The translations under genes were made by a program, and so were the position numbers. Below are positions 1-64,000 of a stretch of DNA of 64,000 nucleotides, in pieces (the stretch's first letter is position 1; every line of letters starts with the position of its first letter). The notes beneath the pieces were generated by a model. It was not told where the DNA came from and did not search any database. It saw nothing but the letters and a program-made list of their open reading frames with translations. The DNA is from Caenorhabditis remanei (taxonomy: Eukaryota; Nematoda; Chromadorea; Rhabditida; Rhabditidae). Location of the stretch: assembly GCF_010183535.1 (NCBI RefSeq), contig NC_071333.1:17544587-17608586 (forward strand), given 5' to 3'.

Positions 1-247
1 ACATTGATGTTACCAGCGATAGCAAAAACGCAAAATAGAAAGTGTTTATCGGCTTTGGAAGAAAAGAACGGAATGAATGGGTCGCCACAGTACTTGCCAA
101 TGACATTTGTGTAGAAGATGACTGAAATTTTGAAAAATTGCTTTCGAGAATCCTAAAATGAAACTTTCACAAGTCATAGAAGAAGACGACCGCGATGACA
201 GTGGTCAAGGGGCCAAAACCCAGGAAGATGGAGCCGACGAAACTCAT
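1..247 (-). pseudogene. Frag1/DRAM/Sfk1-family membrane protein, partial, splice-defective
   Basis: This is the 5' end of a second copy of the gene at 1652-2825, cut by the window edge. The first exon (about 170-247) starts with an ATG just after an acceptor and encodes a first membrane helix (GFGPLTTVIAVVFF). The second exon (1-121, running off the window) encodes a segment matching the neighbour's DPFMPYISS...CVFAI region, here DPFIPFFSS...CVFAIAGN. The neighbour's first-intron donor is GTAAGT; the aligned bases here read GAAAGT (second intron base at 167), so the normal donor is destroyed. The nearest other GT, two bases upstream, would shift the frame. The copy is probably a pseudogene or mis-spliced, but the 3' part is not visible. 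Confidence 0.65.
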
Positions 248-270
248 TCCTTTAAAACAATGTGACAAAA

Positions 271-297
271 CTGCTGTATACAGAGGCAAACAATAAC
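271..297 (-). promoter_or_regulatory. 27-bp conserved upstream element, copy next to the defective DRAM paralogue
   Basis: These 27 bases are identical to 2850-2876, and both lie about 25 bp upstream of the start codon of a DRAM-family gene. The element contains the palindrome CTGTATACAG and, on the minus strand, TGTTTGC, which fits the forkhead (PHA-4-like) consensus. Identity amid otherwise diverged flanks could mean selection or simply recent duplication. Confidence 0.45.
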
Positions 298-479
298 AGA
301 GCAAGAAGAACGAGAAGAAGGAACGGTATTTCAAACTTTCCTGGATTTTCAATCCAAAATTTCAGACAAAAAACGGACATCTAATTAGAAATAAATATGA
401 TCTCTCTTCTTGTTCACCTTTTCGTTATGGAAATTGCTACGGTCGAAGCTTTCAAAAACATTTTTGACCAAAATTTTAG

Positions 480-661
480 GATCACCGAATCTGGGTGTTT
501 TCAAAGGGATCATCTGATTTCACGTAGAGTTTAGATACTCTGAATAATACTTTTAAAATGCTCTGAATAATTTTTTTTCCTGAAAAATAGTTCTGAAAAT
601 CTGAAAAAAAACCATTAAAATCAAACATTTTAGGAACAGATTATGAATAAGCAGATGTTAG
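480..661. repeat. Dispersed repeat, copy 1
   Basis: About 180 bp related to 4196-4361. Shared landmarks are a GGGATCA(T/G)CTGATTT core, a run of CTGAAAA motifs and a long identical end at 629-660. It lies in the gap between the two DRAM-family genes (248-1651), where I see no other feature. Confidence 0.5.
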
Positions 662-1651
662 ATATCCAACGATGCGTTGAGTCAAATGGTTAAATAAAAT
701 ATGATCAATATAATTATTTTATTCAAAGGACAACCGAATGTGTTAAGAAGAGACAATCAATTCAGGGCACAAAACCAGAGACAACGGGGATGTAGTCAGG
801 AATTGAATATTTTCACTATTCGGGGATTGGGTAGGACGTGTGAGATGTGATGCGAGATTCGGGGGAAGTCAAGAACGAACTGACTGGGGCAACAGTGTTC
901 GGGTTCAGATGACATTAAAGCTAATCACAAAGAGATGAAAACAGTAAGCGAGAATGCCATGCTACATGGGGAAGGAAGGGGATTCTAACAGGGAAGTGTG
1001 TACAAATAATTATGAGTTGTTGAAATGCGGGATCAGATAGAGGGGGGACAAGGGAGACAGAAATACAATTAAAAAATAAAAGAAATCAATAAGACCCAAG
1101 TGTTTGGTAGTCATGAATAAAGTTATGGCTTAAACCGTGTGTTTCAGACAGACAAAACTATAGGGAATAACAGGAACTGCATAGAAAATCTCAGGGGGAG
1201 TCCGTCACTAACTATAATTACTAATTCTGGGCAATTACAAGTTTTCAAATTGCTGAAAGATCAGAACATGTCATTTAAGTTATGTGACGAACTGGAATCA
1301 ACAATTGACCAACAATTGATGGGTTGAAAAAAAAAATTTCACATTATAAACATGATAATAAAGGCACGCTGGTTGATTCAGAAAACAAATCTTCCATACT
1401 TGTCAAGACCCGGCACAAAAGTTTAAAATTCTAATTTTTTTTTTAATTTCTAATTTTTTTTCGCGAAAAAATTAGTTGTTCATTTTTTGAAGCCGCACTT
1501 TGACAAGTATGAAAACTTCTTCTTTAGTTTCTGAAAAACAAAGCGGCCTGGAAGACGGTCAAGGCTATAGGTCGAGGGGTTAATCGAAATTCGTAGGGGT
1601 GGGGTATTATCCGGAGGCAGGGTATCGTGTAGTTCATCGTTATCTAGGAGC

Positions 1652-2825
1652 TTAGACGCGATAACGGTTGCGGTCGATGAAGAAGTCGCGGTTCTCCTCG
1701 TCGGAACGTTCAATAAACTTGGAGCTCAGGAAGTATTGAAGAGAGATCTTCTCGAATTCCGGTCCGAACGAGACCATGAAAGCCAATTGGAAGACGGCAC
1801 AACACCATTCGGCAACAGCAGAGATAATGTGAAACTCGACTCCCTGGAAATATGAAAGATTGGATTTTCTCATTTTCAATTGGGTCAGAACGTACAGGTT
1901 GGTAGATGTGACCATTCCATGGACGTGGCGTTGGGAGGTCCGGGTATTTGTTGTGGAAGATGGTGGAAGCGGTGATGCCGCAGACGAAGGCTGCAAAATG
2001 TTTTGTAAGTACTAATGTGCAAAAAAAGAGAATGGCAAGTTCGATTATCACTTCAGATTGCTGATTTTGACTACATAGATCATTTGATCCGTGAAGGTCA
2101 TCTCCAAAAATAGGAAATAGATTTTTCGAGTGATAGTAGTCTCGGAGGAATCCCCATTTCAATTTCAACTTTTTTTTGAAGTTTTAAACTTACAGGTAAC
2201 AAAGCAGAGGCCAGCCATGATGGTGCAGGTCAAACGGTAGATGAACACAGTGTAGACGGTGATTTCTGGGGAGGTGATGTAGGTGAAGTAGCACTGGAAG
2301 ATCATGTAGATGGTGAACCCTCCAAACATCACGAGAGCGGCGGTCATGTGAACTGGGATGATAGCAGTCTCCTGGACGTTGGCTACCACGAAGAGACCAA
2401 TAGCCGACAAATATCCGAACCATTTGGCGATTGTGTTCCAGCACAAGGGGTATCCCATATCTCGTTGGTAGAAGATGGAACGCATTTGGCGGTATCTGGA
2501 AATAATTTTTGGTAAAATTTGTAGTTTTATGAGATCTCTCGTGTACCTTACGAAGACCATGATGGAGATGAGGAAAGCACTGATGTTACCACCGATAGCA
2601 AAGACACAAGATTGAGGACGTTTATCGGCTGCGGAAGAAATGTACGGCATGAATGGGTCAACATCGTGCTTGACAATGGCAATCGTGTAGACGATGACTG
2701 AAATGTTAAAACGTTTGCTTTCTGAAGATCCTATAACAAAACTTACACATTTCAAAGAAGAAGATGAGCGCGATGAAGACGGGCAAGGGACCGAACCCCA
2801 GGTGGGTCAAGCCGAAGAAACACAT
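1652..2825 (-). CDS. Frag1/DRAM/Sfk1-family multi-pass membrane protein
   Basis: Five exons (2747-2825, 2547-2697, 2194-2495, 1896-1990, 1652-1843) join in phase to give 272 residues. The start ATG lies 2 nt after a TTTTACAG acceptor, consistent with spliced-leader addition. The order of a first membrane helix, a loop DPFMPYISSAADKRPQSCVF and several further hydrophobic segments matches the Frag1/DRAM/Sfk1 family, whose hallmark is a P-x-PYIS...P-x-S loop after helix 1. Family members include DRAM (lysosomal autophagy modulators) and TMEM150/Sfk1 proteins (plasma-membrane lipid signalling); which applies here cannot be told. Six membrane helices are expected and about six hydrophobic stretches are visible. 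The short C-terminal tail is charged (SDEENRDFFIDRNRYRV). A damaged paralogue lies directly downstream. Confidence 0.85.
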
Positions 2826-2849
2826 TCCTGTAAAATAAGATGAAAAAAA

Positions 2850-2876
2850 CTGCTGTATACAGAGGCAAACAATAAC
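2850..2876 (-). promoter_or_regulatory. 27-bp conserved upstream element, copy at the DRAM-family gene
   Basis: Exact match to 271-297, about 25 bp upstream of the ATG at 2825. It contains CTGTATACAG and a minus-strand TGTTTGC forkhead-like motif. It may be core promoter or outron sequence. Confidence 0.45.
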
Positions 2877-4195
2877 GGGGCAGGAAGAGCGAAACAAAAC
2901 AGGGGGAAAACAGAGAATCGATGGAAGAAGGGGGGAGATCACGTGAGAAACTCTTTTTTTTTTTTTCAAAAAACAACGGCGTCTTCTTTTAAGTGTTCCC
3001 TGTGTTTTGGTATTTCTTTGATGATAACAAATTGAAAGCGATAAGAATATGCTGAGGTACGCAGAAAATTGAATTCAAACGGAGGAAGATGTTTGTATTC
3101 TTTATAAGAAAAATAGGAGAGATTAGTTTCTTGAACTCGTCAAAACAATTTGTGGTTTGATTTTGATTACGTCAATGGACACTTTTTCGAAAATTCGGAC
3201 TTCGTTTAGATAACAACATCAAAACTAGGTTACAGGGACCAGCGAAATAAAACAAAAAGCGAACGGCTTGCGCGTATAATCTGGTGTTTCGACAGTCCAT
3301 CCCGTGTGTGTGTGTAGTGTTCGGAACCCTCTGTGCACACACGTGACCCCTACTCGATCACTCGAATGAGGGCGAGGTGAAAGAGAAAGGTGTCTGGCGG
3401 GCGAGTGTGTCATTTAACGAACAATGTGACCGGGCCATATGGCATCGGTTTCGAAAAGACAAGACGTTGGCAGATTTATCACATGTTTTCTTGTTAGCTG
3501 GTGAACCTATCGAAATTGAGTGGGGCTGAAGTTTTTCAAGCGTATTTTTGGGTAAAATGGAGAAAATGAAGGATTCAGAGAGGTGAAACCAGTTGTCAGA
3601 GTGTACAACATCAACCAAAGGGGCTAACGGATAATCCGTCATGTTCTGCTACGTGCACTAAACAAAAAACACCTCATCCTCTTTCTATTGTCAGCGGGGA
3701 GCTTGAATCGGGAGTAATGACGTATAAAAAGAACCCGAATTAGAGTGTATAAGCTTTTGAAATCATTTGTATCATATAAGCTGGACTAAAATGAATCGGA
3801 ATAGAATTTGAAGATTGAACACTGGGTGATTCATAATTCACGGAAGTGTGGGTCCCATAAGGAAAGAAATGAAAAAGGTCGTTATTTTTGGCCTAAAAAT
3901 GGGTTTTTCGTTTTGAAACATTTGCATTTAGAACGAAAAACTGGGTGAAGGATTGACACCAAACGGAATAGGGCATTTATTGGATTTTTGGCAGATGAGT
4001 CAGCACTTTTCGGTTGAAAAATCTGGAAAAAATTTTTTTTTAATACTTACACGTAGTTCAAGATATTCTGCAACCATCAGACTGATTATCTAAAAAAAAC
4101 AAGGCGAAAAAACCAAAAAATGAGGAAAAGCTGAATTTTTAGGGTTTATGCATGAACAGATAAATAATTTCGAAAGTTAGGTATGTGTCGTTTTT

Positions 4196-4445
4196 TAGGC
4201 CTACCGAGTATGGGAATTTTCTAAGGGATCAGCTGATTTTCCGAGGCCTATAGATGCCCTGAATTAAAAAAAATAAATTTTCTGAAAAATTCCTGAAAAC
4301 CGGATAAAAAGCCATAAAACATAAGAAATTTTAGGAACAGATTATGAATAAGCAGATGTTAAATTTCAAAAGCTAGGCTATATGACCTTGACGGGTCTCG
4401 ACTAGAAGAGTAGGCTGCGGTAGGTGTCGATTTACGGAAGGGTAC
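4196..4445. repeat. Dispersed repeat with TCGATTTACGG core, copy 2
   Basis: Its left part matches 480-661. Its right part, with GGGTCTCG and TCGATTTACGG (4428-4438), matches about 4884-5000. The TCGATTTACGG core is, from memory, common in Caenorhabditis dispersed repeats. No coding content. Confidence 0.55.
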
Positions 4446-4779
4446 GGTATGAGTTGGTTTTGGGTGCAAATCATCATTTTTCAAGTTGGAAAAGAGAATT
4501 TTGTCTGGAAAAAAAATATTCTGAGCCTATGAGGAATTTCAAAGCTAGGAAAATCTTATATTACGTTGAATTCAGAAAGATTTTGGGCCAGAATTTTGGG
4601 CCAATCAAAAAAAAGAAGATTTCAGGCTCGAAAGATGAGTGGAGACTTCCAATAATTTAAGTCAACTCCAATAAGCTTATGAAAACAAAGAAAAATTATC
4701 GCTGCTCAGTGGACCGTCTAAAATTTAGGTCAAAGTTTTAGGCCAAGTCAAATAGAGGAGTTATAACGGTCATAAACAT

Positions 4780-5000
4780 ATCTCACACAGTTTCTATTCA
4801 GCATCCAAGTCGTAAAACTATTTTAGAAAAGGATTTGACTAGAAAAAACTGAAAAAATCCAAAAAAATCCAAAGAAAAAGCCCAAATTTTAGGAATAAAT
4901 TATGCACAGGAAGATAAATGATTTCAAAAGTAAGGTCACGCGCCTTTGTGGGTCTCGCTAGGAAGAAGGGCCGCGGCTTGTGTCGATTTACGGAGTACGG
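4780..5000. repeat. Dispersed repeat with TCGATTTACGG core, copy 3
   Basis: The segment around 4884-5000 aligns base by base with 4325-4445, including TTTTAGGAA, GGGTCTCG and TCGATTTACGG (4983-4993). The two copies are in the same orientation about 560 bp apart. Confidence 0.5.
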
Positions 5001-6104
5001 TATTTCAAGCTTTTTGGGATATAATTCTTTATTTTCATGCTAAAAAAGGTGAGAAATGGAAAAATAATAAATTTTCGACAGAGAAAAATTCTCTACAGTT
5101 TTTTAGCGCAAGTTTCACTTCGTTTTATTTGTTTTCGGTCATGAATAAAAGAAAAAGTGGACACTTTTTGAAAAAAAATTGAAGAAAAAATATTTTTTTT
5201 TATTTTAAATTGCTGTAGTTGACATTTTGGTAGTTCTATGAAGTTCACTAGTTAGGCAAACTGATCACCCAGAAAAATTTAATAATTATTTAAATTATAA
5301 AATTTTTAGGTGCTCATTTACTCGGAAGCATCATACACCTACTCAGGATACGCATAACTCTTTGAGAGCAGGTCGATGCTCAACAATTCTGCAAGTAGAC
5401 ACAAAAAAAAACATGTTTTAGATTTTATTAGCTTCATTATTCATGCTTAGTTTACAATATACAGGACAGCGAAGACCGACTAAATAAGGAAAAGTGCAAA
5501 GGACGGGCGATTTGAGATTATACATGGAAAACGACTTTTCTTATCCAGAAGAAGCGAATAAAGGGACAGAGAACAAAGAAGTTTGTGTGACGTTGTACCA
5601 CCGAGTACAGGGAGTTTTATAGCATAAGAGAAGGTTTGAGACGGAAAAAATCAAGAGAAATACACTAATGAGAGAGAGAGACAGGAAGTATGAAGGAATG
5701 AGATGGACATTATATACCAGCAACTAAAAATAGACTTCAGAATATGGTCGGGAAAACTACTTTTGAAGAAAGAGTTAACATTTTACGGTAAAAAATGAAA
5801 ACATGAAAAATTCCATTTCAGACTTGAAAACTTGTAAGTAACAATCGTTGGATGAACTTTTGAACATTAGGATTTTCGTTGTAAAAAATGGAAAAAATAG
5901 AAACTCTGGAAAACAAAGGAATAAAAACAATAGGAGTGCAATAAAATTAAATTTTTTTGATTTTTTTGATTCGGACGGAAATATGGACGTTTTTGAGATC
6001 AACAAGATAAATCAACTAAGGGTACTTGATTAGAATACAATAAGGTGGCTTTGATGGCATGGTATAACAACGTCAATGAATGAAACACGAGAACGACAAA
6101 TTAT

Positions 6105-9100
6105 TCATGCTCTCGACTTGTTTCCAATTGCACCGGAGGCCAGAAGACGAATATAAAGACACTCGCGGACGTGATTATTGGTGTCCTCGGTTTGAGTCGA
6201 ACTACAGAGAAGGTCGACAGCTGTGTCTCCTTGGAAATCCGACAAATTGGCCAATTCGGTGAAAGTGTCCTCGTTGACCACGGTTTGAAGGAACTGAATT
6301 TGTGGATGTTAGTATACATAAGGGAAATTTCCTTTCAGAAACTCACGTCCAAGAGGTCAACGTCCATCTTGTCGACAGCGTGGTGAACGATATTCTTGCC
6401 AGTTGAACTTTCCTGGAATAAAATAATTTTATATTTTGTACTCATTCACTACAGGTGCTTACCGCAATAGTGGGGTCAGCTCCAGCCTTCATAAGTGCTT
6501 GCATGATATTCTTGTTGTCAATTTTCTGTTGAGTCTGCTCATCCATCATTCCATGCATTTTAACTGCGCAGAGAAGTGGAGTTTGTCCATCATCGTTTGT
6601 TGCATTCACACGGACCTCTCTCTTGCCAAGAAGGATCTGGAATTAGGTATTTATTCATTAATATTTGATAAACCTTATCAAAGTTATCAGTGGGACAGCT
6701 AGGAAAATAGTATAACAAGTTATTATCGAAATTATTTAAAATTTGATTTTTGAAACTTCGATTAGTCTACATTCTAAAATCCTGACTAATAGATAAAACC
6801 AGTTTTCCCTAGCCGTAATTTCCGGGTTCAGGTAGGTGGTCGTTCTATAAAACTCTGCAAACACGAACAGAGTTCAGGAGATCAGATTTCACTATGATTA
6901 CATCAAGATACCTCAGTAATATTGGTCATGCCACGTGATGCTGCAAAATGAAGCGGACTATCTCCACCGGCTCGGGAGCTTATACCATTGGGAGATGCAC
7001 CGATTTCCAAGAAGTAGTCAACAACCTGGAAAATATTGTTGCAGGGTTACTGTACTCTGATTTTTGTCAGTTTTTATGTACCTCGAAGCTTCTCTGCAAG
7101 ACGGCGACATAGAGTGGAGTCTCCCCAAAGTTGTTGCTGACATTGTACATACTAGCTTCATTCTCTTTGATAGTCTTCTTCATTGTCTCACACAATCCAT
7201 AAATCTTTCCGAGATCATTGTGAGCTGCGACAATATGGAGTGGAGTGTCTCCATCGGCATCACGGTTGGATAGCAAAGTACTCCACTGAAAAATTTAATT
7301 ATTGCGCATAAAATTGAGAGAAAAATATGATAAAATTGACATACTGTAGTGCAAGCCCAATGAAATCCAGTTGCAAGATCGGATTCAGGAATAATAGCGA
7401 GGAGACGTTGTTTTGCAGTGGCATTCTCAGTGGTGCGTGGGCTGAGGCGGGTTTGGTTGAATGATGGCGTAGTCGGGCCACTGAAATGATGAAGTGATTC
7501 TTGGTTGTTGTGTCTTGTAACCACGCCGACATGACACCTCTTCAGCACTTTCATTTATTTCGATTCGAGCGCTGATAAGATATCAGAGATATCAGGCCCA
7601 CCGGCTGAATGCGAGAAAAAAGGCGGGTGTTCTTTCTCCGTGATTTTGTAGTACTCCGACGAAAAATAAGCAAATTCTAGACTAGACGCGGAACTCTACA
7701 GGTACCGGTTTTTTTAGTATCTTCTTTTCTTTATCATGCCAAAAATAGTGTAAAATCGAATCGCGCGTTCTGCGTGAAAAGAAAGTGGTTGTTTCAAAAA
7801 AATTTTGCAAATTTAATGTGTCTCCTGAAAACAAACCTTTTGTGATACCATTCAGTTATCATAGAACCAGTGTACGATGTCTACCTGCCAGTTTTTGTTG
7901 AGATTATTCAGATGTTGCAAAAATGTGAATGTGTGTTGGAGATCAAAAAAGAAGAGGATGAAAAAAGGGGGGGGATTTTTCGCGAAAGAGGTGAGTATAG
8001 GGAACTGAATAAGAATCAAACCAGGAAGTAAAAAAACGCCGCTGGCGGGCCGTAGTGCAGAAATAACACGGTTTGATTCGACCTCGAGAAACACTGTTTT
8101 GTATAGGCAAAAGTGACTATGGGGACAGCAGCAGCAGCCGAAGAAACGAAGCCGCTAATTTCCATCTTATCCGTCTTCTCAAAAACTGTTGGTTGGAGAG
8201 AAGACAGAGGATCGGCGTACTTCCTCGGACGATGATCCTTATCATGATAGGGCATACATCTACAGTAATACCGCTGTTTTGGAAAAGCTTGGAAATTGAA
8301 AGATAGGAGAGTTGAAGAGATGGACATTGACCGATCAGGAGGTGAGCTTTGAAACTTTCAGAGAAAAAAATGTTTGTGAAACCTAAGAGGCTGGTGAGAG
8401 GCAAATTGTTCATTGATTTATTTTTGAAACTGACAAAAATTTCGATTTTTTGAACTCAGATGCTCTTCCCTCTCAAAGTTTTCATTTCAAAGTTATAAAA
8501 CTTCGATTGAGATATAATTCTCTATTGTACGTTACATACATTATTTTTTAAACTGATCTTTCAATGAACACAAGGTTGCAGAACAACGCATGATCGCTAA
8601 CAAAGAAACAAAATGGGCTGAAAATGAAACTATTTAAAAAGTTTGAAAAAGTATAATTCCGTTTTCTGGAACTTTCGAATCAGATGAAGAATGAAAAAAC
8701 GACTTGAAACAAAATGAAATTCTTTGGTAGGTTTCATCATATGATTTGCTGTAAAACCCCATTTCACGATTCTACTACTACTATTTTTTATTGATTTTTA
8801 TGGTTATCATCTTTTGTAGTCGTTCCAATAAGAGAAACCAAAAATAAAAATTACTGATGTTGATACGAAGTTGTTATGAAGCTAGTAATGCTATGACTGG
8901 GATTTTCTTATTCCCATACCTAACACATTCAATCTATTTTGTAATGCTTATATTTTACGAGTCACGTGCTTCACCCTCCCTAGATAATTATAGATAGATA
9001 ATTCTATGTTCTGTTTACCTGTAGGTTCCTTGTGGTACATGTGGTGATGCATTTGGAGCCGAACGAGCTGACATTGGGGAGCAGACTCCAGAGTCGGCGG

Positions 9101-11392
9101 ATGGCGGACGTCCCTTTGGACTCTCTTCCTTGCTGTACTGGTTTGAGTACTGCAAGATGAAGTCCTGCAGACTCTCCGGCAACTCGTTGTTTTCCGGAGT
9201 CAAGACGCGAGAAGTGTCTGCAAGATAATAATCATATTTGTACCACACTACAAACGGTTGTCCGCGAGAAGTGGTCGGCCATCGGAACACCTATTCATTC
9301 GGATGCAAGAAAGGCACGTTGCTGTTATTTATCATGGTTTGTGTATACATCCAAACATTAAATCCAACATTAAGTAAAAGTGAAACTGAATTTGTGAAAT
9401 AAAATAAATATTTGAAAAATTGTTTGTTTAATCTATTTCCAAAAACTGAAACAAAAAGGATATATGATTATAGTGTATTAATCGGACTAGATATTCGGTA
9501 CAACGTGTTCTCCCATGTTTAAACTACTGGAATATTTGGCAACTAATAAAAGGAACAGGGATAATTTTTATTCCCTGTCAATAAATAAATTAAATTAAGG
9601 GTGCTGAGTTTTTGGGAAAGTTGGTAAAATGAGTGATCACCATGAAAAAAAAGTTTGAAATAAAAGCCATATACTAATGAATACTATACGACCTTCGAAA
9701 ATTATTTTCTTTTCTCTATTGTACGTTCTTGCACTATTCGGGATCATCGAAACACTTGATCAACACTAATTATGACACCGTGCGAGAGGGGTGGAACACC
9801 GTTCCGACCAGCGAACCATCGCAATTCTTGTATATAGTATGATCAGGACCGTTTGTATGTATTGGGTCGCAAACGGTTCACACTAGAAACTGACCAGCAG
9901 AGGAAATCTCGGAAAAGGGACTTTGCAACGAATCCTTTGGGCTATGCTGAGGCGGTGATGAGGAACCGTATCCATCCGATGACAACACAGTGTCAGGAGT
10001 TGTCGAAGCGGAGATCGACCTGTAAGAATTGATAAAAACATGCCAAACACCTGTTCGAAGAACGACATGACAAATCATGTCATCTTTGTCTTCTTCTTCG
10101 CACCCTCTTGATTTTTAACGTTGTGGAAAAAGCAAAACGAAAGGAAAAGGTAATTAATTCGTACCCAATTGTGGTGTCTGGGCTAAACGACCAAGTGCTT
10201 CCGCATTCATAGCCGCTACCGTAGCCGGTGTATGCTGTAATATCCGCCATGTCGCCCATTGGTGGCTGTGGAACACATCCATATGGGATTTGGGCTGAAA
10301 AAAACGTATTGGCGGTTTTCTTTATTTGGGGGTAGCTGTATTGTAAGGTAGAAATGGAGCAATTGTTAGATTTCTTGAAAAAAAAAACTATCTTTAAACA
10401 ATTCTAATGATTATACTAAGCACAATATTTCAGATATAAGAAGAAAAGATAAATATTCTAAATTTCGCTCAAAACAGCTTATCTAACATTATCTTCCTTA
10501 TAACGGAAGCTGATTGACACTAAATTCTGTTTCTTGAATGAATCACCTTTCTGGATAATGTATGGATGATGTGGTGCAACGCTGGCAACACGAATATTCT
10601 GCACCGGTCCCCTTCCTAAAAGCTCTCCATTCTTCTTATTCTCTGCTTCTTCCTTGTTCCCGTCCTCCGGCTCTTTCTCTGCCTTCTTCTCTTTGTCATC
10701 CACTTTTTGTTCCTCATTATTATCTTTCTCTTTTTTCACTTCAACATCTTCCTCGTTTTCCTTCTCATTGGTCTCCTGCTTTTCAGCCTTCTGGAATAGA
10801 CGGCTTCATTAATAATAATTGCTCGTTTCGTGCGATCTACTCTACTACATATTGAAAATTCATCTCGTGAAACTCCGTTTTTATGAAACATCTGCTTCTG
10901 ACGTGTGGCATTAGAAAACGTGAGAAATGGGATTATGGAAAAAAAGGGAACTTGGTAAAATGAGTCATTTCCCTTTTTCACTCATTAGCACACAACGCGA
11001 TTTTCAAGATATTCAAGACACTAACCTTGTTTTGCTTGCTATTAGGAGTTAAGTCAGCAAATAGCTTGACGCCATCCAACTGGAATTTCGAAGTTTTTGT
11101 CTTCTTAGCCAACGCGGATGATCTGATGTTTTGGATATCACGGAAGTCAGATGGAGTCACCCCATGTTGAGATTCGAACTGGAAAAAAATAGTCTTATGA
11201 AAATTGGATTACTGTAGCATATGACATCAAATCAAATTTAGAATCTTATGATCGTACCTTATTGACACTTTTTTGATTGGCGTCACTGTTGACGGTCAGT
11301 TTACCGAGCAGATTGCTGAGCTGGTCGGCCGGACTCTCCGACGGAATTGCTCGAGCCACAAGGCAATTTCCCTTAGGGGCAACAGTTGCCAT
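6105..11392 (-). CDS. IkB-like ankyrin-repeat protein (nfki-1 or ikb-1 orthologue)
   Basis: Twelve exons join in frame: 11258-11392, 11026-11178, 10547-10790, 10165-10294, 9895-10019, 9019-9217, 7345-7480, 7082-7285, 6912-7025, 6463-6636, 6347-6412, 6105-6293, giving 622 residues. The ATG lies 2 nt after a CCTTCCAG acceptor. Order: an N-terminal region; a Lys/Glu-rich stretch (about 97-155); a Ser/Pro-rich region with DSGVCS at 304-309, the phosphodegron form DSGxxS of IkB proteins; then ankyrin repeats (about 383-570) with DGDTPLHIV, FGETPLYVAV, GGDSPLHFA and DGQTPLLCA. IkB proteins bind and retain or co-activate transcription factors. C. elegans has two, ikb-1 and nfki-1 (an IL-17 signalling component); the X-like neighbourhood favours nfki-1, but I do not recognise the sequence itself. 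Intron 6 (7481-9018) holds no other gene but contains a likely alternative start. Confidence 0.92.
7552..7600 (-). promoter_or_regulatory. Possible internal promoter and start of a short IkB-like isoform
   Basis: Exon 7 of the IkB-like gene can be entered by read-through from an ATG at 7554-7552 in the same frame, directly preceded by an in-frame TAA. This adds 24 new residues before the exon's first Ser and would give a 318-residue protein with the ankyrin repeats but no degron. Just upstream are three GATA-type sites: CTGATA at 7572-7577 and TATCAG at 7581-7586 and 7590-7595. GATA sites near a start are typical of intestinal nematode promoters. The isoform is inferred. Confidence 0.45.
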
Positions 11393-12360
11393 GGCTGGAA
11401 GGATATAATAATTTTGGGGACTTATGAGATATGGAGAATAAGGAAATGAAGAAAACGGCTGGATAGTTTAAAAACAAGGAAAATGAAAAATTTGAAACAG
11501 CTATTTGAAAAATCTGATGAAACAACAAAATGGAGAAATGATTTTTGAAAGATGCAGCGAATAACGAATGAGCAAATTGGTTCTGTTGACCTACTAAGAA
11601 CATTCATACTTTAGTCATGCATAGACAGACATTGGATTAAAAAAATTGATCTCATACTAAAAACATGTGAGAAGAAAAAAAAGAAGAAAAAATTCAAGAT
11701 CATTCGAGTGATATTATAATCGCATATCAGAGCATGAATAGACAGAAAATGATTTTTTATGAAACTAGAAAATACGAAAATCTTGTATTCAATGAAATGA
11801 ATAAAGTCAGAAGAGTACGCGTGAGAATGAGGAGAATAGACAACCAAAAAGTTAAAAAAATGAACTTGACAATGTTTCTAAGAGGACAAGATTCCAGACA
11901 CTACTCGAAAGAAATTGACGGAATTAGAACAAACGTTTCAAGAGCGAATTGAAATTAGCCTAAGACGTCAACGTTCAAAAAAAAAAGAAACGGGAAGAAA
12001 GAGAAATGAAATAAAAGATGATGGGACAATAAGAAAAAGAGAAGAGGCTACAAGTGTTTGATTTTTGACGAAAAGGACCATTCAATTGTTCTCAAAAATA
12101 TTGGTATTTGCAAAGTTCGGGGTGGTTTGAGAAAGTAAGGAAAAGAGGGAACGGAGACAAATATTTGAGCACAAGGTGAGTGAGTCGATGTGAGATCTCT
12201 CTGGCCGCCGTCATACCCACACACACACACATAGATCCATACTACTGCCTATCATTAGTCAACTTGTGAGAGTCTCTTTTTCGTCTCCCGTTTTGTCGGG
12301 CTTTTTCTTTCTTTGAAGGGAAGTGGACGCGACGCAACCGCGCCGCAATGAATGCCCGCT

Positions 12361-12374
12361 CCCCCCCCCCCCCC
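12361..12374 (+). repeat. Poly-C tract (C14)
   Basis: A run of 14 C, followed 9 bases on by a G6 run, in a GC-rich block upstream of the IkB-like gene. The opposite strand is a G14 tract able to form G-quadruplex DNA. In C. elegans such tracts are unstable without the DOG-1/FANCJ helicase. Confidence 0.85.
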
Positions 12375-15300
12375 GTGGTAAACGTGGGGGGAGAAAAAGA
12401 AAAATAAAAAAGGGAGGCAAAAAAGTGATAGAGAGAGATAGAGAAAACACACGGGCCCCGGCGTCTTCTCCTCTCTTTAGGTTCTTTTTTTTCTGCGCCG
12501 TCTCTATGGATAGAAGGGGTCCCCGCGACGTTTTTTTGAAATGGCGTCTTCTCTCTGCCTACCTCTAGGTTTGCCGTGTTGCGTTTCTGTGCGACGAAGC
12601 GATGCGAGCGTTGGCCGCCGGTCGCGAGACACGAAATTTTAGTTCCTGGTTTGAGTGAAAGAGATAGAACTCGAAAAACAGAGAGTCACATCACACGTAA
12701 TGTGGTTTCGAGTCAATTTCGTTCTCGCTTCACCCTTGTCTTCTTATTGACAAAATATTCTTTCTCACCTACCTTCTCCACCAAAAAAACAAAAAGGTCG
12801 TTTGTTCTAATGACACAAAGTGGGTGGGGTTTTGGCATACATGGTTTCCAATAGGAGATAAAAGATCGCAAGGACATACCGTTCAAGGAAGTGAGACGAC
12901 GTTCTTCGTAAAGTACATGAATCATTAAAAGGAGTATTTGTCAAAGAATGAAAATAACAGAGATTCATCGAAAATGAAGAAATGAAAACGATATTTTTAG
13001 ATGAAGAAATTGAAAAAGGCGTTTGCTGGAAACCGACGGGGCCTCGCGTCACACAACTGTCGAGCTTCCTTAGAAGAGGGGACGGGACAACTTCCTTGTT
13101 TTGGTATACTCAGTTCCAGCGTATAGAGAAAAAGAGCAAAAGTTATTTAAGAAGAAAACAAAACACAAATCATCTTCAGTATCCACAAAAGGTCATGTTG
13201 CTTCTAAATAGAACTGAGTCCTGAAAAATACTTAACTTCTCAAAACCTACTCACGTCTTGTTCCAATTCACTGTTTTCGTTTTTGTATGTCTGAACTCTA
13301 CGCAATATTGTCAAAGCTTGTCAAAGCAGAGCCAATTTGAAACCGGTAGCTCAAGAATATGCTAATAACAAGATTGATTTTCAGTTCTTTAAAAAATAAA
13401 GTCACACTCCATAATTATGTGTTTTTCGAAACTAAATTCAGATTCTGAACTAAAAATCATATTCATGTGTCATATATCACTACGGTGATATTTTTCTGCT
13501 AATCTACAGTATGTCTCAAGAATGAGAGAGAGAAATCAAATTGTGAACCACAATACTGGTTGTTTCTCTTATCTGTCATATAGTGGCTCAAAATGAGAAT
13601 TGATATGCTTTTGATATATTGTTTGCACTGGAATTCATGTTGACTGAGTTCGCTTCAGAAAAACATCTTCAAAATAAAACCCACGCACCCAGCACTAAAT
13701 GCATAATCAGAAGTTGTCATTTTTGCACACAATCCAAAAAGTCCGCAACAACAAAAAGTTACTAATCAATAGACCTACGAGTTCTCTAATCTTTTACAAG
13801 TTAAAAAGTGAGCTACAGTAAGATCAATATGATATCTGTTTATCTAAATTTGCAGTAAAACTACAGGATTCCCACCACCTCTTGGGAGTCCAAAGGTCTC
13901 ACACGTATACGGTAGGTGGCATGATAAAGATTACATCAGACCCGCGTAAGGCAAATTTCACTGTGACCTGAATAAATGAAACATTGGCAATATTTATGTC
14001 CCGAGGGAAAATTGTTTGTAATGAGGAAGTTGTGAAGCTGGAGGTTAAGTTTAACTGGAAGGAAATTTCAATTATGAAATACGTGTGATGAGTTTAACTA
14101 TATTGAAGACACTTTCTCTGGTGATCGAAAAACACCAGGCGCTGTGAAAAACATAGATATGTACATGCTGAAAACGAACAATGCGAGTGACATAAAAAAG
14201 CGAATAACAAGTGAACGCACATGTATTCAGTTGTTTTTTCTTTTCGCAGAGAGAGATTGAAAATCATGAAAACTCTATAAAAACAAGATCAAGTTGATAA
14301 TATTGAATGGCGGTTGCAGGTCAGAACAAAATGTCAGGTGACTGAAAAGACCCAGAAAAAACTGAAAATGTGGAGACGTGCGAAGTGAAGCAAATAAGAA
14401 AGGGAGACATTGAAAAAAAAAGAAAAAAGAAAAAAAAACACAAAGATCTGTTTCAGTTGAAAGCAAATCAAAAGAAGGAACTAAATACCAAACCGGGGTT
14501 GGATTTTGATAGTATCTTGATTTCAATCTTATAATTGTTTACTCGCAAATTCTGTTTTATTGATCTCACGTTTGTAGGTTGGTCACAAATTCATTGTGTG
14601 AATCACCAGCTGACAAGGTGATAGGGAAGAAGAATTTATTCATATCTTTTCGATTTCGCTTTGTTTTATGTTTTCATGGGACAACGGGAGATTGAAAAAT
14701 CATATTCTCAATATATTTCAACATATCGATTTTGTATGCCCACGCATAATTTTGAAAATAAAAATAATGATACAATTTAGTTCTTTATGCCATTATTTTC
14801 GTAATCAATCAGTGTTTTTCTAAGAATTTCCAAAACGTTCTTCTGATTCGATGAACTGACAACGAGAACAACAAGGAACAGTTTTTTTAGTTAACAGTGA
14901 TTGATTGAATACAACAAATTACCGGAACTTGTCTAACTGGGGATGATCAAAAAACATCTCAAGATAAAACCGAAAATAAGATAAAAAATAGATTGTTACT
15001 CGGAAAACCTGATAAAAAATGAAGTACCCAGATCAAGATTGAACACGAAAAAATGGGAGCGTAAAAATGAAGATACGATAAGAGTTCGTCCTATGTGCCA
15101 GTGCTAGAAATACAAAAATTGTACTACGAAGCACGGAACATCAAATTATTTCAACAATCACCACTCGACTTCATTATGAACTACAAAACTAACAGGAATT
15201 GGAAAATATTGCTGTGAACATAAAACGTATAATCTTATTAACTAAACATACAGCTCTAGAAAAAGAAATGTCTTCAAAAAACGACAAACAGGTCTGATTA

Positions 15301-16899
15301 TTGGTGTTCCTGACAATTTTTTGAATAGCATTCCTAACTTCAATCTGTTTTGAAGCTTCATACCGGATCAGGTAATGTCTGAGTCAAAACAAAGATTGGA
15401 AGACCGATTATTTAAGTTTCGTACTTTTCAGAGTTGGTGGAGGTTGGGTGGGGAACAGTTTATGGCATTTGAAAATGGAAATCAAAGTAGCCTGACAGAC
15501 TTTTTTTATACTAGCGCAGAGATAATTGAACACAAAATCAACAAAAACTGAGTGATCAAAGTCACATATATGTAGTAAACAGCAAAAAAATCATTTCTAA
15601 ATCCAGCAGTACAAAAAAGAAACAATAGAGCCAAAACGTGAATGAAAGCATCCCAACTTGTGAAAACACTGGCAACAAGATTCCAGCTACGTCACCACCT
15701 CTAATTTTTCTAGCTGAATGGGCATGAGCGTACTCATTGTGATTCAGTCGAGTGTGCACATGTCAGTTTCAGAAGCAAAAGAGTTTCTTTTCTGGAAATG
15801 TTTCAGACGGTTCACAGATATTAAAATTTTTAGTTATTAGACATATCAGAGGCATGTTTTAGGAAGAATGTGAATTGTATACTGTCAGAGGTGATGTTTT
15901 TTTGAATAATTTGTTTTGTTTTGAGTATAACTTATTTTGCTAAAATAAAAACACACTCCATTACAAAAACTTTGAGAACGTTCTTCAAAATATAAAAATC
16001 TATCCAGTTCTGCACGTGAACTGCATTTAAAAATGGCTGAAAAACAAGACTGATGTGAGGGCTGGTAAATCACTAGAATTAGAATTAAGGCCTCAACAAA
16101 AATAGTTATTTTGATCATTCAATTGACAGAAATAAAAATAACACTGAAAAACATGAACAAGGAACAAAAATTTTCCGGATAATGAAAATGTGCTTCTCAA
16201 AGTCGTTTAGCTTTTGATTAGTTCTACTGGTAATTAATATTCCCAAGAGAAAAAATTGAGCGTGACCGAAAACAGAAAGTGTGAAGTAAGAAGAGGTGGA
16301 CAAATTTTCTGGAATGGCACGACATCAAAGCTCAGTCTTCTGCTTATAACACGATGATGTTTGAACTGCAACTTGCTCACTTGAGACCATCAAAGAACTG
16401 CATTAGCTCATTCCGAATGTTTCAGTGAGCAACTCGTTTGGGAAATAAGTGGCACCGATTATTGAATGGAAAAGAAAGTTGGTTAATAAGGGTGTCAAAG
16501 CAAAACTTTTATAAAGACAATAGGAAAAAAACCTGTAGCGTTGTTTCCTTCAATTATTTAAATAGCTTATTACGTCTCTAAATTAAAAAGTGTTTTATAC
16601 AAACATTTTTCAAATTTCAAAGTTCATCCCAACCCTCATAAACAAACGGTTTCATTTTTATTTGCTTGCTTTAACTTTGAAATTCCAGATTTTGTTGACA
16701 ATTGACGGCTCAGATTTCCAATATCTCGAACTATGTCATTTCCTCAGAATGTTCTTTCCCTCCATTCTCAACTCCCAAAATCTAAGCTTTTTGTTTTTTC
16801 TCGTCGCCGTGGGCAGTCATTTGATGCGCATACTGGTAGATATCCTTTCTCCTTTTATCCTTTTTTCTTGGTGACACAAAGACGATGCACAGCTGGACT

Positions 16900-17139
16900 T
16901 GACGTCATTATTTCCGACCCTTCGGCCTCTGGCATCGGTCATTTACATTAATGAGTGCCGGCCCTATTCACAGCAAACAATCTGACCAGTGAGGGATAAA
17001 GGAAGACAGAGAGGGTGTGCCTCTTATTCTCGGGGGTTTAACATGACGTCATGTTTATTACAATGAATTATAATGAGGTATGTGTCGCATTGAAGCAAGG
17101 AAAAAAAGCTCTGCGCGATTTGAGATGTGACTGACGTCG
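16900..17139. promoter_or_regulatory. Cluster of TGACGTCA (CRE/bZIP-type) sites
   Basis: TGACGTCA occurs at 16900-16907 and 17044-17051, the latter inside a 12-bp palindrome ATGACGTCATgt-type context, with a variant TGACGTCG at 17132-17139. The full site is an 8-bp palindrome bound by CREB/ATF factors. Three in 240 bp of AT-rich DNA is more than expected, suggesting an enhancer; the target gene is unknown. Confidence 0.4.
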
Positions 17140-18643
17140 GTGTGAGATGATGAGAAGGCATTTAATTTATTGGCAAGGATGACTGAAGCAGGAAATGTAT
17201 AATTTCAGAGTCATGTTACTTGGATCCGTTTTCAGACATAGGAGGGATCTTGTGAAGAAAAGTTAATGATTATGTTTGAAATTGTGATGGTTCATCGGGA
17301 AGATTGATAAATTGCCGTAGGAAACCTATCAAAGTTGTTTTTCAGTTTTGACAATTTATTTTGAATTAGATAACTATGAAAATATTGAATTTCAGATAGT
17401 AATGATTGTGTCATCTACCGGAAATACCGTTTTGCTTTTTTTTCAGACCTGTAAATCTCAAACCATGTCGTGTATGAAAAACAACTTTTGAACACCAAAT
17501 ATTCCTCGTCTTCCCCCTAAAAACCAAAATACCAACGGTCTTTGATTGACAGACACCGCCGACGCCTTTTCTTCGAATTGAAAATAGCCTTATCAGGAAA
17601 CAGATGAAATTGGTTGGCCAACTGCCAAATTCGCATCTCCTATCAAATCATCATTCTCTTCTGCAAATGACCACAGTCGTTATCTTGTAACCATATTTTC
17701 GTTATTTCCCCTGATATTGAGAAACCCGTGCAACTTTGTGATCACATTTAAAAATACGTAAGAAAAATACGAAACAGTTGGCCCCCTACTGGCCTGTGGC
17801 GTTCCGAATGATGTCATTCAATGTTACACTGCAGGGTGCCATATCTTTTGACCCTGCCGACAAAAAAAATGTTTACGGGAAGAAGCGGACTGATAAAAAG
17901 TTGAGCGGAAAACGCAACCCACACATATATCATAAGACCGAGGCTTTTTTTCTTTCAGAAACCATTGAAATCAACATGTTTTATTGCAAAATCAGATTGT
18001 TTGGATTCAGAAACACAGGTGTTTTCGATATATGATGAAATGTATGTGTGTGCAATAAGAAATCTGAAAAAAATTGAATAATAAGAAATCCGTTTTATTA
18101 ATTATTAACAAAACCAAAACAAGGTACGACAACATCACACACAATTCCAGTGTTCTAGAAGACAGATGAAAAATAAGAAAAATACATTTCCTACTAGTTT
18201 AGTCATCATTTTAAGGACAAAATACAATTCAAGTCTAGGAGAGCGATTCAATTCATTTTCTAACCGGGACAATGATAAAGGACGGCTATTTACAGCTATT
18301 TGGTTTTTGTGAAGAAGGGGAAAAACAAACACCTTAAGCATAGTGACCTGAAGTTTTGTACACTACGTGTCTTTTGAGATTTTGAAGTCAATTCAACTTC
18401 TATTTACAAGTAATGGAGAGGGGGGACTGTAACTCGGAGAAAAAACTGCTGACAAAACGAAACAAAAGGAAACGAGGAGAAGCAAAAAGAAATAGAAAGT
18501 TCACAACTTTTGGAAATGAGTAGATGGATAGGTGACTGAGCAACAAGAAATCAATTTTAGGCTATCAAATATAGCTAAGGCTCTTCAGATCAATGTAGAA
18601 ATACGACAAAAGTAAATTGCATGTAAGAAGAAGGAGACCATAC

Positions 18644-21600
18644 TCAGTAGTTACGGAAGTTGAAGGCGAGCGCTGGTTCGCTATCCTTTGGAGGGTCCGA
18701 AAGTTGGCGGTAGATATCTACTCGTTGTTGGGCTGACATGGAGGTGTTGATGAACAATGGACGGTCCACAGGTACTCGGCCTGAAATATTTTAGTGTAAG
18801 ACATACAGCCTTAATAGATAAAACTCACTGTCATTTGAGAATGATCCATATGAAGTATGTCCATAGCTATTATTCGAATGCCGATTCAATGAAGAATTCT
18901 GGTCCATTTGCTGCATATTGTTACGGTAGTAATCGGTCAACATGTTGTTGTTATCAGTGACTGCTGATGCGGTGTTCTGATTGCCTGCAAATGAAAGAAA
19001 CGATTTAACTCAAGTTAAGTTAAGAGAGTGGGAGGTTTCGGAACGGAAACTTCAAGAATAAAAAAGAGACAGAGTGATAAGGAATAAGGGGTGGGGTGCG
19101 TGTTGTTGATGGTGAAGAATTAACTTAAGATAGAAATAGTAGACGATTTTGTAAGAAGGGGGGTATGTATGTTTGTCGGTTATAATTGATGAATGTCTAA
19201 ATTTAAAACTGATGATTTACGATTTACGGTAGGAAGGAGTAGTAAGAATAGAAATGAAAAAATAGAAAATAAGTTTACTGACATTAGAGAAAATCTTAAA
19301 CCTGTGAATCAACCGTCTCAATGAATCAAAAAATGTCAATAAAAGAAAATAACACACTTTCTCTCTCTCTCACATTTTCCAATCTCGAAAATATTTTTTT
19401 CAACGTCAATTTCTTTTCGAAAACAGACTTTCCCAATGTTTGAGCTCCTCATCTAACAGAAACGCGGAAGCTGACGGGCCCCATAGTGTGTTTACCATGT
19501 TCTTGTCTTTAAATTTCTCTGTTTTTCAGTGCTTTTCTCTGAAAACTGACTGAATCTGAGAGAAGGAAGAAAATCTTTCGGCTCTGTCCAGCGCGATTTG
19601 TTTTCGTGGACACGGGAAACGGAGAAGTGGCAGAAAAAAGGAAAAAAACGAGACGACGTCCGAAAAAAAGAAAGAAAAACGAACAGACAAGAAAAAAGGA
19701 GAGAAGAAAATAGAAAGGAGCAAAACCACCATCTGCTCGGCGCTGTTGCTCTCTTCTTCTCTTTTCTCTCGTGTCGTTTTCTTCTTCTTCTTGCCCATTT
19801 TTTTTCTCCCCTTCCCTTCGTTTTTTTTGCTCTTCTCGTGAGCCACTGGCCACGTCGACCGCTTCGTCAACCACGCGCTTCATGCACAAATAAGGTCCCT
19901 CATCAGCACGCTCTTTCCCGTTTTCCTTCGCGTTTTTTTTTGCGCGGTTGGGGGCTCTCAACGAACTCGCATTCAGTCCGTTTCAAAGATCTTGTGGACC
20001 GGGAAAAAGGGGAAAGGAAAATAAGGGGGAAAAAAGAGAAAGAGAAAAAAATATTCAGAGAATAACAAGCTTCTGAATAGAATCTCATTTAGTGGCTGCC
20101 TGGGAGCGGAAACGGGGACGAAGAAGGAGAAAAAAAGCTCTATGTGTGCGAAAAACAGGAATAAGAAGATCAAATCTCAGAAAAAATAGAATAAGAGTTA
20201 AGCTTGTGGAAGCGTGAATTGAGTTAAATTGAGAAAAGTTTCCGGAAATGTCATTTTTTTTCACCTGAAATGTTTCTTTTTCAAAAAATTTCTGCCTGAA
20301 GAAAAATTGTTTGTGCTTTTTTTCTTCTTACTTCCGCGTCACTTCATCAAAAGGGCAAACCAATAGGGTAAATTGGAAAATAAAGTGGGAACAAATAATT
20401 GGAAATTTTTGTTCTTGGGAACAAAAAATTCAGTTTCAAAAACCACAAAACATTTTCACACATTTTTCATGCTTATGTGAAACACAGGAACAGTATGACT
20501 CAGAAAAGAAGGAAACAAACTCATACCACTCCAACAATTTGAATGAATGTTACTAATAGCTGAACACCACTACCATTACTTACTTAAATATGCCCCCTGC
20601 CAAAACTTTTGTTTAGTTAACAAAGTATTCTAAAATTAAAACAAGTCGAACATCTATATCTAGACGCCTCTCAAAAGAGCTAACTGATAGGGCGGAGCCG
20701 CCCCGGGAGGCAGTGACCACTTAGGGGCGGGACCAGAGAGGACTGGGGGAGAAGGTGGCAAAAGGTGAAACGATCATGTGCGCGCGCGGGGACGGACGCG
20801 ATGCAGAAAGTTTGTTCTTTGATTTATATTAACAAACAGTTAAAAAAAAGTTTTCGAGAAAAAAAGAAAAAGCTGACATAGACAAAAAAGAAATGATAGA
20901 GATGAGAGGAATGTGGAAAATGATTTGGAATCGGCATGCTGGAAAAAAGAAAAAGAAAAAGAATCGAAACTCAAAAACCAATGAAAAGGAGAGAAATGAT
21001 AAGATAATGGAAAAGTGCAGGTTAAGAGGGTGACTGAAATTGGAAATAGTAGACTATCAGACTTGCAAATCAAAAAAATAAAAGAACAAATATAAAATAT
21101 TCCCTTACCAATGACAGTGGAGTATTCTGGAGCTCTGGTGGCGATCAACAGTTCAGGATTGAGAATCTGGAAGAAGCATTGTATTGTCCGCCGCTTATAT
21201 ACAATATTGTTGTTATCACATGTGGTTCATAAAGTGATGTCACACAATTTCTGATAACAGGGGGGGGGGGGGACATTATGTCTCGTTCCCATTTTGCCTA
21301 TCCGAATTAGTCATTCAATCAGGAAACCGCCAAAACATCACGTTTCCGGAGTGACCTTGCCACAGAAATGGAAAAAAGGGGAGAGAGAAGCAATCTAAAT
21401 GTGTTTTCCCCTGTTTTCCTATCCAACTATCATTCACTAATCTTATCAATTAACCTTTTTTTTATTTTCTATCTTCTCAAAAATGTCTCTTTTTAGTAGT
21501 TTCCAACTCTTCTGATCGCTGCTATTGTGTTTTCTATCTTTTTTGGTGTTTCTCTCGTTTTTTTCTGTCGGGGACATATGACTTGTCTGTATGTATGCGA

Positions 21601-22740
21601 GTGCCCCGACCCGACCTTCAGAAAACATTAACGATCGAAGAATGGCGGTATATGTGGACACTGCGCCCTCCCATGGCTTGCCATTTACCCATTTACCCCT
21701 AGATATCAAAATTGTAACAAATGGTGAAGGGTATAAGGGAAACACATTTTGAACCTTTGACACGGATTGACCAGGACGGATTACAGGGTATTTCGCAATT
21801 TGTTTGCCATTGTTTTTCGATAAGATCTCTCTCTCTCTTTTTTCTCCGTTTTCGAGAGTTTTCCGAGAAAGAACTTTCTAGAAAACACAGTAATCTAGGT
21901 CAAACAACAAGCAGTGGTCAGCTGCTTAGATTATGTTTACGAAATGAATCGTCATAAAAGATAATGAGTACAAATTACTACCTATATCTGATCAGAGATT
22001 GGATGTGGTTTGATCACCTGGATAATTAATTCTTATTACATATGTGATTTTTGAATGGTCATATGAATAAGAATAAGAATAAGAATTAGGGCTCACCGAT
22101 TTAGATGGACAGTTCGATTTGATCATTGTTACTTTAGTCATAGTTAGAAGGAAATCTTTGTAAAAACTTTGCAGCTTTGTAAAACAGAAGCAACAGAATG
22201 AATTCACCTGCCTACCCGATGTCCTCCGTTTTATCATTTTTATCATCCCGTAGCTCCCTCATATTGTTTTGTCTACCTGCCCTTGACTCACCTTTCCATT
22301 CACCGCAACTTGGAACAATGGCCAGTGGTTTTCAGCTTCCGACGGTGCCGCATCGGTGGTACGAGAGGAGGCAATGAATTGAGGGAGTACAGGAAGTATT
22401 CGATGAATATTTGATTCCTAAATGAGTTGTTTTGTTGATTTCACTTCCGATTAGATTACTTTAAATGTTTTCTGAAGAGAAACATCCAACGCGTTGCATA
22501 TCTTCTTTTCCTTCGCGGTTTGGAGTATCCTGAAAACAAGTGACTCCGTGGATTTTTCAATTTCCAGTCTTGGTTTTCAATTTCCAACCTAGTATTGCTG
22601 AATATTGTCTGAAGATTGCAAACGTTTTTTTCCAATAGATATAGGAAGATACATCGTAAGATGATTGCAGCGAACACTATGAGGATTGCTGAGAATATGA
22701 TTATCCATATCAGCTGGAGCATATGTTCATTGTATATCAT
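18644..22740 (-). CDS. Gene A: unrecognised single-pass membrane protein, complete copy
   Basis: Six exons (22589-22740, 22460-22529, 22292-22417, 21109-21166, 18829-18984, 18644-18780) join in phase to give 232 residues. The ATG directly follows CTTTTCAG, a likely trans-splice site. Residues about 8-34 form one strongly hydrophobic helix (LQLIWIIIFSAILIVFAAII...) near the N-terminus, with no cleavable signal peptide. The remaining ~195 residues are soluble, ending in an Asn/Ser/Gln-rich stretch and the tail LAFNFRNY. Short exons and minimal introns (60 bp and 42 bp between the first exons) support a real gene. I do not recognise the family. This is the only copy with the last two exons: the 2.1-kb intron before them (18985-21108) contains the left breakpoint (19463) of the tandem duplication. 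Additional upstream exons cannot be excluded. Confidence 0.75.
20688..20803. other. GC-rich block inside the duplicated unit
   Basis: A GC-rich island in an AT-rich intron with GGGCGGAGCCGCCCC (an imperfect hairpin), a GC-box-like GGGGCGGGAC and GCGCGCGC. It recurs around 29315 and 37940 in the other units. It could be a cryptic promoter or a structured RNA; no ORF is supported. Confidence 0.3.
21270..21282 (+). repeat. Poly-G tract, 13 G in copy 1
   Basis: A run of 13 G in the intron or upstream side of gene A exon 4. The same tract has 11 G in copy 2 (about 29887-29897) and 10 G in copy 3 (38511-38520). These are among the few differences between the units. Confidence 0.85.
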
Positions 22741-25700
22741 CTGAAAAGAAGAGATTCTAATTTTTTTCATTCTCTTAGGTGTCATCAGGTGTTAATGAAC
22801 CCCCAGACAACAGCTGTTCAACGGAGTGGGGGCATTGGGGGCACGGGAAATCGTTTTTCTGTTTTCACCGATGATTTCTGTCTCAATAGAAACAAAACGT
22901 GAGAGTGACAAAGTGATCGGGGGAGTAACAGCTGTTAGAGGATTCTTGATTTTGATCTACAACGAAATGGCAAAGACAAAACCAAAAACAAGAAAGAATT
23001 TCGAAAATTTGCGGAAAAGCTGAAGAGAGACGGGAGAAAGGGTATGAGATGAAACTGGGAAATTATAAAGTTGGAAAATTTTGGACAGCAGTAACCATAG
23101 AGATTTCATAAATTTCATAAATTTCATGTTGAAGGCTGACATTTCTGAAAGCAAAATTTTTTCGAGAATTTTTTCCATTTCTAAGCCGTTTCTGAACTTG
23201 TGAACTCAAAATATGCAAAACAAGAGAAGAGGGAAAACAGAAATTCTAACCTACATTCTACAATTAAGACTAAATGAAATATAGTAAGAACAAAGTGCGG
23301 CACACAAAAGGGGAGCACGCGGCACACAATTTCTTCCTTCCGCACTCCCTCAAAATTATTTGATAGAAATGTTTGTATGTCATTTTTCTTCAGTGTACAT
23401 AACCCCAGAGCTTCCGCGCGGAAAGGCAAAAATCGAGACACGAAAGTTTCGCCAAAAAATTTTTTTGCACCCCCCGCGCTATAAGCACTCAACTAGATAT
23501 AAGAGTAATGTGTTGATTTTATATCAACAATTAACTGTGTCTAATGATTGGGAAGAAATTAAAGAAAATCATCTGAAAAAAGTTGTTTAGAAATATACAA
23601 ATGAAGTTGTCGAAACGTTTGGTCATAACTGCTTTTCAGTTTTTTTCAGTCGATTTTTTAAGAGAAAAACTAGAACCCATAATTTACGGCTCACGTTTGA
23701 ACCTAATTCAGACTGACACTTGTTCAATTTTGCCCGACTTCTTTTTCTCTTGTTTTTTCCCGATTCCCATGTAATGTACATGATTTTGAGTTCATTTTTG
23801 TTCTCCGATTACAAATTACAATTACAAATTACCGATTACCGATTACCGCGATTCAAATTCGGGTAATGTGTCTTCTCCGACCTTTTTATTCGAGGCTTTG
23901 GCGTGTGGCAAGTCACTTGATGCGCAAACCAATTTCGATTCCGTTTTTACTCTGTTTTTGGGAATAAATGTTGTTTTGGAAGACTGGCATGATGTGTTCA
24001 AGGTTGGGAAAAACGGAATAACAAACAAAAAACGGTCGTACCGATTTTTTTTTGAATTTGGACTGATTTGTGGTGGTGGATGTAGGAGAAGAATTAGCGG
24101 TGTTCAAAGATTGAATTTAGAAAGAAGATATGGAAATGTTGGGTTGGAGTGCAGAAAGTTCAAAGGGAAACACAAAACATGGAAAAATAAAAATAAAAAG
24201 GTTTGTATGACAACACAAAGAAGTTTCGTTCCCCAAAAACATATTGTATGCTTTCGAAATGTTTATATCCAAAATCATGTGGTTTGGAAAGTTTTGAAAA
24301 TTGTAAAACTTGGAAATTGCACCCTTCAGTGTTGTTGCTTGGTAACAAGTGCAAGTTTTTGAATATTTTTTGTCTGCAATATAAATAACAGCGTTTTTTA
24401 AACACAAATTCAGGTTTAAAATTACAGCTGACACAATTTTTTTCTTGTTTGTCTTCTGATTTTTTCAGCTTTCTGAAAAAGACTGTTGCTCTATTTTCCG
24501 TATTCAACGAGACATTTTTTCAATAGTTGGCAATACTCTAGTACTTTGTTTGCTTGTTTTGCTTCACCAAAACTTTCCTGAGGTACTTGAATCTCGAAAA
24601 CCCTTAATAGCGTTACCGAACATTGGCTCCCACGCAAATAGATGAGTAACTTTCATATTTTTGTCTTGGCCTGCAAAGTACACATTTCATGAAATTTGGT
24701 TCACATGATCTGTTTATTCTGTCCAGGGTTTTTTGTTCGAAAAAGTTAAATTTGGAGCATGGAAGTCTGCAGTCGGAATTGTGTTAATGTGAGTCTGTGT
24801 GCAATTTCGAGCATGCAGAAGAACACGTTAACCTAAGCGCCTGGCGGTTGGCACCCGAGCGTACACAGTGTCTGTAAACAGTATGAACAAATATTTGTAG
24901 TTCGTTATCGGCATTTTTTCGAAGGGAGTTGGCGAAAAAACGCGAGAGAAACGGGGAAAATGCAGACAGGAACGATGTTTCACTAACTTTTCGCGAACGA
25001 AAACTCGGAAACTTTCAGAAATAAACGGATAGAGAGTTCAAGTGCCTACACTTGAAAATTGTTGATATTTATGAGTAAGTCGCATTGAGTATACAACATT
25101 GGAAAATATCTGGCCGTAAATAAATGTGAAGTGGAGATCAGTAACATTGAAAAATTTAGAACGTTTGATTGGGATGTTCAATTATAAATCGTGGAGGGTG
25201 AATTATGGAACAGTTTATGAAAAACCTTAAGTGAAACTGCATGGGACTACTATATTAGTTTCCTAAGCGTTAAAACTGAGAGATACATGAAACAATCATA
25301 TATTCCAAAACGAAATTTGAATAATTTACAGTCTCAATCTCAAGTGTGCAAATCAGCAGAATATGAGGAATTTTTTGCCCCATTTTGCTCATAGGATTTT
25401 ATATCGATCTGTACTAAAAAATTTATATCGATTCAATAACACAAGAGATTTTTTGAATAAATATTAACAACCCAGAAGCCATTCTGATACTAACAAAAAA
25501 TGCGGAGCACCTTTTTGATGTTGTCATCTTCCAACAGAATTGTCATTTGGCTTAAAAGTTTTGCACTGACAAACGGGGCGTGATAGTTTGGTGACGAAAA
25601 AAAAACTTTCTAATAATACCATAAAGTAGTTTTTTCTATTTCTTGAGGATGTACCAGTCATTAAAATAAAAATATGCGATTTCTCAAACTTTCACTATTT

Positions 25701-26365
25701 TCGAAAATTGTACAAAGAACTTGTGAAGCATGATTTGCTAACCAGAACGTTTATTAAATATAACCAAAATTCTGCAAATTATAGTCGAATACCCGAAATA
25801 TGAGATTTTTTGTCCGATACTGCATATTCTGTTCAGAGAAACAAAGAAAAACAAGGTTTTATTATTACAACCGTGCAAATCACATTCAAAAGAAAAACAG
25901 GAGGAAATTCAAGTGAAGTTAGCCTAAAAACGAAAGGAAAAGAACATATAAAAGTATCAGAATGCAAAAAAAATGAATGTTATATTACCCAAATGGAAAT
26001 TGTTGAAAGCAGCTCAAAACATAAACTGACAACAAAGCGGAAGAAGATAAATCAGTAAAATGCCCGATAGAAATGAAAATGTTAGAGAAATTAAATCAGG
26101 GTGCAGCATTCCATTGAATCAAGTTCCGTGTTAGTTGTCGAATTATGCTTCGTTTTCAGTGAGTCTGAAAATAAACCAAATATTAGAATGGGAATAGAAT
26201 CAGTGGTTTTCCCTGCAACTTATTATATTTTACTGTACGTTTATTTACAGACCACCATGACAACCCAGAATTGAAGGATATGAGAAGGGGGTTAAAAATG
26301 GACGTATGGATTCAAATAAATAACAGGCAAAATTGGATAATACGGTTTTAGAAGGGGGCCTTTCA
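22741..26365. other. Upstream region of gene A (copy 1); no gene seen
   Basis: About 3.6 kb between the gene A start and the transporter stop, repeated as 31366-34989 and 39989-43612. ORFs in it are short, have no consistent splice structure and recur only because the unit is repeated. A short ATTACCG/ATTACAA repeat lies at about 23808-23850. It probably carries the gene A promoter, which all three units therefore keep. Confidence 0.55.
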
Positions 26366-28089
26366 CTATTCGAGACATGTAGTGAGACAGTTCAGCCACC
26401 TTCTTCGTTCTGGCGGCACATCGGCCATTTCTTCTCCGTTCGGTGCTTGTGGAAGATGAGTGAAATCGGCTGGCTCATCAGTAGCGTAGTAACAGAAGAT
26501 AATGTTTCCAACTGAAACATTTATAGTTTTTTTCATACCTGACTATAATCACTCACCAATGAGAAGAACTCCGTGGGTCAGGAAAACAATTCTCCATTCT
26601 TCGAGAGTGTTGTGCGTACAGATCAGGAAGACCAAAAGTGGTTCGATGAAGAGAGAAAGGCACTTGATGAATTGAATTTGGGAAAGGACGAAGTGAGAGT
26701 GTTGTCTGAAAAAAAATTTAAAAATTATAGTCCATCCCGATATAACTATGGTAATTACCTGGCTACAAGGGTGGCGCATTTGTAGAAACCTCCGCAGATG
26801 AATCCAGTGGAGCATTCGATGACCAAGAGAGCAATCAAGGAGAGATGAGCTTGATCCTTTGGAAGATAACCGAGAATACAGAAAAACGCACCGGAAACCA
26901 TCAAAGCGATCGTGTTGAAAATTCTCATTTTAGTCTTCTCAGACCAGAAGTGAATACGGTCACTGGCAACTCCGGAAATGATTTTAAAGGCCAAGTGAAG
27001 AGCACGTGGCACGGCAACAAAGTACCCGGTGTGGTTAACAGCGAATCCCAGAACTTCCTTCAAGAATGTTGGTCCGTACATAACAATGAATTGAGACATC
27101 ATCAATTCTCCGAAGGCAGAGAGCCAAACTGCCAACATGACGGAGTTAGTAAGGATCTTGGCGATTGGAGCTTTTTCGTGTGCTTGGACATCTCCTTTTC
27201 CTCTGTGAATCTTCTCAAGCTCGATTTCAGTCATCTTTGGATGTTTAGTTGGGTTGTTTCTAAAATTCAACAAATATTGATTGAAATATTTGTGTAAGCT
27301 TATAAACTAACCTGTAGAACCACCACCACAAACTGAAGAGAACACCACTGAGCACAGCGTGCACGTAGTAGACGGATTCCCATCCCCAGGACGATTCACA
27401 AAGCTCTCCGGCGACTGGCATAGTAAACATCACCGAGATTTGAGAAAATGAAGAGAGAAGTGAGATGAAGAGTCCGTGTTGCTTCAAACTGGCCCAGTTG
27501 ACAACGATCAATCCGATAGCGGCGAAATCTGCTCCGAAACTTACTCCCTGGAAACAAATTTTGAATTGGTGGTAGCAGTTTTAATGATTTTATTTTTTAC
27601 CTGGAAGAATCTAGCAATGACCAAAAAGTTGAAATGGAGGTGAGCAGCTAGTGGCATCAAAGCAGTGGATAAAGTTGACACAGCTCCAGCGAAAAAGAAA
27701 ACGGACCTTGCTCCGAATTGTTGGTAGAACCTTTAAAATTAAACATTTTCATCTAGAATTCTCTTTAAATGTTTGAACTTACCAATGGAAAGGCCAAGCT
27801 GCTGCGAGAGTTCCTACTGCTGCTGCCCACATAATGATAGACTTCTGCTTGTTATCGTAAGCTAAGTTCACCACTGAAGCATCAGTCATGGGTAATTCAG
27901 AAGTGTTGGTCTTAGGAGCCATGCAAATCATTGTAAAGTTGATGACAGTCATATTGGAAGCGATTGAAGCGATGCATAGCGTTCCTGGAATATATAATTC
28001 ATTTTTAGTAATCACAGTCAGCCACGAAACCACCTACCAATTGCAAGAACAATGTACCGTTGACGGTTTTCCAAGCATGGGACGACTGA
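26366..28089 (-). pseudogene. SLC17-type transporter copy 1, lacks start codon
   Basis: Exons 2-7 (from 27984 down to the stop at 26366) are identical in translation to the intact copy at 43613-45354. Exon 1 survives only as 28038-28089: the junction at 28089/28090 removes the first six codons, the ATG and all upstream DNA. Read in the transporter frame, the joined sequence reaches a stop without an ATG. The copy therefore cannot make the normal protein. It lies downstream of gene A copy 2 in the same orientation, and exon 2 can be joined in frame to gene A exon 4 (29736-29793). Confidence 0.85.
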
Positions 28090-28104
28090 CGCGGAAAGCT
28101 GACG
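28083..28104. other. Tandem duplication junction 1
   Basis: Transporter exon 1 sequence (CGACTGA, ending 28089) is joined directly to the gene A intron sequence CGCGGAAAGCTG. The original left edge at 19463 reads CGCGGAAGCTG, one A shorter. The parental sequences share at most one base at the join, which suggests end joining rather than recombination between repeats. Confidence 0.9.
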
Positions 28105-29735
28105 GGCCCCATAGTGTGTTTACCATGTTCTTGTCTTTAAATTTCTCTGTTTTTCAGTGCTTTTCTCTGAAAACTGACTGAATCTGAGAGAAGGAAGAAA
28201 ATCTTTCGGCTCTGTCCAGCGCGATTTGTTTTCGTGGACACGGGAAACGGAGAAGTGGCAGAAAAAAGGAAAAAAACGAGACGACGTCCGAAAAAAAGAA
28301 AGAAAAACGAACAGACAAGAAAAAAGGAGAGAAGAAAATAGAAAGGAGCAAAACCACCATCTGCTCGGCGCTGTTGCTCTCTTCTTCTCTTTTCTCTCGT
28401 GTCGTTTTCTTCTTCTTCTTGCCCATTTTTTTTCTCCCCTTCCCTTCGTTTTTTTTGCTCTTCTCGTGAGCCACTGGCCACGTCGACCGCTTCGTCAACC
28501 ACGCGCTTCATGCACAAATAAGGTCCCTCATCAGCACGCTCTTTCCCGTTTTCCTTCGCGTTTTTTTTGCGCGGTTGGGGGCTCTCAACGAACTCGCATT
28601 CAGTCCGTTTCAAAGATCTTGTGGACCGGGAAAAAGGGGAAAGGAAAATAAGGGGGAAAAAAGAGAAAGAGAAAAAAATATTCAGAGAATAACAAGCTTC
28701 TGAATAGAATCTCATTTAGTGGCTGCCTGGGAGCGGAAACGGGGACGAAGAAGGAGAAAAAAAGCTCTATGTGTGCGAAAAACAGGAATAAGAAGATCAA
28801 ATCTCAGAAAAAATAGAATAAGAGTTAAGCTTGTGGAAGCGTGAATTGAGTTAAATTGAGAAAAGTTTCCGGAAATGTCATTTTTTTTCACCTGAAATGT
28901 TTCTTTTTCAAAAAATTTCTGCCTGAAGAAAAATTGTTTGTGCTTTTTTTCTTCTTACTTCCGCGTCACTTCATCAAAAGGGCAAACCAATAGGGTAAAT
29001 TGGAAAATAAAGTGGGAACAAATAATTGGAAATTTTTGTTCTTGGGAACAAAAAATTCAGTTTCAAAAACCACAAAACATTTTCACACATTTTTCATGCT
29101 TATGTGAAACACAGGAACAGTATGACTCAGAAAAGAAGGAAACAAACTCATACCACTCCAACAATTTGAATGAATGTTACTAATAGCTGAACACCACTAC
29201 CATTACTTACTTAAATATGCCCCCTGCCAAAACTTTTGTTTAGTTAACAAAGTATTCTAAAATTAAAACAAGTCGAACATCTATATCTAGACGCCTCTCA
29301 AAAGAGCTAACTGATAGGGCGGAGCCGCCCCGGGAGGCAGTGACCACTTAGGGGCGGGACCAGAGAGGACTGGGGGAGAAGGTGGCAAAAGGTGAAACGA
29401 TCATGTGCGCGCGCGGGGACGGACGCGATGCAGAAAGTTTGTTCTTTGATTTATATTAACAAACAGTTAAAAAAAAGTTTTCGAGAAAAAAAGAAAAAGC
29501 TGACATAGACAAAAAAGAAATGATAGAGATGAGAGGAATGTGGAAAATGATTTGGAATCGGCATGCTGGAAAAAAGAAAAAGAAAAAGAATCGAAACTCA
29601 AAAACCAATGAAAAGGAGAGAAATGATAAGATAATGGAAAAGTGCAGGTTAAGAGGGTGACTGAAATTGGAAATAGTAGACTATCAGACTTGCAAATCAA
29701 AAAAATAAAAGAACAAATATAAAATATTCCCTTAC

Positions 29736-31365
29736 CAATGACAGTGGAGTATTCTGGAGCTCTGGTGGCGATCAACAGTTCAGGATTGAGAATCTGGAAG
29801 AAGCATTGTATTGTCCGCCGCTTATATACAATATTGTTGTTATCACATGTGGTTCATAAAGTGATGTCACACAATTTCTGATAACAGGGGGGGGGGGACA
29901 TTATGTCTCGTTCCCATTTTGCCTATCCGAATTAGTCATTCAATCAGGAAACCGCCAAAACATCACGTTTCCGGAGTGACCTTGCCACAGAAATGGAAAA
30001 AAGGGGAGAGAGAAGCAATCTAAATGTGTTTTCCCCTGTTTTCCTATCCAACTATCATTCACTAATCTTATCAATTAACCTTTTTTTTATTTTCTATCTT
30101 CTCAAAAATGTCTCTTTTTAGTAGTTTCCAACTCTTCTGATCGCTGCTATTGTGTTTTCTATCTTTTTTGGTGTTTCTCTCGTTTTTTTCTGTCGGGGAC
30201 ATATGACTTGTCTGTATGTATGCGAGTGCCCCGACCCGACCTTCAGAAAACATTAACGATCGAAGAATGGCGGTATATGTGGACACTGCGCCCTCCCATG
30301 GCTTGCCATTTACCCATTTACCCCTAGATATCAAAATTGTAACAAATGGTGAAGGGTATAAGGGAAACACATTTTGAACCTTTGACACGGATTGACCAGG
30401 ACGGATTACAGGGTATTTCGCAATTTGTTTGCCATTGTTTTTCGATAAGATCTCTCTCTCTTTTTTTTCTCCGTTTTCGAGAGTTTTCCGAGAAAGAACT
30501 TTCTAGAAAACACAGTAATCTAGGTCAAACAACAAGCAGTGGTCAGCTGCTTAGATTATGTTTACGAAATGAATCGTCATAAAAGATAATGAGTACAAAT
30601 TACTACCTATATCTGATCAGAGATTGGATGTGGTTTGATCACCTGGATAATTAATTCTTATTACATATGTGATTTTTGAATGGTCATATGAATAAGAATA
30701 AGAATAAGAATTAGGGCTCACCGATTTAGATGGACAGTTCGATTTGATCATTGTTACTTTAGTCATAGTTAGAAGGAAATCTTTGTAAAAACTTTGCAGC
30801 TTTGTAAAACAGAAGCAACAGAATGAATTCACCTGCCTACCCGATGTCCTCCGTTTTATCATTTTTATCATCCCGTAGCTCCCTCATATTGTTTTGTCTA
30901 CCTGCCCTTGACTCACCTTTCCATTCACCGCAACTTGGAACAATGGCCAGTGGTTTTCAGCTTCCGACGGTGCCGCATCGGTGGTACGAGAGGAGGCAAT
31001 GAATTGAGGGAGTACAGGAAGTATTCGATGAATATTTGATTCCTAAATGAGTTGTTTTGTTGATTTCACTTCCGATTAGATTACTTTAAATGTTTTCTGA
31101 AGAGAAACATCCAACGCGTTGCATATCTTCTTTTCCTTCGCGGTTTGGAGTATCCTGAAAACAAGTGACTCCGTGGATTTTTCAATTTCCAGTCTTGGTT
31201 TTCAATTTCCAACCTAGTATTGCTGAATATTGTCTGAAGATTGCAAACGTTTTTTTCCAATAGATATAGGAAGATACATCGTAAGATGATTGCAGCGAAC
31301 ACTATGAGGATTGCTGAGAATATGATTATCCATATCAGCTGGAGCATATGTTCATTGTATATCAT
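29736..31365 (-). CDS. Gene A copy 2, 3'-truncated; predicted 5' half of a fusion gene
   Basis: Exons 1-4 are present (31214-31365, 31085-31154, 30917-31042, 29736-29793) with translation identical to the complete gene, encoding 135 residues plus the first base of a glycine codon. The last two exons are outside the duplicated unit and absent. Exon 4 keeps a good donor (ATTG|GTAAGG). The next compatible acceptor downstream on the same strand is transporter exon 2 (ends at 27984), which also needs phase 1. Splicing over the 1.75-kb intron, which spans junction 1, would yield a 589-residue chimera. Without such splicing the copy is a truncated pseudogene. Confidence 0.6.
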
Positions 31366-34300
31366 CTGAAAAGAAGAGATTCTAATTTTTTTCATTCTCT
31401 TAGGTGTCATCAGGTGTTAATGAACCCCCAGACAACAGCTGTTCAACGGAGTGGGGGCATTGGGGGCACGGGAAATCGTTTTTCTGTTTTCACCGATGAT
31501 TTCTGTCTCAATAGAAACAAAACGTGAGAGTGACAAAGTGATCGGGGGAGTAACAGCTGTTAGAGGATTCTTGATTTTGATCTACAACGAAATGGCAAAG
31601 ACAAAACCAAAAACAAGAAAGAATTTCGAAAATTTGCGGAAAAGCTGAAGAGAGACGGGAGAAAGGGTATGAGATGAAACTGGGAAATTATAAAGTTGGA
31701 AAATTTTGGACAGCAGTAACCATAGAGATTTCATAAATTTCATAAATTTCATGTTGAAGGCTGACATTTCTGAAAGCAAAATTTTTTCGAGAATTTTTTC
31801 CATTTCTAAGCCGTTTCTGAACTTGTGAACTCAAAATATGCAAAACAAGAGAAGAGGGAAAACAGAAATTCTAACCTACATTCTACAATTAAGACTAAAT
31901 GAAATATAGTAAGAACAAAGTGCGGCACACAAAAGGGGAGCACGCGGCACACAATTTCTTCCTTCCGCACTCCCTCAAAATTATTTGATAGAAATGTTTG
32001 TATGTCATTTTTCTTCAGTGTACATAACCCCAGAGCTTCCGCGCGGAAAGGCAAAAATCGAGACACGAAAGTTTCGCCAAAAAATTTTTTTGCACCCCCC
32101 GCGCTATAAGCACTCAACTAGATATAAGAGTAATGTGTTGATTTTATATCAACAATTAACTGTGTCTAATGATTGGGAAGAAATTAAAGAAAATCATCTG
32201 AAAAAAGTTGTTTAGAAATATACAAATGAAGTTGTCGAAACGTTTGGTCATAACTGCTTTTCAGTTTTTTTCAGTCGATTTTTTAAGAGAAAAACTAGAA
32301 CCCATAATTTACGGCTCACGTTTGAACCTAATTCAGACTGACACTTGTTCAATTTTGCCCGACTTCTTTTTCTCTTGTTTTTTCCCGATTCCCATGTAAT
32401 GTACATGATTTTGAGTTCATTTTTGTTCTCCGATTACAAATTACAATTACAAATTACCGATTACCGATTACCGCGATTCAAATTCGGGTAATGTGTCTTC
32501 TCCGACCTTTTTATTCGAGGCTTTGGCGTGTGGCAAGTCACTTGATGCGCAAACCAATTTCGATTCCGTTTTTACTCTGTTTTTGGGAATAAATGTTGTT
32601 TTGGAAGACTGGCATGATGTGTTCAAGGTTGGGAAAAACGGAATAACAAACAAAAAACGGTCGTACCGATTTTTTTTGAATTTGGACTGATTTGTGGTGG
32701 TGGATGTAGGAGAAGAATTAGCGGTGTTCAAAGATTGAATTTAGAAAGAAGATATGGAAATGTTGGGTTGGAGTGCAGAAAGTTCAAAGGGAAACACAAA
32801 ACATGGAAAAATAAAAATAAAAAGGTTTGTATGACAACACAAAGAAGTTTCGTTCCCCAAAAACATATTGTATGCTTTCGAAATGTTTATATCCAAAATC
32901 ATGTGGTTTGGAAAGTTTTGAAAATTGTAAAACTTGGAAATTGCACCCTTCAGTGTTGTTGCTTGGTAACAAGTGCAAGTTTTTGAATATTTTTTGTCTG
33001 CAATATAAATAACAGCGTTTTTTAAACACAAATTCAGGTTTAAAATTACAGCTGACACAATTTTTTTCTTGTTTGTCTTCTGATTTTTTCAGCTTTCTGA
33101 AAAAGACTGTTGCTCTATTTTCCGTATTCAACGAGACATTTTTTCAATAGTTGGCAATACTCTAGTACTTTGTTTGCTTGTTTTGCTTCACCAAAACTTT
33201 CCTGAGGTACTTGAATCTCGAAAACCCTTAATAGCGTTACCGAACATTGGCTCCCACGCAAATAGATGAGTAACTTTCATATTTTTGTCTTGGCCTGCAA
33301 AGTACACATTTCATGAAATTTGGTTCACATGATCTGTTTATTCTGTCCAGGGTTTTTTGTTCGAAAAAGTTAAATTTGGAGCATGGAAGTCTGCAGTCGG
33401 AATTGTGTTAATGTGAGTCTGTGTGCAATTTCGAGCATGCAGAAGAACACGTTAACCTAAGCGCCTGGCGGTTGGCACCCGAGCGTACACAGTGTCTGTA
33501 AACAGTATGAACAAATATTTGTAGTTCGTTATCGGCATTTTTTCGAAGGGAGTTGGCGAAAAAACGCGAGAGAAACGGGGAAAATGCAGACAGGAACGAT
33601 GTTTCACTAACTTTTCGCGAACGAAAACTCGGAAACTTTCAGAAATAAACGGATAGAGAGTTCAAGTGCCTACACTTGAAAATTGTTGATATTTATGAGT
33701 AAGTCGCATTGAGTATACAACATTGGAAAATATCTGGCCGTAAATAAATGTGAAGTGGAGATCAGTAACATTGAAAAATTTAGAACGTTTGATTGGGATG
33801 TTCAATTATAAATCGTGGAGGGTGAATTATGGAACAGTTTATGAAAAACCTTAAGTGAAACTGCATGGGACTACTATATTAGTTTCCTAAGCGTTAAAAC
33901 TGAGAGATACATGAAACAATCATATATTCCAAAACGAAATTTGAATAATTTACAGTCTCAATCTCAAGTGTGCAAATCAGCAGAATATGAGGAATTTTTT
34001 GCCCCATTTTGCTCATAGGATTTTATATCGATCTGTACTAAAAAATTTATATCGATTCAATAACACAAGAGATTTTTTGAATAAATATTAACAACCCAGA
34101 AGCCATTCTGATACTAACAAAAAATGCGGAGCACCTTTTTGATGTTGTCATCTTCCAACAGAATTGTCATTTGGCTTAAAAGTTTTGCACTGACAAACGG
34201 GGCGTGATAGTTTGGTGACGAAAAAAAAACTTTCTAATAATACCATAAAGTAGTTTTTTCTATTTCTTGAGGATGTACCAGTCATTAAAATAAAAATATG

Positions 34301-34989
34301 CGATTTCTCAAACTTTCACTATTTTCGAAAATTGTACAAAGAACTTGTGAAGCATGATTTGCTAACCAGAACGTTTATTAAATATAACCAAAATTCTGCA
34401 AATTATAGTCGAATACCCGAAATATGAGATTTTTTGTCCGATACTGCATATTCTGTTCAGAGAAACAAAGAAAAACAAGGTTTTATTATTACAACCGTGC
34501 AAATCACATTCAAAAGAAAAACAGGAGGAAATTCAAGTGAAGTTAGCCTAAAAACGAAAGGAAAAGAACATATAAAAGTATCAGAATGCAAAAAAAATGA
34601 ATGTTATATTACCCAAATGGAAATTGTTGAAAGCAGCTCAAAACATAAACTGACAACAAAGCGGAAGAAGATAAATCAGTAAAATGCCCGATAGAAATGA
34701 AAATGTTAGAGAAATTAAATCAGGGTGCAGCATTCCATTGAATCAAGTTCCGTGTTAGTTGTCGAATTATGCTTCGTTTTCAGTGAGTCTGAAAATAAAC
34801 CAAATATTAGAATGGGAATAGAATCAGTGGTTTTCCCTGCAACTTATTATATTTTACTGTACGTTTATTTACAGACCACCATGACAACCCAGAATTGAAG
34901 GATATGAGAAGGGGGTTAAAAATGGACGTATGGATTCAAATAAATAACAGGCAAAATTGGATAATACGGTTTTAGAAGGGGGCCTTTCA

Positions 34990-36713
34990 CTATTCGAGAC
35001 ATGTAGTGAGACAGTTCAGCCACCTTCTTCGTTCTGGCGGCACATCGGCCATTTCTTCTCCGTTCGGTGCTTGTGGAAGATGAGTGAAATCGGCTGGCTC
35101 ATCAGTAGCGTAGTAACAGAAGATAATGTTTCCAACTGAAACATTTATAGTTTTTTTCATACCTGACTATAATCACTCACCAATGAGAAGAACTCCGTGG
35201 GTCAGGAAAACAATTCTCCATTCTTCGAGAGTGTTGTGCGTACAGATCAGGAAGACCAAAAGTGGTTCGATGAAGAGAGAAAGGCACTTGATGAATTGAA
35301 TTTGGGAAAGGACGAAGTGAGAGTGTTGTCTGAAAAAAAATTTAAAAATTATAGTCCATCCCGATATAACTATGGTAATTACCTGGCTACAAGGGTGGCG
35401 CATTTGTAGAAACCTCCGCAGATGAATCCAGTGGAGCATTCGATGACCAAGAGAGCAATCAAGGAGAGATGAGCTTGATCCTTTGGAAGATAACCGAGAA
35501 TACAGAAAAACGCACCGGAAACCATCAAAGCGATCGTGTTGAAAATTCTCATTTTAGTCTTCTCAGACCAGAAGTGAATACGGTCACTGGCAACTCCGGA
35601 AATGATTTTAAAGGCCAAGTGAAGAGCACGTGGCACGGCAACAAAGTACCCGGTGTGGTTAACAGCGAATCCCAGAACTTCCTTCAAGAATGTTGGTCCG
35701 TACATAACAATGAATTGAGACATCATCAATTCTCCGAAGGCAGAGAGCCAAACTGCCAACATGACGGAGTTAGTAAGGATCTTGGCGATTGGAGCTTTTT
35801 CGTGTGCTTGGACATCTCCTTTTCCTCTGTGAATCTTCTCAAGCTCGATTTCAGTCATCTTTGGATGTTTAGTTGGGTTGTTTCTAAAATTCAACAAATA
35901 TTGATTGAAATATTTGTGTAAGCTTATAAACTAACCTGTAGAACCACCACCACAAACTGAAGAGAACACCACTGAGCACAGCGTGCACGTAGTAGACGGA
36001 TTCCCATCCCCAGGACGATTCACAAAGCTCTCCGGCGACTGGCATAGTAAACATCACCGAGATTTGAGAAAATGAAGAGAGAAGTGAGATGAAGAGTCCG
36101 TGTTGCTTCAAACTGGCCCAGTTGACAACGATCAATCCGATAGCGGCGAAATCTGCTCCGAAACTTACTCCCTGGAAACAAATTTTGAATTGGTGGTAGC
36201 AGTTTTAATGATTTTATTTTTTACCTGGAAGAATCTAGCAATGACCAAAAAGTTGAAATGGAGGTGAGCAGCTAGTGGCATCAAAGCAGTGGATAAAGTT
36301 GACACAGCTCCAGCGAAAAAGAAAACGGACCTTGCTCCGAATTGTTGGTAGAACCTTTAAAATTAAACATTTTCATCTAGAATTCTCTTTAAATGTTTGA
36401 ACTTACCAATGGAAAGGCCAAGCTGCTGCGAGAGTTCCTACTGCTGCTGCCCACATAATGATAGACTTCTGCTTGTTATCGTAAGCTAAGTTCACCACTG
36501 AAGCATCAGTCATGGGTAATTCAGAAGTGTTGGTCTTAGGAGCCATGCAAATCATTGTAAAGTTGATGACAGTCATATTGGAAGCGATTGAAGCGATGCA
36601 TAGCGTTCCTGGAATATATAATTCATTTTTAGTAATCACAGTCAGCCACGAAACCACCTACCAATTGCAAGAACAATGTACCGTTGACGGTTTTCCAAGC
36701 ATGGGACGACTGA
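34990..36713 (-). pseudogene. SLC17-type transporter copy 2, lacks start codon
   Basis: Same structure as the copy at 26366-28089: exons 2-7 are intact (exon 2 is 36407-36608; stop at 34990), exon 1 is a remnant (36662-36713), and the ATG is lost at junction 2. It lies downstream of gene A copy 3 and can be entered in frame from gene A exon 4 (38360-38417). Confidence 0.85.
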
Positions 36714-36728
36714 CGCGGAAAGCTGACG
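36707..36728. other. Tandem duplication junction 2
   Basis: Identical to junction 1, including the extra A absent from the left edge of copy 1. Two independent breaks would not give the same join, so the third unit arose from the second by unequal exchange or a similar process. Confidence 0.9.
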
Positions 36729-38359
36729 GGCCCCATAGTGTGTTTACCATGTTCTTGTCTTTAAATTTCTCTGTTTTTCAGTGCTTTTCTCTGAAAACTG
36801 ACTGAATCTGAGAGAAGGAAGAAAATCTTTCGGCTCTGTCCAGCGCGATTTGTTTTCGTGGACACGGGAAACGGAGAAGTGGCAGAAAAAAGGAAAAAAA
36901 CGAGACGACGTCCGAAAAAAAGAAAGAAAAACGAACAGACAAGAAAAAAGGAGAGAAGAAAATAGAAAGGAGCAAAACCACCATCTGCTCGGCGCTGTTG
37001 CTCTCTTCTTCTCTTTTCTCTCGTGTCGTTTTCTTGTTCTTCTTGCCCATTTTTTTTCTCCCCTTCCCTTCGTTTTTTTTGCTCTTCTCGTGAGCCACTG
37101 GCCACGTCGACCGCTTCGTCAACCACGCGCTTCATGCACAAATAAGGTCCCTCATCAGCACGCTCTTTCCCGTTTTCCTTCGCGTTTTTTTTGCGCGGTT
37201 GGGGGCTCTCAACGAACTCGCATTCAGTCCGTTTCAAAGATCTTGTGGACCGGGAAAAAGGGGAAAGGAAAATAAGGGGGAAAAAAGAGAAAGAGAAAAA
37301 AATATTCAGAGAATAACAAGCTTCTGAATAGAATCTCATTTAGTGGCTGCCTGGGAGCGGAAACGGGGACGAAGAAGGAGAAAAAAAGCTCTATGTGTGC
37401 GAAAAACAGGAATAAGAAGATCAAATCTCAGAAAAAATAGAATAAGAGTTAAGCTTGTGGAAGCGTGAATTGAGTTAAATTGAGAAAAGTTTCCGGAAAT
37501 GTCATTTTTTTTCACCTGAAATGTTTCTTTTTCAAAAAATTTCTGCCTGAAGAAAAATTGTTTGTGCTTTTTTTCTTCTTACTTCCGCGTCACTTCATCA
37601 AAAGGGCAAACCAATAGGGTAAATTGGAAAATAAAGTGGGAACAAATAATTGGAAATTTTTGTTCTTGGGAACAAAAAATTCAGTTTCAAAAACCACAAA
37701 ACATTTTCACACATTTTTCATGCTTATGTGAAACACAGGAACAGTATGACTCAGAAAAGAAGGAAACAAACTCATACCACTCCAACAATTTGAATGAATG
37801 TTACTAATAGCTGAACACCACTACCATTACTTACTTAAATATGCCCCCTGCCAAAACTTTTGTTTAGTTAACAAAGTATTCTAAAATTAAAACAAGTCGA
37901 ACATCTATATCTAGACGCCTCTCAAAAGAGCTAACTGATAGGGCGGAGCCGCCCCGGGAGGCAGTGACCACTTAGGGGCGGGACCAGAGAGGACTGGGGG
38001 AGAAGGTGGCAAAAGGTGAAACGATCATGTGCGCGCGCGGGGACGGACGCGATGCAGAAAGTTTGTTCTTTGATTTATATTAACAAACAGTTAAAAAAAA
38101 GTTTTCGAGAAAAAAAGAAAAAGCTGACATAGACAAAAAAGAAATGATAGAGATGAGAGGAATGTGGAAAATGATTTGGAATCGGCATGCTGGAAAAAAG
38201 AAAAAGAAAAAGAATCGAAACTCAAAAACCAATGAAAAGGAGAGAAATGATAAGATAATGGAAAAGTGCAGGTTAAGAGGGTGACTGAAATTGGAAATAG
38301 TAGACTATCAGACTTGCAAATCAAAAAAATAAAAGAACAAATATAAAATATTCCCTTAC

Positions 38360-39988
38360 CAATGACAGTGGAGTATTCTGGAGCTCTGGTGGCGATCAAC
38401 AGTTCAGGATTGAGAATCTGGAAGAAGCATTGTATTGTCCGCCGCTTATATACAATATTGTTGTTATCACATGTGGTTCATAAAGTGATGTCACACAATT
38501 TCTGATAACAGGGGGGGGGGACATTATGTCTCGTTCCCATTTTGCCTATCCGAATTAGTCATTCAATCAGGAAACCGCCAAAACATCACGTTTCCGGAGT
38601 GACCTTGCCACAGAAATGGAAAAAAGGGGAGAGAGAAGCAATCTAAATGTGTTTTCCCCTGTTTTCCTATCCAACTATCATTCACTAATCTTATCAATTA
38701 ACCTTTTTTTTATTTTCTATCTTCTCAAAAATGTCTCTTTTTAGTAGTTTCCAACTCTTCTGATCGCTGCTATTGTGTTTTCTATCTTTTTTGGTGTTTC
38801 TCTCGTTTTTTTCTGTCGGGGACATATGACTTGTCTGTATGTATGCGAGTGCCCCGACCCGACCTTCAGAAAACATTAACGATCGAAGAATGGCGGTATA
38901 TGTGGACACTGCGCCCTCCCATGGCTTGCCATTTACCCATTTACCCCTAGATATCAAAATTGTAACAAATGGTGAAGGGTATAAGGGAAACACATTTTGA
39001 ACCTTTGACACGGATTGACCAGGACGGATTACAGGGTATTTCGCAATTTGTTTGCCATTGTTTTTCGATAAGATCTCTCTCTCTTTTTTTTCTCCGTTTT
39101 CGAGAGTTTTCCGAGAAAGAACTTTCTAGAAAACACAGTAATCTAGGTCAAACAACAAGCAGTGGTCAGCTGCTTAGATTATGTTTACGAAATGAATCGT
39201 CATAAAAGATAATGAGTACAAATTACTACCTATATCTGATCAGAGATTGGATGTGGTTTGATCACCTGGATAATTAATTCTTATTACATATGTGATTTTT
39301 GAATGGTCATATGAATAAGAATAAGAATAAGAATTAGGGCTCACCGATTTAGATGGACAGTTCGATTTGATCATTGTTACTTTAGTCATAGTTAGAAGGA
39401 AATCTTTGTAAAAACTTTGCAGCTTTGTAAAACAGAAGCAACAGAATGAATTCACCTGCCTACCCGATGTCCTCCGTTTTATCATTTTTATCATCCCGTA
39501 GCTCCCTCATATTGTTTTGTCTACCTGCCCTTGACTCACCTTTCCATTCACCGCAACTTGGAACAATGGCCAGTGGTTTTCAGCTTCCGACGGTGCCGCA
39601 TCGGTGGTACGAGAGGAGGCAATGAATTGAGGGAGTACAGGAAGTATTCGATGAATATTTGATTCCTAAATGAGTTGTTTTGTTGATTTCACTTCCGATT
39701 AGATTACTTTAAATGTTTTCTGAAGAGAAACATCCAACGCGTTGCATATCTTCTTTTCCTTCGCGGTTTGGAGTATCCTGAAAACAAGTGACTCCGTGGA
39801 TTTTTCAATTTCCAGTCTTGGTTTTCAATTTCCAACCTAGTATTGCTGAATATTGTCTGAAGATTGCAAACGTTTTTTTCCAATAGATATAGGAAGATAC
39901 ATCGTAAGATGATTGCAGCGAACACTATGAGGATTGCTGAGAATATGATTATCCATATCAGCTGGAGCATATGTTCATTGTATATCAT
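38360..39988 (-). CDS. Gene A copy 3, 3'-truncated; predicted 5' half of a fusion gene
   Basis: Exons 1-4 (39837-39988, 39708-39777, 39540-39665, 38360-38417) match the complete gene in translation. Exons 5-6 are absent because the unit starts in intron 4. The remaining donor is phase 1 and lies upstream, on the same strand, of transporter copy 2 exon 2 (36407-36608), so an in-frame fusion is possible exactly as for copy 2. The promoter region upstream (39989-43612) is intact. Confidence 0.6.
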
Positions 39989-42900
39989 CTGAAAAGAAGA
40001 GATTCTAATTTTTTTCATTCTCTTAGGTGTCATCAGGTGTTAATGAACCCCCAGACAACAGCTGTTCAACGGAGTGGGGGCATTGGGGGCACGGGAAATC
40101 GTTTTTCTGTTTTCACCGATGATTTCTGTCTCAATAGAAACAAAACGTGAGAGTGACAAAGTGATCGGGGGAGTAACAGCTGTTAGAGGATTCTTGATTT
40201 TGATCTACAACGAAATGGCAAAGACAAAACCAAAAACAAGAAAGAATTTCGAAAATTTGCGGAAAAGCTGAAGAGAGACGGGAGAAAGGGTATGAGATGA
40301 AACTGGGAAATTATAAAGTTGGAAAATTTTGGACAGCAGTAACCATAGAGATTTCATAAATTTCATAAATTTCATGTTGAAGGCTGACATTTCTGAAAGC
40401 AAAATTTTTTCGAGAATTTTTTCCATTTCTAAGCCGTTTCTGAACTTGTGAACTCAAAATATGCAAAACAAGAGAAGAGGGAAAACAGAAATTCTAACCT
40501 ACATTCTACAATTAAGACTAAATGAAATATAGTAAGAACAAAGTGCGGCACACAAAAGGGGAGCACGCGGCACACAATTTCTTCCTTCCGCACTCCCTCA
40601 AAATTATTTGATAGAAATGTTTGTATGTCATTTTTCTTCAGTGTACATAACCCCAGAGCTTCCGCGCGGAAAGGCAAAAATCGAGACACGAAAGTTTCGC
40701 CAAAAAATTTTTTTGCACCCCCCGCGCTATAAGCACTCAACTAGATATAAGAGTAATGTGTTGATTTTATATCAACAATTAACTGTGTCTAATGATTGGG
40801 AAGAAATTAAAGAAAATCATCTGAAAAAAGTTGTTTAGAAATATACAAATGAAGTTGTCGAAACGTTTGGTCATAACTGCTTTTCAGTTTTTTTCAGTCG
40901 ATTTTTTAAGAGAAAAACTAGAACCCATAATTTACGGCTCACGTTTGAACCTAATTCAGACTGACACTTGTTCAATTTTGCCCGACTTCTTTTTCTCTTG
41001 TTTTTTCCCGATTCCCATGTAATGTACATGATTTTGAGTTCATTTTTGTTCTCCGATTACAAATTACAATTACAAATTACCGATTACCGATTACCGCGAT
41101 TCAAATTCGGGTAATGTGTCTTCTCCGACCTTTTTATTCGAGGCTTTGGCGTGTGGCAAGTCACTTGATGCGCAAACCAATTTCGATTCCGTTTTTACTC
41201 TGTTTTTGGGAATAAATGTTGTTTTGGAAGACTGGCATGATGTGTTCAAGGTTGGGAAAAACGGAATAACAAACAAAAAACGGTCGTACCGATTTTTTTT
41301 GAATTTGGACTGATTTGTGGTGGTGGATGTAGGAGAAGAATTAGCGGTGTTCAAAGATTGAATTTAGAAAGAAGATATGGAAATGTTGGGTTGGAGTGCA
41401 GAAAGTTCAAAGGGAAACACAAAACATGGAAAAATAAAAATAAAAAGGTTTGTATGACAACACAAAGAAGTTTCGTTCCCCAAAAACATATTGTATGCTT
41501 TCGAAATGTTTATATCCAAAATCATGTGGTTTGGAAAGTTTTGAAAATTGTAAAACTTGGAAATTGCACCCTTCAGTGTTGTTGCTTGGTAACAAGTGCA
41601 AGTTTTTGAATATTTTTTGTCTGCAATATAAATAACAGCGTTTTTTAAACACAAATTCAGGTTTAAAATTACAGCTGACACAATTTTTTTCTTGTTTGTC
41701 TTCTGATTTTTTCAGCTTTCTGAAAAAGACTGTTGCTCTATTTTCCGTATTCAACGAGACATTTTTTCAATAGTTGGCAATACTCTAGTACTTTGTTTGC
41801 TTGTTTTGCTTCACCAAAACTTTCCTGAGGTACTTGAATCTCGAAAACCCTTAATAGCGTTACCGAACATTGGCTCCCACGCAAATAGATGAGTAACTTT
41901 CATATTTTTGTCTTGGCCTGCAAAGTACACATTTCATGAAATTTGGTTCACATGATCTGTTTATTCTGTCCAGGGTTTTTTGTTCGAAAAAGTTAAATTT
42001 GGAGCATGGAAGTCTGCAGTCGGAATTGTGTTAATGTGAGTCTGTGTGCAATTTCGAGCATGCAGAAGAACACGTTAACCTAAGCGCCTGGCGGTTGGCA
42101 CCCGAGCGTACACAGTGTCTGTAAACAGTATGAACAAATATTTGTAGTTCGTTATCGGCATTTTTTCGAAGGGAGTTGGCGAAAAAACGCGAGAGAAACG
42201 GGGAAAATGCAGACAGGAACGATGTTTCACTAACTTTTCGCGAACGAAAACTCGGAAACTTTCAGAAATAAACGGATAGAGAGTTCAAGTGCCTACACTT
42301 GAAAATTGTTGATATTTATGAGTAAGTCGCATTGAGTATACAACATTGGAAAATATCTGGCCGTAAATAAATGTGAAGTGGAGATCAGTAACATTGAAAA
42401 ATTTAGAACGTTTGATTGGGATGTTCAATTATAAATCGTGGAGGGTGAATTATGGAACAGTTTATGAAAAACCTTAAGTGAAACTGCATGGGACTACTAT
42501 ATTAGTTTCCTAAGCGTTAAAACTGAGAGATACATGAAACAATCATATATTCCAAAACGAAATTTGAATAATTTACAGTCTCAATCTCAAGTGTGCAAAT
42601 CAGCAGAATATGAGGAATTTTTTGCCCCATTTTGCTCATAGGATTTTATATCGATCTGTACTAAAAAATTTATATCGATTCAATAACACAAGAGATTTTT
42701 TGAATAAATATTAACAACCCAGAAGCCATTCTGATACTAACAAAAAATGCGGAGCACCTTTTTGATGTTGTCATCTTCCAACAGAATTGTCATTTGGCTT
42801 AAAAGTTTTGCACTGACAAACGGGGCGTGATAGTTTGGTGACGAAAAAAAAACTTTCTAATAATACCATAAAGTAGTTTTTTCTATTTCTTGAGGATGTA

Positions 42901-43486
42901 CCAGTCATTAAAATAAAAATATGCGATTTCTCAAACTTTCACTATTTTCGAAAATTGTACAAAGAACTTGTGAAGCATGATTTGCTAACCAGAACGTTTA
43001 TTAAATATAACCAAAATTCTGCAAATTATAGTCGAATACCCGAAATATGAGATTTTTTGTCCGATACTGCATATTCTGTTCAGAGAAACAAAGAAAAACA
43101 AGGTTTTATTATTACAACCGTGCAAATCACATTCAAAAGAAAAACAGGAGGAAATTCAAGTGAAGTTAGCCTAAAAACGAAAGGAAAAGAACATATAAAA
43201 GTATCAGAATGCAAAAAAAATGAATGTTATATTACCCAAATGGAAATTGTTGAAAGCAGCTCAAAACATAAACTGACAACAAAGCGGAAGAAGATAAATC
43301 AGTAAAATGCCCGATAGAAATGAAAATGTTAGAGAAATTAAATCAGGGTGCAGCATTCCATTGAATCAAGTTCCGTGTTAGTTGTCGAATTATGCTTCGT
43401 TTTCAGTGAGTCTGAAAATAAACCAAATATTAGAATGGGAATAGAATCAGTGGTTTTCCCTGCAACTTATTATATTTTACTGTACG

Positions 43487-43492
43487 TTTATT
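43487..43492 (-). terminator. Candidate poly(A) signal of the SLC17-type gene
   Basis: TTTATT on the plus strand, AATAAA on the coding strand, about 120 nt after the transporter stop. It is repeated in all units. Confidence 0.5.
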
Positions 43493-43612
43493 TACAGACC
43501 ACCATGACAACCCAGAATTGAAGGATATGAGAAGGGGGTTAAAAATGGACGTATGGATTCAAATAAATAACAGGCAAAATTGGATAATACGGTTTTAGAA
43601 GGGGGCCTTTCA

Positions 43613-45354
43613 CTATTCGAGACATGTAGTGAGACAGTTCAGCCACCTTCTTCGTTCTGGCGGCACATCGGCCATTTCTTCTCCGTTCGGTGCTTGTGGA
43701 AGATGAGTGAAATCGGCTGGCTCATCAGTAGCGTAGTAACAGAAGATAATGTTTCCAACTGAAACATTTATAGTTTTTTTCATACCTGACTATAATCACT
43801 CACCAATGAGAAGAACTCCGTGGGTCAGGAAAACAATTCTCCATTCTTCGAGAGTGTTGTGCGTACAGATCAGGAAGACCAAAAGTGGTTCGATGAAGAG
43901 AGAAAGGCACTTGATGAATTGAATTTGGGAAAGGACGAAGTGAGAGTGTTGTCTGAAAAAAAATTTAAAAATTATAGTCCATCCCGATATAACTATGGTA
44001 ATTACCTGGCTACAAGGGTGGCGCATTTGTAGAAACCTCCGCAGATGAATCCAGTGGAGCATTCGATGACCAAGAGAGCAATCAAGGAGAGATGAGCTTG
44101 ATCCTTTGGAAGATAACCGAGAATACAGAAAAACGCACCGGAAACCATCAAAGCGATCGTGTTGAAAATTCTCATTTTAGTCTTCTCAGACCAGAAGTGA
44201 ATACGGTCACTGGCAACTCCGGAAATGATTTTAAAGGCCAAGTGAAGAGCACGTGGCACGGCAACAAAGTACCCGGTGTGGTTAACAGCGAATCCCAGAA
44301 CTTCCTTCAAGAATGTTGGTCCGTACATAACAATGAATTGAGACATCATCAATTCTCCGAAGGCAGAGAGCCAAACTGCCAACATGACGGAGTTAGTAAG
44401 GATCTTGGCGATTGGAGCTTTTTCGTGTGCTTGGACATCTCCTTTTCCTCTGTGAATCTTCTCAAGCTCGATTTCAGTCATCTTTGGATGTTTAGTTGGG
44501 TTGTTTCTAAAATTCAACAAATATTGATTGAAATATTTGTGTAAGCTTATAAACTAACCTGTAGAACCACCACCACAAACTGAAGAGAACACCACTGAGC
44601 ACAGCGTGCACGTAGTAGACGGATTCCCATCCCCAGGACGATTCACAAAGCTCTCCGGCGACTGGCATAGTAAACATCACCGAGATTTGAGAAAATGAAG
44701 AGAGAAGTGAGATGAAGAGTCCGTGTTGCTTCAAACTGGCCCAGTTGACAACGATCAATCCGATAGCGGCGAAATCTGCTCCGAAACTTACTCCCTGGAA
44801 ACAAATTTTGAATTGGTGGTAGCAGTTTTAATGATTTTATTTTTTACCTGGAAGAATCTAGCAATGACCAAAAAGTTGAAATGGAGGTGAGCAGCTAGTG
44901 GCATCAAAGCAGTGGATAAAGTTGACACAGCTCCAGCGAAAAAGAAAACGGACCTTGCTCCGAATTGTTGGTAGAACCTTTAAAATTAAACATTTTCATC
45001 TAGAATTCTCTTTAAATGTTTGAACTTACCAATGGAAAGGCCAAGCTGCTGCGAGAGTTCCTACTGCTGCTGCCCACATAATGATAGACTTCTGCTTGTT
45101 ATCGTAAGCTAAGTTCACCACTGAAGCATCAGTCATGGGTAATTCAGAAGTGTTGGTCTTAGGAGCCATGCAAATCATTGTAAAGTTGATGACAGTCATA
45201 TTGGAAGCGATTGAAGCGATGCATAGCGTTCCTGGAATATATAATTCATTTTTAGTAATCACAGTCAGCCACGAAACCACCTACCAATTGCAAGAACAAT
45301 GTACCGTTGACGGTTTTCCAAGCATGGGACGACTGATGAACCCTTTTCCTTCAT
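43613..45354 (-). CDS. SLC17-type anion transporter (major facilitator), intact copy
   Basis: Seven exons (45285-45354, 45030-45231, 44848-44977, 44559-44794, 44006-44506, 43804-43952, 43613-43758) give 477 residues, typical of SLC17. The ATG at 45354 lies 28 nt after a TTTCACAG acceptor. It is a major facilitator with about 12 hydrophobic segments. Family signs are the helix-4 segment ARFFQGVSFGADF (Arg131), the central WWFYRNNPTKHP at about 209-220, and an acidic EIELEKI after it. SLC17 members move phosphate, sialic acid, glutamate or other organic anions across plasma or vesicle membranes; the substrate here is unknown. This is the only copy with its start codon and promoter side. Two start-less copies lie downstream on the same strand. 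Confidence 0.92.
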
Positions 45355-46479
45355 TTTTAGTTACAGTAGGTTTCGATTAGCCCTGTGAAATAGAAAATAG
45401 AATGTATTTCAAAAATTTAGAGCAGAGAACAAGAAACGGAAAACGACCGGGAAGTGATGAAAACCGCAGATGGCGCATCTTTATAAACTATACAGGCGGT
45501 ACAGTGTGATCATTGTTAAATACGAAAATACGAAAATATGTGGGAGAGAAAATTTACATATCAGAAATGCAAACGTCATAGGAATTTGCATTTCTATGGG
45601 GGATCCATGTACCGTCACAAGTAACAAACTTGCAAACTGAACTTGAAAAGTGATTCGAAGAAGAAAAGATACATCTCCTTTTTTTCTGGTTGCTAACTTC
45701 TCGAAAAAATAGATCGCTTTGATAAAGATATTTTGATAAAGAACAGAAGCCAAAAGTCAAATCAAATTTCTTCTACAATTTCTAATGCTGATGTCTGAAA
45801 TCTATTGATGAGAGGGAAAATGAAGTTAATTTGATGTGACAAGTTCAAAAAACCAAGTATAGAGAAAATCATATCATCAGTGATAACAAGTTCCTTTCTA
45901 CAGTAGATGGAACTATGACATTCGGCAAATTTGTGGTTTCTGAGAATATATTGCGTATGATCTTCAGATCTTTGGGAATGGAAACAGAATTCAATTTGAA
46001 ACTTTATTCTACAAAAAGGGAACCACCAAAAAAGTTATTGGAAAACATCAAGTCACAAAAAATGTTTCCGAATTTTGACGGTGTTATGACGGTTTCCATT
46101 TTTCATGTCGTGACTCATGTTTTCCTATCCCTATTTTTCTAGTTCAGGATTAAACCAAAACGGGGAGAGGTTGAAATAGAATTCAAAATCAGAGGACGAC
46201 CAAGTAAGGTTCGAAGATGACAGTGCACTCTACACAGACATTTTACAACATCTGTAAGTGAATTAAAAATTTCCACAAATAACTTTGCGAAAATCATTTA
46301 TGGTAAAATTTGCGATGGGCTTTTTTTGAACTATCTATTAAAGCTTCTAGAAACGAAGTTTCTCTCGCGATGAACATTTTCCAGCTTTAAAAAATTGACA
46401 ACCACTATATGTAGATCGAAGTGATTCAAAAATCAAAACTTGATCATGAGAGGTTCACCGAAAAAATATTTCAACGTAG

Positions 46480-46620
46480 TCAGACCAGTGGAATGGGCCT
46501 AGTGCAGAAATTTTGCCGCATGGAGTTAGTCAAAGCGGGTCTTGAATGGAAGAGCTGAGTTCCTGCCGATTTACGTCAAAAAAACGCATGGTATATGTCG
46601 ATTTACGGAGAATATGGTTT
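46480..46620. repeat. Dispersed repeat copy with TCGATTTACGG core
   Basis: Contains GCCGATTTACG and TCGATTTACGG separated by about 30 bp, followed by GAATATGG, resembling the repeats near 4430 and 4985. Confidence 0.4.
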
Positions 46621-47234
46621 TTGACTTCAAACGTTTTTCAGAATTCCGCGTTTTTTGGTGTTTTTCAAAATAATCTTTATGACTTTTTTCAAATCAATTT
46701 TCATATGCGGCAACGACATTCACTGCTATTAAAATTAGCTCACAAAAGTTAAAATGTCCAAAATAAACATTTTCTTAACAATGGATCAACGAGATTTGAC
46801 AAAATGAAAACTTGACTTCTCTACTACTCAATCTCTCCTCTTTCTCTCCTGGTGAAATTGGAAGGACCAACAAGTGCAAATGATGATAGAGTTAACACAT
46901 TCGTTCTTTTTCGACATACCGCTATTACCACCTGCCAGTGTCTAGACGTCATTTGGGTCATTCGGACAAGTTTTTAAGTTTTTTGGAAAGCGAGTTGCGT
47001 TTCAGGGAAGTGGATAGAAAATTTCTAATATTTGGCAGTAGCTTGAACCAAATGAAAAATTTTGGGTGTAACTCACAACTTTTTTGCTACTCGGAACTAG
47101 TCTCTAAAATGAAAAATTCATTTCTATCTTTAGCTAGATTACTTTATTTCTGAAAAGTAAAAATACTTTATTTGCTTTTTACTTCTCAGATATTGTTCTA
47201 GGTACCAACAAAATAGACCGTCCGAAAAAATCGA

Positions 47235-47359
47235 TTCACTGGTTTTATGGTGCAAAAAATTAACAAAGTTTCACAAAATAAAAGCGAATGAATGACGTGA
47301 GAAATCCTGGTCAGTCGGCCAGAATTTCTGCCAAAAACAGTACTAGTAAAACCAGTGAA
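47235..47359. mobile_element. Possible MITE-like element with 13-bp inverted ends
   Basis: TTCACTGGTTTTA at 47235-47247 is the exact reverse complement of 47347-47359. The 125-bp element has no coding capacity. I could not define a target-site duplication, so this could also be a simple hairpin sequence. Confidence 0.35.
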
Positions 47360-49290
47360 CCGTATTGAATATAAAAGATAGGAATAAGAATCGCGTGTTT
47401 TTCAAAAGTTCGTCAAATGATGAAAAAAAATGACGTGATAGGACAGATTCTGAGATTTTCTACAACATTCTAGAAAAGAAATGTATATGCGGGAACCGGT
47501 TAGTCCCAAATATGATAATCCATATGGAACATAACACAGCGAGAAAAAAGTTTGCACGCAATACGTGAAAAGAACACAGAGAACACCGAAACAATCGAAA
47601 ATTTCCACGATAGAGATGTGAATTATGAATTGCAACAGAAAAATAGGAAATGATGATACGAGATGATCTATATGGCAGTCTAGAACAATTTTTTGTGTTG
47701 ATGGCCTTCTAGTTGGTGTAGTTCAAACAAATATCTACAAAAAAACGAGGTGCGATGAGGCAAGTTGTCCAAAAAAACAAAAGAGGACAAATACAAACAG
47801 TTAGATAAGATAACTGTTTTGATATGATGAAAATATTGAGCAAACTCAATAGTTAGATCAGCAAGATAACCAAACCTATCTTCCCACAGCTGACAGTTAT
47901 ATTCCACCTACTGATATGACTTCCACCAATAAATCTCGAGACTAAGAGGTAAATGTGTCTCGAAAGGCGATACTGCCGCAAAAACTTTATGGCCAATCAA
48001 TGATTGATGGTGTTAAAAGGGTAGGAGGCATTCTTTCTCCCTGCTATCGCAAAATCTGCTGCACTGTACATGATGTATGAGAAGTTAGAGTATCTCTGGC
48101 ATCGTTAAACAATAGAGTATCCCGTTTTTCATATATAGATATAGAGAAAAAGAAAAAGGAAGGTCTTATGTTTTTAGGTATCCTATCGACGACTGACTTG
48201 ATACGAGTTTGATCGATGACTTTTATTCAAGTTTGGAGAGAAGGTTACAGAGTGGCTGCAGAAAAGGCGACAATAGAGGCAGGACAATGGGTGATTTGAA
48301 TATGTATCGATGTTAGATTCAAAAAAAAACTACTTTTACATTGAAAAACTTGAAAAATTGTCAAAATCTTTAATCGGATGAGTGTTTGAAAAATGAAATC
48401 AAAGATTTGAAGTTTTGAAAAATGTCAACAGTTTTTTTGTTGAAAAAAAATCGTAGAAAAAATACAATAGTTGATTTCAATGTGAATAGCCTCACTAGAA
48501 AAAAAACTTGCCATCTTTTGATTTTTTGAGTCCGAAAAGTTTCTCAATTTTTATTAGAATTTACAAAAGGAAGGACTGGGGAAAGAAAGTATAGAAACTT
48601 GGTAAATGTGAAATAATCAAAACTGGTATGTTCTCAAAAATCAATGCATAGTCTGTATGAGATATGCGATGCAGAAGACATAGGGCAGTAGACCTAACCT
48701 CGTTTTTATGGTGGGTGAGTAAATGACCGTGTCGTTGGGAAATATTATTTTGAGAACGCGCTTGAAACGCAATATTATGATCAGAAATATACAACTAAAA
48801 TGTAGATCTCAACGAGTTCTATGTGTGTGAACAATTACGGGCAGGATGACGGACCGTTAATGTGCCATAGGTCTGGCTTTTTGGTCATTTTTGCGTTTTT
48901 TGGCCTTTTTGCAGAACACGGCGCATTACCGATTTGCTATCCGGCCCGTAGTACATTGCAGACATAGAACTTGGTAAGATCTACATTTTGGTATAATTTT
49001 TAGATCATAATATTGTGCTTAAAGCTATGCGCCGGCCCAGTTTGCAAGTATGATCAAAATTCAATATCAAATTTGTCCTTCTCGCATTGTGCTTCCTTTT
49101 CCTTTTTTAGGCTTTACTATATATTAATAACATTTTTTCTGTTTCTATACTTTCTCTTTACTTAATATTGACCTGCAAAATATCAGTTTACGCTTGACTG
49201 ACCACCACACGCTTTGACTGACCCGCGGTGTCAAATTTTATTGCTTATTTCCATTGCCCTTCCCCCTATTTCACACCTAATGCTACAAAT

Positions 49291-51282
49291 ATGAGCACTA
49301 CTAGCTCTTCGCATAGTGAAAATGAAGATTTTGAAAACAAGGAAGAAACTGGTATTGTTTATCAGAGTAGTTCATTATTATTTTTTTGTTTCAGCTCAAC
49401 AATGGGTCTACCGACATCTTGTGGAATTTACAAACTGCGAGGATACATCTGCAAAAAGTTTAGTTGATGGCGACTGCTCACCACTGATTCAATTGCTGAC
49501 TGATATGACACAAACGAAATCTTTATTCATAACTGTTACCAAACCTGTGGTTCTAGATTTTTCAGCTGTAAGTTTCAAAAAATTAAAACACTTTGTTTCC
49601 ATATTTTCTGTTTTCTTCAGATTGTACCCGATTCTCCGCCATTGCCGGTACCAGAAGAAACCAAACCTAAGGCATCACTGAAGAAAAAAGGAAAACTGCA
49701 GGCATTGAAGAAAAAGAAGAAAAAAGTCAAAGGTGAGATATTCTTGCAAAAAGAAAAAACCAGATCTGATTTCAGATTCTAAGAAAAAAATCAAACCGAA
49801 GAAGAAAGAAAAAGTTATACCTGTGACAGTGGAACCACCGCCGCCTGTAGTGGATGCAACAGTTGATATGATTTTCGAATGGTGGACTCAAACTGATATC
49901 CCTCATCACGAACAATTCATGTTTATCATTCCAAAGAGTCGCGTTCCGAATATGGAGGCTAGACTAGACGAACTTTATCATGTTGGTTTTATGAAAAACC
50001 GGAAGCTTTTGAAAGTTGGTGTTCAAATTTTATGTGTTGTATTAGTAAACACCATATTCAGGCGGCGTTATCATGCTTGGACACGGTTTTCTATGACAAA
50101 ACATCGTTCTCCATGAAAATCGACTTATTATTACTTATCAATGAGATCGAAGACAGAAAGATGTCGAAGGAATTGATATTCGAGAGGTAGGGGGATTTTT
50201 TCGATAACACTAATATGATGTGAAGAATTCATATAACCATTTCAAGATTATAGGTTCATATTGGAGAATATTGCAAGGAATTTCAATCTGAATGGCCGTA
50301 TACGTAACATTGATTCTGATGCGAGATCAATAACCTTGATCTTATCACAGACAATTCAAACATTTTGTTTTCAACCTGATATGGGAGAGAGGACAAAGTT
50401 GCTGATACAGTTATCATTTTTTGATATCGAATACCTTGGTTCATTTCCTGATATAAGGGTGACAGGTAACTTTGTGACCTTTCTTTGGAAAGTTTGGTTT
50501 GTTTGGTATTTTTACATTTTTACAGCAGCCCGTCTAGAGAAAGCGTTGAATCATATTTCGCTACTGCAGTTTCTGTATAAAGAGGAAATAAGTGAATGGA
50601 CACGGAAGACTTATTTATATCTGCTGGATCTGTTCTCCACGATATTGGCACATGAGATCACAAAGTATGCATGACAACATGAAATACGTATTTATAATAG
50701 CAAAATTTTAGAAAATCAAATTTTATGACTAACTACAGCCCAGAACAAAAAGTTGAGCCGATATGCACCAGTTTTAAAAAAGTTGTTCAGAAACTAGTCA
50801 CGTTAGTTTTTTAAATATTTATCACAGATAGTCCCATTATTTCCAATATTGCACTTCAGAGTGAGTCGTGAAGTTTTCGAGACTCAGGAAGATTGGTCCG
50901 CCACGAACAAAGTATCATTTTCATTCTACATTGTTGGGATTCTGGAGGAAGAAATCGATGTAATATTCAGTTTGTTCAAGTTTCAGTCATGCGTATTTTT
51001 TCAGAGTATAATCAAAAAAGTGGAAGAAATGAACAGCGAAACCAGAGACATGAGTTTGGACAGAAGTGCGATGCAAGCGACAAAAGTTATTCTAACAGAA
51101 CTTGATGCTTATCTACAAGAAGTATGTAGCGTGATTTATCTGATTTGGAAAAAAATAAGTTTTTAATTCAGAAATGTCTTGAGAGTGCAGTCGAGAGTGG
51201 GAATCTGGAATCACTGCGAAGTTTGGCGGCAACCATTGTGAAACATAACAAACGTCTTGAAAGAGTAGTGGCATTGTATTGA
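49291..51282 (+). CDS. Gene B: unrecognised helical protein with lysine-rich segment
   Basis: Eleven exons join in phase (49291-49351, 49395-49567, 49621-49732, 49776-50014, 50062-50186, 50254-50465, 50526-50664, 50739-50801, 50860-50959, 51005-51121, 51172-51282) to give 483 residues. The N-terminus is Ser- and Glu-rich. Residues about 79-143 form a Pro/Lys-rich linker with runs of Lys (KKKKKKVK, KPKKKEK) that could act as a nuclear localisation or nucleic-acid-binding tail. The rest (about 145-483) is predicted mostly helical, starting with the Trp-rich MIFEWWTQ, and has no membrane helix or signal peptide. I do not recognise a family. Eleven consistent exons with introns of 43-74 bp make it a real gene. 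The start was chosen as the first ATG of the open frame; in-frame sequence continues upstream without ATG. Confidence 0.82.
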
Positions 51283-53730
51283 ATTTTACGTTTAGCATAT
51301 ATTTCTGATCTCACAATCAGTTTATGTTTTATTGTTTTTTCGAAGAACAGTTTTCGAAGAAATATTGTTGTATTAACAGCAAAACGTTATGTGAATAGCG
51401 AAGAGTACAGATGCATTTATGACAAGGAGTGGTATTTTGTTAGTATAAGACACCTGTGTTTAATTTAATTTAATTTAAGTTATTTATTGACTGGGATTAT
51501 AAACCATAAAAATATACAGAAGAACAGATAAAGCCCCTCGCGAGGCTATATACCTGGTAGGAGGGAGAAAATAAAAGAAAGTAGGGAACTGAAGAAATAG
51601 ATAATTAATTAATTAACAGAAGAAGAGAAGATAATTAAGGTAATGGAATAACCGATGGAATAACCGAGATGGGGAGAGGGGGCAAGGTAGAGTTCTCCTG
51701 TTCTTCCTCAAAATGATGTAGTTTTCAAAATGTAAAGTTTCCTGATCCACAAAGCTTAAGTTTTTTTTATTCGTCTCTTTTTTTGTCAAATGGGCGGAGT
51801 TTACAAGATATAGATGTGGACGTCTACAGGATATAGATATGTTCCTGCCACTAGCAAGTTTATGCCGGATCCAACCTTTGGTAAGTGTCCCCCTCACTCT
51901 ATCATCATATTCCGATATAAGAACTTCGGCAGATATTAACCACTATAATTTCTACGCTTCTTCCAATATATGTATAAAATTATTCATTGCTCAATATCTG
52001 TGAACAGAACTCTTAGCACCTCCAGTTTTCGTTTAATAACTGAAGGTCTAGTGATTTCTGATCACAGATGTAGAGTTAAAAGTTTTGATTTACTTTGGGG
52101 GTGTATGAACGGTAGGTTTTTCATATTTTTGAGAACACTTGCCTTATAACCAAAAATTAGTAATGTTGTTTTCAAATATGACACGTTGCTCGAGTCTCAC
52201 AGAAAACACGTTATATGACCAAGTCTGGTCAAATGTGGGATACGATGTCTCACTTTTGTTCTGATTTGTAATTAACCAACACCTTAGTTTACATAAATTC
52301 ATTTACCAGTTTTTTAATCACTCTCGATGAAAAAGACAATTATGAGAGAGATGTGATTAGGTAGCAGGATGTTCAGCTTTTGATTTACAGACCGGACAAA
52401 TGTGGAGAGGGAGAGCCAAAAAAACGGTGCGGCGCTACTTTTCGAACATATGATCGTGAAAAAAGAAAAGCGGAAAATATACACAGCAACATAAAAATAA
52501 TAATGACAGTAGGGGGATAAGAAAGAATCACGTCTAGTAGAGAGAGAAACCGGAGAGTATACGGTGACTGGGGTTTACTGGTGAATTGTGGTAAGTTTTT
52601 GAAAGATACGACAAGATTAAGTATTTTTTGGAAACATTTTAAAAAAAGTACGAATAGGCCTTAATAATAATAATCAAAAAATTGACATCTATTATACTTA
52701 ATCAGTTTTTCCACATTTGATTTTATGTCGCGAATGTATCTGTTCAGAATTCCACTCGCATCGATTCTCTTTCCACTTTGAACTAAAAACTGTTCAACAT
52801 CAGTTTTAGCTTTTCCAATGTTTCGAGGAACATAAACAGCTTAGAGGATCCACATTAGTTACTAAACTGGTAACAACTGTAAAAGTTTATTTTTCAGATA
52901 CAACTTGCAATTTCAGACTTCCTAAACTATCCAGTATAATGTTCGTATTCTTGTATCCAATTAATTAGGCTGCTCATGTCTATACGTTATCATCTAATTA
53001 TTGAGCAAAATTTTATGAAGAGCGCGGCGGGGCGGAGCATGATCCAGAAAAAAAGACATAAAAGAAGGAGATCTGCGCATGGACAGCCTGCACCTTTTTA
53101 TCTACGCGAATGACTAATCTGATTATACAGTATGCTATTCGATTCTATGCATTCAATAAATTCGCCCTGTTGAACATTTCTAATATTCCTACTGTTGCTA
53201 TATGTGACAAGAAATAGGAGCAACTCAATTTTCATTGTGAAAAATTGAGGTACTGCTATTTCTTCTCATGTTTTTAGGCAACAGAATTGTTTTACTAATT
53301 AATTCAGACAATTAAATATTTTCTGAATATGTTTTCAATGAGAAAGTAAGGACCACTTTTATAACGTACAGAATCTAATAAAGTAGTATATGAAGCAATG
53401 TTATGAAAATCTTTAACTCATAGTCACTCATTCACATTAATTCAAAATAGGTAGAAAAGAAAAAACTTCTCCAATGAGGAAGCTACAAGCAGATTTATAA
53501 AACATTTATTTTTCATTACAGTTCTTGGTTTTGTTCATCTAACATTTACTGATCTCACAGTCACTACTCTGACTTTTTGGCTCATTTCAGTTTTTGGAGC
53601 TGTCAAAGCTGGTCAACTAGATATGATATCACTTTCTATACATGCGGAACTTCCACAGTCTAATCTTTTATCTCTTGCTATCTACTGAACTATAAAGCCA
53701 AACCATAAACAAATCTTACATGACGTCAGT

Positions 53731-53750
53731 AAACAGGTATGCAATCATGA
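53731..53750 (+). repeat. 20-bp direct repeat, copy 1
   Basis: AAACAGGTATGCAATCATGA, repeated exactly at 54101-54120, 370 bp downstream. It directly follows a TGACGTCA site. Confidence 0.7.
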
Positions 53751-54100
53751 TAATGTCCTAATCATATTATTTCTAGCTTTGTATTCCGCTTCAGTTCACT
53801 TCAATATGCATTTCTCTCTTTTTATGATCAGCATATCACCTGTTATTCTCCATAAGTCTACTTCTGAGCAGCTGAAAACTATTCAATACAACTATGGTGC
53901 TCATAATCATCTGCTAATACCACTATTATTCCAGCTGGTAAAGTTGCTACATGTGCTCCGAACTCCCAGCGATTCAAGTTGTGTTATGTACAACTTAATC
54001 ACTGCGATTTCTGACCACAAGTATTGGCAACAATGTTTTATGTAAGGTGTGAAGCAGCTATGATTAGCTAGATTCACGGTTTTCCGGAAATAATTTCACG

Positions 54101-54120
54101 AAACAGGTATGCAATCATGA
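54101..54120 (+). repeat. 20-bp direct repeat, copy 2
   Basis: Exact second copy of 53731-53750. The flanks outside the 20 bp do not match, so this is not a simple local duplication. Confidence 0.7.
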
Positions 54121-55656
54121 AAAATACAAAATTCATGCTGGAATGAATTTCAGAATTATGATAATAAAAAATTACTCTATTATTTCCATATAATTATTAT
54201 TTCAGAAAAACATCTCTGTTGCATACCAGACAATGTTTCCTCTCGAAAAAATATGAAAACATGATATACAACCAAAAATAATCAAATCTGAAAAAAATAT
54301 TGTCATCACGTTTCCTGTGTAGCAAAGAACCGTCGACAGCGTGGAAGAAGGAGGAGATGCTCTAATTTAATTCAATTAAACGTGTATTCCTCGTTTTCTT
54401 TACGCATTCTCATGTGGTCCACTGTCTTGGAACCTCTTAACCCATTTTTTTTCAGTGTCCTCACTTTAGAGAAAAATTCCCCCGTTTTACGTTGGTCATG
54501 GAATAAATTTGAAAAATTAACATGCATCAATCAACATCGAGCAAACGTACCATGAATTCAGCGCACATAGTTGACGTCATTTAATTAATTGGAACGAAAA
54601 AGCGTTTTGTCTTGAGTCATCTAGGGACTCTGGTACCACTTCATTTTAAGTCGGGTGGGAAATTTTTTTGATGCCAAGATGAAAAATTGTCTTAGGTTTT
54701 TTTTCTGAGAAATTTTCTAAGAAATTCACTTGCAATGAGATTAATTTTTTTTCTCGTATCTTGCCCTTTCTCCGAATGTGTTTGACAGCTTACTTCATAT
54801 GAGTAATGATGCTTCGGATCTTATCGTGAGGAGCCAAAAACCTCGCTATCAGAATTTATAAATTTTATGTTTTACAAATTTTTATTACAGAATCCACAGA
54901 TCTTTCTACAGAGTCCACATTTTCAGTTTATGTAACATTCTGGTCAATTGATCATTCAAGAATGCACTAATTTTCTCTGAATTCATTTTTGTTTTCTTTG
55001 TCTCTTCCTGGAATCTTTTGAGCGCCTTGACAACATCCGGGTTTTTAGTACAATAATGGAAAATTCAAATTTTTTGGAAAGTTTTTTCAGTTTTTTGACT
55101 AAAAATGACAAGTATGTATTGAAATGCGACAAAAAATTGAATAATTCTTCAAAATATGAACACTATCAATAAAAAATTGGTACATTTTCTGAATCCAGGT
55201 TAACCAGTGTGGAATCCGGCAAGTCTGCTTTCAGCCACATCGGTCCAACTTTTTTTAGTTTTGAATATCAATTCCGAGACAACGTTTTCTAGATGAATGT
55301 ATTACCAGCACTACCTTCCACCAACTCGATGCACTAATTTAAATTTTTCTTTCCTTTTCTCATTTATTTTTTCCCATCATGACGATTCCAATGAAAACCA
55401 AACCACATCGTCTTCTTCTGCTTTTTCCTTTTAGTTTCCTTGATTCTGTTTCTCTTTAATGACATACAAAGTGCTGTCAATTGGCTCCTCGTGCTGTTTT
55501 GTCTATTCTTCTAATCTACGAATCATTGAAACAAAAATGGATATTTATTGTTATAGGAACATTCGAAGATTTTGAAAACCTTATAATCTTCAATTATAAC
55601 AAACCAATTTTTATTCCATCAGTTTTTCAGAGCAACCAAACAAAAAACCGCCAAGA

Positions 55657-57374
55657 ATGTTCCATCATGAAATAGATGCGTCTCCGGAGTTGTCCTTCTC
55701 ACCAATATCTCTAGATGAGGACCAGGTAAGTCAGATGGCCAAGAGGGAATTCGTTAATGCGCCTTGCTCTCACTCATGAATCACTTACTCTCTATTTCAT
55801 ATTCTCTCTCACCATATACACATTTCTCAAAAATCCGTCCGTCTTGGATGTGAAAGAAAAGCCCTCATTCTGTTTACATCTACTTTTTTATTGGAGCTAC
55901 ATTGACATCATCCTCGATTCCATTTCAATTTAAGAACTTTTATTGGACTGACTTAGGAAAAAAGACTGGAAAAAAGAGAATCTATCATATCACATTAGAA
56001 GAGAGATGATATCCGGCTTTCTCGATAGAACTCACTTCATCAATATGATTTATTCAAAATCTCGTAGATGCTTGACACCTTTTCCAATAGACTACAATCA
56101 CTCTTATTTTCCTGCCAGTTGTCAGGTTTTATAATTGGAAAATATTGGGAAATATGCTCCTTTTGTATCCATCAATTTTACATTTTCCCTTCCCCATTTC
56201 TGACGTGTGTCTTGAATGTAGTTCCTTAATATTCTAGATTTTTGGCAAGATGGAAGCAGAGGCAGAGCCACCCATTTATTTTCTTCCTTCTTCTCCCAAA
56301 AAAAGGGAAGGGTCCCGCCCTTTCTCTACACCACTTGAAATTAGAAGCTCATGACATCTTTGCGCAACGTGTCCATTCGGTTGCTTAGTCCCCGGTTGTA
56401 CATCTCCACGTCAGCGCCGCTTGCGACATCTCAAAAGTTTCTGTTTTATTTTCATATAAAACAACTTTACTAGTCGGTTGCTTTTCACTTTTCTCTCTTT
56501 TAGTGCCTTGAATGTTATTGCTTTGAAATTACAGCGCTGTATGAGTATGTCGCGTCTTACTGCCAACCAACTCGCTGCTCCGAAACCACTTCGTCGCTGC
56601 CGCAGCGCCTCGCCAGCAACTTCGCGACAGTTGAACTTGGTTCCGGATCATCATAAACTCATTAGGTTCGCTTTTCTCACTGACCGGATTCTAGAAATAG
56701 TTTTGTTCCAGAAAATCTTGGGGTCGTATTCCAAAGACTCAGTTTGGGAAGGCCGCTCTCGAAGCGTTCATTCGCATCTCTGAAGTGAACCATTCGATCT
56801 TTGGCGATAAAGAAACCGAGAATCGTCACATCAAATACTTTGTCGACCTGGTTCAATCTTCTGTGGACAACCTTGAAGATCTGGAGGCAAGTGTCAAGCC
56901 ATGGTTGGACTTGATCGGCCGAGGACATTCCGATTTCAAAATCACGTGAGTAACACGCATGTTATCATAATCGCATCGGATGTACTCTTTGATATTTAAA
57001 AGTTCCAACTGACGGGATGGATTTTTCAGCGGAAAACACTGGGAGAACTTCGCGGAGAGCCTGTTGAACACGGCTACGGAGTGGAATGGACCAGGACGTC
57101 GTCACAAGGAGACCGTCCGCGCATGGATGCTCATGACATCGTTCCTAGCGGATCGTCTCGCTCATGCGTCGCGTGCTACAGCTCACGCCTCGCCGATGCT
57201 CACTCCACGTGTCCAAATGTTGACGTAAGTAGTTCTTCTGAAGTTGTGCCGTTGTTTTATGAAGATTTTTGAAGATTCCTAGATGCTATTCATATAAAAT
57301 TCAGAAATGATTTCGAATTCAGAATTCTAGTTACCTTTTTCAGCGGACGTTCGGCATTCGAGTTCAACAACTAG
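55657..57374 (+). CDS. glb-28: Globin (glb-28 orthologue)
   Basis: Five exons (55657-55725, 56535-56665, 56712-56945, 57030-57224, 57344-57374) give 219 residues. The ATG lies 26 nt after a TTTTTCAG acceptor. After a ~67-residue basic, Ser-rich N-terminal extension comes a globin fold: helix A KSWGRIP, helix B ending in Phe97 at CD1, distal-type His106 in NRHIKYFVDLV (E7), and proximal His139 in LIGRGHSDF (F8), then helices G and H. Spacing from helix B to CD1 equals that of myoglobin, but CD1 to E7 is only 9 residues, so the CD-D region is very short. Both haem-pocket histidines suggest a hexacoordinate or oxygen/redox-active globin. The symbol rests on my recollection that glb-28 neighbours nhr-91 in C. 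elegans; the globin call itself rests on the sequence. Confidence 0.9.
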
Positions 57375-57502
57375 TCGAATGATGGGAGATGGTGATGAGG
57401 GATGGGGCTTTTATGCAGATTTAACAACATAACACATGATTTATGCATCTATTTCATCTATTTTCTGTGTTTACCTGCTGTATATATGTCTGAGAGGAAA
57501 CC

Positions 57503-57508
57503 AATAAA
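57503..57508 (+). terminator. Poly(A) signal of the globin gene
   Basis: AATAAA about 130 nt after the globin stop codon. The convergent receptor gene ends at 57937, so about 430 bp separate this signal from the receptor stop. Confidence 0.65.
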
Positions 57509-57936
57509 ATATTTTTTCAAAGTTATTAAATAAAACTACAATTTGTTGAAGAGATAGACAGAGAGAGAGAAAGAAAAAAAGACATCACGAATTGCACAAA
57601 ATTATTCACAATTTCAAAGTATCCGAAAGAGAAAATGGAAGGAAAAAGAAAGAAAGAACTACTGTAGGATCCACAACCATAGAAACTGATTATGTTTCCG
57701 ATCACTCGTCTATGTTATGATAGTTAGATCAAACAGAATGATTTGAAAAGGGATAGGTGAGAATAATTGGTTTCAAAAATGAAATTGATTAAAACGATAG
57801 AGATGGGAGAAGAAAGTTGAAACGGGGGGAGAGTGGAAACTGATGACATGCAAAAAATTTGAAAAATAGAAGAAATAGAAGAACTAAATTATATTGCACA
57901 ACCGAGAAATAAAGCTGATTCACAATTATTAAAACA

Positions 57937-60900
57937 CTACTCGTCAAACACTAGTCGTCGAGGATTCTTGCATAGAAGGAATGGTACGTAGAACATTTTT
58001 GAGTGAAGGAGCACGGAGGAGGCGTTTTGCAACTCTGGGAGCCTGGAAAAAATATACTGTCTTTGTTTGTATTTTTTAAAAATTATCTTTACCACTCGAG
58101 AATTTGAGCAAGGCTAGTTGTCTCCGAATTCTCCCCTGGCTGATGCAAGTGTATTTGCAAGGTCTTCACAAAATGATCCTGAAGCGTTTTGACCTTGTCG
58201 ATGATACTTTTATCAAGGGTAGAATCGGCGGAGAGGTGAAGAAGAGTGATAGCTTTGAGACAGACGTACGCTTCTGGAGAGACCTTGAGTTTCGAGAAGG
58301 AGTGGAGGAGAGTGGTGAAACGGACGACAAGCGCACCGGCTTCCCTAAAGTAGAAGAAAAAAGTTGATTAATGGAATAATCAATTGATAAATAAATTATC
58401 TCACTTTGACACGTGCTCGAACGGGATCTCTTTTCCGAGAACCAAGGCGAGACGGTTTTGAAGGAGGCGAAGGTTGACTTCAGGGTTGGTGAACGAAATC
58501 TCATCAGATTCATCAATCATTTGTGTGGTATCTGGAGAATCTGGGGAGAAAACGGAGCAGGCGTAGTATCCAGCGGAGAGCAAGACGAGTTCAGCCCAAC
58601 GTTGGGTGAGAAGGTGCGTGTGAGCCTCAACTGGTAACTCGTCGAAGAATGGAAGGGTTTTGGTCCACTCCACAAGTTGTTCAACGATTTCATCCCCTGA
58701 AGCAATTATTTGTGAATTTGTGAAAGAACTAAAAAAAATATAAATTGATTACCAATTCTAGTCAATCTTTTGCAAGCTGGAGCGATATCACAGTTGGTGG
58801 AAGGGTTGATGCGCAGTCCTCTGAGGTTGATGAGACGATCCAAGCAATCCATCTCAACCAGTTCCTTAATCAACTTTTTCCCGCTTGGAAGGCTCTGAAA
58901 TGGCCGCCTCTCTGGCTCCAGCTCCCTTTCCAGCTCCCTTTCTCGCTCTCGTTCCCGCTGCTCCTGCTCTTGCTCCGCAATATAATCCTTTGTCCGCCTG
59001 ATGATGCTCCTCCTCTGCTTGTAATTACTGTAGATGCTATTCCCGTTTCGTCCGCCGGGCATGCGATCTTCTCTTACTGCTACAAATGACATTTTTGCGG
59101 TCAGACGTTTTTTTTTTCTATCGCCCCGAAAACTAACCTTCGGTTAGCATGCCCTTGCTGATGCACTTTCGGAAACGACACGATTGACACCTAGAAGGTC
59201 AATTAAGGTTTTTTTTGAAGTTCGATTTGGAGAATTTGAATTCGGGAAAAAAAACAGGAGAATGACCTACCTGTTACGATTCTGCTTATCGATTTCGCAG
59301 AGGTTATTTTGATTGCAGTGGTAGATTTTCTTGTTCTGCACGGATCGTTTGAAGAATCCTTTGCACCTGAAATAAAACAAATATGTTATGAATTAATGTT
59401 ATGAGCTAAACTGCGGATATAGGTTAAACAATCCCGTTATACGTATTCCGGTGTCTACTCAATTACTCAGTGCCTGTTGAGATGTCAAGGTTAATAACTG
59501 AGCAGGTGCTGTTGAGCATATGGCTTGGCCCAATCTAATCGTAGGTCAAATGACAATTGTTGACATTTGAGAAAAGATGGAAAATGAAACAAGAAATAAG
59601 AAATGAAGTGGTTGAAACAAAACATTGACAGAACAAAAAAAATTCAGACGATGTGTGAAAGGTGACTAGAAGAACCAGAAGAAGACGGAAAAAAATGGGG
59701 GAGAGAGAGAGAGAGAGGTGGTGGGTTAAAATGATAGTAAAGTAAAATGCGCAAAAAGAGGCAGCAACAGAGACGTCTTCTTTTGGGGTCTCTGAGTGAC
59801 CTTGTTCTTTAAGATGCCCTTGCAACCTACCCACATTTTCCGTCTGTCATAACTTCTTCGATTGCATGAAAAAAAAACTCAAACGTTTTAATTTCAAAGG
59901 AAAAGGTGTTGCAATAAGACACCCACGTGTCTAAAAAGTGTTGACTTGATAGTGATCATAGCGAAAAAGTGAAAAGCTGCCTTTCAGTTATTTAATCAGA
60001 AGAAAGCGTTGCTAGGCAACCTTAGAGATTAGGAAGTTTTTAATTTTTGAGCTATGGGCCCATACTCAAAATAGCATAAAAGGCAAAAAACTATTTTTGG
60101 TTAGTAATAAATAATAATTTTGCTTTTTTTGCTACCTTGAGAATAGGTTCATAAGTACAAGTTGAAACACATGAGGAAAGTGTTATCAAAAAGACCTCCC
60201 AGTGGTTTGTGACTAGTGCAGCGTTGAATGAAAACTATTGAATACGATGGAGACGAGAATCACTTTAAATTGGGTCGTGGTCATCAGGAATGAAAAAGTG
60301 GGGCGACCGAGTAATATTGGGGAGGAGCGGCCCCGGAGAAAATGGAGGTGACGAGAAGAGGTTAGGCAGATGGCACCAGTTGAACCGACCTTGTCCGACG
60401 CAATTCCTAACAAAACCTTGTCCGATTTGACCTCCGACTTTTTCCGGAGACAATAGTTACTCAGAGATGTCACTTCGAACAAATGATAGGTTTATTGATA
60501 CCGAGGAAACATTCAGTAGAATTAGGAAATTCTGGTGTCCGCCGCCTCCTTTTATACAAGGGGGATTCTAATCTTCTAAAAAACAATTACCACCCATACT
60601 TGCTGTTATCTGATTTTAAAATCTGCACTACTTCTATCGGTATCCAAATGTCCTCTGTACTTTGAGTACCGTGTGGTACATCGATCCTTATCTAGAGTAG
60701 CCGAGAAAGGTGTTCTCAAAATTTCGGAGTTTTTTCTTTTTTTTCATCTAAAGAATGTGAAGAACATCTTATCTTGATTTTAATGGAAAGGTCATTTGGC
60801 TTCTCGACTTCTTAGGAAGGTCACCAAGACGAGATAAGTTTTTTCCCGAATTCTGAATAAATGACATTCCTTGGAAGATTCTAAGATTTTGATTTTCAAT

Positions 60901-62180
60901 AAGTTTTGTAATTTTCTGTTGGTTACGGCTTTTGATAAAAAATCAAAGAAGGTTAATACAACTCGAGGCATCCTAACAAGATTTCTCATAAAAATGAAAC
61001 AAGTTTGGATAAGGCGCGTGTGACCTAGAGAAAAACCATTTAAACCGATTTAAAGTGCACTTCCACACCCGACTTTAAACAGACAGCATGGGTCAACCCA
61101 GAGGTGCAAAGATGCGGTGTACTGAGAAACGGGTTGGTCAAGGTGCGTGACACATTCGGGTGCCCTTCGCAACATTTCACTGACTGGGTGTTCGGCGGTG
61201 CGTCGTGTCATGCTGAAGGCCTTGACCATCATCGAATCCTGAAGGCCGCAAAATCTCCTGCCTGTGTCTGTATGTGTGTCCACGGACGGACGACGACGAC
61301 GTCTACTACGAGACGACACGGACACGATGGAAAAATGTAGCGCACTGGTGCTGACAACTGAACTTTCACTGAATGGGTGCCCCCCACTACCACCACTTTC
61401 CCTTTCCCGATCCGATCACTAATTCCGTTAATAGCTCCCTCGATCCTCCAGACAGTTTTTGCTGTCTAAAGTCCTGGAATAGGAATAACGAACTGCGGAA
61501 CAGATTTCTGACCACCCAGGGGGAAAGAAAATGAGATCTTCAAGAAAACTGGATTATTAGAAGTTCATAAACCATGCATGCTTCAATAAGCGTGGTGAAT
61601 CATAAATGTTTGTATGTTGCGGGTTATGTGAGAGGAAAAAATATAAATATGAAATTTCCAGAAAATACAATTTTATGTACTTACCCTTCGCATGTTGATG
61701 CACCGTAATGAAGCCCAGTCGATTTGTCCGCGCACACCGAACAGAGTTTACTGGCGGTTTTTGAAACAACCTTCTGTAATGTTTTGATTTTATTTACTGC
61801 CGGTTGCTCCCTTCTGCTCTTTGTGCATCATCGTGCGCTCTCACCTTACTCACTGCACTACTGTTAGTTGTATTGGTTCCGAGGAGAGAAAAAAGTGCTT
61901 GTGTGGATGAAACCAGAGCAGCGGATACAGAGTCGTCGGTGTCTGAATTAGGACTTCCCGGCAAGCTGAAGCTGAAATTTAAATTTTTTCAATGCTATCC
62001 TTCTATCATAAATTCTAACTTTGGTGTTATTGAATCACGGGTTTCCGGTTTTATTGGCATCAAAGTGGATGCCAAATGTGTTAAGTAAAACTGTAGCAAA
62101 TTTGACTGAGCTACGAGGGCCAAGCTTTCGTGGTCAAAGACAGGTGGCGTCCCAGTGGTTGAGTCCGCCGCAACGTTCAT
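57937..62180 (-). CDS. nhr-91: Nuclear hormone receptor, GCNF/DHR4-like (nhr-91 orthologue)
   Basis: Nine exons (62020-62180, 61845-61971, 61685-61773, 59271-59366, 59138-59190, 58753-59079, 58405-58696, 58093-58344, 57937-58042) give 500 residues. The ATG is 4 nt after a TTTTTCAG acceptor. The DNA-binding domain spans about 107-172: finger 1 CSVC...CEGC with P-box CEGCKGFFKRSV, finger 2 CNQNNLCEIDKQNRNRCQSC. It is followed by AVREDRMPGGRN, the C-terminal extension typical of GCNF (NR6A) and DHR4. A long charged hinge with repeated Arg-Glu (about 207-228) leads to a helical ligand-binding domain ending LLCKNPRRLVFDE. It acts in the nucleus as a sequence-specific regulator. Intron 3 (59367-61684, 2.3 kb) splits the two zinc fingers and holds no exon I could find. 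The symbol comes from domain type plus the adjacent globin. Confidence 0.93.
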
Positions 62181-62184
62181 TTCC

Positions 62185-64000
62185 CTGAAAAACACATTAA
62201 TCAGCTTACGAAGAGGGCGGGGGTCAAAATAAATGTATGCAGATGGAGCAGGGGTGCAACAAATGGTATAATGGACATGGAATAATTCAAACGATAAGGA
62301 AGAGAAAAAATAGTAAAAATAAAGCAAAAATTGTGTTACTACTAGTTGTAAAAACATACTCTCGATGGGGTATATCTTAACTATTTATTACATCTGAGGA
62401 GTTGTTTTAGTTTTTAGGTTTTCTACTATTTTCAATATCTGTCATATCAGTAGTATATAATAATTATCAAGAGAGAAACGTATAGCTGTCAGAGCAGAAC
62501 GGAGAAGAGTATGCAGGAAACGAATATGTATATAATCAAAAACGAACGAAGTCAGAATAATTGTATATCTTGAGAGCTGAAGAAGCGAATGGAAGCAAAT
62601 TTGTGTTCGTATAGAGTACAAAAATCTTCGTATTTGAGTCAGAAGTGTAATATCGGAAGAAATGGTAGCGACAAAGGTTGAGGTGATCGCAAAGAGATTA
62701 AATGTGTATGAAATTGTGGAAAGGAGCCTTTGAATTGAGAGCACGAAAGAGGGGAGTAAGGGTATTCGCGGTGCCCCCCCCCCCCTCTCCTCTCCTACTA
62801 ACAATTTTCAAGGTCACGCATTACGCGGCGAGCTCGTTGAGAACCAAATGGCAGCATTTGGACGTCACTGACTGGTACAGCGAGCTGCTGTTCCGGAATA
62901 GGATTGGACAGTATACAAAAGGATCAAGCTGCTAACCTTCCAAGGACAGTCTGCTATGTTTTTCGAATGAAACAGTCATGTCGAGACAGATGAAGGCCGA
63001 ATCTAGGATTCAAGACAGATTTGAATAAGGCTTTAGATTTGAAAAGGTCAATATCTGTGGTTGAAGGAGTGAATAAATATTACCAGACACGGTGATCTAA
63101 ATAGTTAGAACTTTTTTCAAAGTTCTGAACTACTTCGATCCATATCTCGATGTCCGCTACTCCTAGCACCGTGCGTTACCAAGATCCGGGTCATTGAAAA
63201 AGTGCAGAAGATCCTTCCCAGACTCTAGATTTCAGAAATGAAAAAAATATGGAAAAATTTGAATGTGAAAGTCTATATCATAGAAGCTAATTTGATAAAA
63301 AAGTGAAAGGTTATTTTGGTTGCCTTATTATGACTTAGAATATCAAAACAACCTTTGAAACGTGTTGCTGATGAGTAAGAGATCATAGACACAAAAATAA
63401 GTTAAAAATTAAACTTTTCATTAAGATTTACATATTGGGTTACTGTAGATATCTACCAGAATCCTTCTTTACTAATTTGGGTTCAAATTTAAAATGTTGG
63501 AAAAATTCGCACATTAGGTTACTGTAGAATGTACAGTATGAATTACAAAATTACAACTATCTATGAAGACTAAAATAAAGCAAATATAAGGCAATTAGGA
63601 TATAGTACATCCACCAGAACCCTGGTCTACAGTAATATAAACGTCTAGACAGGAGATGCGAGAAGCCTTGGAATAAAATGAATGAAATGAATGAAATGGA
63701 AACTCGAGACCTACAGGAAAAACGAAATGAAACCGCAAAGAGGGAGGAGACTGGATAATTCAAGAAAGTACGAAATGAGAAAGTTGAACTGTAGGTCGGT
63801 AGGTCATTCTACACAACAATCGAGAGGCGATGGTAAGCCGGAATGGATTCGAGGGGGGAGAGGAAGCGCCGCGCGGCGATTCGCGCGGATATTGGCGCAA
63901 AAGCAAAATTGGGTGAAAGATGCATGGAGGGCGAATGAAATTTTGTGGGTCAGACCTTGAAATTCGTGAAAACCGCGTACATTCAATCGGGCCTATTGCC
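62185..64000. other. Upstream region of the nuclear receptor gene
   Basis: No coding exon supported up to the window end. It holds a C12 tract (62774-62785), an AATGA-type microsatellite at about 63675-63700 and two GGTTACTGTAGA-like words near 63438 and 63511. It is likely receptor promoter sequence. Confidence 0.45.
62774..62785 (+). repeat. Poly-C tract (C12)
   Basis: A run of 12 C upstream of the receptor gene; the other strand is a G12 tract of the same kind as those near 12361 and 21270. Confidence 0.8.

Follow-up and report, generated by a model that had tools for sequence, protein, structure and literature searches.

Tandem duplication on the Caenorhabditis remanei X chromosome joins gene A to an SLC17-like transporter body in two predicted in-frame chimeras

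We analysed a window of 64,000 nucleotides from chromosome X of C. remanei PX506 and found that an 8.62-kb unit, present three times head to tail, places the first four exons of one gene (gene A) upstream of exons 2-8 of a transporter gene at two loci, while one intact copy of each parent is retained. The two halves share an intron phase, and the reading frame is open across both joins given the proposed splice. The locus is well formed and very young, and belongs to an established class, that of chimeric genes arising by tandem duplication. A fusion mRNA at the chimeric loci is plausible; that the predicted fusion would be a working transporter is doubtful.

The tandem array and its junctions

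The three unit copies occupy positions 19462-28088, 28089-36712 and 36713-45336 (X:17,564,048-17,589,922 for the whole array), and are 99.91-99.95% identical by self-BLAST. Alignment of the copies revealed 2 substitutions over ~8.62 kb (divergence at most 0.00023) and several homopolymer differences, private to individual copies; the gene A exons showed no copy-to-copy differences, and transporter exons 2-8 were letter-identical in all three. Copy 1 contains native gene A exons 1-4, with exons 5-6 outside the unit in the left flank, and on the right it ends in a transporter body that has no start codon. In copies 2 and 3, gene A is represented by exons 1-4, and exons 5-6 are missing; copy 2 holds another start-less transporter body, and copy 3 the body of the native transporter, whose start codon lies beyond the copy in the right flank.

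Junction 1 (28088-28089) unites transporter exon 1 with gene A intron 4, with a 1-base ambiguity (A) upon comparison of the edges, and junction 2 (36712-36713) has the same 40-mer, which occurs twice in the window, whereas each native edge occurs once. Both junctions carry one extra base relative to the native left edge, six bases from the join, and at each of them the start codon of the transporter copy is removed. The 3.4 kb from the gene A start to the next transporter stop was copied whole, copy 1 having one homopolymer-length difference. The proposal of an initial annotation that the region upstream of gene A was copied along with the fusion, and that the duplication junction is compatible with in-frame splicing, is supported.

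Within the assembled sequence the duplication and its breakpoints are certain, and we infer that the array is present in the worm and not in the assembly alone. It is very unlikely, in our view, that the assembler repeated a unit that the worm carries once or twice. The near-identity of the copies would fit such an error, as would the length of the array (25.9 kb), which may outrun many reads, the copy number being that of the assembly. However, the junction sequence is novel, uniting intragenic points 8.6 kb apart, and should therefore derive from reads; the 1-base difference from the native left edge is common to both junctions; and the copies have private differences (2 substitutions and several homopolymers), though these may be sequencing errors. 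Since within-species diversity in C. remanei is reported as ~0.015 (PMC10461856, as far as the source was available), far above the divergence between these copies, the array does not consist of two diverged haplotypes strung together. Neither a further unit copy nor an alternative-haplotype contig was found in the 186-contig assembly with the two query stretches used. In the part of another source available, 14% of PX506 nucleotides are described as duplicated relative to its ancestor (PMC10015627).

The predicted fusion and its splice signals

Fusion locus 1 lies on the minus strand and comprises gene A exons 1-4 of copy 2 (31365-31214, 31154-31085, 31042-30917 and 29793-29736; 135 codons plus one base) followed by the transporter of copy 1, exons 2-5 (27984-27783, 27730-27601, 27547-27312 and 27259-26759) and exons 6-8 (26705-26557, 26511-26400 and 26164-26143). 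Fusion locus 2 (34767-39988, minus strand) combines gene A exons 1-4 of copy 3 (39988-38360) with transporter exons 2-8 of copy 2 (36608-34767); the initial annotation names neither this second locus nor the 43-nt candidate exon described below. Gene A exon 4 ends in ACT GTC ATT G/ (the slash marks an exon boundary), native transporter exon 1 ends in GCA ATT G/, and transporter exon 2 opens with GA ACG at 27984, in the phase that gene A exon 4 also leaves. We re-derived these boundaries and the phase match from the sequence as the initial annotation had them, except that 27984, described there as the end of exon 2, is its 5' start on the minus strand. Judged from the phases of 12 introns here, two introns would share a phase by chance in ~35% of cases, about one in three, so the phase match alone is unremarkable. 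Given the proposed splice, the open frame at both loci runs for 585 codons to a single terminal stop; the two predicted proteins are identical, and the predicted peptide spanning the join is APEYSTVIGTLCIAS.

The length of the product depends on its 3' end. The five best transporter homologues end close to PERRRLTENEA, the most divergent being P0005 (ERERLTEHKA); this common ending matches an exon 8 at 26164-26143, with which the transporter has 473 residues and the fusion 585. The 589 residues initially proposed are exact for a C-terminus (...RRRWLNCLTTCLE) that runs past a possible donor at 26400. This donor scores 4.8 when left out of training and is not strong, so the longer 3' end could exist as a second form.

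The chimeric intron (27985-29735, minus strand; 1751 nt) consists of gene A intron 4 down to 28089, a remnant of transporter exon 1 (28038-28088) and transporter intron 1. The remnant has neither start codon nor natural acceptor and keeps its donor (9.8). A scan of the chimeric intron covered 95 AG sites, the best of which scored 9.8; the acceptor of transporter exon 2 lies above them all at 10.5 and ranks third among the 12 modelled acceptors in a leave-one-out comparison. The scores were trained on 12 introns and separate poorly: 6 of the 95 sites reach at least 7.3, a value that 8 of the 12 modelled acceptors fall short of. Those competitors that are located above 28089 are part of native intron 4 too, which must skip them if the long form of gene A is to be made.

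The two halves of the chimera trace to native gene A and the native transporter, the derived copy can be assigned and the ORF is intact given the splice, as in Katju's criteria for chimeric duplicates. Relatives with the unfused parental structures were found for gene A (P0056) and for the transporter (P0001-P0005). None of 55 hits spanned both halves; scoring was limited to the 7,994 candidates with the most shared words, and the best hit was 85% identical, so that no C. remanei transporter seems to have been included and this absence says little.

The parent genes and the helix 1 arginine

Judged by sequence, gene A is the orthologue of C. elegans Y15E3A.5, for which no literature match was found. 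Its native long form (232 aa; 18644-22740, minus strand) comprises exons 1-4 at 22740-21109 in copy 1 and exons 5-6 at 18984-18829 and 18780-18644, and is 83% identical over 100% of its length to P0056 of C. nigoni, in which the full-length form occurs; the part encoded by exons 1-4 is 79% identical to P0056 (residues 1-134). For C. elegans, C. japonica and C. remanei, the database lists annotated gene A products of 83 residues that start in exon 5, and exons 1-4 belong to the longer form. Since the annotated C. elegans and C. remanei products begin in exon 5, the promoter of the long form may be weak. A further homologue, P0057, is an uninterrupted 224 aa, and its longest contig (1,211 bases) has no room for such introns, so it looks like a spliced cDNA of the long form. 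The chimera keeps only the N-terminal 135 residues of gene A and has lost the C-terminal 83-residue Y15E3A.5-family region. Gene A had no Pfam match at E 0.001. Its charge pattern (-1 before the helix, +4 after) predicts a cytosolic C-terminus, matching the N-terminus of SLC17 proteins, which is cytosolic.

We also considered whether coding in gene A might alternatively begin with an ORF from the ATG at 28126; were it one base shorter, this ORF would continue in frame into the transporter as an exon 1-exon 1 fusion. A made-up 120-aa joined query matched four relatives, of which three, of 83 aa, aligned only from MLTDYY onward and the fourth (P0058) had a different N-terminus; P0060 (C. elegans) and P0059 (C. 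remanei) were 93% and 99% identical over the C-terminal 69% of the query. These relatives give the ORF no coding support, and the candidate was dropped; the extra base in the junction copies would likewise break its frame. Across the window, one of ten ORFs submitted to Pfam matched, the unit ORFs at 32618-32983 (plus strand) and 30074-30502 (minus strand) had no Pfam match, and Rfam gave none in the window at gathering thresholds.

The native transporter (473 aa; 43390-45354, minus strand; exon 1 at 45354-45285, exons 2-8 at 45231-43390) matches Pfam MFS_1. By sequence its closest solved structures are sialin, VGLUT2 and VGLUT3. When the C. elegans orthologue was modelled, its top nine PDB matches all came from sialin, VGLUT2 and DgoT, so that its MFS fold is nearest to SLC17 structures. 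TIGR00894 was the best NCBIfam family for this orthologue (P0005), yet its 176.9 bits did not reach the curated cut-off of 626.45. An arginine at the cytosolic start of helix 1, Arg17 in the window, is present in 27 of 27 aligned homologues, rows that were hand-picked from 55 after a tally of R-x-R-Y and hence are not an unbiased sample. The regular expression itself matched 32 of the 55, one of them (P0024) at another position, and the 23 without a match include many bacterial or N-truncated sequences. Arg17 is likely the counterpart of sialin R39 and DgoT R29, an equivalence drawn through the insect row P0047 and the 18-residue spacing to a second arginine, human sialin lying outside the alignment; the spacing of DgoT R29 and R47 is also 18 residues in the portion of the source at hand (PMC6532931).

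The native transporter resembles sialin, VGLUT2 and DgoT in fold, as judged from the C. elegans orthologue, and in the RY arginine with which helix 1 begins. Unlike these SLC17 proteins, it and the other non-insect rows lack the substrate arginine of helix 1 (DgoT R47): M, T, I, L or S stands there in all 25 of the non-insect rows (23 with nematode names and 2 from unnamed sources), and R in both insect rows (2/2); SLC17A3 and A4 are likewise described as lacking it in the portion of that source at hand (PMC6532931). The chimera also lacks the RY arginine. In the model of the C. elegans orthologue, the join falls ~8 residues into helix 1, and the conserved arginine is deleted from the 585-aa protein, so the original remark that helix 1 could still form gives half of the picture.

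Competing readings, parallels and significance

As a whole, our preferred reading of tandem duplication with a fusion mRNA, a poorly active transporter and a near-neutral locus has about an even chance of being right. The C. remanei X would have undergone one recent tandem duplication and then gained an additional copy of the unit; the duplication would have joined the two genes through breakpoints in gene A intron 4 and transporter exon 1, leaving one intact parent of each kind at the array ends and two identical chimeras within. RNA polymerase from the copied gene A promoter would continue into the transporter body and, since the exon 1 remnant lacks a good acceptor, the most likely splice would link exon 4 of gene A with exon 2 of the transporter, yielding an in-frame membrane protein, probably with 13 helices. 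We infer that such a transcript is made and that the exon 2 acceptor is used. With the conserved helix 1 arginine missing, the fusion, if made, would be expected to be poorly active as a transporter, and we most likely have before us a near-neutral by-product that is young and possibly still segregating. The earlier description of new-gene birth by duplication without parental loss holds for the parents, both of which are intact, and overstates the birth.

A somewhat unlikely reading is that the transporters captured a promoter without forming an in-frame fusion. The start-less bodies would be transcribed from the gene A upstream region, or from a possible internal promoter by the junction that serves the 83-aa form, and would use a 43-nt candidate exon (28124-28166, minus strand) or have exon 2 trans-spliced, resulting in early stops or in an N-truncated 439-residue protein from Met35. 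The short form starting in exon 5, a listed product in all three species, makes a start site in intron 4 plausible; the candidate exon (TTTTCAG/AGAAAAGC...AACATG/GTAAAC; acceptor 9.5, donor 5.3), if included, breaks the frame in the fusion and in native gene A; and the two leaders tested, one with the splice at 28124 and one left unspliced as far as the 28038 donor, both open with short frames of 12-53 residues before Met35. However, the internal promoter is itself putative and, by eye, a message with the 43-nt exon spliced to native exon 5 has an upstream frame that ends in a stop overlapping the short-form start, which would be an unusual arrangement. Retention of helix 1 through splicing of gene A exon 4 to a cryptic acceptor before 28085 in the remnant is scarcely credible: the site is in frame, would give 601 residues with an RQRY motif, and could gain in exon definition from the strong remnant donor, but it scores -3.2, under all 12 modelled acceptors.

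Most young duplicates are eventually lost, which favours a reading that we consider unlikely, namely that the chimeric loci are silent or their messages decay and that the array, as a copy-number variant with no effect or a mildly harmful one, is being lost. The absence of the conserved residue from the fusion protein points the same way, as does the finding in D. yakuba that chimeras segregate at lower frequency than whole-gene duplicates, which the part of the source available interprets as mostly detrimental effects (PMC5460883). On the other side, the 3.4 kb upstream of gene A was copied whole and both loci have the same open fusion frame, although at this age of the array decay would not yet show. 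There is a slim chance that the two loci make a new 13-helix membrane protein under gene A control, which arose at most ~100,000 generations ago and has been kept or even doubled; if true, retention would be due to a transporter now made in gene A's tissues or placed at gene A's membrane.

Parallels are known from flies and worms, as far as the sources cited were available. In D. yakuba, 24 of 76 chimeras formed by tandem duplication were upregulated, and the chimera of GE18453 (5') and GE18451 (3') has the same geometry, with the parental sequence retained (PMC5460883); here the organism is a nematode and the fusion predicted only, and the threefold unit gives two identical chimeras, unlike that example. 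Chimeric and partial structures are described as common among young worm duplicates by Katju and Lynch (PMC3449122), whose C. elegans chimeric duplicates likewise draw on two genic sources in a young paralogue, whereas here one breakpoint spans two neighbouring genes and the parents remain adjacent; the same text describes chimeric duplicates as not detected in C. elegans mutation-accumulation lines (PMC3449122). Among the literature matches listed for PX506 and for Caenorhabditis chimeric genes or tandem duplication, no title named this locus.

The locus is an unusually clean, datable fusion by tandem duplication, with intact and adjacent parents, exact breakpoints, an open frame, two identical daughters and little secondary change. 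The defect that it predicts is precise, since the counterpart of sialin R39 is missing, and, if transcribed, the locus would allow the effect of a chimeric gene to be measured at birth in a high-diversity species.

Structure and age of the array

Self-comparison of the window gave 99.95% identity between 19462-36713 and 28089-45336, which delimits three head-to-tail copies (copy 1: 19462-28088, 8,627 bases; copy 2: 28089-36712, 8,624 bases; copy 3: 36713-45336, 8,624 bases). The locus lies to the right of 16.07 Mb, which the PX506 table assigns to the right arm of X (PMC10461856, Table 1). When the own genome (130,466,896-base assembly, 186 contigs) was searched with a stretch of the SLC17-like transporter and with a stretch of the membrane gene A, each search returned three places, all inside the array. 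Alignment of the copies shows two substitutions, one in copy 1 (21837) and one in copy 3 (37036), as well as variation in homopolymer length and an additional base near the junction; the last differing column is simply the one-base ambiguity of the edge. At both junctions (28088/28089 and 36712/36713) transporter exon 1 is joined to gene A intron 4, and a 40-mer across the junction occurs twice in the window, while one across either native edge occurs once. One base of the junction position is ambiguous, and microhomology at the origin was therefore at most one base. The additional base sits six positions away from the junction in copies 2 and 3 and is missing from the native left edge (28089-28097 and 36713-36721 versus 19462-19470); it reflects either a scar left by repair or a difference in sequencing. 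Its presence at both junctions would be as expected if one founding duplication later expanded.

Since the transporter start codon (ATG at 45354) and first 6 codons lie to the right of the array, copy 3 holds the sole complete transporter; likewise, gene A exons 5-6 (18984-18829 and 18780-18644, minus strand) lie to its left, so that copy 1 holds the sole complete gene A. Between these native copies are two minus-strand chimeric loci (31365-26143 and 39988-34767) with identical predicted proteins. The transporter and gene A relatives show the same longest-contig figure within C. nigoni (P0002 and P0056; 28,075,405) and within C. elegans (P0005 and P0060; 17,718,942), indicating that they are probably on one chromosome in those species too.

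The C. elegans figure is 0.57 substitutions per generation (PMC8078821), or about 2.9e-9 per site if the haploid genome is taken as 100 Mb. At this rate, and with the three copies taken as equally old, two substitutions correspond to about 27,000 generations (95% range 3,300-98,000), an estimate that would shift with gene conversion or uncorrected errors. Divergence between copies is at most 0.00023 against a C. remanei diversity of about 0.015 (PMC10461856), so the array is far younger than alleles typically are in this species; it may be confined to this strain. A Frag1/DRAM/Sfk1 family gene (2168-2806) lies near the window's left end, and direct repeats there (2-313/2578-2892 and 474-669/4193-4370; 73-79% identical in the self-comparison) suggest an older tandem duplication.

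Reading frame and predicted splicing of the chimeric gene

The initial annotation had proposed that gene A exon 4 (ending at 29736) is spliced in frame to transporter exon 2 (starting at 27984) to encode 589 residues. The frame holds: 135 gene A codons plus one base enter exon 2 in phase 1 and stay open to the stop. The fusion is, however, 585 aa once its 3' end is corrected by orthologue C-termini. The transporter orthologues P0001-P0005 end at or close to PERRRLTENEA (the most divergent, P0005, in ERERLTEHKA), which fits splicing from a donor at 26400 to a further, eighth transporter exon at 26164-26143, and the native transporter is then 473 aa. Judged by the phases of the 12 modelled introns, two introns would agree in phase by chance in 35% of cases, so the reading frame by itself is weak evidence of anything.

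With splice-site matrices built from the same 12 introns, a small scoring set, the exon 2 acceptor scored 10.5 and the best of 95 AG sites scanned within the chimeric intron 9.8; the donor of gene A exon 4 scored 8.7, and 6.2 with that site excluded from training. These matrices discriminate poorly, as 6 of the 95 sites score at least 7.3, exceeding 8 of 12 modelled acceptors. The top two competitors, 28922 (9.8) and 28166 (9.5), also lie within native gene A intron 4 and are thus skipped whenever native gene A yields its 232-aa form. That form is 83% identical over 100% to C. nigoni P0056. P0057, a 224-aa uninterrupted frame from a gene A relative, is probably a cDNA, since its longest contig (1,211 bases) is too short for the introns seen in gene A. 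Together, P0056 and P0057 lend sequence support to the long form in relatives.

For C. elegans (Y15E3A.5), C. japonica and C. remanei (CRE_15346), the listed gene A products are instead 83 aa and start in exon 5. This hints at, but does not prove, a start site within gene A intron 4, perhaps near the junction, serving a short form; the C-terminal 83 residues (18644-18984) show strong conservation, at 93% between the window and C. elegans. A well-formed 43-nt minus-strand candidate exon in a T-rich part of intron 4 beside the junction (28124-28166; also 19496-19538; TTTTCAG acceptor, ATG/GTAAAC donor) is possibly the first exon of the short form. Spliced onto gene A exon 4, it would end the chimeric frame at a stop after 38 codons, which counts against the proposed fusion splice. 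The two leaders of this intron-4-start type that were tried could at best yield an N-truncated transporter beginning at Met35.

The predicted fusion protein

Pfam places the native transporter in the MFS. Among proteins of solved structure, those closest to it in sequence are sialin, VGLUT2 and VGLUT3 (8 distinct sequences), and the model predicted for the C. elegans orthologue, with a mean pLDDT of 83, best matches the folds of sialin, VGLUT2 and DgoT. Helix 1 of that model spans residues 17-46 (16-45 in window numbering), and the exon 4-exon 2 fusion retains it from Gly24 onward. The suggestion that helix 1 could still form stands as regards insertion, since the best 19-residue hydropathy, 1.94 in the native protein, is still 1.64 in the fusion; but the replaced stretch includes Arg17, where the fusion has proline; all 27 of the 27 rows aligned (chosen out of 55 matches) carry this arginine. 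Placed by way of the insect sialin row P0047, Arg17 is the predicted counterpart of DgoT Arg29 and sialin Arg39; P0047 has a second arginine 18 residues after the first, as from DgoT Arg29 to Arg47. This arginine marks the cytoplasmic end of helix 1 in the published account, where R39C, which causes Salla disease, lowers but does not abolish transport (PMC6532931); another paper mentions a trafficking defect, and also a salt bridge with Glu262 (PMC11116495).

The gene A protein gave no Pfam match, and our literature search found no paper naming Y15E3A.5. Charge is -1 before its single helix and +4 after, so its C-terminus is probably cytosolic, in agreement with the cytosolic N-terminus of SLC17 transporters. 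Given the retained hydropathy, the lost Arg17 and this probable orientation, we expect a 13-helix protein that can insert and functions poorly. None of the 55 protein matches exceeded 85% identity, and a C. remanei transporter seems absent from them; the lack of a fused protein there therefore says little.

The helix 1 substrate-binding arginine is absent from the transporter and the 25 aligned non-insect rows (23 named nematodes, 2 others), and asparagine stands one residue before its position in 25 of 25. The substrate of this SLC17-like clade may differ from that of sialin or the VGLUTs.

Relation to known chimeric duplicates

In D. yakuba, 24 of 76 tandem-duplication chimeras are reported as upregulated (PMC5460883), and young duplicates in C. 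elegans are described as often having chimeric structures (PMC3449122). Like the D. yakuba chimeras, the C. remanei locus arises where tandem duplication joins the 5' part of one gene to the 3' part of another, and it belongs to this documented class. Its completeness is unusual: both parent genes are intact, the two daughters are identical, the breakpoints are exact and the array is extremely young.
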